Of a stretch of 64,000 nucleotides of DNA, positions 1 to 64,000 are shown piece by piece. Numbering within the stretch: position 1 is the first letter of the stretch; the number at the start of each line of letters is the position of its first letter. This DNA is from Belliella pelovolcani (lineage in GTDB: Bacteria; Bacteroidota; Bacteroidia; Cytophagales; Cyclobacteriaceae). The translations under genes were made by a program, and so were the position numbers. A model generated the notes under the pieces. That model saw only the letters and a list, made by a program, of their open reading frames with translations, ran no database searches and was not told the DNA's origin. The stretch covers positions 1-64,000 of the forward strand of contig NZ_FTOP01000012.1 of NCBI RefSeq assembly GCF_900156785.1, written 5' to 3'.

Positions 1-37
1 ACAGCTTGTAATATTCGTCGTTGCTAATCTTTTTCAT
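1..37 (-). CDS. possible 5' end of a divergent gene (partial)
   Basis: On the minus strand an ATG at 37 opens a frame that begins MKKISNDEYYKL and runs off the window edge. A divergent gene starting here would explain why the hsdR reading frame to its right breaks at exactly this place. Only 12 codons are visible, the family is not recognised, and the frame could be chance. Confidence 0.3.
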   Translation of the reverse strand, partial: MKKISNDEYYKL

Positions 38-39
38 GA

Positions 40-2436
40 CGCAAGATTACGAACCAAACAGAAATCAGAAAATATGGGGTTTATCGGACGGATACCAATA
101 TTCTCCTCCATCAAAAGCCAGCAGGTGATGGTAAAGGGGGAACCTACTTTGGAACAACAGGCTGTGGTAAAAGCTACACGATGTTATTTTTGGCTAGGCT
201 GGTCATGAAGAGCTCAAGTTTCTCCTCTCCTACCATTGTCCTGATCACCGACCGTACAGATTTGGATGATCAGTTGTCTGCACAGTTTACCAATTCCAAG
301 GGCTTTATCGGAGACAATGAAGTAGTATCTGTGGAAAGTAGAAATGATCTTAGGGTTAAATTACAAGGAAGAAACAGTGGTGGCGTATTTCTGACGACCA
401 TTCATAAGTTTACAGAAGACAGTAAGCTCCTTACTGACAGGGATAATGTGATCTGCATCTCTGACGAGGCACACCGATCCCAAGTCAACTTGGATCAGAA
501 AATAAGAATAACAGACAAAGGTGTCAGCAAGACTTTTGGTTTTGCCAAGTACTTGCACGACTCCCTTCCCAATGCTACTTATGTAGGCTTTACAGGGACA
601 CCCATTGATGCTACCTTGGATGTGTTTGGTGATATTGTGGATTCCTACACCATGACCGAGTCTGTCAAAGACGAGATTACTGTTCGGATAGTCTATGAAG
701 GAAGAGCTGCCAAAGTATTGCTCAACAATAGTAAGCTCAAAGATATAGAAGACTACTACAATCAATGTGCTGAAGAAGGCAGCAATGATTATCAAATAGA
801 AAGTAGCAAAAAGGCCATGGCACAGCTGTCCACCATTATAGGCGACCCTGACCGGCTCAAAGCATTGGCTGAGGATTTTGTAAAGCATTACGAGCAGCGC
901 TTTTCAGAAGGTGCCACCGTGGCGGGCAAAGCACTTTTTGTCAGTAGCAGTAGAGAGATTGCCTATCAACTGTATCAATACATTCTTGCACTTAGGCCAG
1001 ATTGGGGAGAAGTGAGGGCTGCGGATCCTTTGGCAATACTGAGTGAAAAAGATCAAAAAGAAATCCTACCTGCTGCAAAAATCCAAATGGTGATGACGCG
1101 AGGCAAGGATGATGATAAAAGTCTATATCAGCTGTTGGGAAACAAAGCTTATAGAAAAGAATTGGACAGGCAGTTTAAGAATATCAAGTCAAACTTCAAG
1201 ATAGCCATGGTTGTGGACATGTGGCTTACTGGCTTTGATGTCCCATTTTTGGACACCATCTATATAGACAAACCCATTCAGAGGCACAACCTTATACAAA
1301 CCATATCGAGGGTCAATAGAAAATTTGGAGGCAAGGAAAAGGGGCTGGTGGTAGATTATATCGGAATCAAAAAACAAATGAACTTGGCACTTGCCCAATA
1401 CAATAAGGTGGATAGTCAGAATTTTGAAGATATTGAACAATCTGTTGTTGTGGTCAGAGATCATTTGGATTTACTTTCTAGGGTGTTTCTAAAATTTGAC
1501 AGCAGTGGCTATTTCGAAGGCAGCCCAATGCAGCAGTTGAGTACCTTGAACATGGCAGCTGAATTTGTGCAGCTGACCAAAGACTTGGAGAAGCGCTTTA
1601 TGAACTTGGTCAAAAGGATGAAAGCTGCCTATGACATTTGTTCTGGCTCAGAAGTAATTACTCAGGAGGAGAAAAACCAGATTCATTTTTACATCGCAGT
1701 AAGATCCATTGTCTATAAATTACTCAAGGGAGAAGCTCCTGACACCGCTCAGATGAATGCCAAAGTAAGAGACATGATTCAAGCTGCGATAGAAAGTGAG
1801 GGCGTGGAAGAGCTATTCAAACTAGGCGATGACAAGCAAAAAGAAGTGGACATCTTTGACGAAGACTATCTCTCCAAAATCGACAAGATCAAGCTACCAC
1901 ATACCAAAATCAAGCTACTTCAAAAACTCCTTGCCAAAGCCATAGATGAATTCAAAAAAGTCAACCGTGCCAAAGGGGTAGATTTCAGCAAAAAGATGCA
2001 GGTCTTGGTGGACAAGTACAATGAAAGAAAAGAGGCCGATGTCTTGGTCAGCAATGTGTTGGAAGATTTTACAGATGAAATCATTGATCTTTACCATCAG
2101 CTTAGAAAGGAAAAAGACTCTTTCAAGGACCTGGGGATAGATTTTGAAGAGAAGGCCTTTTATGACATTCTCAAAGCTTTGGCGGTGAAGTATGACTTTA
2201 CGTATCCTGATGACAGGCTACTCACGCTAGCCAAGGAGGTCAAGACTGTGGTCGATGACAAAGCCAAGTACACTGATTGGAGTAAGAGAGATGATATCAA
2301 GGCAGAGCTAAAAGTGGATCTGATCATTCTATTGGCGGAGAATGACTATCCGCCTGTAGATCGGGATGAAGTGTACAAGGAAATCTTTGAGCAGGCGGAG
2401 AACTTTAAGAAGTATAAAAATAGTGGATCGATGTAG
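40..2436 (+). pseudogene. hsdR: type I restriction enzyme R subunit, N-terminally truncated
   Basis: HsdR is the motor and nuclease subunit of type I restriction-modification complexes. The frame is open from 40 (stops at 25-27 and 37-39). It carries a complete Walker A (GTTGCGKS, bases 151-174), then TDRTDLDDQL, the DEAH box (SDEAH), VGFTGTP, and late SF2 motifs including TGFDVPFLDT and QTISRVNR, followed by the helical C-terminal part. Family members are about 1000 residues with a PD-(D/E)xK nuclease domain before the ATPase; that domain is absent here. No ATG, GTG or TTG lies between 40 and the Walker A. The first ATG (181) falls just after the P-loop and would give a dead ATPase. No HsdM or HsdS is in view. 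It is probably a deletion remnant; a frameshift near 40 is the alternative. Confidence 0.8.
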
Positions 2437-2438
2437 TC

Positions 2439-5000
2439 ATGCCCCTATATAGAAATCTAATCTATATTGATGATAAGGACATCACTTATCGGGTGAAGCA
2501 CTTCCGGTATGAAGGGGACAAATGCATAGTGGTTTACAACAATGGAAGTAAAGAATATGCTTACAGCCGAGAGCGCGCTAGAATTGTTTCTACCGCCCTA
2601 AGTGAAGATAATGCATTTGGAATATTCAAGTATCTGAAAGAGACTGCTGAAGTGGTCGGTCGTGAATTAGACGAAAACAATAATATCCTTGCTCGAAGCT
2701 TTGAATCCATTGAACAAATACCGGAAGAGAGTGTCCTTTCTTGTTATCTCAATGGGACATTGCCATCTGAAGATACTGACACCCAAAAAATAGATCTTTT
2801 TCCTTTTGGTTTTAATACTAGCCAAAAAGCTGCAGTTAACCTTGCCTTTTCGAGAAAGCTAAGCGTCATAGAAGGCCCTCCAGGAACGGGCAAAACCCAA
2901 ACGATCCTCAATATTATTGCTAATGCCGTCATGAATGGGCATTCTGTAGCTATAGTTTCAAGCAATAATGCTGCAATCCAAAATGTATATGACAAGCTAG
3001 AGAAAAATGGGCTTGAGTTTTTAGCTGCCCTTTTGGGGAAAAGCCAAAACAAAAAAGATTTTATTGAAAACCAAAAAAGCCTTCCCCATCTTTCTGAATT
3101 TTACCTCGCTCCAAAAAAATATGACAGGTTACAGGAAAAGGCGATAAAACTTTCCTCCCAACTAACTGATTATCTTGAGAAGAAAAATAAATCAGCGAGG
3201 TTGAAAATGGAGCTTGAAAACATTATAACTGAATATCAGCATTTCCAAAAAGTTTATAAAGAGCCAGCTGATTCTTCAATAATTTTCAAGAAGAACTTAA
3301 GAGCTTCTTCGATCCTTGAATTTTGGGTCTCAATCGAGAACTTAGCAAGGAGAGGCAAGCGGATTGATTTCATTAAGAGAATCTTATTCTGGTTAAAATT
3401 TGGAATCAAAAACAAAGAATTCTTTCTCAAGCCATTAGAAGAAATCATATTCATTTCACAATCAAAATACTATCAAAATAGAATTTCTGAAATTAATCAT
3501 GATCTCAGGAAGCTTGAAATGGCATTGAATAAATTTTCATTTGACCAGAAAATGGAATCTTACACTGCGATGTCAATGCAATTGTTCAAGGCTGTATTAT
3601 GTAATAAATATAAGACTAGTAAAAGAAAAGTCTATTCTATTGAAGAGCTCAGATCTAAATCTGCTGATTTTGTTCTTGACTATCCTGTAATCCTGAGCAC
3701 TACTTATTCATTGAGACTTAGTCTATCAAATCAATTCATATATGATTATGTAATTATTGATGAAGCTTCACAAGCTGATATTGTCACTGGGGCGCTTGCA
3801 CTATCTTGTGCCAAGCGAGCTGTTATTGTTGGGGATAACAAGCAATTACCTAATGTGATTACTAAAAACACTAAAACCCAAGTTGACCCTATTTTCAAAT
3901 CCTACCATATAAAGGAATGTTATAGGTACTCAACGCAAAGTTTACTTTCCTCTCTTCAAGCTCTTTTTCCAGAAATCCCTAAGACACTGCTTCAAGAACA
4001 TTATCGATGTCATCCCAAGATCATCGAGTTTTGTAATCAAAAGTTCTACAACAATGAACTTATCATTCTCACAGAGCATAGTCAAAATGGATCACCATTA
4101 TTGATTTACAAAACTGTTGCTGGAAATCATGCGAGAGGAAATTTGAATCAAAGGCAGATTGATACGATCAAAGACGAAATCATTCCAAGGGAAAAGCTTT
4201 ATAGTCTTGATATGGGGATTGTTACCCCCTACCGTGCCCAAACAAATGCATTGCAATTAGCATTTAAAGATACAAACATAAAGGCTGACACAGTTGACAA
4301 GTTTCAAGGTAGAGAAAACAAAATCATCATACTCTCAACGGTCGACAACGAGATTTCAGAATTCACAGACAACCCAAATCGGTTGAATGTTGCTGTTTCT
4401 CGTGCCATCGATCAGCTAATCATTGTAGTCAATGGAAACGTAGACGATCGAGATAGTAATATTTCAGACCTGATTCAGTATGCCGAATACCAAAACTTCA
4501 CAGTGGTTCATAGTGAATTGAATTCTGTTTTTGACCTTCTTTACAAAGGCTTTGAAGCTGAACGCAATAAATTCATTTCTAAATCAGGAAGAGTTTCCGA
4601 GTTTGAAAGTGAAAACCTTATGTATGGTCTTATAAAGGAAGTATTGTCAAATGAAAAATTCTTGAAATATGATGTCCTCACCCATTTTCCGCTTCGGAAT
4701 CTTATCCGTGATTTCTCTCTTTTAGAAGAGGAAGAAAGCAATTATGCGAAACATCCCTTTACACACTTAGATTTTTTGATTTACAATAAGTTAGGAAAGG
4801 TTCCTGTTTTGGGAATTGAAGTAGATGGGTTTTCTTTTCATCAGAAAGGCAGCTTACAAGCTGAGAGGGATCAGATGAAAGATACTATTTTGAAAAAATT
4901 CAAACTCCCAGTATTACGATTCAGCACCACAGGGAGCAATGAAAGGAAGAAATTGGAAAGTAGGTTATTGAGGATACACGATTCTAAGTTGAGAAGTTAA
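2439..5000 (+). CDS. SF1 (UPF1/DNA2-like) helicase with C-terminal nuclease-like domain
   Basis: This 853-residue protein starts 2 nt after the hsdR stop, so it was probably co-transcribed with the restriction gene. It has a short N-terminal region, then a split SF1B helicase core: Walker A GPPGTGKT (about residues 145-152), Walker B IIDEAS (about 440), motifs EHYRCHP and DTVDKFQGREN, and motif VI NRLNVAVSRA (about 647). The insert at about 190-400 is helical and variable. The last 100 residues contain HLDFLIYN and then LGIEVDG, followed by a strand ending LPVLRFST. This is the pattern of DUF2726/DUF559/VSR-like nucleases of the PD-(D/E)xK group. Helicase-nuclease proteins of this build are common in defence islands. 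A role in anti-phage defence is inferred; the helicase assignment is secure. Confidence 0.88.
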   Translation: MPLYRNLIYIDDKDITYRVKHFRYEGDKCIVVYNNGSKEYAYSRERARIVSTALSEDNAFGIFKYLKETAEVVGRELDENNNILARSFESIEQIPEESVLSCYLNGTLPSEDTDTQKIDLFPFGFNTSQKAAVNLAFSRKLSVIEGPPGTGKTQTILNIIANAVMNGHSVAIVSSNNAAIQNVYDKLEKNGLEFLAALLGKSQNKKDFIENQKSLPHLSEFYLAPKKYDRLQEKAIKLSSQLTDYLEKKNKSARLKMELENIITEYQHFQKVYKEPADSSIIFKKNLRASSILEFWVSIENLARRGKRIDFIKRILFWLKFGIKNKEFFLKPLEEIIFISQSKYYQNRISEINHDLRKLEMALNKFSFDQKMESYTAMSMQLFKAVLCNKYKTSKRKVYSIEELRSKSADFVLDYPVILSTTYSLRLSLSNQFIYDYVIIDEASQADIVTGALALSCAKRAVIVGDNKQLPNVITKNTKTQVDPIFKSYHIKECYRYSTQSLLSSLQALFPEIPKTLLQEHYRCHPKIIEFCNQKFYNNELIILTEHSQNGSPLLIYKTVAGNHARGNLNQRQIDTIKDEIIPREKLYSLDMGIVTPYRAQTNALQLAFKDTNIKADTVDKFQGRENKIIILSTVDNEISEFTDNPNRLNVAVSRAIDQLIIVVNGNVDDRDSNISDLIQYAEYQNFTVVHSELNSVFDLLYKGFEAERNKFISKSGRVSEFESENLMYGLIKEVLSNEKFLKYDVLTHFPLRNLIRDFSLLEEEESNYAKHPFTHLDFLIYNKLGKVPVLGIEVDGFSFHQKGSLQAERDQMKDTILKKFKLPVLRFSTTGSNERKKLESRLLRIHDSKLRS

Positions 5001-5390
5001 ATGACGAGATTTTCTAAATCTGTAAACTTGACTTTTCCTAAAGTTGTATTTGATTCAAAACTCACTTCCATCTCTTCTAGAGCAAAGGCATACCAAAGTA
5101 GCACCAAAGCCACATCAAAGTAGTATCAAAGTAAGGGATAGTGCGAGCTTAGCTGTTTAAAAATGGTAAGGTATGATTTATTTACAACTAGAGATCTTTT
5201 TTTCCTCACTGAATGATCTTTAATTTTTGTTAAATAAAGAGTTAAGTTCTTAATAGACATTAAGGTAATAGTTTAATTTTGATGGAATTGAGTAAGTTTG
5301 GTAAGCTTATTTTGAATCATGGAAACAAAACGAGCTCAATCTGATATTTATTAAGAAAAATCATATTCTATCATTCTAAAGCTTTTTAAC
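5001..5390. other. intergenic region with four 11-bp tandem units
   Basis: There is no gene in this 390-bp stretch. Bases 5092-5135 hold four imperfect 11-bp units (accaaagtagc, accaaagccac, atcaaagtagt, atcaaagtaag). The rest is AT-rich and presumably carries the promoter of the S41 peptidase gene at 5391, but no clear box is visible. Confidence 0.5.
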
Positions 5391-7046
5391 ATGAAAATTA
5401 CACTTCTATTTATACTTGGTTATTTTTTTGTTTTGGGTTCTGTTCATGCCGAGAAAAGCATTTCTGATACAGAAAAGCTTGCTGCTACTGCCAAAGTCTG
5501 GGGTTTTTTGAAATATTATCACCCGAGTGTTGCCAAGGGTAAGTTTGATTGGGACCAACAGTTGCTGGACATTCTTCCTACTTTAGACAATGCTGAGACA
5601 AAGGAGGAGTTATCGGCTATTTTCTTGACTTGGATTGAATCTTTGGGCACTATCAAGTTATGTAAGAAATGTCAGGAGGATTCTGAATCAATTTATTTTG
5701 ACAAGAACTTTGATTTAGTATGGTTTGATGATGAAGCGCTATTCACCAAATCGCTCAGTGAAAAGCTTCGATTCATAGAACAAAACAGGTATCAGGGAAA
5801 ACCTTATTATGTCAAAACTGAGGGTAGGAATGCTACTTTAGTAATCAGCAATGAGAAATCCTATGCCGAATTTGACTGGACAAATAAGTCAATGCGGCTC
5901 TTGTCCCTGATGAGGTATTGGAATACAATAGCCTATTACTACCCGCACAAATATCAACTGGATACCAACTGGGATACAGTACTTCTTCAAATGATCCCAA
6001 AGTTTTCTGATCCAGATTCAGAACTTGATTATCATCTGGCCATGTTGGAGCTTGTTGTGAAGATTGACGATAGTCATGGTTACTTTTCGACTGATTTGAT
6101 CAATGCACATTTTGGACTTGATTTGATTCCGGCAGCTTTTAACTTTATTGATGACAAGATTGTGATAACAGGTCTTTTTGATCAAAACTTGGCAGCTGCT
6201 AATGACCTTCAGATTGGAGATGTTATCAGTAAGATTGAGGGAAAAGAGGTGTCAGAGGTCTTATCTAAGAATTTAAAATATATCCATGGATCAAATCATC
6301 CTACCAAACTTAAATATGCTTTTGGTAAAATTTATCCAAATGCTTCTGACAGTGTTGAAGTTGAGATCACTAGAGAGGGAGTTACCCGTGTTCGTAGGCT
6401 TGGAAGGTATCCAAGAGATCAATTCAGTTCCAGTTCAAGTCTAGACCATTGGAGAGTGATCCAAGACAATATTGGCTATATCAATTTAAAGCGAATTGAT
6501 GGGAAAGAATTAGCCAATGCGCTCCAGAGTTTAGCTGACACAAGAGGAATCATTATAGATTTGCGGAATTATCCGAAAGAGTTTTTTGGTAATGAATTCA
6601 AGAACTTTTTGGGAGCTAGAAATGAGGTTTTTACTAAAGTAATCAAACCTGACTTTAAGTATCCAGGTAGATATCTAATTACCGATCAAAAAGGGGTAAC
6701 CAAAGCGTCTAAATATAAAGGAAAAGTAATATTGCTAGTTGATGAATATACCCAAAGTCGCGCTGAGTTTACCGCCATTTACATTCAGAATGGATACAAT
6801 GTTACTACTATTGGAAGTCAAACTGCAGGTGCGGGAGGTATGATGATTCCTCTTGAGTTTGTTGGAGGTTATCAATCCTATTTCACCAGTAGTGGCATTT
6901 TTTTTCCTGATATGAGTGCTGTTCAAAGAAATGGTGTTCCGGTTGATTATGTTGTAAGGTCTAGTCTAAAGGGGATTATAAGTGGGGATGATGAAGTTAT
7001 TGATAAGGCTGTGGAGTTGATTTTGAAGGATGAGAGGAGGTTATAA
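5391..7046 (+). CDS. S41 family peptidase, secreted
   Basis: This is a C-terminal-processing-peptidase-like serine protease of 551 residues with a signal peptide (cleavage after HAEK or nearby, residues 1-22), so it acts in the periplasm or outside. A helical N-terminal domain (about 25-220) precedes a PDZ-like segment with LQIGDVISKIEGKEV (about 265-285) and the catalytic S41 core, starting at DNIGYINLKRI. The nucleophile is most likely Ser456 in DEYTQSRAEF; the usual TxSxxE pattern is kept. Strand NGVPVDYVV closes the fold. It is a single-gene unit between two repeat-bearing intergenic regions. The substrate is unknown. Two further S41 genes (11380, 31834) share the core but little else. 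Confidence 0.85.
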   Translation: MKITLLFILGYFFVLGSVHAEKSISDTEKLAATAKVWGFLKYYHPSVAKGKFDWDQQLLDILPTLDNAETKEELSAIFLTWIESLGTIKLCKKCQEDSESIYFDKNFDLVWFDDEALFTKSLSEKLRFIEQNRYQGKPYYVKTEGRNATLVISNEKSYAEFDWTNKSMRLLSLMRYWNTIAYYYPHKYQLDTNWDTVLLQMIPKFSDPDSELDYHLAMLELVVKIDDSHGYFSTDLINAHFGLDLIPAAFNFIDDKIVITGLFDQNLAAANDLQIGDVISKIEGKEVSEVLSKNLKYIHGSNHPTKLKYAFGKIYPNASDSVEVEITREGVTRVRRLGRYPRDQFSSSSSLDHWRVIQDNIGYINLKRIDGKELANALQSLADTRGIIIDLRNYPKEFFGNEFKNFLGARNEVFTKVIKPDFKYPGRYLITDQKGVTKASKYKGKVILLVDEYTQSRAEFTAIYIQNGYNVTTIGSQTAGAGGMMIPLEFVGGYQSYFTSSGIFFPDMSAVQRNGVPVDYVVRSSLKGIISGDDEVIDKAVELILKDERRL

Positions 7047-7220
7047 GATTGATAATAGTTATTTCATCTTCTTTTTTGTTCCCGAATCCCGAGATGGGAC
7101 TGACTCTATCCACCTTCAAGGCCACCACAGGCTTCTGAAAAAAAAGGAAGAAATATATCCCTATACGAGACAGGTCATCTCTTATTGGGAGGCAAGCCAT
7201 CCCTTTTCGGGAGGCAGGCC

Positions 7221-7301
7221 CGGATCTCCGTCGTCCCGCCTACATTAGACGAGGCTTGGTAAGTTTTATGGTGAAAAATACCCTGTTGGAGTGGATTTTA
7301 G
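7221..7301. repeat. 80-bp dispersed repeat, copy 1
   Basis: The segment from CGGATCTCCGTCGTCCCGCC to GTGGATTTTAG recurs almost unchanged at 35907-35987. In both places it is preceded by GC-rich inverted or repeated motifs (here GGGAGGCAAGCC and CGGGAGGCAGGCC at about 7189-7221), so the element is a composite of REP-like hairpins plus this tail. It is non-coding in both places. The intergenic region 7047-7432 holds nothing else recognisable. Confidence 0.85.
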
Positions 7302-7432
7302 TTTTTAAAGTTAATGGGATTCCTAATTACAACATGAAGTCAATATATTCTTTCAACAATTTATTGTACTTTTAAATTAAAACTATCATTTATTAAAAGT
7401 ACTTTTTGTTTTAATAACACAATCAACAAGCT

Positions 7433-8266
7433 ATGAATATGAGATCATCAATTATTTCCGTGACCCTATTATTTTGTGTTTTAAGTTTTGGTTATGCTCA
7501 AAGTCCTTGCAATCCTCATCCTCTTTTTAATAGCTTACCACAACACATCCTCTCTGATTGTGAGGAAAAAGAATTTGATAAAATTCAAATTGATTATACT
7601 GATAAGGACGGCACTTGGGTTCAGTATGAAAAATCGGGATATCTATTAAAGACCTATTACACTTTTGAAGGCGATTGGGAAAAAAGACCTTCCAATGCAA
7701 TGATTTTTCAAAATTACATCAAAGCCGTTACATCCAAGGGTGGGACTGTCATCAATGAATCTAAATCAGCGGTATTGCTAACTTTAAAATTAGCCGGTGA
7801 TGCATGGTGGATAAAAGTCCAAAGTGACCAAAGTGGCACTTATGCTGTCACATGTGTCAAAGAAGAATCCATGCAACAATACATTGTCCTTTCAGCAGAA
7901 GATATCGCCAAAGAAATAAAAGCCAACGGCAAAGCAACCTTCTATGGAATCTATTTCGATACAGATAAATCTGAAATCAAGCCTGAATCCAAGGAAACCA
8001 TTGAGCAAATGGCCAAATACCTCCAAAAAAACACACAAGTAAATGTCTATATAGTTGGCCATACGGATAACACTGGCTCTTTTGAGCACAACCAACAATT
8101 ATCTCAAAAAAGAGCAGAATCTGTGGTAAATAACCTGATCAACAACTATCAAATCTCAGCTAGCAGGTTAAAAGGTTTTGGGGTTTCCTCTTTATCGCCC
8201 GTTTCAACGAATACAACAGAGGAAGGGAAAAGCAAAAATAGAAGAGTGGAGATGGTGTTGAGATAG
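7433..8266 (+). CDS. OmpA family protein
   Basis: This 277-residue protein has a signal peptide ending FGYAQ. Its middle region (about 25-150) has mixed alpha/beta character and is not assigned. The C-terminal OmpA/MotB domain (about 160-277) starts at YGIYFDTDKSEIKPES, contains VYIVGHTDNTGS and QKRAESVVNNL, and ends KNRRVEMVLR, the residues that bind diaminopimelate in peptidoglycan. It probably anchors the outer membrane or a periplasmic component to the cell wall. The ORF has two candidate starts, ATG 7433 and ATG 7439, of equal merit. Confidence 0.88.
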   Translation: MNMRSSIISVTLLFCVLSFGYAQSPCNPHPLFNSLPQHILSDCEEKEFDKIQIDYTDKDGTWVQYEKSGYLLKTYYTFEGDWEKRPSNAMIFQNYIKAVTSKGGTVINESKSAVLLTLKLAGDAWWIKVQSDQSGTYAVTCVKEESMQQYIVLSAEDIAKEIKANGKATFYGIYFDTDKSEIKPESKETIEQMAKYLQKNTQVNVYIVGHTDNTGSFEHNQQLSQKRAESVVNNLINNYQISASRLKGFGVSSLSPVSTNTTEEGKSKNRRVEMVLR

Positions 8267-8418
8267 AATCCAATAAAATACTCAGCTATCGAACTTGTAA
8301 GAATAAAATTGGTAGACTTCCATCGTTAGATATTCTAAACAAATGTCTCGTACTTTTAGAAGAAATAAGTAGTAAACATCAAGCAAATCAAAACAACCCA
8401 ACAATAGAATACTTAGAA

Positions 8419-9399
8419 ATGAAAGCAATAGTATATTCCAAATATGGGCCTCCTGACGTAGCCAAGTTGATGGAAGTTCCAAAACCAAAAGCCAAAGACA
8501 AAGAAATTTTGGTAAAAGTATATGCTTCTACCGTAAATCGGACTGACTCAGGCTTTCGCAGTGCCGAGTATTTTGTTTCAAGATTTTTTTCTGGCTTGTT
8601 TCGTCCCAAATATCAAATACTAGGTTGTGAGTTTTCGGGTATAGTTGAAGAAACTGGTAAGGACGTAACTACCTTCAAAAAAGGTGATCAGGTTTTTGGG
8701 TTTAATGACAAGACATTTGGTGGCCATGGTGAGTATTTAACGATTGCTGAAACTGATGCGGTGACCAATATGCCAGATAAGATACACTTTGACCAGGCAG
8801 CTGCACTAACTGAGGGGGGCCATTATGCATTGGTGAATATCAGAGCCGCAAAAGTTGCACCTGGACAAAATGTACTGGTTTACGGAGCAACTGGTGCTAT
8901 TGGTTCTGCGGCTGTTCAGTTGTTACATTATTTTGGAGCAAAGGTAACTGCGGTGTGCAATACAAAGAATGTCAACTTAGTAAAATCGCTTGGTGCAGAT
9001 ACTGTTATTGATTACCAGACAGAGGATTTCACCAAAACCTCTGATAAATTTGATTTCATCTTTGATGCCGTTGGAAAAAGCTCATTTGGCCAGTGTAAGC
9101 CATTGTTGACTAAAAAAGGCATATATATCTCAACTGAATTGGGGAAAAACGGTGAGAACATATTATTGGCATTGACTACACCACTTTGGGGAGGCAAGAG
9201 ACTCCTTTTTCCACTTCCGTCAATCAGTAAAGAGGATGTGATTTTTTTGAAAAAACTTTATGAAGAAGGGCATTACAGGCCTGTCATTGACAGACGATAT
9301 GATATGGTGCAAATTGTAGAGGCTTATGAATATGTTGAAACTGGTCAGAAGACAGGCAATGTTGTATTAAAAATAGCAGATTGGAGGGTTGTTTGCTAA
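8419..9399 (+). CDS. NAD(P)-dependent zinc-less MDR alcohol dehydrogenase/quinone reductase-like
   Basis: This is a medium-chain dehydrogenase/reductase of 326 residues. The N-terminal GroES-like domain begins MKAIVYSKYGPPDVAKL and includes GCEFSGIVEETGKDV. The Rossmann domain carries VLVYGATGAIGSAAVQL (AxGxxG nucleotide loop) followed by GAKVTAVCNTKN. The C-terminal part has YDMVQIVEAYEYVETGQKTGNVVLKI. The zinc-binding cysteine cluster of true alcohol dehydrogenases is missing, which places it with the quinone oxidoreductase (QOR) branch. The physiological substrate is unknown. It stands alone, 150 nt after the OmpA-like gene. Confidence 0.9.
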   Translation: MKAIVYSKYGPPDVAKLMEVPKPKAKDKEILVKVYASTVNRTDSGFRSAEYFVSRFFSGLFRPKYQILGCEFSGIVEETGKDVTTFKKGDQVFGFNDKTFGGHGEYLTIAETDAVTNMPDKIHFDQAAALTEGGHYALVNIRAAKVAPGQNVLVYGATGAIGSAAVQLLHYFGAKVTAVCNTKNVNLVKSLGADTVIDYQTEDFTKTSDKFDFIFDAVGKSSFGQCKPLLTKKGIYISTELGKNGENILLALTTPLWGGKRLLFPLPSISKEDVIFLKKLYEEGHYRPVIDRRYDMVQIVEAYEYVETGQKTGNVVLKIADWRVVC

Positions 9400-9525
9400 A
9401 TTAAATAATCAATTCGTTTTATTTCCATCAATTAGTTTTAGTAATTTTTTTACACAAATTAGGAAAATCAAAACATTAAACTAACCTTTCACGTCTAAGT
9501 ATTCATAACTAAAAATATTATCAGC

Positions 9526-9978
9526 ATGAAACACCTTTTTAAATTTGCACTAGTAGGTTTTGTTTTGATTTTAGGCTGCAACACAGAAGATGATTCCCCA
9601 AACATGTTATCTGTATTGGGCGAATGGGAGTTGGCCGAAGTAGGCTTTCAATGGCAGGCAGACCCAGATGACTTTGAACTTCCTATTGATAGGTATCAAT
9701 TTAATCAAAACAATACGTTTAGTAGGACTACAGAGTCTGATAGCGGGGTCAAAAATGCCAGTGGAACTTATGTAATAGAACCTGCAACTGAGGAGGATGT
9801 AAATGCCTTGTTTTATATTACATTGGATTATGAGCAAGGAGAAGAAATGATAGGAAATTGTGAAGGAGGTGGATATGAGGAGGGAAAAGAATATTTATTT
9901 ATTAACTCGGAAAAAAGACTAAGAAATACATGGGATCAATGTGATGGACCTTCTTATATTTATGATAAAAACGAGTAA
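9526..9978 (+). CDS. lipoprotein, lipocalin-like
   Basis: A 150-residue protein with a lipoprotein signal (lipobox LILGC, acylated Cys about residue 19). The mature part opens with VLGEWELAEVGFQW, the GxW start typical of lipocalin-like beta-barrels in Bacteroidota, followed by alternating strands (RYQFNQNNTFSRT, ASGTYVIEP, LFYITLDYE). No ligand can be inferred. It is followed by an intrinsic terminator at 10004-10029, so it is monocistronic. Confidence 0.65.
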   Translation: MKHLFKFALVGFVLILGCNTEDDSPNMLSVLGEWELAEVGFQWQADPDDFELPIDRYQFNQNNTFSRTTESDSGVKNASGTYVIEPATEEDVNALFYITLDYEQGEEMIGNCEGGGYEEGKEYLFINSEKRLRNTWDQCDGPSYIYDKNE

Positions 9979-10003
9979 AATTGACTATTTAATAATTGAT
10001 TTA

Positions 10004-10029
10004 AAAAAGCCCGACAATTTGGGCTTTTT
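10004..10029 (+). terminator. intrinsic terminator after the lipocalin-like lipoprotein
   Basis: AAAAAGCCC (10004-10012), 8-nt loop, GGGCTTTTT (10021-10029): a 9-bp perfect stem with a terminal T tract, 25 nt after the stop at 9978. Confidence 0.9.
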
Positions 10030-10109
10030 CTATGCACTAATATCTGGTGCAATTTTTAAATTGAGATTTACTTTTAAAACAGTTAGGTTCCAAAAGCAAA
10101 ATTAAAAGT

Positions 10110-10946
10110 ATGAAGAAAATAGAGGCTATAGATGTAATTGCACTGATTTCTGACCTTGAAAAGATGCTAATCAGCTTGTTAGAGGGATTATCAGATACTG
10201 ATTGGACTAGACAAACTATAGCCCCTAAATGGAATGTAAAAGATGTAGCTGTACATCTATTAGACGGTAATTTGAGGACACTCTCTATGCTTCGTGATAA
10301 CTACTTCGGAGAGAACCCTAGCAATATAAATACTTACCAAGACTTAATAGATTACCTCAATACACTCAATGCTGATTGGGTAAAGGCTACCAAAAGGCTG
10401 AGCCCGAGAGTTATCATAGACCTACTTAAATCATCAGGGAAAGAGTATTGTGATTTTCTAGCTACCTTAAACCCTGATGATAAAGCTGAATTTTCCGTGG
10501 CTTGGGCAGGTGAAAACGAATCTAAAAACTGGTTTCATATCGCAAGGGAATACACTGAAAAATGGCATCACCAACAACAGATTAGACTTGCGGTAGGCCA
10601 GGAACAGGTATTACTAGAAGAAAAATGGTACTATCCTTATTTAGATACTTCAGTACGAGCTTTACCTTATCATTATAGAAATGTGGAAGGAAAAGCTGGA
10701 GACTTAATAAAATTCACTTTTGTAGGAGAAAGAGAAAAGAGCTGGTTTTTAATTTACAATGATGGTTGGGAATTGATCACCTCTATAGATCAAAAACCGA
10801 GTTGTGAAGTCAAGATCAGGGATGAGTATGCTTGGAAGCTATTTACCAAAGGCATCACTAAAGATGAAGCTATAAATGTTTCAGAAATTATCGGTAATAT
10901 AAGACTTGGTGAAGGCATATTTGATTTGGTTGCTGTGATGGCTTAA
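10110..10946 (+). CDS. DinB/maleylpyruvate isomerase N-terminal (MDMPI) fold protein
   Basis: A cytosolic 278-residue protein with no signal peptide. The N-terminal four-helix bundle (about 1-165) shows the three-ligand metal pattern of the DinB/MDMPI superfamily: His in VAVHLLDG (about 47), then HIARE and EKWHHQQQIR (about 145-160). The C-terminal domain (about 190-278) is a mixed alpha/beta region resembling SCP2-like extensions in this family. Members include thiol-dependent enzymes, but this family is broad and the reaction is not predictable. Eight nt behind its stop begins a 193-bp dispersed repeat. Confidence 0.75.
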   Translation: MKKIEAIDVIALISDLEKMLISLLEGLSDTDWTRQTIAPKWNVKDVAVHLLDGNLRTLSMLRDNYFGENPSNINTYQDLIDYLNTLNADWVKATKRLSPRVIIDLLKSSGKEYCDFLATLNPDDKAEFSVAWAGENESKNWFHIAREYTEKWHHQQQIRLAVGQEQVLLEEKWYYPYLDTSVRALPYHYRNVEGKAGDLIKFTFVGEREKSWFLIYNDGWELITSIDQKPSCEVKIRDEYAWKLFTKGITKDEAINVSEIIGNIRLGEGIFDLVAVMA

Positions 10947-10954
10947 AATAAATA

Positions 10955-11147
10955 ATGTATATACGGAACTTTGCCTGTAATATTAAAAAAATCCGATTTA
11001 TTTAACTCCGGATCCGCCTCAGCAGACTAGTTACTAATAGATATTGGATCTGCTACAGATTAAGTTATTTGAAGATATTGACCATTAGCAACCGATTAAG
11101 CCTATAAATTGATTTACTGGAAAAAAACGAATAATCTGAAATTAAAT
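10955..11147. repeat. 195-bp dispersed element, copy 1
   Basis: This segment starts ATGTATATACGGAACTT and runs to ATTAAAT. A second copy lies at 29441-29637. The best-kept block is ACTCCGGATCCGCCTC followed by GCAGACTAGTTACTAAT. Both copies start 8-14 nt after a stop codon in the sense orientation. No ORF is conserved between the copies. The remainder of the gap to 11379 holds no recognisable feature. Confidence 0.85.
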
Positions 11148-11379
11148 AATAAGTATATCCGTTTTCTTGCACGCGGCTTAACAATTGATTGTTGAATTTT
11201 CGATTTCATGTTCGGTTGATTAAGCCATGACGCAGGAGATGTAGACTGTCTTTTTTTGACGATTATTGGCAAAATGTAATGCATCTTCTTAACTACTATG
11301 CAACTTTGCAATTATTCTTAAAAATTAAATTTTACCTAAAAACTAAAATAGAATCATTAGGCCATCAATCAGTAAAATT

Positions 11380-12399
11380 TTAATTTTGAACTAAGATTTT
11401 CTTTAGACTACTAATTGCTTGAACCACTTTTACATCATTCCAGGTATCATTAAAACTATCTTCATTTTCAACCGACACATCTGGGACAAAGGCACTTTTA
11501 TAAACTATACCATTGATATCCACTCCATAAGCAGTTGAAAGTAATAAATAGGCTGAATCATTGATTGAAAAACCTTCTGTGGCAGTAACATAACCAGCAG
11601 TATTTGACCCAAGTATAGTGAAAGCCTCTCTGCTTTTTAATGCAATAATAAAAAACTCCGCTGAACTGCCGGTAATCGGACTAGTCAGCAAAATTACTGG
11701 AATATTTTGGGCATCAATTGTACATGTGGGTTTGATTCTGGCCATTACTTGCTGATTTATCAAAAATTCAGTTTCTGTCAAAAACCACTTTTCATTGTGT
11801 TTTGATTGGAAAGAACCAATGTGACCTTTGGGCAAGAGTTGGTGTACTCCAAGGATCATTGGATACATAGCACCTCCACCATTTAGTCTCAAGTCAATAA
11901 TCAATCCCTTTGTATTATTTTGCAGCAATTCACACAAGTGATTATTCAGATTCTGAGCCTTTGCATCCAAATCCTCCTGATTGACAAATGGCATACTAGG
12001 AATTCTAAGATATCCAATTCCTTCTGTTAGCATCATTGAAACCACCTTAGGCCCTTTTTTCCATTCATTCAAAATTGAATCGGAAACAATTATTTCACCT
12101 TTCTTCCATTGGTAGACTTGATCATTTAGATAAAAAGCCCCATGAAAATCATGTGTCTGACTTAACAAATCAATCATCATTTCACCTAAGCGTTCATCAT
12201 TAAGATCCATATCGAACTGGCTCTCAATAGTTGATTTAAGAAGCTTCCAATCCACTTCATAGGAATTTAATGAGTGTTCTTCCATAATTTCCAAAGCTGC
12301 AAGAAAAATTTCACGATTATTTTTGACTTGCCCAAATAGTGGGCTACATATCATGAAAAGTGAAAATATTCCTCCAATTACCGCTAAACTTCTATTCAT
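11380..12399 (-). CDS. S41 family peptidase, secreted
   Basis: A 339-residue serine protease of the S41 group with signal peptide MNRSLAVIGGIFSLFMICSPLFGQ. It lacks an obvious PDZ domain: a short helical N-terminal part leads directly to the core, which starts at EGIGYLRIPSMPF. The motif GLIIDLRLNGGG and the nucleophile motif TSPITGSSAEFF (Ser about 240) are present, then GSNTAGYVTATEG and FVPDVSV. The order and spacing match the family. The gene is convergent with the DinB-like gene and 73 nt after the methyltransferase gene, with which it may share transcription. Confidence 0.87.
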   Translation of the reverse strand: MNRSLAVIGGIFSLFMICSPLFGQVKNNREIFLAALEIMEEHSLNSYEVDWKLLKSTIESQFDMDLNDERLGEMMIDLLSQTHDFHGAFYLNDQVYQWKKGEIIVSDSILNEWKKGPKVVSMMLTEGIGYLRIPSMPFVNQEDLDAKAQNLNNHLCELLQNNTKGLIIDLRLNGGGAMYPMILGVHQLLPKGHIGSFQSKHNEKWFLTETEFLINQQVMARIKPTCTIDAQNIPVILLTSPITGSSAEFFIIALKSREAFTILGSNTAGYVTATEGFSINDSAYLLLSTAYGVDINGIVYKSAFVPDVSVENEDSFNDTWNDVKVVQAISSLKKILVQN

Positions 12400-12472
12400 A
12401 TTTCTTTAGTATTATTTCCAATAAGTTATTGAAGTAGTTCAGGTTTTGCCTCAGCACCTGCTAAAATCCCTC

Positions 12473-13195
12473 CTACTTTGAAACGACAAAATAACAGTTC
12501 ATCATATCGTGAGAAAGTCTATTCTCTTGAATATTTGTAAAGCCAGTTTCTTGCAACATTGTCATTGCGGTCTCTGTCCCCCACATGGCGCCTAATCCTA
12601 ATCCTCCCTGCGCAATGGACACAGGAGTACAATGCATTGTAGAAACAGCATATAATAACCTTCCAAACGGATGGTTCAAATTATTTACAACATTTTTAGA
12701 GGCATCAATATCCTGCATCAGGAAAACACCATCATCTTTAAGACACTGGTAGATGGTTTCTAAAACAATTTTCGGAAATGGTTGATCATGTATAGCATCA
12801 AATGCAAGAATTAGATCAAATTGTACGTTTGGTTTAAATTTGCTCAAGTCTGCCTTTTGAAAAAATGTATTTTTGAGCCCCTTTTCCTTGGCCGTTTCCA
12901 AAGCTTTTTGAATTGGTTCTTCACAAAGATCAATTCCCAGGAATAAAGAATTAGGGAATTTCTCTGCTAACTCCAAAATTGCCTTTCCTGAACCACACCC
13001 TACATCTAATACAGAAATACCATTTTCCAATCGTCCCACAATACCGGGAATCAAAGGCAAAATATGATTTATTAAATTTGTCACAATGGTTTGACCACTG
13101 TCTTCAGACATGACTTCATGAAATCTTTCATAGTTTGAATAAGGTACACCTCCCCCCTCTTTGAAGCATTGAATCACCTGTTTTTCCATAATCAT
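12473..13195 (-). CDS. class I SAM-dependent methyltransferase
   Basis: A 240-residue methyltransferase with SAM-binding motif I VLDVGCGSGKAILEL (about 64-78), motif II acidic FLGIDL, and motif IV LILAFDAIHD. The N-terminal piece GGGVPYSNYERFHE matches the linker found before the catalytic domain of Rv2258c-like methyltransferases, whose full-length members (about 350 residues) carry an N-terminal winged helix. That domain is missing here, so this is a short form. The substrate is unknown. A palindrome at 13296-13310 lies about 100 nt upstream and is shared with the divergent lipoprotein gene. Confidence 0.85.
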   Translation of the reverse strand: MIMEKQVIQCFKEGGGVPYSNYERFHEVMSEDSGQTIVTNLINHILPLIPGIVGRLENGISVLDVGCGSGKAILELAEKFPNSLFLGIDLCEEPIQKALETAKEKGLKNTFFQKADLSKFKPNVQFDLILAFDAIHDQPFPKIVLETIYQCLKDDGVFLMQDIDASKNVVNNLNHPFGRLLYAVSTMHCTPVSIAQGGLGLGAMWGTETAMTMLQETGFTNIQENRLSHDMMNCYFVVSK

Positions 13196-13294
13196 TCATT
13201 CTAGTTGGTTTATTATTTTCATGTAGAAGAACAGTTTCGCTCTTCTTAATGATTGATGGTAAAACCCTTCAAGAAGTTGCACTATGGTAAAAAA

Positions 13295-13310
13295 ACACAT
13301 AAACATGTGA
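13295..13310. promoter_or_regulatory. palindromic operator candidate, site A
   Basis: aCACAT-AAAC-ATGTGA, matching the pattern TCACATNNNNATGTGA with one changed base. It lies between the divergent methyltransferase (start 13195) and ZU5-like lipoprotein (start 13398) genes. Related sites are at 16568, 25108 and 25896. Confidence 0.5.
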
Positions 13311-13397
13311 TTATTAATTTTTTGAGCAACCATTCGCTATTTGTCCCCATCTAGAACATAATCTAAAACTTGTTACTATTATTTAAATTAACTACAC

Positions 13398-14687
13398 ATG
13401 AAAAAGACTAACTTTCTAATTTTCATTATCTTGATAGGTTTAAACACATCTTGCATCAGGGATTTGATGGAAAACTTTCCAAATCCTCCCGCTCCTCTTC
13501 CCATTGGTGTTCCTACAGGAGTAGGGTCTCCTATTGGGGAAATTATTGAATTAGAAATCAACTCAAGTGGGGGGCGTATAGAACTAGATCAAGGGAAACT
13601 ACTGCTGATCTTCCCACAAGGTGCTTTTGCTCAATCTACACTGGTTCAAGTACAAATGCTTTCCCAGACTTTGCCTTTAAGTATAGGGACCTCTTTTGAT
13701 TTACGAATCAATGGTCAAGTTCCGAAAAAACCCATAGAAATTATATTTACATATGCAGACGATGATTTGGAAGGAACTGGTCCTGATTTCATTCATTTGG
13801 CACAACAGGATGAAAAAGGTATTTGGAAATCCACCCGTAACCTTCAGGTGAACTCTAGCACGAAAACTATTAAAGGCCAGATTTCAACAGGTAAGTGGTC
13901 ATTTTTTGCATCTGCTATGATAAAACCAGGTGCTAAAACTTTAGGATTGTTACAATCACAGGAATTAGAGATTGTTGGTTATGAATATGAACTTAGCCTG
14001 CGGACAGACCCGGAATATAATGATCTCTTAGCACCATTGGTTCCACCAGTAAGGGTACAGCCGGCATTAGTTCGGGAGTGGTTGATTGATGGACAAAGCA
14101 GCGGAACACAACCAGAGCGAGGCCACTTAGGATTCATCGCTAATGATTTCACTCTAGGAATTTATACTGCCCCCTCCATTTTACCCACAATACCTAAAGT
14201 GATGGTTTCGGCTGAACTTTCCTTAGGAAAAGGGAAGTTTCTCCTCCTTTCCCATATCACTCTTGAAAACAAAAATAGCTTTGAAGTAGGCCCTTATGCT
14301 TATAGCAATGCAGAAGTATTTATAGGCAAGTCCGGCGATATCTTAACCATCAATATGTTGGCAAAATCCAATGCAAATTATGTAGCTAATCTCGCTTTTT
14401 TTATCCCTGAATTTAAGGGAGAAGGAAGTTACAATTTCTCTAATTTAGTTCGGGGAGGGATAGAGATTATATCGGATTCTAAAAGCTTCTATTCGATAGC
14501 ATTCAATGAAAACCTAGAGCCTTATTTTGAAGGCAATATAACTATCACTGAAAGCAGTACAAATACTGGAAAAACTATTAAAGGAACGATGGCAGGCATA
14601 CTTTATGAAAGGAAAGAAATGAATAACATCCTAACCTATCATCCTTTTAATTTTCATGCAGATTTTTCAGGTACCCTAAGTAATTGA
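13398..14687 (+). CDS. lipoprotein with ZU5-like domain
   Basis: A 429-residue lipoprotein (lipobox GLNTSC, Cys about 19). Residues about 48-170 read as a ZU5-like beta domain: SSGGRIELDQGKLLLIFPQGAF followed by a strand VQVQMLS and later SFDLRINGQVPKKPIEI and GKWSFFASA. This N-terminal module is seen in many secreted proteins of Bacteroidota. The C-terminal 250 residues are beta-rich without an assigned family. It is probably exposed at the outer membrane. Its stop is 85 nt before a 45-nt perfect inverted repeat. Confidence 0.65.
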   Translation: MKKTNFLIFIILIGLNTSCIRDLMENFPNPPAPLPIGVPTGVGSPIGEIIELEINSSGGRIELDQGKLLLIFPQGAFAQSTLVQVQMLSQTLPLSIGTSFDLRINGQVPKKPIEIIFTYADDDLEGTGPDFIHLAQQDEKGIWKSTRNLQVNSSTKTIKGQISTGKWSFFASAMIKPGAKTLGLLQSQELEIVGYEYELSLRTDPEYNDLLAPLVPPVRVQPALVREWLIDGQSSGTQPERGHLGFIANDFTLGIYTAPSILPTIPKVMVSAELSLGKGKFLLLSHITLENKNSFEVGPYAYSNAEVFIGKSGDILTINMLAKSNANYVANLAFFIPEFKGEGSYNFSNLVRGGIEIISDSKSFYSIAFNENLEPYFEGNITITESSTNTGKTIKGTMAGILYERKEMNNILTYHPFNFHADFSGTLSN

Positions 14688-14772
14688 TTTCAGAGTAGGT
14701 TCAAAAGAATTTAACCTACCATAAATACAATAACTATCAAGCATTCTTTTTTAGGTATTCATATTGGAAATT

Positions 14773-14817
14773 ATGATTCGCCCGAATTTGGCAATATGCC
14801 AAATTCGGGCGAATCAT
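14773..14817. terminator. 45-nt perfect inverted repeat between convergent genes
   Basis: Left arm 14773-14793 (ATGATTCGCCCGAATTTGGC plus A), loop ATA, right arm 14797-14817; all 21 base pairs match. It sits between the convergent lipoprotein (stop 14687) and PhnD-like (stop 14870) genes, where a bidirectional terminator is expected. No strong T tract follows on either side, so termination by the hairpin alone, transcript stabilisation or a protein-bound palindrome are all possible. Confidence 0.7.
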
Positions 14818-14869
14818 GTAGTTAAAAAATAGAGTAATGAATCAGAAAATTCTCTTGTACGCTTACTAA

Positions 14870-15733
14870 TTATTTTAGGAAATTCAAATAATAATCTAGG
14901 TCGACTTTTTCAAATCTACTAGCATTTTTTGCTTCGACCCATCCAGATTTTATAGATTCAAAAATTTGAGGTTCTTCTAAATGGAGACTGTTTAGGATTG
15001 GTTCAATTCTGAGTTTCACATCATCTTCTAATGTCTTTCTAAGTAAAACTGGTCCCAATGGAATAACACCAGACATCCAGAGGATATTTATTTTCTCTTT
15101 TGGTGAATCCAAAGCATAGTAATCGTTAGCTCCAAAAGCAGCTATATCAGCACTTCCTGATAGAATTTCTTCCAAAGCCTTTTGATGGCTTCCTGAAAAA
15201 TCTATGGAAGCAAAATGCTCTTCCAAAGGTGTCATTTGATGATTTTGTAAATAAAAGAAAGGGAATAAGTATCCGGATGTAGATTGAGGATTTACAAGTG
15301 TTAAGGATAAGTCTTTTGACTTTTCAATGAGTTCATTCCAATCAGCAACTCCTGATTTCATGGAAGAAGCTATAATTGACCGATAACTGGTAGCAGATGC
15401 TGATTCATCTATTAATGCTACTGCAATTTCAAATGCATGGGCATGCTCTAAATAATGAAAATAACCTGCCGTACTGACAAATACAATATCAACCTCCTGC
15501 CTGACCATCGCATCAATCAACTGATCAACCGTAGGAAATGATATGGTGATAACACAAATCTTTCTTTCCAACTTTTTTTCAATCAATTTGGCCAAAGGTT
15601 GAAGATTTTCTAGCCTATCGGTAGTTCCATAGGTATACGTGGCTAATATGATTGATTCTTCTTTTTCTTGAGCATCGGAAGTATTTACAAGAATTGAGAA
15701 AAAGATAAAATACGTAAGTGCAATTTTTTTCAT
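14870..15733 (-). CDS. phosphate/phosphonate-type (PhnD-like) substrate-binding protein
   Basis: A periplasmic binding protein of 287 residues with signal peptide ending SDAQ. The fold is that of PhnD-like type 2 periplasmic binding proteins: ILATYTYGTTDRLENLQPLAKLIEK, then DQLIDAMVRQEVDIVFVSTAGYFHYLE, NPQSTSGYLFPFFYLQ and SADIAAFGAND. No permease or ATPase gene is nearby, so it is an orphan; such orphans often serve sensory functions or bind other oxyanions. It lies downstream of the hemerythrin-like gene but a terminator separates them. Confidence 0.82.
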   Translation of the reverse strand: MKKIALTYFIFFSILVNTSDAQEKEESIILATYTYGTTDRLENLQPLAKLIEKKLERKICVITISFPTVDQLIDAMVRQEVDIVFVSTAGYFHYLEHAHAFEIAVALIDESASATSYRSIIASSMKSGVADWNELIEKSKDLSLTLVNPQSTSGYLFPFFYLQNHQMTPLEEHFASIDFSGSHQKALEEILSGSADIAAFGANDYYALDSPKEKINILWMSGVIPLGPVLLRKTLEDDVKLRIEPILNSLHLEEPQIFESIKSGWVEAKNASRFEKVDLDYYLNFLK

Positions 15734-15778
15734 GTAGATAAGTTGAAGATAAATTCATTTTGTAAGAGGTGTAATAAA

Positions 15779-15814
15779 AAAGGGTATCTGGATTTAATAG
15801 TTCAGATACCCTTT
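15779..15814 (-). terminator. intrinsic terminator after the hemerythrin-like gene
   Basis: A 12-bp perfect stem, AAAGGGTATCTG (15779-15790) and CAGATACCCTTT (15803-15814). Read on the minus strand it ends in a run of T, 13 nt after the stop of the gene at 15827. Confidence 0.9.
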
Positions 15815-15826
15815 GAGCGGTTTTAA

Positions 15827-16498
15827 TTAAGCTAGTTCTCTTTCATTCAGAGCGTCTAATAATTCAAAATAAGCGGATGGCTCCATTTCTGAGCTTATAA
15901 CATTCATCAATTGGTCAAAAAATACTTTTGGAGCATTTGCTTTTAGACCTGATAATGCCATAACTCTTTCACTGGGATCAAGTGCTGGTACAATGTATCG
16001 AAACCAGCGTAGAATTTTCTCAGGAGAAAAGGAAGACACAATTCTATGATGTTGCTCAAATAACTCTTCATCGCTGTAGTTTTCCCAAATTAGATTCAGA
16101 ACCTTTCTTTCTTCAAAAACCATATGGGCTAGATACTTTGATTGAAATTCAGACAATGACAGGAAATATTCAAAGAAATTCCTTGGAGAATCTCCGCAAA
16201 TGAGTGAATCTACCTTTTTTCCCAGTTCAATTACAAGCCCTTCCAGGTATTCGTGTTCTTGTTGATTTTCTTGGGTACTTCCAGGGCACTTGGATTCCAA
16301 ATCCGGCAAGATCATATGATCTTCCACATGTGCATGCTGCTCTAAGAGGTAAAACAACTCGTTGGATAGCAATTGAAGCTTTTTGACTTCTTCCTGTTTC
16401 GTTTGGTCCAAGTTTCCTGCTAGGTTTGAAACCTTACCCATAAGATACCTCAATCCTTTATGAGGCAATAAATAGGGATTTAATCGTAGTGTTTGCAT
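15827..16498 (-). CDS. hemerythrin-like (HHE domain) protein
   Basis: A cytosolic 223-residue protein. The first 145 residues form a hemerythrin-type four-helix bundle with candidate di-iron ligands His13 (LPHKGLR), His57, Glu59 and His61 (HAHVEDHMILP), His82 (EHEYLE), His125 and Glu129/130 (HMVFEERKV). This spacing fits bacterial HHE proteins involved in oxygen, nitric oxide or iron-sulfur repair. The last 70 residues are helical and not assigned. A palindrome at 16568-16583 lies about 70 nt upstream of the start and suggests regulation, possibly by an oxygen- or nitric-oxide-responsive factor (inference). Confidence 0.8.
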   Translation of the reverse strand: MQTLRLNPYLLPHKGLRYLMGKVSNLAGNLDQTKQEEVKKLQLLSNELFYLLEQHAHVEDHMILPDLESKCPGSTQENQQEHEYLEGLVIELGKKVDSLICGDSPRNFFEYFLSLSEFQSKYLAHMVFEERKVLNLIWENYSDEELFEQHHRIVSSFSPEKILRWFRYIVPALDPSERVMALSGLKANAPKVFFDQLMNVISSEMEPSAYFELLDALNERELA

Positions 16499-16567
16499 AG
16501 TACTTTTAATATTTTTATATCGATAGGATGGATAAAATCATCCTGTAGTTGCCTCACTTTTTGAAAA

Positions 16568-16583
16568 CCACATGTAGATGTGA
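16568..16583. promoter_or_regulatory. palindromic operator candidate, site B
   Basis: cCACAT-GTAG-ATGTGA, pattern as at 13295, in the divergent promoter region of the hemerythrin-like gene (start 16498) and the secreted protein gene at 16652; about 70 nt from both starts. Confidence 0.5.
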
Positions 16584-16651
16584 TTCTGCATTCTCAAGTA
16601 CTTCCAAAAGCAACCTTTCATTAGCTTATACCATCTTCTAATAAAAAAATC

Positions 16652-17356
16652 ATGAACAAAATTCTTTTCGTACTGATCATCTATTGGGTTCTATCCCCAA
16701 TACAGGTAAATTCTCAATCTCTATTGCCACCATTAGAGGAAATGCCTTTTTCAAAGGACGCTTACATCCTATTGAAAGATGGCACTAGGATCAATGGTGA
16801 ATTAGTCAATACAAGTAGTGGTAGAGGAGTAAGCAGAGTGGTTTTAAAAGATGAATCTGGGATCAAACACTCATACAAAGCGGATAATATTTTTGAATTA
16901 GGGATTTTTTCTAACGGACTTGTAAAAGCTCAATATTTCAACGAAAGCTCCGCATCGATCAAAGCATTGTTCCGAACAGACAGGAGCGCTATACAGCAGA
17001 ATGACTATGTTGTATTCAGAAATGCTCAGCTAAAAGGAGGAAAGGAATTATTACTCCAACTGTTGAATCCCCATTTTGATGAACATTTTCAGGTATTTCA
17101 CGCTGTAAATGCCAGAAAAACCACATCTCTTCATAAAGGCATGGTTACCATTTCTGGAGAAATGCAACGGGTTTACCTTGTTTCCAAAGACGGTTCCGAA
17201 ATATTTAAAGTCAAAAAAGGCACATACAAAAAAGCATTTAAGAAAATGTTTTCGGATTGTGATGCTTTAAAAGAAATCAAAAGGCCTAAGTTTAAAGATT
17301 TTGGACAACACATCTTTTATTACTCAAACAGCTGTTCTCATTACTTCTATAACTAA
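16652..17356 (+). CDS. secreted protein of unknown function
   Basis: A 234-residue protein with signal peptide ending VNSQ. The first strands, YILLKDGTRINGELVNTSSGRGVSRVVLK, form an 'LxxGxxixGev' module also found at the start of the mature protein at 33506 (VTLKNGKVISGEVANV). The two proteins look like distant paralogues. The C-terminal part ends with several Cys, Phe and Tyr residues (SDCDALKEI, YYSNSCSHYFY). No function is known. It is followed after 29 nt by a DUF4345 gene in the same direction. Confidence 0.7.
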   Translation: MNKILFVLIIYWVLSPIQVNSQSLLPPLEEMPFSKDAYILLKDGTRINGELVNTSSGRGVSRVVLKDESGIKHSYKADNIFELGIFSNGLVKAQYFNESSASIKALFRTDRSAIQQNDYVVFRNAQLKGGKELLLQLLNPHFDEHFQVFHAVNARKTTSLHKGMVTISGEMQRVYLVSKDGSEIFKVKKGTYKKAFKKMFSDCDALKEIKRPKFKDFGQHIFYYSNSCSHYFYN

Positions 17357-17385
17357 TTCAAATCAAATCCAATAATTATTAACTT

Positions 17386-17829
17386 ATGATCACAAATAAA
17401 ATATTAGTAAATACTATAAAATGCTACATCCTAATTTCCTTTATTAGTTTGTTTTATGTCAGTATTATGGGGATTTTTTCCCCACAGCAAGTAATGGAGT
17501 TGGTAAGGGTAAGCTTAACCAATACTGATGCAATTAGCTCTATTCGAGGAGTCTATGGAGGAGTTGGCTTTACGATTTCTTGCTTATTGCTTTTCCTTTT
17601 TTTCAAAAAGCCCGAATGGGCCCATGGCTTCTTAATCCTGTTTTGGGGAAGTTATGCCTTAAGCAGAATTTTGACGATTTTGATGGATGGAAAACTGGGT
17701 GACTTTGGAGCAAATTGGCTTTTGATAGAAAGCTTATTGTGCGTTATTGGATTGTTTCTATTGATTATCAAAAACATACTTACCAAATCAGATGAGATGA
17801 TTTACTTAATGGTAGACCAAGGTAAATAA
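17386..17829 (+). CDS. DUF4345-like membrane protein
   Basis: A 147-residue integral membrane protein with four predicted transmembrane helices (about 12-32, 55-73, 78-98, 112-130). The segment SSIRGVYGGVGFTISCLLL after the first loop is the signature of DUF4345. Function unknown. It probably forms a unit with the gene upstream, and a terminator follows at 17878. Confidence 0.78.
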   Translation: MITNKILVNTIKCYILISFISLFYVSIMGIFSPQQVMELVRVSLTNTDAISSIRGVYGGVGFTISCLLLFLFFKKPEWAHGFLILFWGSYALSRILTILMDGKLGDFGANWLLIESLLCVIGLFLLIIKNILTKSDEMIYLMVDQGK

Positions 17830-17877
17830 TAAAAAAACAACTGATTACAAACAGATTCTACTTACTACATTATTTTT

Positions 17878-17937
17878 CTACCGGATAATTTGCTCAAACA
17901 ATCGCTTGATTTGACTTAAATTCATCCGGTAGTTTTT
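17878..17937 (+). terminator. intrinsic terminator after the DUF4345 gene
   Basis: CTACCGGAT (17878-17886) pairs with ATCCGGTAG (17924-17932), extended inside by AATTT/AAATT with one bulge, and followed by TTTTT. A smaller inner pair TCAA/TTGA folds the loop. Confidence 0.75.
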
Positions 17938-17958
17938 CTGTTAAAAAATGAATCCCTT

Positions 17959-19164
17959 ATGTACTTAATCCCTACTATCTTATTAAGAACCCTACCACTT
18001 TTATTGTTGCTTTTGTTTAATACATTTTCTGTTGAAGCTCAAAGCAGACTTGAGAAAAAGCTTCAAAAGGATTTGTCAAAACACGGGAAGGATCCGACTA
18101 AATATGTGTTAGATAAAATCCATAAGCATGACCTGTTAGTATTTGATGATGGCTTTCACCATGCAGAAGAACCATTTTTATTCTATGAAGAATTGGTAAG
18201 GAATCCTGAATTTTCAAAAAATATTGACTTCATTTTTATTGAAGTTTTTCACACAGATGCACAAGAAAGTCTTGATTTATTCTTTGATGCTCCTTCGAAA
18301 GAATTTTCCATCCTTTATGAAGTTTTTCAACATGATTATAGCGGCTATGGTTGGCCATATGAAAGCTATATCAATCTTTTATCAACTATTTGGGATGTGA
18401 AACATCAAATACATGAAATATCTAGGTTAAAAGTCATAGCAGTAAGTCCACCGATCTATTGGGAGGCCATTCAATCAAAAAAAGACTATGATAGATTTTT
18501 GAAAACACTGGATACTAGAGATTATTTCATGTATCATACTATATTGATGCAGATGGAAAATTTCAAGAATGGGAAAAAAGGGATTTTTCTGACCAATACC
18601 CGACACGCATATAAAATCATTTATAACCAAAGTGGGGAGCCTTACTGGAACACCAATGCATTTTTCGATCATTTCTACCCAGAAAAAGCATTCTCCATTA
18701 GATTCCATCATTTATTTCTCTCTGTTGTCAAAAAAAAAGAAGTAATACAAGAACATAACACTTCCGAAGGACTAGAGAATTTTGAGTTTAGTTTCATCCA
18801 AGCAGCTAATGGATTATGGGAAAAGGCTTTTTGTAAAAATCAAGGATTAAAAGTTGGATTAGACTTCAAGCATACAGCATTTGGAAGAACTCCCTATTTA
18901 GGAAACCATAGCTTGAATATTCAAAAAAATACGCTCATGTCAGATGCCTATGACGGCCTGATTTTTCTAGCACCTGTTGAAAAAATAGGGAAATCGAGAA
19001 GAACTGTTTTTTTTATCACAGAATCGTTCAAGCTGGAGTTAAAAAGAAGAATTGAGATATTGCAAGGAGATAACTTACAGGAATTTTTAAATGCATCCAA
19101 TGTTACGTCTTTAGGCGATTGGATAAACATATTTGCTAAAGGTCCAAAAGAAGATTTGAATTAG
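17959..19164 (+). CDS. secreted ChaN/erythromycin-esterase-like (Tiki-fold) protein
   Basis: A 401-residue protein with a long hydrophobic signal region ending VEAQ. The segment DLLVFDDGFHHAEEPFLFY followed by DFIFIEVFHTDAQESLDLFF resembles the 'GExHgxxxxxxf ... lE' core of the ChaN/EreA/TraB (Tiki) superfamily, and later HAYKIIYN and FDHFYP could supply the C-terminal histidines. Assignment is by pattern only; the usual GE of the first motif reads DD here, so catalysis may be altered. It follows a terminator, so it has its own promoter. Confidence 0.5.
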   Translation: MYLIPTILLRTLPLLLLLLFNTFSVEAQSRLEKKLQKDLSKHGKDPTKYVLDKIHKHDLLVFDDGFHHAEEPFLFYEELVRNPEFSKNIDFIFIEVFHTDAQESLDLFFDAPSKEFSILYEVFQHDYSGYGWPYESYINLLSTIWDVKHQIHEISRLKVIAVSPPIYWEAIQSKKDYDRFLKTLDTRDYFMYHTILMQMENFKNGKKGIFLTNTRHAYKIIYNQSGEPYWNTNAFFDHFYPEKAFSIRFHHLFLSVVKKKEVIQEHNTSEGLENFEFSFIQAANGLWEKAFCKNQGLKVGLDFKHTAFGRTPYLGNHSLNIQKNTLMSDAYDGLIFLAPVEKIGKSRRTVFFITESFKLELKRRIEILQGDNLQEFLNASNVTSLGDWINIFAKGPKEDLN

Positions 19165-19204
19165 CTATAAGTAGTTGATACAGCAGTATTGAAGTAATCA
19201 ATTG

Positions 19205-19729
19205 CTATCGAAAACTATAATGCAATTGCACCAAGCCGCTTTCAAAACTTTTAGAACTTAACAAGCTAAGTTTGCTTTCGGGAATTCCTTTAACAAAAAG
19301 TGGAATCCCTGCCCCTACTACAACTGGGATAATGGAAATGATCATTTCATTTAATACTCCTGCATGAAGCATCATTTTTACTACTTGCGCGCCTCCATCT
19401 ATAAAAATATTTTTACCGGGTTTAGCTCGTAGCCTTTCAATCAAGGCTGCTATATCGTCAGAGTAAAATTGAACATTGCCAATACTTTCTCTGAGCTCCC
19501 TAGTGATGATATAGGTTTTCTTATCTTGATGTGGAAACTCTTCGACCTGAGACATAACCCATTCATATGTTCTCCTACCCATGATTATCGTATCAACGGA
19601 TTCAGAAAATGTTGCATACCCATAATCTTCTCCTTTTTTAGCTACAGCTTCCAAAAAAGAAAGGTCATCACCAGGTTTGGCAATGTACCCATCTAAACTA
19701 CAGGCGATGTATAAAATAACTTTTCTCAC
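19205..19729 (-). CDS. RibD C-terminal/dihydrofolate reductase family protein
   Basis: A DHFR-like NADPH-dependent reductase of 174 residues. Motifs: KVILYIACSLDGYIAKPGDD at the start, TIIMGRRTYEW, KKTYIITRE, KNIFIDGGAQVV, IISIIPVVVGAGIPLF. The frame is open back to a TTG at 19792, but that start lies inside a terminator hairpin of the upstream gene (19776-19816). The GTG at 19729 places the first strand at the N-terminus as in relatives, so GTG is preferred. The family includes riboflavin-biosynthesis-like and general reductases; the substrate is unknown. Confidence 0.85.
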   Translation of the reverse strand: MRKVILYIACSLDGYIAKPGDDLSFLEAVAKKGEDYGYATFSESVDTIIMGRRTYEWVMSQVEEFPHQDKKTYIITRELRESIGNVQFYSDDIAALIERLRAKPGKNIFIDGGAQVVKMMLHAGVLNEMIISIIPVVVGAGIPLFVKGIPESKLSLLSSKSFESGLVQLHYSFR

Positions 19730-19775
19730 TTCTCTTATCTTTTGTTGATTAATAATGGATTTATCCAGAATAAAA

Positions 19776-19816
19776 TTTTCAGAGAACCCCAAATATAAGT
19801 TGAGGTTCTCTGAAAA
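19776..19816 (-). terminator. intrinsic terminator after the beta-helix lipoprotein gene
   Basis: TTTTCAGAGAACC (19776-19788) and GGTTCTCTGAAAA (19804-19816): 13 matched pairs, followed on the minus strand by a T-rich stretch. It separates the lipoprotein gene (stop 19826) from the reductase gene. Confidence 0.88.
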
Positions 19817-19825
19817 GTTATTTTC

Positions 19826-21793
19826 CTAAAGTTTAAAATAAGAAAAAGTTGAGTTGTCGGGGTTTGTAAATTTCAATTCCCAAAATGCTAATCCAGATAA
19901 TGGATGAAAACTACGTTTGATCTCGTAGGGAAGCCGAATAGTTCCTGTTTCAACTTGCTCTTCGTAGTTTTGACTGGTATCGCAGCTTAAGTAGAATTTA
20001 CTTCTCCAAAATGTCTGCTGAAAATTTATTGATTGCCCAATTTCTTGATAGTTACCTATAATATATTCTGTTGAGTAGGATAGACAATTGGGGTCATTTT
20101 CAAATTTTTCGGTGATCAACCATGTAAACTTCCCATCTTCCGAAAAGCGAATCCCAAAGCCTCCTGCTCGATTCGTGTGCCAAGGAGTTGCAGCTCCGCC
20201 AAACCACATCCCAGAAGAAACATTATAAAATTCAGGATCAAGGTTAAATAGTTCTTCATTAAAACTCCACCAATCCATCCAGTCACCTTGTAGGGTAGTT
20301 TGCCCTGGATTTGCCAAACTTACAGGAAATACATTTCCTAAGGTATTATTCCCAAAAACATTAGAGGTTGCTATATCCTCATTTACTGCTTGAGATTCTT
20401 TTGCATAAATACCATATCCAGCAGAATGATTGATTCTGGACATCCTTAAAATAAGTTTACCTGAAACGACAATATTGGCTTTATGGGACATTCCGGGTAT
20501 TAGTGCACTTCCTGCGTAAGATACATCTGCTCTGGATAAAATATTTTCAGGATGACTACTTTGGATCCAAATTCCTTTCCAATTATGAATTCCATCTTTA
20601 ATGTTTGCTGAAATATCAATTCTCTGGGATTGTGAACCTATAGCTTTTAAATACCCATTTTGCAAGACATGAATCATTTTATCCTGAAGCATTTCTATTA
20701 ACGAGCCTGGTTTAATCTCTAAACCTGATTTAACAATTAAATCTGAACTGATCAGATATTTTGATTGATCGTTGAATCCATTCCAATGAACAGCATTTGA
20801 CAGGAATAGATCTCCTCCTGTTTCTACTCCGTCAAAACCATTTTGACCCTTAAATCTAGAATGGAAATCCAACTTATGGATTTGAGATGCTGGGACAAAA
20901 GCAGATGGACCAGTATTATTAGAAAAACTATTATTTTCAAAAACACTTAACTGAGCATCAGAGGAAACATATAACCCGTAGGAATTGCTTTCTCTTATCG
21001 TTAGGTTCTTCAGTTCAAGATAGGTAGGTTGACTAAAACCTTTAAGTAATAAGTTTGCTCTTACTCCTGGTAATTCATTAAACTCTTTACCTCCTGCATG
21101 TGCAATGAGCACATTATTCAATTTATTCCCTGTGCTAGTAGTATTCAACAATACTCCCTTCCAATATCCACTGTTCGGCTGTTCGCCTTGCAAACTTATA
21201 CGTTGGTCAGGAAGTCCAATAGCCACTATATTACCATTGATTTTTAGTCCAGCATCTTCTTTGAAATGCACCACAACACCTGGTAAAATTGTCAGTTTTG
21301 CATTGACAGTTATTTCTTTGGTAACTATGTAATCTGGAATTGCTGGATCCTCAAATTTATTTTCCCATACAGTATCTTCATTAATATCCTTTGATAGGTA
21401 ATTTTCAGGCTCTTGAATTGGGACTTCATTCTCTGCAATTGCTGTAATTTTCAGCTCATCTTTGGCAGAAAAAGTATGCTGTTTGACTGTCAATTCAAGG
21501 ATATATTCCCCTACTAAATCAGGGCGAAATTGAGCATTGGGCTTTTGGCTTTCATCAATTTCAACTTGGCTACCATCCGGTTTGGATTTGATTGTCCACA
21601 GATAATTGATTACTCCAGTTGCGCCTTCTACTTTACCTTCAAGAAAGACTATTGTTTCTACAGTCACTTCTTGGTCTTCACCTGCAATTGCCTTTAAGTT
21701 ATTTGGAATTTCCTGTCCCATATCTTGCTGACAAGCAGTCAAAGCAAAACAAATTAAAATTGTGAAGTACAAAAGATTTGAAAATCTGTTCAT
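19826..21793 (-). CDS. lipoprotein with PKD-like domain and right-handed beta-helix
   Basis: Starting at ATG 21793 gives 655 residues with lipobox ALTAC (Cys about 20). The frame is open further upstream, but this start restores a clean signal peptide. Residues about 35-115 form a PKD/Ig-like domain (GEDQEVTVETIVFLEG, NYLWTIKSKPDGS, GEYILELTV). From about 130 repeated strands such as VNAKLTILPGVVVHFKEDAGLKI and GYWKGVLLN suggest a parallel beta-helix, as in surface carbohydrate-binding or lyase-like proteins. No catalytic site is recognised. It is divergent from the sensor kinase gene. Confidence 0.72.
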   Translation of the reverse strand: MNRFSNLLYFTILICFALTACQQDMGQEIPNNLKAIAGEDQEVTVETIVFLEGKVEGATGVINYLWTIKSKPDGSQVEIDESQKPNAQFRPDLVGEYILELTVKQHTFSAKDELKITAIAENEVPIQEPENYLSKDINEDTVWENKFEDPAIPDYIVTKEITVNAKLTILPGVVVHFKEDAGLKINGNIVAIGLPDQRISLQGEQPNSGYWKGVLLNTTSTGNKLNNVLIAHAGGKEFNELPGVRANLLLKGFSQPTYLELKNLTIRESNSYGLYVSSDAQLSVFENNSFSNNTGPSAFVPASQIHKLDFHSRFKGQNGFDGVETGGDLFLSNAVHWNGFNDQSKYLISSDLIVKSGLEIKPGSLIEMLQDKMIHVLQNGYLKAIGSQSQRIDISANIKDGIHNWKGIWIQSSHPENILSRADVSYAGSALIPGMSHKANIVVSGKLILRMSRINHSAGYGIYAKESQAVNEDIATSNVFGNNTLGNVFPVSLANPGQTTLQGDWMDWWSFNEELFNLDPEFYNVSSGMWFGGAATPWHTNRAGGFGIRFSEDGKFTWLITEKFENDPNCLSYSTEYIIGNYQEIGQSINFQQTFWRSKFYLSCDTSQNYEEQVETGTIRLPYEIKRSFHPLSGLAFWELKFTNPDNSTFSYFKL

Positions 21794-22071
21794 AATTAGA
21801 GAATAGTTAATGTGATACTTATGATTCGGCAAAGTACCGAAGCTCCATTTTCTTGATGAATAATTCATGCGTTGAGTTGCATCCCTCGATTTCCAGAATC
21901 ATTAATTCTTCCAATTTTGAAGATTCAAACGATCAAATACCAATAGAAAAAGGTCAAAATCTGCTTAAATTCAGTGATTTACAAAAATTTCAGCCCAATA
22001 ATCACATAAAGATGTTATTTATCAATTCGATTGGTGAAAATGAAGCAATTGATAAGTATTTTAGCCTTTTG

Positions 22072-25071
22072 ATGAAGTGTTTTTATACGATATTGTTACT
22101 TATTGTTACTGGAGTTGGCTGCTTTGCCAGTCCCAATAGGTTTTTCAATAAACTTACCATAGCAGATGGGTTATCCTCCAATAATGTTTATTCAGTTTGG
22201 CAAGATAAGAAAGGGTATATTTGGATTGGCACTTCCAATGGTCTGCAGCGATTTGACGGAAAATCCTTTCTTTATTTCCCTGTCCTGAAACCTGCTCAGA
22301 GATATGCGCAACCTGTCAGGCAAATTTTAGAAGATTTGGATGGTAATATGTGGATCAGATATGGTGACAGTTATGGGATCTTTAATCCATCTGATTACAG
22401 CTTTAAAGAAGTTCCATTAGAAAAAGCTGATGTAAGATTTCATGGTGAGAAACTATGGATCGATAGCAAAGGGCAAGTGTTTTTGATATTACGAAGAAAT
22501 AAGATTCTCTATTACGATCAGCAGAAAAGTGTATTTTCCGAAGTGGGCAACCCGATCAGATACCCAAAAGGTCATCAGCCTATTTGCATAACTGAAGATC
22601 GAAAGACGGGATATTATTGGATAGGTTCTCAGCAAGGAATATCCGTATATGACCCTATCAGCAATCAGATCTTTGAAAAGGGACAAAATCCCAAAAATCT
22701 TCCTCATCTTGACAATGAAGAAATCAAAGTGGTATTCGATATTTCCATAGATCAGTCCAGAAATTTTTGGATTGTTTTTTGGAATCCAGATCAACGATTT
22801 TTGACCATTAATGAAAAAACAGGAGATTTTGTAAACCTAGCAAGTCAGCTTGTCAATACTTCGAAAGAATATCGGGAAATGAAGACATCATTGGAAAGTA
22901 GAAGCGGTGAGTTATGGTATTATGGTGTCAATTCCTTGTATATATTAGAACCAAATCAATTATCCTTTAGTACTCCTAGAAATGAATTTTTCAGATTTTC
23001 TGAAATTTATCAAGTATTTGAAGATCGAGAAGGAGGTATATGGTTAGCCTCTGATGAAGGGCTTTACTATTATATAGATGATTTTCCTGAGATTAACTAT
23101 CAAAGTTTCCATGAATTAGAGCCGGATCATCTGCTTTTAGGAGGGATTGAACTGGAGAAATCGGGGAAAAAAGAATTATGGATCCCCAGTTGGGGAAGAG
23201 GAATTCTGGTTTTAGATCAGAATTACAAAGACATCACTCCCAAATACCTTTATCAAAATGCACCTCAAGGGAGGTCGACAACACAACCATGGTGCTTGAT
23301 TCAGGAAAATAGTTCAGGTAAAATCTGGATTGGGAACCAGGAAGGTTGGTTACATATTGTAGATCCTACTACTCAAAGCTCAAAATTTTATAATTTTCCA
23401 GTTTTTAAAAACTCTACTATTCGAAGTATTTCCGAAGACAGTTCGGGCAATATCTGGTTTACCACTCAACGTGGTGATCTAATCAAATACAAAGCTGGAC
23501 TACCTGTTTCTAATGATGCATTTCAAGTAATCCGATCTTTCAATGGATTTACCTTAGCTCATTTGGTTGACCAACAAAACAGGGTATGGGTATGTACGTC
23601 TAATAATGGGGTATATTGTTTGGATAGTACTACTGGTGAAACTATCAGACATCTTGACGACACTATACTATCTTCTAACAAAGTAGAGAAAATCACACAA
23701 TTGAATGATAGCATATTCTTTTTTGGTTATGATCTATTGAATGCTTATAATTTCAATTCCCATACCAATAGAATTCTTTCGTATTCAGAGGGAATGATCA
23801 GTAATGACATACTACACATGCTAATTGATAACGGTGGGTATCTTTGGCTTAATACTCCAAATGGTATATGTAAATACAATTATTTCAGAAACCAATTTAT
23901 ACACTATGGTTCTAAAGATGGTTTTGGACTAATGGAGAGGGATGGTAATGGAGGTTTTTTAAGATCTGATGGTAAAATCATTTTTACGGGATACTATTCT
24001 TTTGTAGAATTTGATCCTATGGATTTCAATCAAGCGCTTACCCCTGAAATGCCACTACTAACCAGTTTGAAGTTATTTGATAACTTTATTTTTGTTGATT
24101 CATTAACTACAGAAAAGAAACGAACATTTAACCATCATCAGAATGCGTTTACATTTTTCTTTAGTACGTTAAACTTTATCAATCAGGACAAACTCACTTA
24201 TCACTATCGTTTATCAGGAATTGATGAAGAATGGCGAACGAGCGGAAATGCTAATATGGCAATTTATTCACTATTACCACCAGGGAAATACATACTTGAA
24301 TTTAGAAGTGAAAATGAAGAGGGAAGAGCTTCAGCTGTTGGATCTTTTTCATTTAGAATCACCCCTCCTTATTATGAAACTTGGTGGTTTAGACTATTGG
24401 TCATTTTATCCATCATAGGTACGCTGCTGCTTATTTATAGGCTTCACCTCAATAGGATTTTGGCTGTAGTTAAAGTAAGAAATAGAGTTGCCAGAGATTT
24501 GCATGATGATATGGGCTCAACATTGAGTACAATAAATATTTTGAGCGCCATGGCAAAAACCAAGTTAGGCAATGACCCAGTCAAGACTAGTGAGTATATC
24601 TCAAAAATATCTGATAATTCTCAGCGAATGCTTGAAGCCATGGATGACATTGTATGGAGCATAAAACCCCAAAATGACAGCATGGAAAAAGTAATATCCA
24701 GAATGCGAGAATTTGCATTTAATGGAATGGATGCAAAAGAAATAGATGTAAGATTCGAGATTGAGGAAAGTGTTTATCAAATTAAACTTCCTATGGATTA
24801 CAGGAGAGATCTTTTTCTGATTTTTAAAGAAGCTGTCAATAACCTAATCAAGTATTCTGATTGCAGACGTGCTTTTATCCACTTTTATGTCCAAAAAAAT
24901 GTGCTGATCATGAAAATAAGAGATTATGGAAAGGGCTTTGATTTGCAGAATGATGATTCAGGCAATGGACTTAATAATATGCAAAAAAGAGCTGAAACCA
25001 TGGGGGGAAAACTTCAGATCAAATCAAAAATTGGCGAAGGAACTGAGGTGGTTTTGGAAATAAGGGTATAA
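22072..25071 (+). CDS. two-component regulator propeller sensor histidine kinase (HisKA_3 type)
   Basis: The ATG at 22072 (MKCFYTILLLIVTG) gives a signal peptide and 999 residues; the frame is open 219 nt further into the divergent promoter but that extension looks non-coding. The periplasmic part has repeated propeller blades (NVYSVWQDKKGYIWIGT, GKIWIGN, GNIWFTT) and a Y_Y_Y domain (about 690-760, ending FRITPPYYETWWF). One transmembrane helix (about 770-790) precedes the HisKA_3 dimerisation helix with phosphoacceptor His811 in RDLHDDMGS, and a HATPase domain (NLIKYSD, GNGLNNMQKRAE). The partner is the LuxR-type regulator encoded 108 nt downstream. Confidence 0.92.
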   Translation: MKCFYTILLLIVTGVGCFASPNRFFNKLTIADGLSSNNVYSVWQDKKGYIWIGTSNGLQRFDGKSFLYFPVLKPAQRYAQPVRQILEDLDGNMWIRYGDSYGIFNPSDYSFKEVPLEKADVRFHGEKLWIDSKGQVFLILRRNKILYYDQQKSVFSEVGNPIRYPKGHQPICITEDRKTGYYWIGSQQGISVYDPISNQIFEKGQNPKNLPHLDNEEIKVVFDISIDQSRNFWIVFWNPDQRFLTINEKTGDFVNLASQLVNTSKEYREMKTSLESRSGELWYYGVNSLYILEPNQLSFSTPRNEFFRFSEIYQVFEDREGGIWLASDEGLYYYIDDFPEINYQSFHELEPDHLLLGGIELEKSGKKELWIPSWGRGILVLDQNYKDITPKYLYQNAPQGRSTTQPWCLIQENSSGKIWIGNQEGWLHIVDPTTQSSKFYNFPVFKNSTIRSISEDSSGNIWFTTQRGDLIKYKAGLPVSNDAFQVIRSFNGFTLAHLVDQQNRVWVCTSNNGVYCLDSTTGETIRHLDDTILSSNKVEKITQLNDSIFFFGYDLLNAYNFNSHTNRILSYSEGMISNDILHMLIDNGGYLWLNTPNGICKYNYFRNQFIHYGSKDGFGLMERDGNGGFLRSDGKIIFTGYYSFVEFDPMDFNQALTPEMPLLTSLKLFDNFIFVDSLTTEKKRTFNHHQNAFTFFFSTLNFINQDKLTYHYRLSGIDEEWRTSGNANMAIYSLLPPGKYILEFRSENEEGRASAVGSFSFRITPPYYETWWFRLLVILSIIGTLLLIYRLHLNRILAVVKVRNRVARDLHDDMGSTLSTINILSAMAKTKLGNDPVKTSEYISKISDNSQRMLEAMDDIVWSIKPQNDSMEKVISRMREFAFNGMDAKEIDVRFEIEESVYQIKLPMDYRRDLFLIFKEAVNNLIKYSDCRRAFIHFYVQKNVLIMKIRDYGKGFDLQNDDSGNGLNNMQKRAETMGGKLQIKSKIGEGTEVVLEIRV

Positions 25072-25107
25072 TGCATCTTAAATAGGAGATTATATTGCTG
25101 GTAAGGT

Positions 25108-25123
25108 TCACCTATTTATGTGA
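25108..25123. promoter_or_regulatory. palindromic operator candidate, site C
   Basis: TCACCT-ATTT-ATGTGA, 57 nt upstream of the response regulator start. Same pattern as sites A, B and D; the right half ATGTGATT is identical to sites B and D. Confidence 0.5.
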
Positions 25124-25179
25124 TTGACAGCGTCAAGAAATTCCTCTTTATTTGTAACTAACCAAAAACTGAAAGTCCA

Positions 25180-25812
25180 ATGATAAAGCTGTTAATATAT
25201 GAAGATAATCCCCTATTAAGAGAAGGGCTAACAATGTTAATTGACGGAAGTGAGGGATTTCAGGTCCTTGGATCGTTTAAAAACTGTTCCAATGTGGTCC
25301 ATGAAGTTGGATCATTCAAACCTGATGTCATATTAATGGATATTGATATGCCTGTAGTCAATGGCATAGAAGGTCTTAAGCTTGTGCGTCAACATAATAC
25401 AGAAGTAAGCATACTAATGTTAACAGTTTTTGATGACAATAAAAATATTTTCGAAGCGCTTCAAAATGGTGCTAATGGTTATATTTTAAAAAAAACACCA
25501 CCAGCAAAACTTTTGGAATATATTCAAGAAGCAGCAACAGGTGGTGCTCCAATGACTGCATCTGTAGCTTCCCAGGTTTTAAAAATGTTTGCACAAATCA
25601 ATATTCCTTCTGACAATGATTACAACCTTTCAGAGAGGGAAAAACAAGTCCTTCAGCTGCTGGTGAAGGGTTACTCTTACAAATTGATCGCTGCTGAAAT
25701 GTTCATTGCTATAGATACTGTCAGAAGCCATATCAAAAAAGTATATGAAAAGCTCCATGTAAACTCTAAATCTGAGGCAGTCGCTAAGGCATTTAAAGAC
25801 CGAATTGTTTAA
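25180..25812 (+). CDS. LuxR/NarL-type response regulator
   Basis: A 210-residue regulator: receiver domain (residues 1-120) with phosphorylation site Asp54 (VILMDIDMP), Thr in LMLTVFDD and Lys in GYILKKTPP; linker; LuxR-type HTH (about 147-205) with LSEREKQVLQLLVKGYSYKLIAAEM and DTVRSHIKKVYEKL. It is the cognate partner of the propeller kinase upstream. Palindromes at 25108 and 25896 flank it, so it may be autoregulated or may control the sigma gene next to it (inference). Confidence 0.92.
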   Translation: MIKLLIYEDNPLLREGLTMLIDGSEGFQVLGSFKNCSNVVHEVGSFKPDVILMDIDMPVVNGIEGLKLVRQHNTEVSILMLTVFDDNKNIFEALQNGANGYILKKTPPAKLLEYIQEAATGGAPMTASVASQVLKMFAQINIPSDNDYNLSEREKQVLQLLVKGYSYKLIAAEMFIAIDTVRSHIKKVYEKLHVNSKSEAVAKAFKDRIV

Positions 25813-25895
25813 GGACTAACCATCAGACTATACAAATTTTTGGTAGTAGCATATGATTATTTTTAAAACCAGATGGGCAATTGGATGTAAAAAAT

Positions 25896-25911
25896 TCACC
25901 CATTTATGTGA
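25896..25911. promoter_or_regulatory. palindromic operator candidate, site D
   Basis: TCACCC-ATTT-ATGTGA, 71 nt upstream of the sigma factor start. It shares 15 of 16 bases with site C. Confidence 0.5.
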
Positions 25912-25981
25912 TTTTTAATTGTATTGATTATCAGGAACTTTGGTGAAAATTATTACAGAATATTTTTAACCAAAAACTTTT

Positions 25982-26548
25982 ATGAAAAATCAAATTCACT
26001 ATACAGATCAAGAACTTTACTTAGGTTGCTTAGAAAAAAATTCTAGTTTTCAACAGCTAGTATATGATCAGTATTCCCCAAAAATGTATATGTTATGTTT
26101 GAGGTATATCAAGGTAACTGCCGCTGCAGAAGATGTATTGATTATTGGATTTATGAAAGTATTTGAAAGAATACAACAGTACAAAGGAACAGGGAGTTTT
26201 GGAGGGTGGATTAGAAGAATCATGGTCAATGAATGCCTTATGTACTTGGAAAAAGAAAAAAACCTTTACAATGAAATCGGGATTGATGGCATCCTCCCTG
26301 CACCTATTGAATACCAACAATCAGATTCTTTAGCAGTAGAAGATTTAATGAAAATCATCAATACTTTACCATCAGGCTACAAAGCTGTTTTCAATCTATT
26401 CGCTATAGAAGGGTACAGTCATCAAGAGATAGCACAGAGATTAAATATAAGCGAGAACACCTCCAAATCCCAATTAAGCAGAGCAAGGACATATTTGCAA
26501 AAAATGTTGAAATCAAATATTTGTTTAGCTGTTGAAGCAACAGTTTAA
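25982..26548 (+). CDS. RNA polymerase sigma-70 (ECF-type) factor
   Basis: A 188-residue sigma factor with region 2 (about 25-95: YDQYSPKMYMLCLRYIK, AAEDVLIIGFMKVFERI, GSFGGWIRRIMVNE) and region 4 (about 120-178: LPSGYKAVFNLFAIEGYSHQEIAQRL, SENTSKSQLSRARTYLQKML). No FecR-type or other anti-sigma gene follows, unlike many SusC-linked sigma genes; control may be at transcription, as suggested by the palindrome at 25896. It lies 170 nt after the response regulator gene. Confidence 0.9.
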   Translation: MKNQIHYTDQELYLGCLEKNSSFQQLVYDQYSPKMYMLCLRYIKVTAAAEDVLIIGFMKVFERIQQYKGTGSFGGWIRRIMVNECLMYLEKEKNLYNEIGIDGILPAPIEYQQSDSLAVEDLMKIINTLPSGYKAVFNLFAIEGYSHQEIAQRLNISENTSKSQLSRARTYLQKMLKSNICLAVEATV

Positions 26549-26867
26549 AGCTATTAATTTTTAGAGTTATGCGCCAGAAACCAGGTATTTAATCAATTAC
26601 ATTAATACTTACCTAACTGAAATAGCTTTAAATACTTAATGTGTAAATTTAATTTTTAGCTCAAAATTATAGCTCTATAATTTTGAGTATGCGCAATCTT
26701 TCACGTTATGAAAGAAGAAGCCTTACATTTTGCGGTTACTAGTCTACAGACTAGAGCCTCTAGTCACCCAAACATGAAATCTTACTTTCCCTATTAATTT
26801 TTCAGCAACGTGCAATTAAGCGGATATACACAATTTTATAGATAGAGTTTCTTGAAGCAAACACATT
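26549..26867. other. intergenic region without gene
   Basis: A 319-bp gap between the convergent sigma and coiled-coil protein genes. It has a short perfect palindrome CTAGTC-TACA-GACTAG at 26739-26754, and at about 26811-26831 a stretch CGTGCAATTAAGCGGATATAC that weakly resembles, in reverse, the flank of the dispersed element at 11149-11180. No clear terminator. Confidence 0.4.
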
Positions 26868-28610
26868 TCATCTAGGAGAGAATCTGTAAAATATATTTAC
26901 TCCAAAATTATTGAATTTATAATTTTCACTCAAATTTTCATAGAGGTGATATTCTAGACCACGGCTTGTAGCTCTATTTGATTCTGTGCCAGTATATACT
27001 AATTCATTTAAGAAACTTAAGGTATCACCTCCTGAAAGTGTAAACAAATTATATGAAACTCCAAACCCGAAATGTGATTTAGGAATTTGAAAGTTGATCC
27101 CAAATATATACCTGGTTAGCTTTTTTTCATCACCTGGATTTGGAACACCATCATAATAATAGTTGGGTGCATACACTTCCGTTTTGTCTGGGAATAAATA
27201 ATCATTTCCATAATTACCGTAAAATTGAACATATTTAAATGGAATGTTTAGCCCTACGGTATAACCCATCCCATAAGCAGTGGTGGCTACGGTGGCTACT
27301 TCGGGCATCACTAGGTTCCATCCTTGTCTATAAATAGAATAAGACTGCACAGGTAATACATGATAGCTAGCTCTCAAATCAAGGCTTATCGCCAAAAAAT
27401 TCATAGCCATGACCAAATAAGTTGATGATGGAGCCGTGGAATTGATATCACCAATATTTTTGAAAGGTCCCGCATGGTAAAGACCTAGATGACTCCAGCT
27501 AGTTTTACTTTGTGGATCTAAAAGTTCGGTGATTTCATCAAGCTCTTCAGTAATAATATTTCCTAGTGAAGACAACCCTTGAGCTAGTTGAACATAGCCA
27601 CCTATTTCATTCATTTTGCTCTGTACCTGCTCAGAGTAATAGATTTTCTGTGCTTCTTCATATTTTTGATAGGCTTGAAAAGCATAAAAACTCCCCATAC
27701 TCCAAAGCTGGTCACCTTCTGCTTCTAAAGCTTTAGCTTGCATCATTTTCGCTCTTAAATTAATAGCTTCTGGACTATTGTAAATTTCATTCATCTTATC
27801 AAGGTGTTCTTGATGTAACCTGAGCGATTCTTGTCTTCGTTCTTCTGCAGCCTCATTTTCTAATGCTTTTTTGTTTTCAAGATCAGCTTTTCGAGCATTA
27901 AGGACTTCAGCTTCTTGCTGTTCTTGTTTTATTCTTTCCAATTTTTCTTTTTCAGCCTTTTCTAACGCTTCTTTTTCTTTGGCAAGTTTTTCTAATCGCT
28001 CTAGTTCTTTTCTATCAGCTTCTTCCTTTTTGATTCTCTCTTCCTCTTCTTTTTTGCGACGCTCCTCTTCCCTTTCCAATTCATCGATTTTTCTTTGTAA
28101 GTTACCAACACCATCAAGGAAAACTCTTGTGATTCTTATATCATCGATTCTAATGGGTTCGCCAGTGGGTTCACAGAATCTAGCATTCTTATTCCCAGGC
28201 GCTACATTCACGGCGGTAAAAGTTCTGCAACTTGCATCTTTCAAGCCAGTCACATCTATGGAATAACTTATACCTCGCACTTTCAATGCCGCAAAATATT
28301 CCTTCAGAGCACCATTAAAACTATAGTCATGATAAACTTTACCTCGGTATTGTATACCATAGATTGTATTGACTCCTCCTACAAAGGAGGCAAATTGAAG
28401 TGTGAAAGTTTGACTACCAAGAAGTGCATTTTTGCTATCTCCTACTAATTCGAAACTTCCATTAATACTGACACTTAAGCCTTGTTCATAAATAGGTGCA
28501 GGATCGCTGAGGGCGGAGGTATAAAAGTTTTGACTAAAACAAAAAGGAGAAATGAAATAGATTAAACAAGCTAATAGCTGTTTGAATGCGGAATCAATAT
28601 TTATCTTCAT
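26868..28610 (-). CDS. secreted coiled-coil protein with C-terminal beta-rich domain
   Basis: A 580-residue protein with signal peptide ending FCFSQ. Residues about 28-175 are a beta domain; about 176-285 form a long, highly charged coiled coil rich in Glu, Lys and Arg; about 300-345 are helical (SFYAFQAYQKYEEAQKIYY); the C-terminal 200 residues alternate hydrophobic strands ending FYRFSPR, resembling an outer-membrane or OmpA-like barrel. No family is recognised. Possibly an envelope-spanning structural protein; this is inferred from layout alone. Confidence 0.65.
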   Translation of the reverse strand: MKINIDSAFKQLLACLIYFISPFCFSQNFYTSALSDPAPIYEQGLSVSINGSFELVGDSKNALLGSQTFTLQFASFVGGVNTIYGIQYRGKVYHDYSFNGALKEYFAALKVRGISYSIDVTGLKDASCRTFTAVNVAPGNKNARFCEPTGEPIRIDDIRITRVFLDGVGNLQRKIDELEREEERRKKEEEERIKKEEADRKELERLEKLAKEKEALEKAEKEKLERIKQEQQEAEVLNARKADLENKKALENEAAEERRQESLRLHQEHLDKMNEIYNSPEAINLRAKMMQAKALEAEGDQLWSMGSFYAFQAYQKYEEAQKIYYSEQVQSKMNEIGGYVQLAQGLSSLGNIITEELDEITELLDPQSKTSWSHLGLYHAGPFKNIGDINSTAPSSTYLVMAMNFLAISLDLRASYHVLPVQSYSIYRQGWNLVMPEVATVATTAYGMGYTVGLNIPFKYVQFYGNYGNDYLFPDKTEVYAPNYYYDGVPNPGDEKKLTRYIFGINFQIPKSHFGFGVSYNLFTLSGGDTLSFLNELVYTGTESNRATSRGLEYHLYENLSENYKFNNFGVNIFYRFSPR

Positions 28611-29007
28611 AAATCATGAAAACGGGGAAAGGTAATCGATATTTACTTATTAAATCCAGTAAATATAACTTATTACAAGTATTAACAAATTATATCAAAA
28701 AATAAATTTATTGTGATTGGCTCAAATTCATACTATATTGTTTGTAACATTAGAATTTTAAGATTTAATCTATTATCAATAGGAGTAATTTTGCACGTTT
28801 TGTAAGGGATGCCATTACATTTACGAATACCAATCAATAGAAGAAATGCTATAGAATATGAAGTCTTATTTTCAACTCTTGTTTACCTTGCTTGTGTAAG
28901 TAAGCACATATAGATATAATCTATTAAAACTTAATTGAAGCTAATTTCAAATTTTGCTAAAACAATGACTCTTTAACAATTGAAATAGAATAAACATTAT
29001 CAGCGCT
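28611..29007. other. AT-rich divergent intergenic region
   Basis: About 400 bp between the divergent coiled-coil and 139-residue protein genes, without an ORF or repeat that can be supported. It presumably holds both promoters. Confidence 0.4.
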
Positions 29008-29427
29008 ATGAATAACAAAAATATAATTGGAATGATTTTCGGAGCTGCGGCCTTTTTAATTGTATACCTAGCGGTTCAACAAGTATTTTTTAAGCCTATT
29101 TCTTTTGAAAATCAAATACGGGAAATGGCCAATGATTTAAATAAGTCATGCCCAATTATGGTAGACTCTGAAACTCAGCTTAACAATGCCATGGTACTAA
29201 ATGACAATACATTTGAATACAATTATACTTTAGTGAATATGGGGAGGGCTGAGCTTGATATTGAAGCACTTGAAAGCTATCTACAACCCATCATTTTGAA
29301 TAACATTAAAACTAGCCCAGACTTAAAAATTTTCAGAGACAACGAAATCACAATGGTATATAATTACAAAGACAAAAATGGTGAACAATTATTTAGAATT
29401 GTCTTTGAAGCAGAAAATTATAAATAG
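29008..29427 (+). CDS. small membrane-anchored protein, function unknown
   Basis: A 139-residue protein with one N-terminal transmembrane segment (GMIFGAAAFLIVYLAVQQVFF, about 8-28) and a soluble domain with strand-helix alternation (TFEYNYTLVNM, DIEALESYLQPIILNNI, EITMVYNYKDKNGEQLFRIV). No family is recognised. The second copy of the 195-bp dispersed element starts 14 nt behind the stop. Confidence 0.65.
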   Translation: MNNKNIIGMIFGAAAFLIVYLAVQQVFFKPISFENQIREMANDLNKSCPIMVDSETQLNNAMVLNDNTFEYNYTLVNMGRAELDIEALESYLQPIILNNIKTSPDLKIFRDNEITMVYNYKDKNGEQLFRIVFEAENYK

Positions 29428-29440
29428 AAAATATTACTAT

Positions 29441-29637
29441 ATGTATATACGGAACTTCACCAGTAACATTAAAAAATTCTGATTTATCTAACTCCGGATC
29501 CGCCTCTGCAGACTAGTTACTAATTGATATTGGATTTGCTGCAGAATAAGTTACTTGTAGATACTGACCATAAGCAACCGAGTGAGCCAATAAATTGATT
29601 TATTGGCAAAAAAGCGTATAATCAGATACTATTAAAT
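29441..29637. repeat. 195-bp dispersed element, copy 2
   Basis: Second copy of the element at 10955-11147, same orientation relative to the preceding gene. Alignment runs from ATGTATATACGGAACTT to ATTAAAT with scattered substitutions and a few small indels. The remaining 178 bp to the map gene are AT-rich and featureless. Confidence 0.85.
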
Positions 29638-29815
29638 CAAAGTACTAATTTCGCTACCCTAGGAGGATTTAGTGAATAACCAATTGGATCATACTTCTAT
29701 CTTGAGAATATGATTTAATGAAAAAATCAATTGAAAAGCTTTATTTACGTTAAATAAAACCTTTAGTTATAAAACTAAAAAATCGGAATTAAATTAAAAA
29801 ATTATTTAATAAATC

Positions 29816-30580
29816 ATGTCAATAACAAAAGAGTCAGAATTAATAGGAATGCAGCAAGTAAGCGAAGTTGTTGCGTATACTTTAAAAGAAATGAAGAATT
29901 ATGCAAAGCCTGGAATGTCTACCAAACAACTAGATGACTTTGGAGGAAAAATATTAAATGATTTCGGAGCAAACTCAGCACCTAACAAAACATATCAATT
30001 TCCTGGTTGGACTTGCATCAGTATTGATCAGGAGTTTTGTCATGGAATACCATCTCCAAACAAAATTTTAAAAGAAGGACAGTTGATAAATATTGATGTT
30101 TCGGCAGAGCTCCATGGTTTTTGGTCTGACAATGGGTGTTCTTTTGTGCTTGGTGAGGACAAATTTGGATATCAAACACTTGTGGATGCTTCAAAAGAAG
30201 TTTTAAAAAAAGCAATTTTAAACATCAAAGGTGGGGTCAGGATTGCAGACATTGGACAACTTATAGAGACTGAGGCAAAAAAGCGTGGATTTAAGGTAGT
30301 CAAGAATTTAACTGGGCATGGAATCGGAAGAAGTTTACACGAAGAGCCTTCAGAAATTGCCAACTTCGCAGATAAAAACAATAAGACCCGTTTCAAGAAA
30401 AATTCAGTAGTAGCTATAGAAACATTTATATCTACACATTCCAATTATGCGATAACCTTAGATGACGATTGGACTATGGTTGGGAATAAAGGTGGTTATA
30501 TGGCACAACACGAACATACTATCATAATAACGGACTCAAAGCCAATCATTCTGACGGAAAAAAATGAAATTTGGGGTTAG
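29816..30580 (+). CDS. map: methionine aminopeptidase, type I
   Basis: Removes N-terminal methionine from nascent proteins. The 254-residue length and the pita-bread fold motifs fit type I: His76 (CHGIPS), metal ligands Asp94 (INIDVS), Asp105 (WSDNG), His168 (GHGIGRSLHEEP), Glu202 (AIETF) and Glu233 (QHEHTII). All five metal ligands are in place at the usual spacing. The segment NIDVSAELHGFWSDNGCSF deviates from the more usual D.Tp..GYhGD.. sequence, so this is probably an additional copy rather than the one in the ribosomal protein operon (inference). Confidence 0.92.
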   Translation: MSITKESELIGMQQVSEVVAYTLKEMKNYAKPGMSTKQLDDFGGKILNDFGANSAPNKTYQFPGWTCISIDQEFCHGIPSPNKILKEGQLINIDVSAELHGFWSDNGCSFVLGEDKFGYQTLVDASKEVLKKAILNIKGGVRIADIGQLIETEAKKRGFKVVKNLTGHGIGRSLHEEPSEIANFADKNNKTRFKKNSVVAIETFISTHSNYAITLDDDWTMVGNKGGYMAQHEHTIIITDSKPIILTEKNEIWG

Positions 30581-30825
30581 GGTTTAGTGATTGTTTGATT
30601 CAGCATCGAATATTTTGGGTGTGGATAGTTACAGGCACTTAAAACTTTTAAAGGATTAGGAATTAGGAATTAGAAAATAAAATTTGAATGATCATCAACT
30701 AAATTCCTTACATTTACTTTGATCAGTGTTTTGTCATTGAATTAGAAAGGAAATATAAATACGTTTTTAAAAACATTCTTTTCTAAAAATGGAATAATCA
30801 ATTATTCAATTAAATAAGTTTTTAT

Positions 30826-31758
30826 ATGAAATTTTTCTTTAAATCATTTCTCTTTTTTCTCCTACTAAATGTATACAGCTGTTCTCCCATTGATGATTCC
30901 CAGAATATTACTGATGCATTGGAGTCTAACAAAATTGACTTAAGGATCAATGGTCAAAAACCCATTCATAGCATACGTGATTTGAGCGCTTCCTATTGTT
31001 GCAACAATGAATTAACTATATCTTTTCTTCATTGGGTTACCAGACCAAATGAATTGGATTATGGTGGTTCCGCTTTTGAATTGAAATTAGATAAAAACGG
31101 AAACATCCTGAGTCTATGGTATAAGGACTATACTGATCCAAACAATGAATTTTACAGTGCTTTCTTTACACCTATTTCAACTTTATGGATAGAAAGCTTT
31201 GAATACGTAGAGGATCAGAGGTTAAAGATGAAGATCTTCGGGAAACTATTTAAAAGAACAAGTAATTTTTTTGAAGAGCCAGAAGTTGTAGTGATTGATA
31301 CTGAAATTGAGATAAAGGAGTTTATTCCATGTAATTGTCTGTCCTTTATCAGCGAACTGACTACTGGAGTTCGGGATTTTGTATTTAATAGAATTACGAG
31401 AATAGAGCAGGATCAATCAATAAGTTATGAAGCATTTTCTACCAATGGTTATCAAATAGAATTCAGAAATTTTAAAGAAACCATCAATGAAATGCCTTTA
31501 GGGCTTTATATTTTTGATGAATTATCTACCACAGAGCGGATTGATTTCAAAAAATTCACTGGAGTACCAAGGGCATTCTATGCTGGGGTGATTCCAGAAG
31601 AATGGTATATTTATGACACCTCAGGCAGCTTTGAAATCATAAGTAAAATGCAGGTCAATGGTGAGCTTAATAGTACAGTCAGGATAAACTTTGTGGCTAC
31701 ACTCAACGGTGAAACGGTTATTGAATTTAAGGATGCCATATTAGAGACACAGCTTTAG
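30826..31758 (+). CDS. lipoprotein of unknown function
   Basis: A 310-residue lipoprotein (lipobox NVYSC, Cys about 19). The mature protein is beta-rich with pairs of cysteines near SASYCCNNELT (about 62-63) and IPCNCLSFIS. No family is recognised. It lies 69 nt upstream of the S41 peptidase gene in the same direction and may be transcribed with it. Confidence 0.65.
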   Translation: MKFFFKSFLFFLLLNVYSCSPIDDSQNITDALESNKIDLRINGQKPIHSIRDLSASYCCNNELTISFLHWVTRPNELDYGGSAFELKLDKNGNILSLWYKDYTDPNNEFYSAFFTPISTLWIESFEYVEDQRLKMKIFGKLFKRTSNFFEEPEVVVIDTEIEIKEFIPCNCLSFISELTTGVRDFVFNRITRIEQDQSISYEAFSTNGYQIEFRNFKETINEMPLGLYIFDELSTTERIDFKKFTGVPRAFYAGVIPEEWYIYDTSGSFEIISKMQVNGELNSTVRINFVATLNGETVIEFKDAILETQL

Positions 31759-31833
31759 GGCACTTAAAAACAGTATGATTTGAGAAAGGATATTAATTTT
31801 AAAAGATTGAATGTAAACTGATTCAGTTTGATA

Positions 31834-33282
31834 ATGATTAGAAAAAGAGTTAGTTGGATTTTGATTGCATCGCTCCTGATTGCTATCTCCTACTTTGCGA
31901 TGTTATCTGATCCAATGATTGATGAATCAATCAGTTTAGTCAATATTGATAGCTATATTTCAAAAATAGAAATGTCAAATGATATTGACAGCTTAACTTT
32001 TACTTTTGAAAAGGTTCACCCTAATCCTTACAGATTTTTTGAAAGGATGCATTTTCTTTCAAGAAGAGATGCTATTAAAAAAGAGCTTCCTGATAGCTTA
32101 AGTATTATAAACTTTTGGAGAATTATTGATCAGTTAATAATAGAGTATAATGATGCTCACTCCAATACTCATGATTCCTACATTCTCACTGATTATGTCA
32201 AAAAAGGGGGAAAGTTTTTCCCCTTTCCGGCTAAAATTTCAAATAAGCAAATCACCATTACTGGTGGCCACAGCATGTCGAGTACATTACCTCCTGGCAC
32301 TGAAATAATCAAAATAAATGGGAGGACTTCTGAGGAATTGATTTCAGACCTACTAAAGCATGCATCAAAAGAAACACAACCTTTAAAAGTTCTTGAAATC
32401 TCAGATGACTTCGGGTTTTACTTATGGAAATCTTACGAATGGGAGGCTGATTATCAAGTTCAATTTAAAAAGAATGAAGACTCAAGTATAGATTCAATAG
32501 AAGTAGAAGGAATTCTATGGAAAGACAGAATAAATTACAAAATCACAAATACTGAATCATACTCTTTCAAAGTATTGGAAGATAATGTAGGGTATATGAA
32601 AATTTCGGATTTTAATGGACATGAAAAAGATTATCAAGCTTTCTATAAGCACTCCTTTCAAACATTAAAAGACCTAAAGGCACGAGAATTAATTTTAGAT
32701 TTTAGAGGCCATGATGGTGGGGCTGATAGCTATGGGGAACATTTAGCAAAGTATATTGCACACAGGCCTTTCAGGAAGCTATCGAAAGCTCTTTGGAAAA
32801 TCACACCAGAATTCAAGGATGCATTTGATAAAAAGTTTATCCCCAAGAGTATCCGATGGTTCAAGCCAATATATTTGATAAATGAATATTCCCGCAATTT
32901 TTATGGAGCTAAGCCTTACGAATTAAAAAAAATAACTTATGACTTGAAAAATCCACTTCCAATCAATGAAAGGTTCGAGGGAAATGTATACCTAATTATT
33001 GACCACAATACTTTTTCTGCGGGATCAATTTTTGCAGAAATGTTTAAACATTATAACATGGGTAAGATCATAGGACAACCAACTGGAAATTTATATTCCT
33101 TCAATGGTTTTGCAATAGCAAATTTCACATTACCTAACTCAAAACTTACTTATCAAGTATCTTCAGTATATAATATTGCAAATAATGGTGAAGAGGGTCT
33201 AAAATCTGTTGAACCAGATGATCTTATTAATCAAGGAGTAGATCCTATAGCTTATATTTTTAGAGAATATATATTAAAATAA
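31834..33282 (+). CDS. S41 family peptidase, membrane-anchored
   Basis: The start is ATG 31834 (MIRKRVSWILIASLLIAIS); a TTG six bases upstream is less likely. The protein has 482 residues, an N-terminal membrane anchor or signal, a helical domain (about 40-110), a PDZ-like stretch (GTEIIKINGRTSEELI, about 165-180) and the S41 core (NVGYMKISDFNG, ELILDFRGHDGG). The nucleophile is in HNTFSAGSIFAEMF, and GQPTGN follows. It is the third S41 member in the window and the least similar to the other two. Confidence 0.84.
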   Translation: MIRKRVSWILIASLLIAISYFAMLSDPMIDESISLVNIDSYISKIEMSNDIDSLTFTFEKVHPNPYRFFERMHFLSRRDAIKKELPDSLSIINFWRIIDQLIIEYNDAHSNTHDSYILTDYVKKGGKFFPFPAKISNKQITITGGHSMSSTLPPGTEIIKINGRTSEELISDLLKHASKETQPLKVLEISDDFGFYLWKSYEWEADYQVQFKKNEDSSIDSIEVEGILWKDRINYKITNTESYSFKVLEDNVGYMKISDFNGHEKDYQAFYKHSFQTLKDLKARELILDFRGHDGGADSYGEHLAKYIAHRPFRKLSKALWKITPEFKDAFDKKFIPKSIRWFKPIYLINEYSRNFYGAKPYELKKITYDLKNPLPINERFEGNVYLIIDHNTFSAGSIFAEMFKHYNMGKIIGQPTGNLYSFNGFAIANFTLPNSKLTYQVSSVYNIANNGEEGLKSVEPDDLINQGVDPIAYIFREYILK

Positions 33283-33505
33283 AAAAATAAAATGTTCTAG
33301 ATAATCAAATTTGGAATGTAGATCTATCAAGAATGTTCAACTTGAGATTATAATGTAAACAAAAAATCAAACTTAGCATTTAGATAATATACTATTGAAT
33401 AAGGTATGTGAAATACACTATATTTAAAATAGAAGTGGATTTATAATTGAAGGGTAAAAAAGATGAAATCATTACGGATTGAAGGGGATTAAGATTAAAT
33501 TAAAT

Positions 33506-34267
33506 ATGGACATAAAGCTTACCTGTTTACTCCTTGCATTGATGTTATCCATTAGCTTGGCTATCGGCCAAACAGGCAAGCAGGGATACAATTATACTGA
33601 AGGCACTGTTACCTTGAAGAATGGGAAAGTTATCTCTGGAGAGGTCGCAAATGTAAAACATGGGTTTAGAGATCAATTCCTTGAAAGTGTAAGGGTAAAA
33701 CCAAGTGGGAAAGGTCCAGTCAAAAAATATAAACCTCATAAAATCTCTGGTTATACCATGGGGGAGCGTCAATTTGTAAGTTGGCGTGTAAAAAGGAACA
33801 ATGCTTTATTGAAAGAAATGTATGCAATTGATGCTGGTAGGAATTACAAAATTTTTGAGGTACAGTTAGCGGGACAGTTAAGCATTTACCTTGATTACTT
33901 TGTTGATGATGATTTACAGATTCATACCGCTCCATTTTTCTTGAAGGAGAATGATCTTGTGATGGTACGTGCTACTCAAGGAATGTTTGGTTTGAAGCGG
34001 CAATTATTGTCAACGTATTTTTTTGATTGTCCCCCATTAGTAAAGTTGATACAAGAAAAGCGTATCAATACAGTAGAAGAGGTTGCAAGATATTACAATC
34101 ATTATCACGAGCAATGGGCAGGCGGTCTTGAAAATTATTCTTTTTGGGAAAATAATGGTGTTACGACAGTTATAGTGGAGTTGTACACTGTAGAGGAATA
34201 CATGGACTATTTTACCACAACCTATCCGACAGCATTGGAAAAGTTAAAGGAAATTTCAGAGGGCTAA
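33506..34267 (+). CDS. secreted protein of unknown function
   Basis: The start is ATG 33506 (MDIKLTCLLLALMLSISL, signal peptide ending AIGQ), preferred over a TTG at 33479; 253 residues. The mature N-terminus, GTVTLKNGKVISGEVANV followed by a basic strand SVRVKPSGKGPVKKYKPHKISGYT, resembles that of the protein at 16652. Residues about 165-185 contain YFFDCPPLVKLIQEKR, and the rest is helical. No known function. Confidence 0.68.
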   Translation: MDIKLTCLLLALMLSISLAIGQTGKQGYNYTEGTVTLKNGKVISGEVANVKHGFRDQFLESVRVKPSGKGPVKKYKPHKISGYTMGERQFVSWRVKRNNALLKEMYAIDAGRNYKIFEVQLAGQLSIYLDYFVDDDLQIHTAPFFLKENDLVMVRATQGMFGLKRQLLSTYFFDCPPLVKLIQEKRINTVEEVARYYNHYHEQWAGGLENYSFWENNGVTTVIVELYTVEEYMDYFTTTYPTALEKLKEISEG

Positions 34268-34330
34268 ATATTTGTAAAAAAAGCAACCATTAACTTAGAT
34301 TCCATAATCAAAAGATAGCCAATCCCAATT

Positions 34331-35566
34331 ATGAAAATTGCTATTCTTACCTTAGGCACTCGTGGAGACGTTCAACCTTATGCGGTCTTGGGACAAGCAC
34401 TCAAACAACGTGGACACCAAGTAACATTATCAACTGCCAAAAACTTTGAGCAACTTGTAAAATCTTACGACATTGACTTCGCACCAGTAGAAGCAGACTT
34501 TCAAGAACTCTTGAATTCGGACGAAGGGAAAAAGATGATGAAAGGAAACCCAATTGCAGTTAAGAGAAATCTAAACACTTGGGTTTATCCTTTAATTACA
34601 AACTCATTGACAGCGTTTTACAAATTAGCAAAGGAAAGTGACATTGTTCTTTATCACGTAAAAACTTTGGCAGACAGTTTTGCCGACCAATTTCCTCACA
34701 AAATGATAAAAGCGAATGTTTTGCCCATTATTGAGCCAACAAGTGAATTTGCCAATCCTGCATTTAGTGGCTTACCAATACCAAATTTTCTCAACAAACT
34801 GACATACAAATTTTCCAACCTGAGTATTAAACTTTTATCAAAGCCAATCGGACAATTTAGAGCAAAGTTTTATTTACCTAAAAAGTTTTCTATTCCGACA
34901 GTGAAGAATATTTACGGAATAAGTTCTCATTTTTTATCAGTTCCGCAAGACTTTCCTGTTCAATCAAAATTTACAGGATTTTGGTTTGGGACTTCATCCA
35001 CTGAACTCACAACAGACCTTAAAGACTTCATCAATGCAGGAGAACCGCCATTGCTAATGACATTTGGGAGTATGCCGTTTAAGAGCAAATTTGACTTACA
35101 GACAGCCATTGTTAAACTAATCGAACAATTTGAAACAAGAATAATTATAGTCAAAGGTTGGGGACTTGACCAAACCGAAAGACTTGAAAACAATCCAAGT
35201 ATTAAAGTTATTTCGTCTGCACCCTACGAAAAACTATTCCCATTGACAAAAGCAATCATTCATCACGGTGGCATAGGAACAACAGCAGAATGTTTGAGAG
35301 CAGGAAAACCCTTTCTAATTTGCCCAATACTTTACCCTATTGGCGACCAAAAGTTTTGGGGACAACACGCTTACAAAAAAGGACTAGCATTGAAACCGAT
35401 ACCCATCAGTAAAATGACAGAAAAAATATTTTTGCAAAGCATAAAAGAACTCTTGACAAACGAACAACTTTATGTCAATGCAAAACAGATACAAACATTA
35501 ATTAACAACGAAAACGGACTTGAAAAAACGATTGACGAAATAGAAAAAACCACAGCAAACATTTAG
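34331..35566 (+). CDS. UDP-glycosyltransferase (GT1/GT28-like)
   Basis: A 411-residue glycosyltransferase with two Rossmann halves. The N-terminal half starts LTLGTRGDVQPYAVLGQALKQRG, the GT28-type start seen in sterol and antibiotic glycosyltransferases. The C-terminal half has the donor site IIHHGGIGTTAECLRAGKPFLICP followed by GDQKFWGQH. The acceptor is unknown. Codon use differs from its neighbours: Asp is mostly GAC, whereas genes around it mostly use GAT. With a terminator and a repeat island directly behind it, this suggests recent horizontal transfer. Confidence 0.88.
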   Translation: MKIAILTLGTRGDVQPYAVLGQALKQRGHQVTLSTAKNFEQLVKSYDIDFAPVEADFQELLNSDEGKKMMKGNPIAVKRNLNTWVYPLITNSLTAFYKLAKESDIVLYHVKTLADSFADQFPHKMIKANVLPIIEPTSEFANPAFSGLPIPNFLNKLTYKFSNLSIKLLSKPIGQFRAKFYLPKKFSIPTVKNIYGISSHFLSVPQDFPVQSKFTGFWFGTSSTELTTDLKDFINAGEPPLLMTFGSMPFKSKFDLQTAIVKLIEQFETRIIIVKGWGLDQTERLENNPSIKVISSAPYEKLFPLTKAIIHHGGIGTTAECLRAGKPFLICPILYPIGDQKFWGQHAYKKGLALKPIPISKMTEKIFLQSIKELLTNEQLYVNAKQIQTLINNENGLEKTIDEIEKTTANI

Positions 35567-35582
35567 CCTACTAGCCCTCAAA

Positions 35583-35620
35583 AAAATCCCTGATTGATGC
35601 ATTCTTCTATCAGGGATTTT
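35583..35620 (+). terminator. intrinsic terminator after the glycosyltransferase
   Basis: AAAATCCCTGAT (35583-35594), 14-nt loop, ATCAGGGATTTT (35609-35620), 16 nt after the stop. Confidence 0.9.
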
Positions 35621-35780
35621 ATAGATAATGTGTTTGTTTATTTATTGGCATCTATGAATGCATAGCATTTGGCTAGTGGCTGTTGTGTGCGCCTATAGCG
35701 TATTGACTGAGTTCCACAGGGTGAAGGGTTTGCTAGGTGGAGATGCTTTTTACTTTTTTCTTGATCAAAAAAGTAATCAA

Positions 35781-35876
35781 CCCCGAGGCATCGGGGCAAG
35801 TCGGAGATATTCCCGATAGCGATCGGGACAGGCCCCGATAGTGATCGGGACAGGCCCCGATAGTGATCGGGACAGG
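35781..35876. repeat. REP-like palindrome cluster with 22-bp tandem units
   Basis: A hairpin CCCCGA-GGCA-TCGGGG (35781-35796) precedes three tandem 22-bp units (35811-35832, 35833-35854, 35855-35876). Each contains CCCGATAGYGATCGGG, a 6-bp inverted repeat with 4-nt loop, and ends GACAGG. The last two units are identical. Confidence 0.9.
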
Positions 35877-35906
35877 CTCTATCAGCGCTCAAGGCCATCG
35901 CTGGCT

Positions 35907-35987
35907 CGGATCTCCGTCGTCCCGCCCGCATTAGACGGTGTTTGGTAAGTTTTATGGTGAAAAATACCTTATTGGAGTGGATTTTAG
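35907..35987. repeat. 80-bp dispersed repeat, copy 2
   Basis: Near-identical to 7221-7301 and again directly behind GC-rich palindromes. Its end motif TTGGAGTGGATTTTA recurs at about 36063-36080. The region 35638-36362 carries no convincing gene. Confidence 0.85.
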
Positions 35988-36229
35988 GAAGCGGTTGTTT
36001 TGGTTTTTGGTTGAATTTGGGAGTATTTGGTTTGGTTTGGTGATGGTATCCCCTACTCTATCTATTGGAGTGGATTTTATGGCATATCTTGGATCCAATG
36101 ATTGATTTCTTAAATCATGGATCATGATCGAGAAGGGGCTGGATTTGTTTTGAGAGGTTTTGTGAAAGAAAGTTGGGCTTAGTTAAGAGAATAAAAAACA
36201 AATCGATAAATTAGGGAGGACTAATAAGG

Positions 36230-36331
36230 GTTGGAAATCAGCTCAAATTGAGGGGTACTCCTAGCTCTACAAGGTTTTAAATAGCCCTTACATTGGTTGG
36301 AAATCAGCTCAAATTGAGGGGTACTCCTAGC
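36230..36331. CRISPR. two 36-bp repeats with a 30-bp spacer (CRISPR-like mini-array)
   Basis: Identical 36-bp repeats at 36230-36265 and 36296-36331 begin GTTGGAAATCAGCTC and end GGGGTACTCCTAGC, with CTC/GAG inverted bases in the middle. They enclose a unique 30-bp stretch (36266-36295). The 36/30 geometry and the GTTGG start, with a GGGTA near the 3' side, resemble type VI-B (Cas13b) repeats as I remember them. No cas gene is in the window, and two copies alone cannot prove a CRISPR; a simple direct duplication is possible. Confidence 0.4.
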
Positions 36332-36362
36332 ATTAGTCAATATAAACAAAAACTAAAGACAA

Positions 36363-36953
36363 ATGAAAAAGGCAAAAGTGTTCCTCATAATTTTTGTATC
36401 GCTATTTTTGATGGTATCGCTATTCTTGTATATCAACAGAGATAAATTTGCTTACGTTGGCTCCGTAGACTATGTTGAAGTTGACTGTAATATGATGAGC
36501 GAAATACTTAGCGAAGTCTATATAAGTGATCAAAAAATACGACGAGAGAATAATTTAATTAAATATGCAAAAGAAGATCATAGGAATCAAGAATTGATCA
36601 TAAGTATCATTGAAAAATGTGGAATGCCAACCTTAAATGAAGTAAATCAACAACAAATGAATGCTATCTGGCTGGGATTGCAACATACAGAAAATAAATT
36701 TAGAGTGAAGTATTTTCCTCTAATCGAAAAAGCTGTAAAAAATGGCGACTTAAGCAAAGAACAATACGCTTTAATGAAAGATAGAATTCTAATGGATGAG
36801 GGTAAACCTCAAATGTATGGAAGCCAACTTAAAAATGGCAAACTATATAAATTAGATGCGCCAGAAACTGTCAATGCAAGAAGACAGGAAATGGGATTAG
36901 AACCATTAGAAGATTATCTAAAAAGATTTGACATTTCATTTGATGCTAACTAG
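36363..36953 (+). CDS. DUF6624 family protein, membrane-anchored
   Basis: A 196-residue protein with one N-terminal transmembrane helix (about 6-23). The soluble part shows the DUF6624 pattern: NQELIISIIEKCGMP, WLGLQHTENKFRVKYFPLIEKAV, YALMKDRILMDEGKPQMYGSQL, and the end VNARRQEMGLEPLEDYLK. Related proteins are often toxins or peptidase-neighbour genes without known activity. It starts 31 nt after the CRISPR-like repeats, so the repeats lie in its promoter or leader. Confidence 0.8.
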   Translation: MKKAKVFLIIFVSLFLMVSLFLYINRDKFAYVGSVDYVEVDCNMMSEILSEVYISDQKIRRENNLIKYAKEDHRNQELIISIIEKCGMPTLNEVNQQQMNAIWLGLQHTENKFRVKYFPLIEKAVKNGDLSKEQYALMKDRILMDEGKPQMYGSQLKNGKLYKLDAPETVNARRQEMGLEPLEDYLKRFDISFDAN

Positions 36954-37073
36954 AAATACAACATTTAGACCACCATCGAAAAGCCCATCGAATAAAGCCC
37001 TTAAAAATGGAGGAATCTATGATAGTACCGGTAGCTCGTAGTTTCAAAACAGAAGCACTAAATCCAATGCTTT

Positions 37074-38015
37074 ATGAAAAAATTACACTTGTTAATACTT
37101 TTTCTTTCTATTTCTGGATTTGCAAATTCACAGGACAAACAAATCATTGAAACCATTGACATTGAAAATTTTTGGAGGGCATTTGATAAATTATCAAATG
37201 CTTCAAGCAAAAAAGACAGCATAAGCATCATTCAAACCGAGTATATAGATAATTCAACTGAATTCTTTAAAGAGTTCATAAAAGTAAGAAACTTCAATGC
37301 CGAAGAGTATAATACTTTAATAGCTAAATATCCAAGATTTTGGAATTCAATTAGACCAGAAACTGAAAATGTACAAAATCGGAAATACGATGTCGAACAA
37401 CTATTGGATAAATACGAAAAAGAAATTCCAAACTTTAAAAGACCCAATGTTTGTTTTGCAATTGGTTGTTTGAGAACAGGTGGGACAGTCAGTAAAAACC
37501 TGATATTAATCGGTACAGAAATAGCAGCTTCAACACCAGATACAGAAAAATCTGAGCTATCTGGTTGGTTAAAAAGTGTCATTGGAACTTTTGGCGATAT
37601 TGAATCAATGGTATCCCATGAAACAGTCCATACTCAACAGAAAAAAGGCAGGTTAAGCGATTTGGTTGACCATACTTTGAATGAAGGAGTTGCAGATTTT
37701 TTAAGTGAAAAAATCTCAGGCTTAACTATTAATAAGGTGGCATATAAATATGGTTCAGAAAATGACTGCTTTTTGAGAAAAGAGTTTTTAGCAGACTATT
37801 CAAAAAACAAAACTGATATATCAAATTGGCTTTATAATGGAAGCAGATCAAAAGATAGACCTGCCGATTTAGGTTACTATATTGGATATAGAATTGCAGA
37901 AGAGTATTATTACAAATCTACAAACAAAAAGAAAGCAGTTGGGGACTTATTAAACAGAAAGAACTACAAAAAAATATTCAAAAAAAGTGAGTACCTGAGG
38001 AAAAGCTGCAGCTAG
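37074..38015 (+). CDS. secreted zinc metalloprotease-like protein (DUF2268/GldB-like)
   Basis: A 313-residue protein with signal peptide ending ANSQ. It has the zinc motif HETVH (His182, Glu183, His186) followed by TQQ, and a candidate third ligand in LNEGVADFLSE (Glu204). Spacing and surrounding sequence resemble the DUF2268 and GldB-like predicted Zn-proteases of Bacteroidota. Both cysteines around residue 128-132 (NVCFAIGCL) may pair in the periplasm. Substrate unknown. Confidence 0.75.
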   Translation: MKKLHLLILFLSISGFANSQDKQIIETIDIENFWRAFDKLSNASSKKDSISIIQTEYIDNSTEFFKEFIKVRNFNAEEYNTLIAKYPRFWNSIRPETENVQNRKYDVEQLLDKYEKEIPNFKRPNVCFAIGCLRTGGTVSKNLILIGTEIAASTPDTEKSELSGWLKSVIGTFGDIESMVSHETVHTQQKKGRLSDLVDHTLNEGVADFLSEKISGLTINKVAYKYGSENDCFLRKEFLADYSKNKTDISNWLYNGSRSKDRPADLGYYIGYRIAEEYYYKSTNKKKAVGDLLNRKNYKKIFKKSEYLRKSCS

Positions 38016-38195
38016 GATTATGGTCTAAATTGATACTTACATTTTGATATGGAGGCTGTTAGGTTTGATCTCAAGAACTTATAACTTCGAAGAATTTAAA
38101 AAAACAGTTGAACTTAGGAAAGCTAGCCACTTTATTCAAGATTGCACTCTTAGGTAGCGTAAGCTAAATAATCAATGACTTGATAAATATAGAAA

Positions 38196-38768
38196 ATGAT
38201 GACTCAAAGTTTAGACTACTTTCATTTTTTACATTCGACTGACCCAGAGAAAGCTGAAGTCATTCAGTCTTTGTTTCAGTCGAAGAAGGTAAAGAAAAAC
38301 ACATACCTGCTTTCAAAGGGACAAATTTGTAAGGATAATTTTATAATCGTTAAAGGTGTTGCCAAGAAGTATTTTAATTTTGCTGACAAAGAAGTTACGA
38401 CTGATATATACCTATCAGGAGATATTGCCTTTTCTTTCGATAGCTTTACTTACCAAACCAAAAGTACAGAAAGCATTGTTGCAGTAACAGACCTTGAATT
38501 GCTTTATATTACCTATGAAGACTATTTCGGAGCAAAATCAAAATATCCCTGGTTTGGAGAGTATGATTCCATTTTTATGGAGCAATACATTATCCAATTA
38601 GAAAATAAGATGAAGGATTTAGCTACCTTGAATGCTGCCCAACGGTATGAAAAAATTGTCAACCATCATCCACAACTGCTTCAAGAAGTCCCTCTAAAGA
38701 TTATTGCTTCTTTCCTTAATGTATCAGTTGAAAGGTTAAGCAGAATAAGAGCCAAAATTCAATTGTAA
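38196..38768 (+). CDS. Crp/Fnr family transcriptional regulator
   Basis: A 190-residue regulator with an N-terminal cyclic-nucleotide-binding-type beta barrel (about 10-125: KKNTYLLSKGQICKDNFIIVKGVAKKYF, SGDIAFSFDSF) and a C-terminal winged helix (about 145-190: VPLKIIASFLNVSVERLSRIRAKI). The cAMP-binding arginine and the FNR cysteines are not present, so the signal is unknown. It sits 71 nt upstream of the SMR exporter and may control it. Confidence 0.88.
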   Translation: MMTQSLDYFHFLHSTDPEKAEVIQSLFQSKKVKKNTYLLSKGQICKDNFIIVKGVAKKYFNFADKEVTTDIYLSGDIAFSFDSFTYQTKSTESIVAVTDLELLYITYEDYFGAKSKYPWFGEYDSIFMEQYIIQLENKMKDLATLNAAQRYEKIVNHHPQLLQEVPLKIIASFLNVSVERLSRIRAKIQL

Positions 38769-38839
38769 ATCTCTTTTATTGATCTGAGGTCAAGTGTTTC
38801 TTAAATACTATTGTACAACTTTGTAAAAAAAACAATAGC

Positions 38840-39160
38840 ATGAATTGGATAGCATTAATCATTGCAGGAATTTTTGAAATCGGTTGGCCTTTAGGTTTAA
38901 AAATGTCCCAACAAGCAACAAATAATAAGCTGTTATGGATACTTGTTGCCATTGTATCAATGTCTATAAGCGGTTTTTTACTTTGGTATGCACAAAGAAC
39001 AATTCCAATTGGAACAGCTTACGCTGTCTGGACTGGTATTGGAGCAATTGGAACATTGATGGTTGGTATTATCTTTTTCGATGATTCAGCTAGTATTATA
39101 AGACTACTGGCTGCATTGCTAATTGTACTAGGAATTATAGGGTTAAAATATGCCAATTAA
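38840..39160 (+). CDS. SMR family exporter, Gdx/SugE-like
   Basis: A 106-residue protein with four transmembrane helices and the essential Glu13 (IAGIFEIGWPLGLK). The segment PIGTAYAVWTGIGAIGT matches the guanidinium-exporter (Gdx, formerly SugE) subtype better than the EmrE drug subtype, and the end VLGIIGLKYAN is usual. It would export guanidinium or small quaternary amines in exchange for protons. The 71-nt leader is too short for a guanidine riboswitch; regulation by the Crp/Fnr-like protein upstream is more likely. Confidence 0.9.
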   Translation: MNWIALIIAGIFEIGWPLGLKMSQQATNNKLLWILVAIVSMSISGFLLWYAQRTIPIGTAYAVWTGIGAIGTLMVGIIFFDDSASIIRLLAALLIVLGIIGLKYAN

Positions 39161-39166
39161 TCAGTC

Positions 39167-39397
39167 ATGAAAAGTCAAAATCCTATCATATCAGTATATG
39201 CAACATCTGTAACAAAGAGGAAAGCATCAGAACTAATAATAAATGAAATAGGATTAATTGATGGTGTTCTTTCCTGCAATTTTGATCTCGAAGATTGTGA
39301 TAAAATTTTAAGAGTTGTAAGTAAAATAGATATTTCAGAGGTAATTAGGGAGTTATTAATTTCAAAAGGTTTTAAATGTGTAGAACTTATGGATTGA
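39167..39397 (+). CDS. small HMA-like protein without CxxC
   Basis: A 76-residue protein starting 6 nt after the exporter stop, so translationally coupled. The sequence predicts a beta-alpha-beta-beta-alpha-beta ferredoxin-like fold as in heavy-metal-associated domains (ISVYATSVTKRKASELIINEI, VLSCNFDLEDCDKILRVV, SEVIRELLISKGFKCVELMD). The usual MxCxxC metal loop is replaced by YATSVTKRK; cysteines occur instead in SCNFDLEDC. Relatives of this type are common as single small genes in Bacteroidota. Role unknown. Confidence 0.7.
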   Translation: MKSQNPIISVYATSVTKRKASELIINEIGLIDGVLSCNFDLEDCDKILRVVSKIDISEVIRELLISKGFKCVELMD

Positions 39398-39869
39398 CTA
39401 CACAATTAGGTTTTTGCTATTAGAGGGATAATCCAATAGCTATAGTGCAAAAGTTAAACAGTCTTGCTATTCCCACCCACAAGGATCTCCTGATCCTGAT
39501 TTTCGGAAAAGATAGAAAAACACTCCATGATTCAAAATACCATACAAATATGAGGTAAATACAGGATAGCCTCAGGCATACCAATCCTGCCTGGCGAATT
39601 GACAGGTTCATCATTGGGATCATTCAAAATATTTGTTACATTTTTTTTCTCCTGCTTTGAACTTGCCTACCTATAGAAAGGACTGTCTTACCCAAGTCTT
39701 TTTCAGAAAGCCTTCAATAACATAAATACGTGATTTATTGCTAGTAATTATAAACAGATAAATGCTACAATTGTATAATATTTTATCTAATAGTAGTAAA
39801 TTTCAAACTCATAATGAAGACTATGTTCTGAATTTAAGTTAAATAAGGTAAGCACATAATTTTAAAATA
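39398..39869. other. intergenic region without recognised gene
   Basis: About 470 bp. The minus-strand frame at 39420-39623 has no recognisable product. At 39719-39733 a weak variant of the palindrome (AACAT-AAAT-ACGTGA) lies about 140 nt before the next lipoprotein gene; two mismatches make it doubtful. Confidence 0.4.
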
Positions 39870-40736
39870 ATGAAAATAGGTTTAGGATTAATTTTGTTGA
39901 TGTTTGCTTTTTCATGCAATACAAAAGAGGAAAATTTGAGTGAGCCCAAACTAATCATCAAGCTCGTTCTTGATGAAAATCAAGAAAGATTAGGTAATAA
40001 TGGACTTCCAAGTCAACTCCCAGCTGGTCATGCCGGTCAAAATCCAAAGTTTAATGGTCTTTCTGCCCATTATTTAGAACTAGCACAGGGGTCTTTCACT
40101 CCATTGGGGAATGGTGAGATCATCTATCATGCCCCAGAAACTAATGTAGGCGGTTCAAGTGCTATAGATTTTGAGAAATCAATTATTACAAAATCAGGAG
40201 AGACCTTTCTTGAGATTCCTTTGAAGGGATTAACACCAGGTCAATATGAATGGGTAAGACTATCCCTTTCTTATCAAAATTATGATGTGGATTTTTATTT
40301 TAATGATCAACCTTTTCGAGGCACAGTAGCTAGTTTTGTTGGATTTAATAATTATATCAAGGCATTTCAGGTTAAAAACCAAGCAGTAACAGTAAATAGT
40401 AATAAAAGACAAGGCTTTTGGGCATTTGAAACGATCAATGGTGTTCTCACAGGTGAAAGTCCAGAAGGAGCTACCACTGTGCCCAATCCATTATTTCAAA
40501 CCTCTCCAATTCCTCCAGGATCTTGTGTAGTAACTGGTAAGTTTGATCAAAAACTCATTATCAATGGAAATGAAAAGAAAGACATAGAAATGACGATGAG
40601 TTTATCTATCAACAAAAGTTTTGAGTGGGTAGATCAAAATGGTAATGGGAAGTGGGATGTTGACCCAGGTGCAATGGAGTCAATAGTAGATATGGGGCTT
40701 CGTGGTCTAGTTCCAAAATGGAAAATTCTAGATTAA
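39870..40736 (+). CDS. lipoprotein conserved in Bacteroidota, function unknown
   Basis: A 288-residue lipoprotein (lipobox FAFSC, Cys about 16). The mature protein is beta-rich with aromatic and charged blocks (NGLSAHYLELAQGSF, AIDFEKSI, PGQYEWVRLSLSYQNYDVDFYF) and a Ca-like DQNGNGKWD loop near the C-terminus. The look is that of a conserved family, but I cannot name it. It is followed after 12 nt by a DUF1801 gene. Confidence 0.65.
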   Translation: MKIGLGLILLMFAFSCNTKEENLSEPKLIIKLVLDENQERLGNNGLPSQLPAGHAGQNPKFNGLSAHYLELAQGSFTPLGNGEIIYHAPETNVGGSSAIDFEKSIITKSGETFLEIPLKGLTPGQYEWVRLSLSYQNYDVDFYFNDQPFRGTVASFVGFNNYIKAFQVKNQAVTVNSNKRQGFWAFETINGVLTGESPEGATTVPNPLFQTSPIPPGSCVVTGKFDQKLIINGNEKKDIEMTMSLSINKSFEWVDQNGNGKWDVDPGAMESIVDMGLRGLVPKWKILD

Positions 40737-40748
40737 AATTCATAAAAA

Positions 40749-41096
40749 ATGAATGAAGTAACGCTGTATATTCTTCAATTCCCTAGAGAGGTACAGGTCA
40801 TCCTGAATAAGATTAGAGAAATCATACTTTCTCAAGCTCCAGAGATTGAGGAGCATATAGCTTATGGAATGCCTGCATATAAGCTTAACAAGAAGCCATT
40901 GATTTATTATGCTGCATTCAAAAACCACATTGGGCTATATGCAAGCCCATCTGGACATGAGGCATTCAGAGAAAAGCTCAGTAAATACAAGCAAGGGAAA
41001 GGATCTGTTCAATTTCCATTCAATCAACCAATCCCATTTGATCTGATTTTAGAATTAGTTAGATTTAAGGTGAAAGAAAATAAAAAACTGCTTTAG
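40749..41096 (+). CDS. DUF1801 / YdhG-like protein
   Basis: A 115-residue cytosolic protein with the DUF1801 pattern: VTLYILQFPREVQVILNKIREIIL, EIEEHIAYGMPAYKLNKKPLIYYAAFKNHIGLY, and PFDLILELVRFKVKENKK. The family is structurally frataxin-like and includes proposed iron chaperones; the function here is unproven. Confidence 0.86.
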   Translation: MNEVTLYILQFPREVQVILNKIREIILSQAPEIEEHIAYGMPAYKLNKKPLIYYAAFKNHIGLYASPSGHEAFREKLSKYKQGKGSVQFPFNQPIPFDLILELVRFKVKENKKLL

Positions 41097-41191
41097 GTTA
41101 GCAGATCTCAAGGATCAAGTTTTAAAATTTGTTATTCGTCATACAATCCATTTCAAATATAATTTACTAAAAACACTTAATCAAAAAGACT

Positions 41192-41653
41192 ATGCAAGTC
41201 AAAAGATTTACTCCTCATACAGAAGTTGAACAAGATTTAGAGATTCAAGCATCCGCAGAGAGATTAAATCTTATGATTGAATCAATCAATGAAAAAGTGT
41301 TGCCTAATGATTTAATCGTAATCATCAATCAAAGCATAGACGAACTTAATTCTTTAAGGGTTGAAAAGTCAAAGTACTTGAAAAAGATAAATCATATTAA
41401 GAAATGGATTATCAATAAGTTAGAAAAAGAACTTAAAATTGTACCTATCAATTATTACAGGAACCAATGGATGGCATTGGGCATGGCAGTTTTTGGACTT
41501 CCTTTCGGTGTGATGTTTGGTGTTGTTTTCAAGAATATGGCATTTATTGGAATTGGAATTCCCTTCGGGATTTCCATTGGTATTGCTATGGGTACTGGCA
41601 TGGATACCAAAGCAAAGGAAGAGGGAAGGCAATTGAATATTGAGGTAAAGTAG
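41192..41653 (+). CDS. small membrane protein, unknown
   Basis: A 153-residue protein: helical, partly coiled-coil N-terminus (about 1-85), then two glycine-rich transmembrane segments (about 90-110 and 113-133) and a charged C-terminal tail. No family is recognised. It ends 17 nt before a terminator. Confidence 0.6.
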   Translation: MQVKRFTPHTEVEQDLEIQASAERLNLMIESINEKVLPNDLIVIINQSIDELNSLRVEKSKYLKKINHIKKWIINKLEKELKIVPINYYRNQWMALGMAVFGLPFGVMFGVVFKNMAFIGIGIPFGISIGIAMGTGMDTKAKEEGRQLNIEVK

Positions 41654-41670
41654 GAACACTTCAAAAGAAA

Positions 41671-41695
41671 AAAAGGCGCTTCAAGAGCGCCTTTT
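41671..41695. terminator. bidirectional intrinsic terminator
   Basis: AAAAGGCGCT (41671-41680), loop TCAAG, AGCGCCTTTT (41686-41695), between convergent genes ending at 41653 and 41709. It is flanked by A on the left and T on the right, so it can serve both. Confidence 0.93.
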
Positions 41696-41708
41696 GTCTG
41701 TTTCAAAA

Positions 41709-41894
41709 TTAACCAATAGTGTCTGAATCGGTGCTTAGTACCTCTTCTTGGATTTGAACCTCTTCTGTAGTTGGAGTTTCTTCCAATTGTTCAGTTTGTT
41801 CAGGTTCTACTACTGCATCTTCAGTAGCTTTGTTGCCACAAGATGTTGCTACAGCCATACCAGCCACCAACATCAAAGCAAAGATTTGTTTCAT
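41709..41894 (-). CDS. small acidic lipoprotein
   Basis: A 61-residue lipoprotein (lipobox VATSC, Cys19). The mature 42 residues are acidic and low in complexity (EPEQTEQLEETPTTEEVQIQEE), likely disordered. Signal peptide, start with an A-rich leader and a terminator behind it support a real gene. Confidence 0.75.
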   Translation of the reverse strand: MKQIFALMLVAGMAVATSCGNKATEDAVVEPEQTEQLEETPTTEEVQIQEEVLSTDSDTIG

Positions 41895-42023
41895 TTTTTT
41901 GTTGTTTTAAGTCCTCGCCGGACAAGGATTCATTAATCAAATTTTAGGCCAGAAAATATATGTATTAATCATTTTTTCCTTGCTTTAAAAAGAACATACC
42001 CAATTGACTTTTAGGACCAAATC

Positions 42024-43130
42024 TCAATTCATAAGGCTTATTTTATATATACAGGTATGCTTATATTCCATATCTGGTGACAATTTGGTAGATGGAAAAT
42101 CAGGTCTATTTGGAGAGTCGGGAAAATGCTGAGTTTCCAAACAAAAAGCCCCTCTATATTGATACCTTTTCTCTTCTTTACCTGTTATGCTATTATCTAG
42201 AAAATTTCCAGAATAAAACTGAATCCCTGGTTCATTGGTAAAAACTTCCATCACAATTCCTGATTTTGGCGCATAAATGCGAGCTGCTAATTCAATAACC
42301 TTATCACTCACACGATCAATTATCCAGTTATGATCATATCCACCGCCAAATTGTAATTGTTCATTTGGCATATTAATGTCACGCCCTATTTCCTTAGGAT
42401 TAGAAAAATCAAAAGGTGTTTCAAATACTGATTGAGGCTCCCCCATTGGGATTAAACCTTGGTCTACAGGAACATATTTAGCTGCATTCAACATTAAAGT
42501 ATGATCTAAAATATCCCCTTCACCAGCACCATTTAAATTAAAAAATGAATGATGAGTTAAGTTGACCACAGTAGTTCGATCTGTGAGAGCTTGGTAATTT
42601 ATTTTAAATTCATTGTCTTCTGTGAGTTCATACTTCATGATGACTTCAAGATTCCCTGGAAATCCCTCTTCTCCATCCATAGAAATATACTTGAAAGTAA
42701 TCGTAGATTGATCAAAAGTTAAGACCTCCCATTGCACATTATGAAAACCATTAGGTCCGCCGTGAAGAGAATTTTCACCATTATTCTTTTCTAAATGATA
42801 GTACTTCCCTTCGATTTGAAACCTTCCATTTGCAATTCTGTTTCCGTATCTTCCAATTGCGGCTCCAAAGTATGGCTCTGGACTCGTCTCGTAAGTATCG
42901 GGTGATTCAAATCCCAGTACGATATCGCGAAACTCACCATTCTTATCTTCCACCCAAAACTCCATAACCCTAGCACCAAAGTCTGTTACTTTTATTCTGG
43001 AACCTTGGTGATTTACTAACCAAAATATTTGATATTTTGAATCTGAGTAATCAGAGTTCGATTGGCTATTACAGTTCATTAGGGTGCTTATCATGATGAA
43101 CTGAAAAATAATCATCAGTAGTTTTTTCAT
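42024..43130 (-). CDS. aldose 1-epimerase (mutarotase)
   Basis: Interconverts alpha and beta anomers of aldoses. It has 368 residues with a lipoprotein signal (TLMNC, Cys20), so it acts in the periplasm or on the outer membrane. Family motifs: GAAIGRYGNRIANG, the general-acid His in VNLTHHSFFNL, GYDHNWIID, EVFTNEPGIQFYSGNFLD, and the base in FCLETQHFPDSPN. The gene overlaps the GH2 stop by 4 nt and is the last in the polysaccharide utilisation operon; it prepares released sugars for uptake. Confidence 0.93.
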   Translation of the reverse strand: MKKLLMIIFQFIMISTLMNCNSQSNSDYSDSKYQIFWLVNHQGSRIKVTDFGARVMEFWVEDKNGEFRDIVLGFESPDTYETSPEPYFGAAIGRYGNRIANGRFQIEGKYYHLEKNNGENSLHGGPNGFHNVQWEVLTFDQSTITFKYISMDGEEGFPGNLEVIMKYELTEDNEFKINYQALTDRTTVVNLTHHSFFNLNGAGEGDILDHTLMLNAAKYVPVDQGLIPMGEPQSVFETPFDFSNPKEIGRDINMPNEQLQFGGGYDHNWIIDRVSDKVIELAARIYAPKSGIVMEVFTNEPGIQFYSGNFLDNSITGKEEKRYQYRGAFCLETQHFPDSPNRPDFPSTKLSPDMEYKHTCIYKISLMN

Positions 43131-44986
43131 TGATTTATTTGAATTTCAAGATCATAAAGCTTCTGATGTAAACTTCTCAACCAATCCCTGTCAAGCTTAA
43201 TGACTTTCCGGTCATAAGTCATCAACCCATTTACTTCGATTTCAACATCAGTCGTTTGAGTATAAACAGCGGCGGATAAACCCTTTTGAATCAGTTCTTC
43301 TAATTTATCTATCAATTGTTTATATCTATTAGCCAAATCTTCCTTATCAGTGAAACTTTGATAGCCCCAATTGTCTTCATTTTGCCAAGTATGACCCGCA
43401 ATTGGTAATCCCAGTCCCCCGAATTCTCCAAGAACTAAGATATTATCTTTTCCAAAAATATTAGGGTCAGGCATTACTGCTTCAGGATAGCTGTGCAGAT
43501 CAATCATATGCCCTGTAATTTTAGAACCATCCATGATAAAATTTCCTCCACTCGCAGAATTGACAAGTCTGGTTTTGTCATAGTCTATGGTCCACTCGGT
43601 AACTTCCTTTGTATTGAACTGCCCCCATGCTTCATTGAATGGTACCCATACTACTATGGAAGGGAAATTGTAATTAGCATCTATGATCGCCTTCCATTCA
43701 TTTAGATAAATTTGCTCTGATTCCTGACTTCTTTGTTTGTCCGTGGCTTTTCCTACAATCCCAAGTCTATGCTCCCAAACATTTCCGTGATCACCATTGG
43801 GCATATCTTGCCATACTAGCATCCCTAACCGATCACAATGATAATACCACTGCGCAGGTTCGACCTTGACATGTTTTCTGATCATATTAAAACCCATTTC
43901 CTTGGTTTTCAAAATATCAAAAAGCATTGCTTCCTCATTGGGTGCAGTGTACAAACCATCTGGCCACCATCCCTGATCTAAAGGACCATATTGAAATAAG
44001 AATTCCCCATTAAGCATCATTCTTTGAATGCCGTTTTCATCTACTTCCTGACTGATTTTTCTCAATGCAGCATAACTGTAAACCTTATCCAATTCTTGAT
44101 CTCCCTGCATCAAAGAGATTTCAATGTCATAAAGGAAGGGGTCTTTGGGAGACCATTGCTTTGGATTTTGGATTTTTAACTCTGCCTTTTCTCCCGGGGT
44201 TACGGCTGTTTCAGCTACAAGCATTCCTTCATCCAGTGCTTTTACAACCACCTTATCTGCTACACTTTCACTAGAAATTATCGCCAAAACTTCAATTGTT
44301 TTCTTATCAAAGTCAGGAGTATTTTTCAAGGAACTTATATAAAACTCTGGTACTTCTTCGAGCCATACTGTCTGCCAAATTCCCGTAACAGGTGTATACC
44401 AAATTGAATTCGGTATGTTGACTTGCTTACCTCTAGGTTGAGGCCCTTGGTCTGATGGATCCCATACTCTAATACATAATTCTTGATCTTCGTCGGATAT
44501 TATAAAGGGTGTAATATCAAAAGAGAAAGGATCATAACCTCCTCTATGAACACCTATACTTTTCCCATTGACAAAAACTTCTGATTCCCAATCAACACCT
44601 CCAAAATGTAACAAAAAGCGCTTTCCATCTTGCAATGAATTCAAGCTCAAACTTCGTCTATACCAAAGTTCTTGATTTTCCCCAACTTTTCTCAATACGC
44701 CGGATAAATCAGATTCCACTGCAAATGGCACTCTAATCTGTCCATCAAATAAAGTGGGTAATTTTTCTCCCTTTGGTAAAATTGCATAGTCCCAAAATCC
44801 ATTGAGGTTTTCCCAGTTTGCTCTCTTCATTTGAGGTCTAGGATAAAAATCATGTCCAATTTCATCAGGATTTTCTACCCAGGGACTTTGAATGATAGGT
44901 TTTTGGAGTTCTTGATCATTTGTGAGCTCCTTGTTCAGGCAAGCACCAATTAAGAAAACTTGCAATAAAACTATTAGTCTTTTCAT
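43127..44986 (-). CDS. glycoside hydrolase family 2 enzyme, lipoprotein
   Basis: A 619-residue GH2 enzyme with lipobox IGAC (Cys16). Domains: N-terminal jelly-roll sugar-binding domain (about 50-220: NLNGFWDYAILPKGEK, YRRSLSL, FGGVDWESEVFVNGKSIGVHRGGYDPF), an Ig-like sandwich (about 220-320) and a TIM barrel from about 325. The catalytic acid/base is in VPFNEAWGQ and the nucleophile in LGEFGGLG. Family members are beta-galactosidases, beta-glucuronidases or mannosidases; the exact type is not decided. Operon: epimerase overlap 4 nt, upstream gene 7 nt away. Confidence 0.9.
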   Translation of the reverse strand: MKRLIVLLQVFLIGACLNKELTNDQELQKPIIQSPWVENPDEIGHDFYPRPQMKRANWENLNGFWDYAILPKGEKLPTLFDGQIRVPFAVESDLSGVLRKVGENQELWYRRSLSLNSLQDGKRFLLHFGGVDWESEVFVNGKSIGVHRGGYDPFSFDITPFIISDEDQELCIRVWDPSDQGPQPRGKQVNIPNSIWYTPVTGIWQTVWLEEVPEFYISSLKNTPDFDKKTIEVLAIISSESVADKVVVKALDEGMLVAETAVTPGEKAELKIQNPKQWSPKDPFLYDIEISLMQGDQELDKVYSYAALRKISQEVDENGIQRMMLNGEFLFQYGPLDQGWWPDGLYTAPNEEAMLFDILKTKEMGFNMIRKHVKVEPAQWYYHCDRLGMLVWQDMPNGDHGNVWEHRLGIVGKATDKQRSQESEQIYLNEWKAIIDANYNFPSIVVWVPFNEAWGQFNTKEVTEWTIDYDKTRLVNSASGGNFIMDGSKITGHMIDLHSYPEAVMPDPNIFGKDNILVLGEFGGLGLPIAGHTWQNEDNWGYQSFTDKEDLANRYKQLIDKLEELIQKGLSAAVYTQTTDVEIEVNGLMTYDRKVIKLDRDWLRSLHQKLYDLEIQINQ

Positions 44987-44993
44987 TGATTTC

Positions 44994-47018
44994 TTATTTA
45001 AAGTACCCCGAAGTTCTTCCCATGGTCAATAATTCCCAAATTGATGCAACTGTCCAGCCTGGAGCAAAAATATCGTTGTAAAATCCTTTACCATTTTTAC
45101 CATAATCCCAAGCCGTATGTTGTACTACTTCAGGATAATAGCCAGTCTTAGCTACTCCCATGAGGTTATCCTTGTGAGGGAGCAGTTGCTCTCTCATTGA
45201 AGATCTAATAACAGATGCATATTCACCAAAAACAGGTTCATTGGTCTCTTTAGCTAACCAATCTAAAACTTCATCAAATTCAAAGATGAATACATCAATG
45301 TGGTTGTTTTCTACTGATACATTTCCCCATCCTCTACTTTTAAGGCCAATATCACCAAGCATTTGGCCTTGAGCAAAAGGCACATCCCATGTGTAATACC
45401 AAGACAATGTAAAATAGGCGGCTTTCTTTGCGAGATTGATATAATGGAATCTCTCTTTTCCTTTTGTCACCATGGATAGATAATACATGGCCGTAGCTGC
45501 ATACAATGAAGCTTCCTTATCCTCACAATCAGCATCTAAAGTTGAAGAGAAATAATCTGATGGACCGATGATAGCTTCTTCTTGGTATATTGCCACTTTT
45601 CTAGCCACTTCCAAGTAACTTTTGTCCTTAAAATATTGAAAAGCCATAGTCAAGGGCAAGACTATAGACGGTGTACTACCTCCTGTTTCATCAATAACAT
45701 TAAGATTTTTATCAAATTTTCTTGGAAAACTTCCATCTTGAAATTGAAGGCTTATAAGTCTTGAAAATAAGGTTTGAACTTTTTTTTCTAATACCTGATG
45801 ATTTCGACCTTTAGATTTTTCATAATTCAAAAAAAGTAAAAAGGCATAAAGTCCCTCAGATTGCCTTCTAATGGAAAAAACATCAGTTTCTGATTTTTTA
45901 TCAAAATCCACTACTTCACGGATCAAGCCTTCTTGATTAAATCCATTTTGGGTATAGCTTTGAAAAACAGCATAGGCCATTTGAAGGAGCTCATCGTCTT
46001 TATGACTTTCAGCGTATTCCAAAGCATTGAAAGCATTGAGCAGCACCCTACCAATAAATCCAACCTCCAATATTCCTGTGGATTCACATGTAGCAGTCTC
46101 TAAGTGAACTCCTGAAAACCCCTTCAATTCTCCAAAATCCACAAAAGAAGACTTAAAGTAATGCGTAAGCGTTTCCTTAATTTGATTGTCATTAAATTTT
46201 TGCTCTGCTATGGGTTGAGGGCTCAATAAATCCATGGAATAATGCCAAATGTCAGCTACAAAATCTGAAAAGTCCGTAGCTTGATGTTTTTTCACGCTGT
46301 AGTTTAACCACTTTTCTTGCCCTTCCTTCAAAAAAGCAAAAGCGGTTACTGGATCAGCTAAAGTGAGCTTTCTAATGTAAGTAAAAGGTCTTTCTGCGTA
46401 GGGGAAAGCATATTCGAGGAAAGTAAAGTCTTCAGTTTTACCAAAGCCCAAAGCCCCAAGGTCTGAATCACCAGAAAGTATTACTTCACCGGCTTCATGA
46501 GTAGTTAAGGCGATTTTTTCAATTTGGTCTTTTCTTATCAAACTGTAGCCTATGTTTTTATCGGGACAATATACGCTAACCAAAGGTGTGCTTAGCCTAT
46601 CTTCCCTTACAAGCCAGTCTGAAGCTTCTCTAATGGAAGGGGCATTGTCAGGAGATCTTAGATTCTTTCTATACCAATATCCAGGCATTAAAATTTGAGA
46701 AGGCTCAAAGTCAACATCTTCAAATAAAATCTTGGATGAGAAGTTAAAATAAACATTTTCACGTGCAACCAATTTGATTTTTACATCAATATATTCTTTT
46801 GATTCTACAGTCTCAACAGCTATATCTATAGGTATTGAAGAAGTTGCAATAAACTTACCATGTTGATCCAATAAAACCTGATGTTGAGTAGAATGGTTAC
46901 CTGGATTTTTAATGTTGATGCTAAATTTACTGTTTTTAAGAAAGTCAAAAACTGCTTCTGCTTTTGTGAATGAATTGGATACCAATAATATTAGTAGCGA
47001 TAATAATAGCTGCTTCAT
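44994..47018 (-). CDS. secreted protein of the polysaccharide locus with helical toroid-like domain, unassigned
   Basis: A 674-residue protein with signal peptide ending TKAEA. Residues about 25-240 are beta-rich (a sandwich-like N-terminal domain); about 255-670 are helices in repeated hairpins with aromatic and acidic residues: CESTGILEVGFIGRVLLNAF, DGSFPRKFDKN, DADCEDKEASLYAATAMYYL, SVENNHIDVFIFEFDEVLDWL. This build (beta domain plus alpha/alpha toroid) is that of several glycoside hydrolase and lyase families, but I recognise none. Position between GH43 and GH2 in one operon makes a carbohydrate-active role likely. Confidence 0.75.
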   Translation of the reverse strand: MKQLLLSLLILLVSNSFTKAEAVFDFLKNSKFSINIKNPGNHSTQHQVLLDQHGKFIATSSIPIDIAVETVESKEYIDVKIKLVARENVYFNFSSKILFEDVDFEPSQILMPGYWYRKNLRSPDNAPSIREASDWLVREDRLSTPLVSVYCPDKNIGYSLIRKDQIEKIALTTHEAGEVILSGDSDLGALGFGKTEDFTFLEYAFPYAERPFTYIRKLTLADPVTAFAFLKEGQEKWLNYSVKKHQATDFSDFVADIWHYSMDLLSPQPIAEQKFNDNQIKETLTHYFKSSFVDFGELKGFSGVHLETATCESTGILEVGFIGRVLLNAFNALEYAESHKDDELLQMAYAVFQSYTQNGFNQEGLIREVVDFDKKSETDVFSIRRQSEGLYAFLLFLNYEKSKGRNHQVLEKKVQTLFSRLISLQFQDGSFPRKFDKNLNVIDETGGSTPSIVLPLTMAFQYFKDKSYLEVARKVAIYQEEAIIGPSDYFSSTLDADCEDKEASLYAATAMYYLSMVTKGKERFHYINLAKKAAYFTLSWYYTWDVPFAQGQMLGDIGLKSRGWGNVSVENNHIDVFIFEFDEVLDWLAKETNEPVFGEYASVIRSSMREQLLPHKDNLMGVAKTGYYPEVVQHTAWDYGKNGKGFYNDIFAPGWTVASIWELLTMGRTSGYFK

Positions 47019-47026
47019 AGAATCAA

Positions 47027-48094
47027 TTATTTAAATTTTGGAGCGGGCTGACTAGTGATACTTGGAGTCCCTGATTGAATACTTGGCCATCCATCGACCC
47101 AGATAATTTTATCCAACAATAGTGGCCTTCTGCTAGCCCCATTCTGTAAGAGCGGGTTATTTTTGGGGATTGCATGATAAAGAAGCCAATCTTGTCCTTC
47201 TTCATCAGTCATAATATGACCATTGTGACCAGGACCTACAAAGCCGAATGACTCCGCATTTCTGGATAAAATGATTTCACCATAAGGTCCATCTTTGATA
47301 TCATTTCCAGACTTATCTAAATAGGGCCCTAATAAATTTTCAGAAACTGCGACCCTTAATCGGTATGTACTATTTCCACCATCACAGCAAGATCCTTCTG
47401 AACCAAAATAATAGTACTTACCATTTTTTTTGAATATATAAGATGCTTCAAGATGATTGTGGCCTATATGTATTTTTTCACCTATGACTTGTCTACCATT
47501 CTCACTTAGCTCTACAGCATATATTCCGTGAAAGCTCCCCCAGAAAAGGTATTTTTTGTCATTATCTTCAATGTAGAAAGCATCAATTGAATTGGTAACT
47601 CCAATTTCATCAGAAAGGAAGAGTTTTCCTTGGTCTATAAACGGTCCTTCTGCCCTACTTGCTATTGCTAATCCAATCCCTGGGTTGGGATCTCCCCAAG
47701 TTGAATAAGAATAATACATGAAATATTCTTCACCAACTTTGGCAACATCGGGTGCCCAAAGACCTCCTTGATCTTTCCATGTTGGTTTGGTAATAAAAGC
47801 ATTTCTAACAAATTCCCAAGAGACCAAATCTTTGGATCTTATAATAGGGACTAATTTGTGACCTCCTTCACTTCCCCAATTGTCTTCCGTACCATATGCA
47901 TAGTAAAATTCACCATCTTTCAAGACCGATGGATCTGCAAGTACAGGTTCAAAAACAGGGTTTACATAGTTTTTTTGAACTGGTGTCGTATCGTTTTCTT
48001 CAATATCAGGGATTTGCGGATCTGGATCACTACAACTAAATCCTACTAAAAGGAATAGTATTAGAAAACTAAAAACCAAAGATAAATACTTCAT
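47027..48094 (-). CDS. glycoside hydrolase family 43 enzyme, lipoprotein
   Basis: A 355-residue GH43 five-bladed propeller with lipobox VGFSC (Cys21). Catalytic residues: base Asp54 (LADPSVLKDGEFYYAYG), the pKa-modulating Asp in NSIDAFYIEDNDKKYLFWG, and the acid Glu in LEASYIFKKNGKYYYFGS. WAPDVAKVGEEYFMYYS is also typical. Family activity is alpha-L-arabinofuranosidase, endo-arabinanase, beta-xylosidase or galactan 1,3-beta-galactosidase; the subfamily cannot be decided here. It follows susD after a hairpin. Confidence 0.9.
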   Translation of the reverse strand: MKYLSLVFSFLILFLLVGFSCSDPDPQIPDIEENDTTPVQKNYVNPVFEPVLADPSVLKDGEFYYAYGTEDNWGSEGGHKLVPIIRSKDLVSWEFVRNAFITKPTWKDQGGLWAPDVAKVGEEYFMYYSYSTWGDPNPGIGLAIASRAEGPFIDQGKLFLSDEIGVTNSIDAFYIEDNDKKYLFWGSFHGIYAVELSENGRQVIGEKIHIGHNHLEASYIFKKNGKYYYFGSEGSCCDGGNSTYRLRVAVSENLLGPYLDKSGNDIKDGPYGEIILSRNAESFGFVGPGHNGHIMTDEEGQDWLLYHAIPKNNPLLQNGASRRPLLLDKIIWVDGWPSIQSGTPSITSQPAPKFK

Positions 48095-48118
48095 TGTATG
48101 TAAAATTTAAGAGAGGGA

Positions 48119-48145
48119 GGGAATGGAAATTGCATTTCCATTCCC
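48119..48145 (-). promoter_or_regulatory. perfect intercistronic hairpin between susD and the GH43 gene
   Basis: GGGAATGGAAAT (48119-48130), loop TGC, ATTTCCATTCCC (48134-48145). All 12 pairs match. It lies 28 nt after the susD stop. No T tract follows on the minus strand, so it is better explained as a stabiliser or partial attenuator that raises susCD mRNA above enzyme mRNA. Confidence 0.7.
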
Positions 48146-48173
48146 ATAGATAAGTTGAATAGGTTATTAATTT

Positions 48174-49703
48174 TTACCAGCCAGGATTTTGACTCATGTT
48201 AGTATTAATATCTAAATCTCGCTGTGGTATTGGGAGAAACTCATGTCTTCCAATGACAAAATTGTTGAAATTCGGTTCCCTTGAAGCTAAGCCTGAACCT
48301 AGGTCACCCCATCTTGCTAGATCTGACCATCGGTGACCTTCCCCAGAAAGTTCTAATAACCTCTCATGCTTAATTTGTTCTAAGAATTCATTTTGACCCA
48401 TTCCAGGCTTAATTGTTGACAGAGCAGGTAGACCAACTCTTGCTCTTACGCGATCTACATGAGCATATGCTTGGCTTGTCCTACCCGTAGCATTTAATAC
48501 TTCGGCATACATCAATAGCACATCTGCATACCTGATTACTCTATAATTATTCGGAGATCTAAACCCTTCATCATTCTTCCAATGATCATTCAAAAACTTC
48601 CTAAAGAATACCCTTGAATTATTAAGTCCATATCTTTGGGCAAATGTCTGACCATAAATTTGAGTAAACTCAGGACCTCTTTCATCGGTGTTGGAGAATA
48701 AAAATGATGCAGCAAGTCTTGGATCCCTTGCATCATTTGTAGTTCTTTCTTTTAAAAATTCTGCAATCATCCACGTTCTAGCTTCTGCATCCGTAAAGCC
48801 AATTCCTGGAGGAGCAAAGAACTGAGCAATAGAAGTACCATAATTGTGATTTGGGGTACTCACATCATTATCTGTCACCTCTGTAGGATTGACTGTAAAT
48901 TGCCACTCAAATATAGACTCTTGATTATTCTCACTTGTGATGAGGAAATTATCTCGATAATTAGGCATCAAATTATAGACTGATGCTCCTTCACCGTTCA
49001 CAAGCCAATTTAAAGGTGTTTCCGCCTCGTTCATTTTACCCTGCTGCATTAAGGTTTTGGCAAGCAAAGCTTGGGCTGCGCCTTTGGTGACTCTTCCTAA
49101 ATCTCTACTATTGGGATAAACGGTAGGAAGCCCATCCACAGCTCTACTTAAATCTAACTCTACCTGATCCCAAACTTCAGCTTGATTGCTTGTTGAAGGA
49201 AGATCTGTTGGTTTAGAAGTTTCTAACATCAAAGGGACATTACCCCATAATAATGCAAGGTTATAGTAAAAATACCCTCTTAGAAAGTAAGCTTCTCCCA
49301 ATAGCCGAGCTTTCAGGGTATTATCCATTTCAATATTTGGAACATTATCTAGGACTTGATTGGCTCTGAAAATTCCCACATAACAATCCACCCAAACATC
49401 AATCACAGGTCCGAAATTATAATCTGGCTGAATGAATCCACCCATTGCATTGGCGAGGTCAGACCATGGGCTACCTGAAAAACCTTCGTCAGATCGAGTG
49501 ATGTGAAGCATAGGCATCCATCTAGACATTCCTGGTCTTGCAAAAGTCGAGTAGATTGCATTGACTCCCTGTTCGGCATCTGTGGCATTTTGCCAGAAAA
49601 CCTCCATAGTAGGTTGATTTGGATTGATAATATCTAATTCTGGATTACAGCTTAATACACCGACTGAAGCTGCTATCAATATATATTTAGAAATATTTTT
49701 CAT
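48174..49703 (-). CDS. susD: SusD/RagB family glycan-binding lipoprotein
   Basis: A 509-residue surface lipoprotein (lipobox GVLSC, Cys19) that binds the target glycan and forms the lid on its SusC partner. TPR-like motifs and family signatures: AEQGVNAIYSTF, RANQVLDNVPNI, LLGEAYFLRGYFYYNLALLWG, RYADVLLMYAEVLNATG, ERLLELSGEGHRWSDLARWG and the ending LPIPQRDLDIN. It lies 17 nt downstream of susC. Confidence 0.95.
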   Translation of the reverse strand: MKNISKYILIAASVGVLSCNPELDIINPNQPTMEVFWQNATDAEQGVNAIYSTFARPGMSRWMPMLHITRSDEGFSGSPWSDLANAMGGFIQPDYNFGPVIDVWVDCYVGIFRANQVLDNVPNIEMDNTLKARLLGEAYFLRGYFYYNLALLWGNVPLMLETSKPTDLPSTSNQAEVWDQVELDLSRAVDGLPTVYPNSRDLGRVTKGAAQALLAKTLMQQGKMNEAETPLNWLVNGEGASVYNLMPNYRDNFLITSENNQESIFEWQFTVNPTEVTDNDVSTPNHNYGTSIAQFFAPPGIGFTDAEARTWMIAEFLKERTTNDARDPRLAASFLFSNTDERGPEFTQIYGQTFAQRYGLNNSRVFFRKFLNDHWKNDEGFRSPNNYRVIRYADVLLMYAEVLNATGRTSQAYAHVDRVRARVGLPALSTIKPGMGQNEFLEQIKHERLLELSGEGHRWSDLARWGDLGSGLASREPNFNNFVIGRHEFLPIPQRDLDINTNMSQNPGW

Positions 49704-49720
49704 GATTGATTTGCTAATAA

Positions 49721-52700
49721 TTAAAACTCAAACTGTAAGCCTAAAGAATAAATCCTACTTGCTGGCCAATTGCCATTGTCAAATCCTCTTTCTAAGATTC
49801 CATTTCCTGTCACATCAGGGTCTAGTCCAGAGTATTTTGTGAACGTGAGCAAATTCTGTCCACTTATAAAAAGTCTTGCATTGCTTACCTTCCATTTCTC
49901 AAAACTGGCCAAATTTAGATTATAACCAATTTCTAGGTTTCTTAACCTAACGTAAGAACCATCTTCTAGCCATCGATCACTTTCTAATCTTGCATTATCA
50001 ATTAATCCTGGATCACCTACTGCAACACCGATTCTAGGATCTGAAGTGTTTGTATTTTGTGGAGACCAAGGGCTTATATCAGCTCTGAAATTTGTATTTT
50101 GATAACTATCTATTTCCCTTCTAACCCCATTCATAATGGTATGACCGAAAACTCCCACCCATTGCATGTTTAATGTGAAATTCCTATATGAAGCATTGAA
50201 CTGGGCACCGGTTTGGAGTGTTGGCCATGGAGATCCTACAAAAGTTCTATCTTCTTGATTGATCTCACCATCTCCATTGATATCTACAAATTTGATGTCA
50301 CCTGGTCTGGCAAAAGGTTGGATAACCTGTCCATTAGCATTAGTATAGTTATTGATCTCTTCCTGACTTTGGAAAAGACCATCAGTTTTCAGAACGTACC
50401 ATTCTCCTAGTGGCCTCCCAATTTGGGATCTTGTCAGGCCAGTTTGAATGTAATTAATACCCTCTCCAAGGTTTCCTACATCCATTACTCTATTTCTGAT
50501 GGTGGTCATATTCGCAGAGACTTCCCACTTCAACTCTCTTTTCATATTTCTGTAAGTTGCAGCGATTTCTACACCTCTGTTTCTAATTGAAGCGGCATTT
50601 ACAGCAGGCTCCCCTCCAAGATTTCCCAAGTACCATGCGATAGGGAGATTTACCAAAACGTCTTGTGAAAGAGAATTATAGTATTCAGCAGATAGAATCA
50701 ATTGATCCTCGAAAAACCCTGCATCGAAACCGAAATTTTGACTAATTCTCCTCTCCCACCCAAGATTTGGGTTTGCAAGTCTAGCTTGTGTAGCCCCAAC
50801 ATTAGGCTGTTCGTCAGGCCCAAAAATTGCTCTTGGATTTGAATTGAGGAAACCTATATAATCCCAAGCTCCAACAGTAACGATCCCTAATTCACCATAT
50901 GATGCTCTAAGTTTCAAATCAGAAATTAAGGATGAATTGAAAAATGATTCTTCCGAAATTCTCCAACCTCCAGCAATAGACGGGAAGAATTTAGATCTAT
51001 TGGCAGATCCAAATCTAGAGTCTGCATCATATCTTCCTGTCAAGGTTAGTAAATACCTGTCATCATAGGTGTAATTTGCTCTTCCCAAAAAGCCAGATAT
51101 AGTATACTGAAAGGGGATAAAACCATCAGCAATAGCTTCTCCTGTAGCTGAGCTTACAGTATTCAAATACCTGCCATCAAAGGACTGGAGATCTGTTCTT
51201 CCAGCAGAAAGCACATCCCTTTTAGTGATTTGTTGAGAATGACCTACAACTGCAGATATACTATGTTTATTTATAACTTTATTATAGTTTATGGTATGTT
51301 CGAGCAAAAAGCTAGAAAACAAAGATCTATCCTCGATAATACTTGTAGGGGCAGCTGGTTGATTAAAGTACCACTCCCCAGCTCTTCTCATTCTTTTATT
51401 ATGATCGAAGCTCAGCTCAGCACCAGCATTGAACCTATACACCAAGCCTTCAAGGATATCCACATCCAAATATGCATTACCAACTAATTTGGCAAAGTTA
51501 CTTCTAAAGCTATTGATAGCATTTACTGCCAATGGGTTCCAAGCGTAAGTGACTGCGTCTGTAGTTCCGATTCCCCAGCCATCTGGATTAGCAGCTGTGA
51601 TATAACGACTATCTTGAACAGGAATAACAGGGAGGTGTAGTGGCATATCGTAAAAAGGATTTCCAGTACCTGGGGCATTTGTTATTGAGTTGGTAAAAAC
51701 TAAATTTTCACCAAAGGTCACCCTACCTTTTGTATTCTTTGTATTGATTCTTAGTGCTGCCCTTTGAAAGTCATTTCCAATTAGAACACCCTTATTCACA
51801 AAATACGATCCAGAAATCAAGTAACTAGATGATTTTGATCCACCTGAAAGTGTAATGTTATAATCTTGAGCATTTCCAAGTCTTGTACCTTCATTATACC
51901 AATTCGTATTAATAGCAGGGTCAAATGCAGTGGCAACACTTGAAGGAGGTGTTAAACCAGAGTTTAAAAACTGAGTTCTTTGCAATTCAGCAAATTCAAC
52001 ATTGTTCATCATATTGTACCCTTGCGGCAATTGTTGAATCCCATATTTTGCTGAAATACTTACTCTAGGAGTACCTTCTGCTCCTTGCTTCGTTGTGATG
52101 ATAATCACTCCGTTTGCAGCTCTAGAGCCATAAATAGCCGCTGCTGATGCATCTTTTAAGATTTGAATCGATTCAATATCATTGGTATTGATAGTTGGGT
52201 TGGCGTCAGCAATCATTCCATCTATTACATACAGCGGACTTGAATTGATAAAACTAGCAACCCCCCTAATTTCTACTTGAGCATTTTGGCCAGGAGCACC
52301 ACCATTTCTTACAGAAACACCTGGAGCTAGCCCTTGCAAAGATTCACCTAATGAAGCTGCGGTAACTCTACTTTGCTTGTCAGTACCAACAACTGCTGTT
52401 GCACCAGTCAAATCCTTTTTTTTGACTGTTTGATACCCGATTACAACGACCTCCTCTAAGTCGCTTAAGTCTTCTTCAAGTTCAACACTTACTGATGATC
52501 TTCCCAGTAGTGGTATTTCTCTTTGAAGAAAGCCTATAAATGAAAAAACTAAAGTGCTTTGATCATTGGATACATTCAATTGAAAATTCCCATCTATGTC
52601 AGTGACGGTACCGTTGGAAGTGCCCTTCTCAATTACTGTTACACCTGGAAATACTTCACCAGTTGATTTTTCAAGGACAGTTCCTCTAATAATTTGTTGA

Positions 52701-52780
52701 TTTTGCGCCCTAAGAGGCGGGTAATTACAACCTAGAAAGAACAGCAGCAGTAATGCTGATAATTGTAACTTTTTTTTCAT
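49721..52780 (-). CDS. susC: SusC/RagA family TonB-linked outer-membrane transporter
   Basis: A 1019-residue TonB-dependent transporter for oligosaccharides. Signal peptide ending LRAQ; carboxypeptidase-regulatory-like domain (about 30-105: GTVLEKSTGEVFPGVTVIEKG, DIDGNFQLNV); TonB box region LEEVVVIGYQTVKKKDLTGA; plug with the SusC signature IQILKDASAAAIYGSRAANGV; then the 22-strand barrel ending YSLGLQFEF. There is no N-terminal secretin/TonB short domain, so control by an anti-sigma is not expected; the divergent HTCS gene is the likely regulator. Confidence 0.96.
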   Translation of the reverse strand: MKKKLQLSALLLLFFLGCNYPPLRAQNQQIIRGTVLEKSTGEVFPGVTVIEKGTSNGTVTDIDGNFQLNVSNDQSTLVFSFIGFLQREIPLLGRSSVSVELEEDLSDLEEVVVIGYQTVKKKDLTGATAVVGTDKQSRVTAASLGESLQGLAPGVSVRNGGAPGQNAQVEIRGVASFINSSPLYVIDGMIADANPTINTNDIESIQILKDASAAAIYGSRAANGVIIITTKQGAEGTPRVSISAKYGIQQLPQGYNMMNNVEFAELQRTQFLNSGLTPPSSVATAFDPAINTNWYNEGTRLGNAQDYNITLSGGSKSSSYLISGSYFVNKGVLIGNDFQRAALRINTKNTKGRVTFGENLVFTNSITNAPGTGNPFYDMPLHLPVIPVQDSRYITAANPDGWGIGTTDAVTYAWNPLAVNAINSFRSNFAKLVGNAYLDVDILEGLVYRFNAGAELSFDHNKRMRRAGEWYFNQPAAPTSIIEDRSLFSSFLLEHTINYNKVINKHSISAVVGHSQQITKRDVLSAGRTDLQSFDGRYLNTVSSATGEAIADGFIPFQYTISGFLGRANYTYDDRYLLTLTGRYDADSRFGSANRSKFFPSIAGGWRISEESFFNSSLISDLKLRASYGELGIVTVGAWDYIGFLNSNPRAIFGPDEQPNVGATQARLANPNLGWERRISQNFGFDAGFFEDQLILSAEYYNSLSQDVLVNLPIAWYLGNLGGEPAVNAASIRNRGVEIAATYRNMKRELKWEVSANMTTIRNRVMDVGNLGEGINYIQTGLTRSQIGRPLGEWYVLKTDGLFQSQEEINNYTNANGQVIQPFARPGDIKFVDINGDGEINQEDRTFVGSPWPTLQTGAQFNASYRNFTLNMQWVGVFGHTIMNGVRREIDSYQNTNFRADISPWSPQNTNTSDPRIGVAVGDPGLIDNARLESDRWLEDGSYVRLRNLEIGYNLNLASFEKWKVSNARLFISGQNLLTFTKYSGLDPDVTGNGILERGFDNGNWPASRIYSLGLQFEF

Positions 52781-53032
52781 GGGACATTTTGGGTTAATTT
52801 TTAATAATTGAGATTATAAATTCAAATTCCTCCTTTGTTAAAATTCAAAAGACTGAGTGAATGTAGTATTTAGGCATTTTCCTTTTTGAAAGAAATCCTT
52901 CAATTATGAGTAATTTTCCTGCTAGAGGTATCAAATGAAGGTTTTGTTATAGAATCTGAATATTTTATTTCCTTAATTGGAATTGAAATCAAAATTGCTG
53001 TTTATCCAAAAAATAAAGAAAGTAAAGTACCC

Positions 53033-56000
53033 ATGCGAAAGCACATAATTGCCACAATTTTAATAATATGCTTCAGTATAGTTTCGATGAGAACTAATGC
53101 TCAGCGTTCATATTTTCGGCACTTAAATATGGAGAATGGGTTAAGTCACAATACAATCTTCACAATTCATCAAGATCAGCTTGGCTTCATGTGGTTTGGA
53201 ACCAAAGATGGGCTAAACAGATATGATGGACATCAGTTTAAAATCTTCAAAAACATCCCAGGAGATCCATCCAGTTTAAAAAACAACCACATTCTATCAC
53301 TTTTTGAAGGAAAAGATAATAATCTCTGGGTAGGGACAAATGATGGAGTATCTATTTACTACCCAGGGTTGGAGCAATTCAAAAACTTTGAAGCAGTTGA
53401 TCAGAATGGTGATAAAGTATGGGGTCAAATTTTAAAAATCAAGGAAGATCAGCATGGTCAAATATGGATTGCTTCTAGCTCAGCAGGACTTTATAAATAT
53501 CATATTGAGAAAGAAACCCTAACCAGATATTATCATGATCCGAATAACTCTAAGACATTGGGTTCTGGATCTGTTTCATCTTTAACTATTGATAAAGATG
53601 GTAATATTTGGGTTGGAATTCTTGGGGGAGGTGTGGAGAAATACCTACCAAATAATGACTCTTTTTTAAATTACCCAAATGCTACTTTAACCTTAAAAAA
53701 AGACTTAATTCTTGACCTATATGATCATGGTGAAGACCTACTTATAGGAACAAAAAATAATGGGGTAAAAATTTTCAATAAGAATGATGGCTCTATTCAG
53801 AATCTTTTAAATAAAGATGCTGAAGGGAATCCACTATTTGTAAGAAACATTATTCAAACGGATTTGGAGGAAATTTATATTGGGACAGAGTTGGGAGTCT
53901 TTATTTATGATTTTAAAACAAAAAATTTCAATCACCTTACCCAAAATCCAAACGACCCATATAGCTTATCTGATAATGCTACTTATTCAATATACAAGGA
54001 TAACGAAGGAGGAATATGGATAGGCACATACTTTGGCGGTTTAAACTATTTATCAAGCACATCAGCTAATTTTGAAAAATACTACCCCATCATCAATAAG
54101 GATTCGCCAAAAGGAAAACGAGTTCGAGAGATTGTTGAAGATCAGTACGGTATTATTTGGGTAGGAACAGAAGATGCAGGATTGAGCAAGTTTGACCCCA
54201 AAACACAAAAATTTAAAAATTACTTACCAGAAAAGGGGAAAAATTCGCTGAGCTACCATAATGTACATGGGCTGATGATTGATGGCAGAAATCTTTGGAT
54301 TTCAAGTCATAGCCAAGGGTTAAGAGTGGATATTCTTAACCTTTCTGACAATTCATTCAAAAAACTTGATCAATCTGCCCTACAAAATCCACTTTTTGAT
54401 ACGGATATATTCTCAATTTTTAAAGATTCAAAAGGAAATAAGTGGTTTGGAACCATTTCTGGAGTTTACAGGATGGCCTCTGGAGAAAATGAAATGAAAT
54501 TTTTCAAGGATTTAAGTATTAGTTTTTATTATGACATCATTGAAGATCATGCTGGAAATATCTGGTTTGCCACTATCAATAATGGGTTATTCCGTCTAAG
54601 TCCAATCGATGGTAAAATTGATCATTTTTTACCAGACACAATTTCTGGGGATGGATTACCTGGTATATCTATCATTTCACTTTTTGAAGATAGTAATCAA
54701 AGAATTTGGGTAGGTACAGAAGGCTATGGTCTAGGATTATTTGATCCAAAAAAAAATCAATGGAGTGTATTCAAGCAGTCTGATGGTTTACCAAGCAATA
54801 CAATATATAAAATATTGGAAGATGATGCTGAATATCTTTGGATAAGTACAGGTAATGGTTTGGTAAGATTCAACCCAAACAACAAAAGTATAGAAAGGTA
54901 TAGCAAATCTGATGGATTGCTATCAGATCAATTTAATTATAAGTCTGGTTTAAAAGCTAGTGACGGCACTTTGTATTTTGGAACATTGAATGGTTTTGTC
55001 TCATTTAATCCAACCACGTTGACCAAGCAACCAAATTCTCCAAAGCTTATTCTTACTGGAATAAAGCTATTTAATGAAGAATTATTTGTTGGTTCGGGTG
55101 ATGGAATTTTAAAATCCTCCATCACCTCTACCAAATCAATTTATCTTTCCCATGATCAATCTTCATTGAGTTTTTCATTTGCAGCACTCAGTTATTCTTC
55201 TCCAGAATCTTGGAAGTACCTCTACAAATTGGAAGGATTAGAAAAGGATTGGAATGTATTAGAAAAAAATAATGATGTTTCATACTTGAACATCCCTCCT
55301 GGTACTTACAAGTTCGTTGTCAAAACGATCACTGACAATGGAGAAATCAATCAAGAAGAAGCTTCACTGAATATTAAAATAACACCTCCTTTTTACTTTT
55401 CTAAAATTGCCTACACCCTTTATTCATTAATTTCAGCCTCCATCTTATTTGGAAGTATACTTTTATATAGAAAAAGAATTCAAAAAAGACATCAAAAAAA
55501 TATTGAAAGTTTAGAGTCTCAGAAGGAGAAAGAAATATTTAATGCTAAGATTGAATTTTTTACCAATATCACCCATGAAATCAGAACTCCATTAACTTTA
55601 ATTAAAGGGCCTTTGGAAGTCATGCTAAAGAAAGAAAATTTCCAGGAGCAGGAGACGAAAGAGAATCTCAAAATCATGGAAAAGAATGCCGATCGTTTAA
55701 TTCATTTGAGCAATCAGCTTTTGGATTTTCGCAAAGCAGAAAAGCAAAGCTTTCGACTTAATTTCGTGAAAATAGATATTTCTAGGCTACTACAAGATAT
55801 TCAATATAGATTCAAGCCACTAGCTGAAAAAGATCAAATTTTCTTCAAGCTTACCGGAGTTGAGAATTCCTTTTTTGCTGATGTAGATCAAGAAGAGCTA
55901 ATAAAAATCATCAGTAACTTGGTAACTAATGCTTTCAAATATGCTACACATCAAGTAATTATAGACTTGATTATAGAGAGCGGAGAATATTTTCTAATCG

Positions 56001-57079
56001 TTGTCAGCAATGATGGGCCATTGATCAATAAAGCTTATAGAGATAAAATATTTGAACCTTTTTACCAAATTGACCCAGAGGAAACTCAAAAACCTCGTCA
56101 AGGGACTGGATTGGGATTACCCTTGGCTAGATCATTAGCAGAGATGCACAAAGGTTTTCTTTATTATGAAGATAAACATCTTGTAGGCTTAAACTCATTC
56201 ATTCTAAAGCTTCCAGTTAGACAAAGTCATACTTTTTTTATTGACGAGAATCAAGCAAACTTAGACGATAATAAAATAGATTCTGAAGCAATTGAAAGGA
56301 TAAAAATAACTACCGATGTCAGACAAACTATTTTAATTGTAGAAGATAATAAAGAGCTTCAGTCCTTTATTGAATCAAACCTTAAGTATGACTATCATAT
56401 GCTAAAAGCAAGTCATGGCTTAGATGCTATTGCGCTTTTGGAACACCATCAAGTAGACTTGATCATTTCTGACATAATGATGCCAATGATGGATGGAATT
56501 GAATTGTGTCAACATATTAAATCAAATTTAATTTATTCGCATATTCCATTGATTTTACTTACAGCTAAAAATAGTATTCAGTCAAAAATTGAAGGGCTTG
56601 AAGTAGGAGCAGATGTATACATTGAAAAGCCATTTTCATTAGAGTATTTGGTTTTACAAGTGAAAAACCTCCTTAAATATAGGGATCAGGTTAGAGATAG
56701 TTTTGCAAATTCTCCAGGAGTTTTATCTGTAAGCATAGCTCACACAAAGGCTGATGAGGTGTTTTTGGAGGAAGTCAACAGGCTAATTTCAAATCATATT
56801 TCCAATGAGCAGTTTGGCGTAAATGAATTAGCTGAAATTCTAAATATGAGTCAATCCAGTCTCTTGAGAAAAATCAAAGGAATTTCAAAATTAACTCCGA
56901 ATGAATATATCAGACTTGTCAGGTTAAAAAAGTCTGCGGAGTTGCTTAGCACAGGTAAATATAGTGTTGCAGAAGTATGTGATTTGGTTGGCTTTAATTC
57001 ACCAAGTTATTTTTCAAAATGCTTTCAAAAACAATTTGGCGAGCTTCCAAAAGATTACCAGAAATCGGAAAGAAGTTGA
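53033..57079 (+). CDS. hybrid two-component system sensor/regulator (HTCS)
   Basis: A 1348-residue one-chain two-component system that switches on the divergent polysaccharide operon. Order: signal peptide (1-24), two propellers with repeated blades (GLMWFGTKDGL, GNIWVGILGGG, RIWVGTEGYGLG), Y_Y_Y domain (about 705-785), transmembrane helix (about 795-815), HisKA with His848 (NITHEIRTP), HATPase (NLVTNAFKY, GTGLGLPLARSL), receiver with Asp1147 (LIISDIMMP) and AraC-type HTH (about 1240-1345: GVNELAEILNMSQSSLLRKIKG, SVAEVCDLVGFNSPSYFSKCFQKQFG). All domains and key residues are intact. Intergenic distance to susC is 252 nt. Confidence 0.96.
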   Translation: MRKHIIATILIICFSIVSMRTNAQRSYFRHLNMENGLSHNTIFTIHQDQLGFMWFGTKDGLNRYDGHQFKIFKNIPGDPSSLKNNHILSLFEGKDNNLWVGTNDGVSIYYPGLEQFKNFEAVDQNGDKVWGQILKIKEDQHGQIWIASSSAGLYKYHIEKETLTRYYHDPNNSKTLGSGSVSSLTIDKDGNIWVGILGGGVEKYLPNNDSFLNYPNATLTLKKDLILDLYDHGEDLLIGTKNNGVKIFNKNDGSIQNLLNKDAEGNPLFVRNIIQTDLEEIYIGTELGVFIYDFKTKNFNHLTQNPNDPYSLSDNATYSIYKDNEGGIWIGTYFGGLNYLSSTSANFEKYYPIINKDSPKGKRVREIVEDQYGIIWVGTEDAGLSKFDPKTQKFKNYLPEKGKNSLSYHNVHGLMIDGRNLWISSHSQGLRVDILNLSDNSFKKLDQSALQNPLFDTDIFSIFKDSKGNKWFGTISGVYRMASGENEMKFFKDLSISFYYDIIEDHAGNIWFATINNGLFRLSPIDGKIDHFLPDTISGDGLPGISIISLFEDSNQRIWVGTEGYGLGLFDPKKNQWSVFKQSDGLPSNTIYKILEDDAEYLWISTGNGLVRFNPNNKSIERYSKSDGLLSDQFNYKSGLKASDGTLYFGTLNGFVSFNPTTLTKQPNSPKLILTGIKLFNEELFVGSGDGILKSSITSTKSIYLSHDQSSLSFSFAALSYSSPESWKYLYKLEGLEKDWNVLEKNNDVSYLNIPPGTYKFVVKTITDNGEINQEEASLNIKITPPFYFSKIAYTLYSLISASILFGSILLYRKRIQKRHQKNIESLESQKEKEIFNAKIEFFTNITHEIRTPLTLIKGPLEVMLKKENFQEQETKENLKIMEKNADRLIHLSNQLLDFRKAEKQSFRLNFVKIDISRLLQDIQYRFKPLAEKDQIFFKLTGVENSFFADVDQEELIKIISNLVTNAFKYATHQVIIDLIIESGEYFLIVVSNDGPLINKAYRDKIFEPFYQIDPEETQKPRQGTGLGLPLARSLAEMHKGFLYYEDKHLVGLNSFILKLPVRQSHTFFIDENQANLDDNKIDSEAIERIKITTDVRQTILIVEDNKELQSFIESNLKYDYHMLKASHGLDAIALLEHHQVDLIISDIMMPMMDGIELCQHIKSNLIYSHIPLILLTAKNSIQSKIEGLEVGADVYIEKPFSLEYLVLQVKNLLKYRDQVRDSFANSPGVLSVSIAHTKADEVFLEEVNRLISNHISNEQFGVNELAEILNMSQSSLLRKIKGISKLTPNEYIRLVRLKKSAELLSTGKYSVAEVCDLVGFNSPSYFSKCFQKQFGELPKDYQKSERS

Positions 57080-57174
57080 GATAAACCTCTCCAATGTTCA
57101 GAACCATTTTAAAACCAATGTACTGACTAATTGTTATTCCTTAAGATATTAGAATATAGCAAAAGTCCAATCCC

Positions 57175-57753
57175 ATGATTCAAACAGATGATTTTGAAAA
57201 AGTAGAAGTCACATCACAAGAGAACTTACGAAGGTGGTTGGAACAAAACCATCAACAAAAGAAAAGTGTATGGCTTGTAACATTTAAAAAATCAATCCCA
57301 GAAAAATACCTTTCCACCTCTCAGGTTTTAGATGAACTCTTATGTTTTGGTTGGATAGACGGGATCAGAAGAAAGTTGGATGAACATAGAACCATGCAGC
57401 TGATTTCACCAAGAAAAGTCGAACATTGGGCAAGAACTTATAAAGACAGAGCTGCCAAGTTGATTGAGGAGGGCAAAATGCAAAAAGCCGGTTTTCAGTC
57501 CATTGAGCTGTCTAAGCAAAATGGTCTTTGGGATTTTATGGAAGATGTGGACAAGTTAATTGTCCCAAATGACTTACAGGAAGCTTTGGACCAGAAGCCT
57601 GGAGCTACGGAATTTTTCTATACCATCAATGATTCAAGTAAGCGATTCGTACTCCGATGGATCAAATTAGCCAAAACTGAAAAGACGAGAAAAGCAAGGA
57701 TTGAGCAATTAGCTGAACTATCTGCGAAAGGAGAAAAATTAAAGGGAAGTTAA
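57175..57753 (+). CDS. YdeI/OmpD-associated-like protein
   Basis: A 192-residue protein with NLRRWLEQNHQQKKSVWLVTFKK, then LDELLCFGWIDGIRRKLDEHRTMQLISPRK and the C-terminal helical segment FYTINDSSKRFVLRWIKLAKTEKTRKARIEQLAELSAKGEK. These are the features of the YdeI/OmpD-associated family, named for bacteriocin or peptide resistance. Function in Bacteroidota is unproven. It starts 95 nt after the HTCS gene and probably has its own promoter. Confidence 0.88.
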   Translation: MIQTDDFEKVEVTSQENLRRWLEQNHQQKKSVWLVTFKKSIPEKYLSTSQVLDELLCFGWIDGIRRKLDEHRTMQLISPRKVEHWARTYKDRAAKLIEEGKMQKAGFQSIELSKQNGLWDFMEDVDKLIVPNDLQEALDQKPGATEFFYTINDSSKRFVLRWIKLAKTEKTRKARIEQLAELSAKGEKLKGS

Positions 57754-58070
57754 GTAATAAGGTGGGAAATAAGAGCTATCGTATCCCGGGTCAAGTGCAT
57801 TCTCCCAATTGATAATAAAATTTTATGATTATCCGATTTCGCACCCGTAACCATATTTTATTACGCACACACCTTAAAATCAGCTGTTTTTGACTGTTGC
57901 CCGTCAAGATTATCAGCTTGATTCTTTCGTTTTATTAAATTACTGGTGTCATAGCGGATAATCATGTAAAATTGTTTGAAGAAACCTCACTCAATTTCAA
58001 TTGCCAAACTCGACACTTTCTTAAAAACACAACTGACAATAAACCAATAGGTAAGGATTTTATTTTGTAA

Positions 58071-58422
58071 AGAGAAAGGGATTACCCGTACCCTCATAGC
58101 ATGCCGCACTGCCACTATTGAATCTCCCTATAGTCGATTTCGAACTAGGTTTGTTTGGAGAGTATTCTCATCCTTTATTCATTCTATTCACGTAATCTTT
58201 AGGAAATAAAAAAACCAACTCTATTTCTAAAGTTGGCTTTTAGCAGAGAGGAAGGGATTACTCGTACACACATGGCATGCCGCACAGCCCCTCGTGAATC
58301 TCTCTTCGGTCGATTTCGAACCAAGTTTTTATTAAAAGGGCTCTCATCCCTTCCTCCTACTATATTCGTCGAATCTTGTGGAAATAAAAAAACCAACTCT
58401 ATTTCTAAAGTTGGTTTTTTTG
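58071..58422. repeat. tandem decayed copies of tRNA-Ser 3' end plus terminator
   Basis: Units starting at about 58071 and 58245 align with the intact tRNA-Ser at 58423-58510. Spacing is about 176 and 179 bp. Each begins with a stretch like AGAGAGGAAGGGATTA (the acceptor and T arm of tRNA-Ser on the minus strand), shares GGCATGCCGCAC-like and TCGATTTCGAAC blocks, and is separated by the same terminator (58208-58240 and 58386-58421). The decayed copies cannot form a cloverleaf. The stretch 57754-58070 holds no other feature. Confidence 0.8.
58386..58421 (-). terminator. intrinsic terminator of tRNA-Ser
   Basis: AAAAAAACCAACT (58386-58398), loop, AGTTGGTTTTTTT (58409-58421): perfect stem directly behind the tRNA on the minus strand. 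A slightly altered copy is at 58208-58240. Confidence 0.9.
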
Positions 58423-58510
58423 CAGAGAGGAAGGGATTCGAACCCTCGATACCCTTTAGGGGTATACACGCTTTCCAGGCGTGCTCCTTCAACCACTCGG
58501 ACACCTCTCT
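58423..58510 (-). tRNA. tRNA-Ser(GGA)
   Basis: Minus strand, 88 nt without CCA. Acceptor stem AGAGAGG/CCTCTCT with discriminator G, D-loop with GAGTGG, anticodon stem CACGC/GCGTG with loop CTGGAAA (anticodon GGA, reads UCC and UCU), long variable arm TATACCCCTAAAGGGTA as in class II tRNAs, and T-loop GGTTCGAAT. CCA is not encoded. Confidence 0.95.
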
Positions 58511-58854
58511 AGTTGCTGTCTTGTTGATTCGGAGTGCAAAGAAAATTATAAAATCTACCCTAAGCAAACATTGACCCATATTTTCTTTACTTAAGATTGG
58601 ATCGGACTGGAGGTTAGGGGATTGGGGATTAGTTATTGGGGATTGGGGATTGGGGATTAGGGATTAGTGGTTATTGGGGATTAGTTATTGGGGGATTAGT
58701 TATTGGGTAACTGTGTAATTGATTAATTGTGCAGAGTTTTAATCGATTACACGATTACACAATTCATCAAGAAATTGGGGATTTCAAATTTTTAGTAACC
58801 CGTATTTCTCCTTTATAACTGATAAATATTACCTTATTTCTTGATTAGCTCAAC
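58511..58854. repeat. intergenic region with G-rich GGGGATT(A) repeat
   Basis: From about 58614 to 58710 the plus strand is made of GGGGATT, GGGGATTAGTTATT and similar units. At 58638-58662 four runs of three or four G (58638-41, 58645-48, 58652-55, 58660-62) are separated by 3-4 nt and fit a G-quadruplex pattern. No gene is supported in this gap. Confidence 0.8.
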
Positions 58855-59934
58855 TTAAACCTGAGCAGTCAAGGACATCTCTCCTGCTATAGGTTGGATG
58901 AGCTTTCTTCGGATTTCGGAGTCGCTGTTTTCATTAGCGAGAAGAAACATCAATTTGGTGATGGCAGCCTCCGTGGTGATGTCTCCTCCACTCAAGACAC
59001 CAATGCGCTTGAGGTCTTTGCTTGTCTCGTACCTACCCTGAATCACCCTGCCTCCATTGCATTGAGACACATTAAGGATAATTAGCCCTTTTTTTACTGC
59101 TTTTTCCAAAGACTCAATAAACCAACGCTCACTTGGACTATTTCCAGAGCCATAGGTTTCCAAAACCACCCCTCTCAATCCTTTTGTCGCAAAGCAACTA
59201 TCCATGATGTTTTGGGTAATACCTGGGAATAGTTTGAGTACCATGACATTGTTATCCAATTGATTGAAATACTTGAGTTTCTTCCCTTCCTCAAATGGTT
59301 TGATTGAAGCATAGTTATAATCTATCACAATTCCCGATTCGGCCAAGGGAGGGTAATTCTCAGATTCGAAGGCATCAAAATGCACACTTTGTACTTTCTT
59401 AGATCTATTTCCCCTGAGAAGCATGTGGTTGAAGAAAATACAAACTTCGGGCACAATAGGCTTACCATTGGCTTTTGCCGTAGCAATCTCTAGGGAAGTC
59501 ATCAAATTCTCCCGCGCGTCGGAACGCATGGCAGAGATGGGCAACTGCGCTCCTGTGAATATCACTGGCTTGCTCAAACCTTGGAGCATATAACTCATCA
59601 TGGATGCGGAGTAGGCCATGGTATCTGTTCCATGAAGTACTACAAAACCATCATAGCTATCGTAATTTTCATAAATGATATAAGCCATATCTACCCAATG
59701 TTGCATGTTGACATTGGACGAATCAATAGGCTCGGGAAAGGAGATGACTGTAATCGCTGCATTCATACTAGTCAAGGTGGGGATTTTCTCCAAGATCTGC
59801 CCAAAGTTGAATGGAACAAGGGCACCACTTTCGTCATAAGCCATTCCCAGGGTTCCCCCTGTGTAAATGATCAAAACAGAGCTAGTAATCTCGCTCTTTG
59901 CAGCAGTATTCAGTCTTACGATTTTATAATTCAT
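58855..59934 (-). CDS. ansA: type I L-asparaginase
   Basis: Hydrolyses L-asparagine to aspartate and ammonia; type I (cytosolic) by length (359 residues) and lack of signal peptide. Nucleophile threonine in IYTGGTLGM (Thr25), second catalytic motif LHGTDTMAYSASMM, then GAQLPISAMRSDARENLM and GVVLETYGSGNSPS. Overlaps the tatD stop by 4 nt, so the two are translated together. Confidence 0.94.
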   Translation of the reverse strand: MNYKIVRLNTAAKSEITSSVLIIYTGGTLGMAYDESGALVPFNFGQILEKIPTLTSMNAAITVISFPEPIDSSNVNMQHWVDMAYIIYENYDSYDGFVVLHGTDTMAYSASMMSYMLQGLSKPVIFTGAQLPISAMRSDARENLMTSLEIATAKANGKPIVPEVCIFFNHMLLRGNRSKKVQSVHFDAFESENYPPLAESGIVIDYNYASIKPFEEGKKLKYFNQLDNNVMVLKLFPGITQNIMDSCFATKGLRGVVLETYGSGNSPSERWFIESLEKAVKKGLIILNVSQCNGGRVIQGRYETSKDLKRIGVLSGGDITTEAAITKLMFLLANENSDSEIRRKLIQPIAGEMSLTAQV

Positions 59935-60710
59935 GGCTGAAAACGATGAAATATATTTTGGGTATTTGTTTCGGTGATTCTGGAAACCTCCTCTAGGCTG
60001 GTTTCACAAAGGTCTGCCACACGCTGGGCAATGATTGGGATATATTCCGGGGAATTTCTCTTTCCTCTATGGGGTACAGGGGCAAGATACGGTCCGTCAG
60101 TTTCTAATACAAGGTGTGCTAATCCTATCTCAGGAATAACCTTATCAAGCCCTCCATTTTTGTAGGTAGATACGCCTCCGATTCCCAGAAGAAAACCAAG
60201 ATCGATGATGGCTTTTGCTTGCTCAACTGTACCCGTAAAACAATGAAAAATCCCTCTCAATCGATCATCTTTCAATTCTTGTATGATGGCGATGGTCTCA
60301 TCCATGGATTCCCTACAATGCAGGATGATCGGCCACTCTTTGTCTTTTGCCCATTGTATTTGAATCCTGAGGGCTTCCTTTTGTTGCTCAAAGAAGGTCT
60401 TATCCCAATATAAATCCAAGCCTGTCTCCCCAATCCCTGCAAACTCCCGCTTATTGATCCAGTCTTCCATGATGTAAAGGTCTTTTTCAAAATCCTTTTT
60501 GACATCACAAGGGTGTAGTCCCATCATGGGGTGGCATTGATCAGGATGATTCAACTCTACTTCCAGCATGGCATCGATGGTCTCCACATCCACATTGGGC
60601 ATGTAGATCTTACTTACACCTGATTCAAAGGTTCTTCGAATCACCTCCTCTCGGTCTGATTCATATTTGCTAGAATATATGTGTGCGTGCGTATCTGAGA
60701 ATTGATGCAT
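59931..60710 (-). CDS. tatD: TatD family metal-dependent hydrolase
   Basis: A 259-residue TIM-barrel nuclease/hydrolase (3'-5' DNase or D-tyrosyl-type deacylase-like). Metal ligands: HxH motif His8/His10 (SDTHAHIYSS), Glu in GIGETGLDLYW, His in WPIILHCRES, His in GIFHCFTG, and Asp in LVLETDGPYLAP. Complete and typical. It is the first of two overlapping genes with asparaginase. Confidence 0.93.
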   Translation of the reverse strand: MHQFSDTHAHIYSSKYESDREEVIRRTFESGVSKIYMPNVDVETIDAMLEVELNHPDQCHPMMGLHPCDVKKDFEKDLYIMEDWINKREFAGIGETGLDLYWDKTFFEQQKEALRIQIQWAKDKEWPIILHCRESMDETIAIIQELKDDRLRGIFHCFTGTVEQAKAIIDLGFLLGIGGVSTYKNGGLDKVIPEIGLAHLVLETDGPYLAPVPHRGKRNSPEYIPIIAQRVADLCETSLEEVSRITETNTQNIFHRFQP

Positions 60711-60827
60711 TTGAGATCTTAGATTTTAGTCCCGAGAAATCAGGGAGATTTTGGATTGGTGTTGAGAGGGTGATTGGAAATGGCCTACAATTCAAGAATA
60801 ATAACTTAATACCTTAATACTATTAAA

Positions 60828-60841
60828 TCCGCCACGGCGGA
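60828..60841. repeat. small GC-rich palindrome
   Basis: TCCGCC-AC-GGCGGA in the 174-bp gap between GT2 and TatD genes, a REP-like unit unlike the cluster at 35.8 kb. Confidence 0.6.
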
Positions 60842-60884
60842 CAAGCTATTCCAACTTTCAAACTCCTATAGACTCCTTCACACT

Positions 60885-61997
60885 TCAATACTTTCTTCCT
60901 TTCCAGTTTGTTTTGGATGGCCAAAAATAGTAAAGTATAGTGGTCCAAGCTGTAAATAAGTAATAAATTTCAAAGAAGATCAGGGCTAGGATGTTCGCCT
61001 TTTGTGAGATTTTCTTTTTGAATAGGTAGATAAAATATGACTGAATGGACCATTTTGTCAACCAAAACAGCCAGCCTAAAAATGTATAATTGACAATCAA
61101 TAAGATCACCAATGGAAGAAATAGAGCCTGCAAAGCCAAAAGTGCTTTGATGGTCAGTGGCAACTTCATCGCTCCATGCATCCAGCGTTTGCGCTGCTCC
61201 AGCAGGCTAAATAGATTGGGCTGCGCCTTAGTGGTGATCAGATTTTGATCGCTAACCTGATGAATCCCTTTGAAGCCTTTCTGTTGAATGGCCTGTGCAA
61301 TTTCAAAATCTTCGGTAAGGGAAAACTTCAGCCCAGAAAAGCCTCCTACGGCGTCATAGGCTTTTTTGGTGATCAGCATGTTATTGCCCATAGTCGTCAC
61401 TGATAGTCCCAGATCTGATAACACCTTGACCATCCCAAGGGTAAAGAGCCAGTCATAGTCCTGCATCTTGGCATAAAACCCTAGAGACTGCACTGAAGTC
61501 ACACCAGTAACGAAGCCAATTTGCTCACTGCTCTGTACTGCTAGTACCATTTCTTTGGCCCAGGAAGTAGGAACTATACAATCTGCGTCAGTAAAAAGCA
61601 GGTATTCACCCGTGGCAAAATCACCCATCTGTGCCAAGGCATTGGCTTTTCCATTGATTTTTCGAGTTCTCTCAGCAACAGTGGGCACAATGTCGACCAA
61701 AGAAGCATAAGGCTTTTCTGCAACCCATGCTTCTATGATCTCAGCAGTATCATCTATACTCTGATCATTGCCTAGGATTACCTGAAGCTTTGTTGTGGGA
61801 TAATCCAATTGCTCAAGTGCTTGCAGACAGTGACGAATGATGCCAGCTTCGTTTCTTGCAGGGATCAGAATACTGATTTGAGGAAGTTCTTGGGCTTCTT
61901 TTTGATGGTATGATCTGAAATTTGTACGAAAAAAAACAACCAGGAATAAATTCTGGCAAAGTAAAAGCATTACACAAATTAGTTCTATCGCGACCAT
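60885..61997 (-). CDS. family 2 glycosyltransferase, membrane protein
   Basis: A 370-residue processive-type GT2 with an N-terminal transmembrane helix (about 3-24), a GT-A catalytic domain (about 40-270: ISILIPARNE, DD-type ILGNDQSIDDT, DxD in LLFTDADCIVP, the acceptor Asp in SLTEDFEIA, and QxxRW in LLEQRKRWMHG) and C-terminal helices (about 285-305, 325-345). It resembles PgaC/IcaA-like transferases. It overlaps the deacetylase gene by 1 nt, which suggests a jointly made, deacetylated exopolysaccharide (inference). Confidence 0.88.
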   Translation of the reverse strand: MVAIELICVMLLLCQNLFLVVFFRTNFRSYHQKEAQELPQISILIPARNEAGIIRHCLQALEQLDYPTTKLQVILGNDQSIDDTAEIIEAWVAEKPYASLVDIVPTVAERTRKINGKANALAQMGDFATGEYLLFTDADCIVPTSWAKEMVLAVQSSEQIGFVTGVTSVQSLGFYAKMQDYDWLFTLGMVKVLSDLGLSVTTMGNNMLITKKAYDAVGGFSGLKFSLTEDFEIAQAIQQKGFKGIHQVSDQNLITTKAQPNLFSLLEQRKRWMHGAMKLPLTIKALLALQALFLPLVILLIVNYTFLGWLFWLTKWSIQSYFIYLFKKKISQKANILALIFFEIYYLFTAWTTILYYFWPSKTNWKGRKY

Positions 61998-62623
61998 TAT
62001 AATAAAGCTGTTTCAAAACCTGCATCTTGAAGATACGACAAATAATCATCGAGCATGGATTTCAAGATAGGAAGAGATTTCTGTTGGTCGTGAAATACAA
62101 TTACCGAACCATTCCGCGTATACTTGATGGCCTTTTCCAGACATTTTTCTGGTGATTGTCGCTGATCATAATCTCCTGTCAAGACATCCCACATGACCAA
62201 CTCCAGGGATGCGTCAATTTGCTTGAATTGACTTTTCTTGATCCTGCCGTAAGGTGGACGAAAAAGTTTCACCTCCATATCCAGTATCTCTTGGATGATT
62301 TCTTGGCAAGCTTTGATTTCTTCAAGGTAAAGCGCATCGGCTGTTTTAAAACCATTGACATGGTGGAAAGTGTGGTTGCCTACACCATGACCTTGGCTCT
62401 GAACAGCTTTGGCTAGCTGAGGATGTTTACGTACATTATCTCCAACCATAAAAAAGGTCGCTTTCATTCCTCTTTTTGCTAATAGCTCCAAGACAAAATC
62501 CGTCACTCCTGGTACAGGTCCATCGTCAAATGTCAAGTAGATTTTATTGACTTTCCTATCCCGATTCCAGGTGACTTCTTTGAATATCTTAGGAAAGAAA
62601 AAGGGTATATGGTGAATGATCAT
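61997..62623 (-). CDS. polysaccharide deacetylase (NodB domain)
   Basis: A 208-residue NodB-type deacetylase. Catalytic base and metal ligands: Asp33-Asp34 in YLTFDDGPVPG and the HxxxH pair in GNHTFHHVNG; further motifs FRPPYGR, MWDVLTGDYDQR and GSVIVFHDQQKS. No clear signal peptide, so it may act in the cytosol or be membrane-associated. It lies 2 nt after the PP2C gene and overlaps the GT2 gene. Confidence 0.92.
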   Translation of the reverse strand: MIIHHIPFFFPKIFKEVTWNRDRKVNKIYLTFDDGPVPGVTDFVLELLAKRGMKATFFMVGDNVRKHPQLAKAVQSQGHGVGNHTFHHVNGFKTADALYLEEIKACQEIIQEILDMEVKLFRPPYGRIKKSQFKQIDASLELVMWDVLTGDYDQRQSPEKCLEKAIKYTRNGSVIVFHDQQKSLPILKSMLDDYLSYLQDAGFETALL

Positions 62624-62625
62624 GC

Positions 62626-63837
62626 TTATTGAAATCTAAGGCTCATCAAGGTGATGTCATCAGAGCGCTCTTTTCCATTCGAAAATCTATCTAATTCCTC
62701 AAAAAAGTCTTTGTGGAAAATTTCTGGATCTACACAAAGTTGTGTTTTGATGTATTTTTCAAAGCGCTCATCTCCATACTCCTCTCCTGCCTCATTGAAG
62801 CTCTCGGTCAAGCCATCTGTATAGAGATGTATGCTGAAACCTTTCAAATGAGCACGATGTCCGACTTCCATAAATGGCAAGGCTTCAAAAGCCCCAAGAA
62901 TCGTGGTGCCAGCGCCAAGTTTTTCGCTTCGCATCTCCCCTTCCCAACACAAAATTGGCGCGTTGTGCCCCGCATTGATGTAGGAAAGCTCTCTGGTTTT
63001 GTAATTGTAATACCCCAAAAAAAAGGTAATAAACTTCTCTCCATTGGTGTTTTCAAAAATAGTGTAATTCAATTGTTCCACGATCATTTTCAGATCGGAG
63101 GTACTTCTGAGTAAAGTTCTCAAAGCTGCCTGAAAATTGGACATGAGCAATGCCGCTGGCATTCCTTTACCCGACACATCGGCTATACAAAAGAAAACCT
63201 CATCTTCAGACTTTCTAATCAGATCATAATAATCTCCTCCTACGGTAGAATGAGGTATATAGGTCACTTTCGCTTTGAGCTTCCCCCCATCTGGTAGATT
63301 GGCAGGAAATAGCATCCGCTGCACATTGGATGCTATCTCCACTTCTCGCTTCAATCGCTCCTGCTCCAATTGTCTCCTTGCAAAGCGCTTATTCTCCAAA
63401 GCTACTACCAAGATATTGGTCAATGCTTGCGTAAAATCAAGGTCTAGCTCTAGGGAATCATCTTTCTTTTTGAGAAAAAGAATGGCGAGCATTTTATCCT
63501 TGTGATAAACGGGCAGGTATGTTTCCAATTCAGCAAAGGAATAGCCTTCCTCCACGATGATATTTAAGGCTCCACTTTCCTTGTCATCTTTTACACTATC
63601 CAAAGGGATTTTATCAGGGACTTTAGCTTTGATACCATGTGCTATACTTTGGGCATAGCCTTCCTGATCTGCTACGTAAAGGATCATGGATCTGATATTC
63701 AAATGCACCAAGCAAGTGAATTTGAATATATTTAAAAGAACAGAGGAGGTCTTGTTTTCATTGATAGCCTGTGTGATCTCCAGCAAGGCCTTCAATTCCA
63801 ATTCTTTTCTTTGATATTTGAGCGTTTCTGAAGTCAA
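62626..63837 (-). CDS. SpoIIE-type PP2C serine phosphatase with GAF-like domain
   Basis: A 403-residue cytosolic phosphatase: N-terminal GAF-like sensor (about 15-155), a helical linker (about 155-185) and SpoIIE/PP2C catalytic domain (about 190-400) with YDLIRKSEDEVFFCIADVSGKGMPAALLMS, LYTDGLTESFNEAGEEYGDER and SDDITLMSLRF. Metal-binding aspartates are in place. It is tightly coupled to the deacetylase and glycosyltransferase, so it may regulate polysaccharide production (inference). Confidence 0.9.
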   Translation of the reverse strand: MTSETLKYQRKELELKALLEITQAINENKTSSVLLNIFKFTCLVHLNIRSMILYVADQEGYAQSIAHGIKAKVPDKIPLDSVKDDKESGALNIIVEEGYSFAELETYLPVYHKDKMLAILFLKKKDDSLELDLDFTQALTNILVVALENKRFARRQLEQERLKREVEIASNVQRMLFPANLPDGGKLKAKVTYIPHSTVGGDYYDLIRKSEDEVFFCIADVSGKGMPAALLMSNFQAALRTLLRSTSDLKMIVEQLNYTIFENTNGEKFITFFLGYYNYKTRELSYINAGHNAPILCWEGEMRSEKLGAGTTILGAFEALPFMEVGHRAHLKGFSIHLYTDGLTESFNEAGEEYGDERFEKYIKTQLCVDPEIFHKDFFEELDRFSNGKERSDDITLMSLRFQ

Positions 63838-63846
63838 GGGGAATTT

Positions 63847-64000
63847 TTATAGTGCGTGATGGTTCATCAATCCTTTTTTGGTCGCCAGAAAATAGAGTTC
63901 CTTGCCTGAAGCCATTAGGTCGATCTTGGTGAAAATTTCCAAGTCAGGTTCTTTGAGACATTTGATATATTCTTTTTCAAAAAGGGATTGCAAGGTACTC
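63847..64000 (-). CDS. 3' end of an unidentified gene (partial)
   Basis: A minus-strand frame, open to the window edge, ends with a stop at 63847-63849, 10 nt before the PP2C start. It reads SLFEKEYIKCLKEPDL, then EIFTKIDLMASGKELYFLAT, KKGLMNHHAL. The close spacing suggests it belongs to the same operon. The family is not recognised from 50 residues. Confidence 0.7.
   Translation of the reverse strand, partial: STLQSLFEKEYIKCLKEPDLEIFTKIDLMASGKELYFLATKKGLMNHHAL

Follow-up and report, generated by a model that had tools for sequence, protein, structure and literature searches.

Described furanosidases and the operon of Belliella pelovolcani

The closest described system is that of Bacteroides finegoldii DSM 17565, in which BACFIN_04787, a previously unidentified exo-beta-D-galactofuranosidase published in 2023, is presented as the founder of family GH182 (PMC10115798). 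As described in that paper, this enzyme exo-releases galactose from beta-1,5/1,6-D-galactofuranan and, together with the GH43_31 enzyme BACFIN_08810, the two being encoded in two PULs, hydrolyses galactan completely (PMC10115798). A second point of comparison is the Streptomyces beta-D-galactofuranosidase of PDB entries 9j6m/9j6n: 9J6M is assigned to GH2_18 and its group is reported to act on alpha-L-Araf and beta-D-Galf, while alpha-L-arabinofuranosidases are included in GH2_18/GH2_19 (PMC12243196). A text match to 'GH182' in PMC11653859 was set aside, since the matched string is 'GH18_2' minus its underscore.

The window, i.e., the whole stretch of 64,000 nucleotides of B. pelovolcani DNA that was analysed, carries an operon in the order SusC, SusD, GH43, a 674-aa protein, GH2 and GalM, with an HTCS gene in divergent orientation. 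Its features are the following:

42024..43130, minus strand: galactose mutarotase (GalM), last gene of the operon (Pfam Aldose_epim, E 2.2e-85)
43127..44986, minus strand: GH2 enzyme, GH2_18-like, probable furanosidase (Pfam GH2 domains; phmmer to 9j6n)
44994..47018, minus strand: 674-aa protein, predicted secreted GH182 exo-beta-D-galactofuranosidase (ORF, homology, AlphaFold2 model)
45513..45536, minus strand: candidate catalytic motif D-x4-D-x-E, codons 495-502, D495 to E502 (conservation)
47027..48094, minus strand: GH43 enzyme of 355 aa, probable partner (Pfam PF04616, E 3.8e-53)
48174..49703, minus strand: SusD-like glycan-binding lipoprotein (Pfam SusD_RagB, E 6.8e-40)
49721..52780, minus strand: SusC-like TonB-dependent transporter (NCBIfam TIGR04056, 802 bits, over cut-off)
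53033..57079, plus strand: HTCS, divergent (Pfam Reg_prop, Y_Y_Y, HisKA, HATPase_c, Response_reg, HTH_18)

The original prediction had described a real 674-residue frame of no nameable family, surrounded by operon genes that all belong to known classes, and these points hold. The frame runs on the minus strand between the GH2 gene (ending at 44986, 7 nt away) and the GH43 gene (starting at 47027, 8 nt away), and the other genes code for GalM, GH2, GH43, SusD, SusC and, in the divergent orientation, a hybrid two-component regulator. The 674-aa protein gave zero matches in Pfam at E<=10, a search in which the GH43 and GH2 domains of its neighbours and the GH76 and GH127 domains were likewise absent from it, and zero matches in NCBIfam at E<=1. 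Among PDB sequences, phmmer and profile searches returned nothing meaningful, only LanC-like proteins at E 0.18-0.95, a link that was taken as chance, the toroid being common to both. By eye, the protein starts with what looks like a Sec signal peptide and has no lipobox. A single scan over genome contigs yielded 162 relatives, the best 80 of which were kept; in an 80-row alignment (A1; the 674-aa protein plus L002-L081 minus L070), the 79 aligned members of these best 80 have identities of 49-72% to it, and 145 columns are invariant. Given this number of relatives, this identity and these invariant columns, the ORF is no chance frame. The protein is very probably a carbohydrate-active enzyme.

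Regarding its neighbours, the closest named PDB enzyme to the GH2 protein is the Streptomyces beta-D-galactofuranosidase 9j6n (phmmer E ~2e-138, with the NE and GE motifs aligned), an enzyme that is thus close to the neighbouring GH2 but differs from the 674-aa protein in fold and family. GalM scores 340.7 bits with the NCBIfam model PRK11055 (galactose-1-epimerase), over the cut-off of 240, and 359.2 bits with TIGR02636, below the cut-off of 397.65.

Probable correspondence with GH182 of Bacteroides finegoldii

The genome of B. finegoldii contains three homologues of the 674-aa protein, on contigs C33, C30 and C15. The C33 homologue (100889-102919) lies in a PUL and is 53.0% identical to the 674-aa protein over its full length (679 alignment columns), and the C15 homologue also lies in a PUL, with an adjoining GH43 gene. 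The third (C30:62454-64502, L093) has an HTCS gene beside it and a SusC-like gene beyond, and no GH43 gene stands close by.

Locus tags were related to these contigs by a map in which the 33 contigs represent the scaffolds sorted by size, the tags being assumed to run along them from the largest. The outer anchors of the map were also assumed, namely that 04787 is the C33 homologue and 08810 the GH43 gene of C15, and one point tests it. This point is the PL27 gene of B. finegoldii, given as BACFIN_07013 in PMC8377490, for which a position at ~26 kb on C26 was fixed beforehand; a homologue of 5no8 was found at 30416-32500 (1041.7 bits), the test having compared with 5no8 this one ORF among the four that measure 600-780 aa in C26:1-80000. 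The position error for BACFIN_07013 is thus 4.0 kb over 4.89 Mb, and leave-one-out errors for the three tags are 8.9, 4.0, and 7.2 kb. Since the tags expected from the map are ~4779 for the C33 homologue, ~5922 for that on C30, and ~8811 for that on C15, the C33 homologue alone fits 04787, and the GH43 gene of C15 stands at the expected place of 08810, the published GH43_31. Moreover, the remaining enzymes encoded in the PUL on C33 fall into the named families GH65, GH43, and GH31, and no other unclassified enzyme-sized protein was found in this PUL, which leaves the C33 homologue as the unclassified exo-galactofuranosidase. These results are consistent with the C33 homologue being BACFIN_04787, an indirect assignment made by scaffold order and elimination.

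The 674-aa protein is therefore most likely a member of GH182, through its homology to the gene so mapped, and the proposal that it represents a new CAZy family gives way to this assignment. The PULs of both proteins share GH43, SusC/D, and HTCS genes, whereas that of BACFIN_04787 has GH65 and GH31 where the window operon has GH2 and GalM. Were the tag map misleading, the protein would instead fall in a sister family of GH182 that CAZy has yet to name. The identification of BACFIN_04787 by map instead of sequence, together with the lack of any Pfam or NCBIfam model matching the 674-aa protein, speaks for such a sister family, but the held-out predictions fall within 9 kb for three tags, one of them fixed beforehand, and the matching PUL offers no second unclassified protein of enzyme size, so that we hold this explanation to be quite unlikely. 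Taken as a whole, the reading of the protein as a periplasmic GH182 exo-beta-D-galactofuranosidase in a Galf-glycan utilization locus of Bacteroidota is highly likely.

Predicted fold and candidate catalytic residues

The AlphaFold2 model of the 674-aa protein (mean pLDDT 85.6, pTM 0.88) places beta-sandwich strands in residues 30-246 and an (alpha/alpha) helical toroid in residues 250-673, with low-confidence stretches at 567-574 and 631-648, and so agrees, as a model, with the two-part build that had been read from the sequence. In the family alignment, most positions of these two poorly modelled loops are invariant. The resemblance to glycosidases and lyases in general also stands; the best whole-length fold match is a PL27 enzyme. 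This enzyme, the L-rhamnose-alpha-1,4-D-glucuronate lyase BACCELL_00875 (5no8), has the same two-domain build, is the top Foldseek match (E 1.8e-10, TMq 0.43), and is aligned by VIA-align over residues 22-669 (Z 24.0, rmsd 6.4, 481 residues aligned), as would be expected of a related polysaccharide lyase. However, 5no8 is 9-10% identical, has another chemistry, and does not appear at E<=10 in either the phmmer or the profile searches; numerous glycosidases and epimerases that share this toroid reach equal or higher scores, and the operon is without uronate-specific genes, which makes a PL27-related lyase very improbable indeed. Among these proteins, the N-acylglucosamine/cellobiose 2-epimerases (Z up to 27.4 in VIA-align) and GH76 enzymes resemble the toroid over residues 271-671 (Z 21-27) at 7-13% identity, while the beta-sandwich of the 674-aa protein falls outside the aligned range. 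Function is not given by the common fold.

Invariant acidic residues, a point that the original prediction had named for checking, do exist in the family: D495, D500, E502, E570, D575, E630, and D638 are identical in 80/80 members, and a catalytic role is attributed to some of them here as candidates. The columns were also compared between 11 family members (the 674-aa protein and 10 of the other 79) and 11 distant relatives; in the latter, D495, D500, and E502 are kept in 11/11 and D575 and E630 in 10/11; E570 and D638 are family-invariant but not conserved among these relatives. D500 and E502 are, judging from this conservation, the likeliest candidate catalytic pair. Hydrolysis would most likely be acid-assisted and take place at the toroid mouth, where the cluster of D495, D500, and E502 could be aided by D575 and E630. 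No published catalytic residues were found for GH182, nor was a solved GH182 structure found among the PDB sequences searched, so that the AlphaFold2 model and the candidate motif provide a starting point.

The distant relatives constitute a broader unnamed family (L082, L084, L085, L179-L186; ~670-800 aa) that also has the D-x4-D-x-E motif. Two of them score over a Pfam cut-off, L180 with the GH127 catalytic domain (30.7 bits, cut-off 24.9) and L181 with GH76 (36.2 bits, cut-off 25.9). The others gave nothing over cut-off, several having no Pfam match at all (9 of the 11 were run against Pfam and 8 against NCBIfam); neither of the two searched against the PDB had a match. These 11 proteins provide no family name for the 674-aa protein. 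Within the motif, Cys498 is present in 80/80 family members and in 4/11 distant relatives. A cysteine acts as nucleophile in GH127. GH182 and its unnamed distant relatives might thus form a beta-sandwich/toroid superfamily with a D-x4-D-x-E centre, with Cys498 of GH182 as the nucleophile of a retaining furanosidase and with GH43 and GH182 as one processing unit, a composite idea that we consider rather unlikely.

Substrate, partner enzymes and distribution

For the locus as a whole, the following sequence of events can be proposed. The HTCS regulator would sense a galactofuranose-containing glycan, oligosaccharides would be imported by SusC/SusD, and the GH43 enzyme, the GH182 protein, and the GH2_18-like enzyme would take furanose units off the non-reducing ends; the galactose so freed could then be mutarotated by GalM and enter the Leloir pathway. 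We infer the periplasmic location, the galactofuranosidase activity, and the catalytic residues of the protein, as well as the source of the substrate. The genome of the window contains matches to galactokinase and galactose-1-phosphate uridylyltransferase, and in homologous loci galactokinase is found inside the locus in four cases and GalT in three.

To an enzyme, the rings of beta-D-Galf and alpha-L-Araf resemble each other. A protein that is GH182 by sequence could accordingly have alpha-L-arabinofuranosides as its main substrates, the locus then serving plant glycans that contain L-arabinose; the window GH43 has endo-arabinanases as its nearest PDB relatives, and the group of the neighbouring GH2 has alpha-L-arabinofuranosidases, as stated in PMC12243196. 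Nevertheless, the operon has GalM and not arabinose genes, GalK/GalT occur in some related loci, the nearest named structure of the GH2 is a galactofuranosidase, and the mapped GH182 founder is reported to be active on galactan (PMC10115798), so that arabinofuranosides are an unlikely main substrate. Since the window GH43 is near endo-arabinanases and only 26% identical to the GH43 of C15 (mapped to BACFIN_08810), some arabinofuranose work may still take place within the operon. D-galactofuranose-containing glycans are the more likely substrates, ahead of the arabinan, arabinogalactan, and glucuronidated glycans suggested originally. An arabinan reading by way of BT0350, a suspected relative, was dropped, BT0356-BT0350 being described as an arabinose utilization operon (PMC5061871).

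With the assignment to GH182, a former 'unknown' in a PUL of Bacteroidota becomes a predicted galactofuranosidase, and a substrate class becomes likely for the whole operon. Galactofuranose is not known to occur in mammals. Because of this absence and of the presence of the sugar in the mycobacterial cell wall (the latter according to PMC10115798), GH182 enzymes are useful tools.

Gene neighbourhoods were counted in 78 homologous loci, i.e., without the locus of the window itself (L001), L070 (broken frame), L082 (distant), and L048 (in which a longer overlapping frame was called). A GH43 gene, in a single-linkage cluster that mixes several GH43 kinds, stands on the same strand within five genes in 69/78 of these loci and is the immediate neighbour in 50/78. 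SusD is present in 50 of the loci, SusC in 48, a GH2 of the window type in 23, and GalM in 19. Moreover, fused GH43-GH182-type frames of 981-1022 aa occur in four of the sampled Bacteroides genomes (L189:459-3503, L190:1631-4564, L191:1561-4497, L192:1736-4723), the extra N-terminal part being GH43 in 4/4 long frames examined; the window GH43 has 43-46% identity to three of these GH43 domains, and the remaining one represents a different kind of GH43. Such fusions support, at the level of gene architecture, a joint action of both enzymes. On the short Alistipes contig L048, an open frame of 1461 codons (946-5330) overlaps the GH182-type gene in a different frame.

The distribution of the family is patchy. 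Matches were found in 4/395 genomes of a phylum-wide sample, the full-length match being confined to the window's own genome, in 23/245 genomes of the window's taxonomic family (4 of them weak), and in 64/149 genomes of the genus of B. finegoldii (1 of them weak).

Other arrangements were observed among these loci. A BNR_2 protein of ~547 aa that may represent another furanosidase family (L013:8249-9892, and 12 further loci) adjoins the GH182-type gene in 11/78 loci. One genome (G513) encodes a GH2 protein that resembles the sequence of PDB 7sf2, an enzyme of B. cellulosilyticus, without being identical to it, and the recognition of this genome as that species was dropped. Finally, the same genome has two GH182-type PULs ~37 kb apart on the same contig (C2:847687-849714 and 885168-887198), the second of them lying near a GalM gene and a GH2 gene of the window type.
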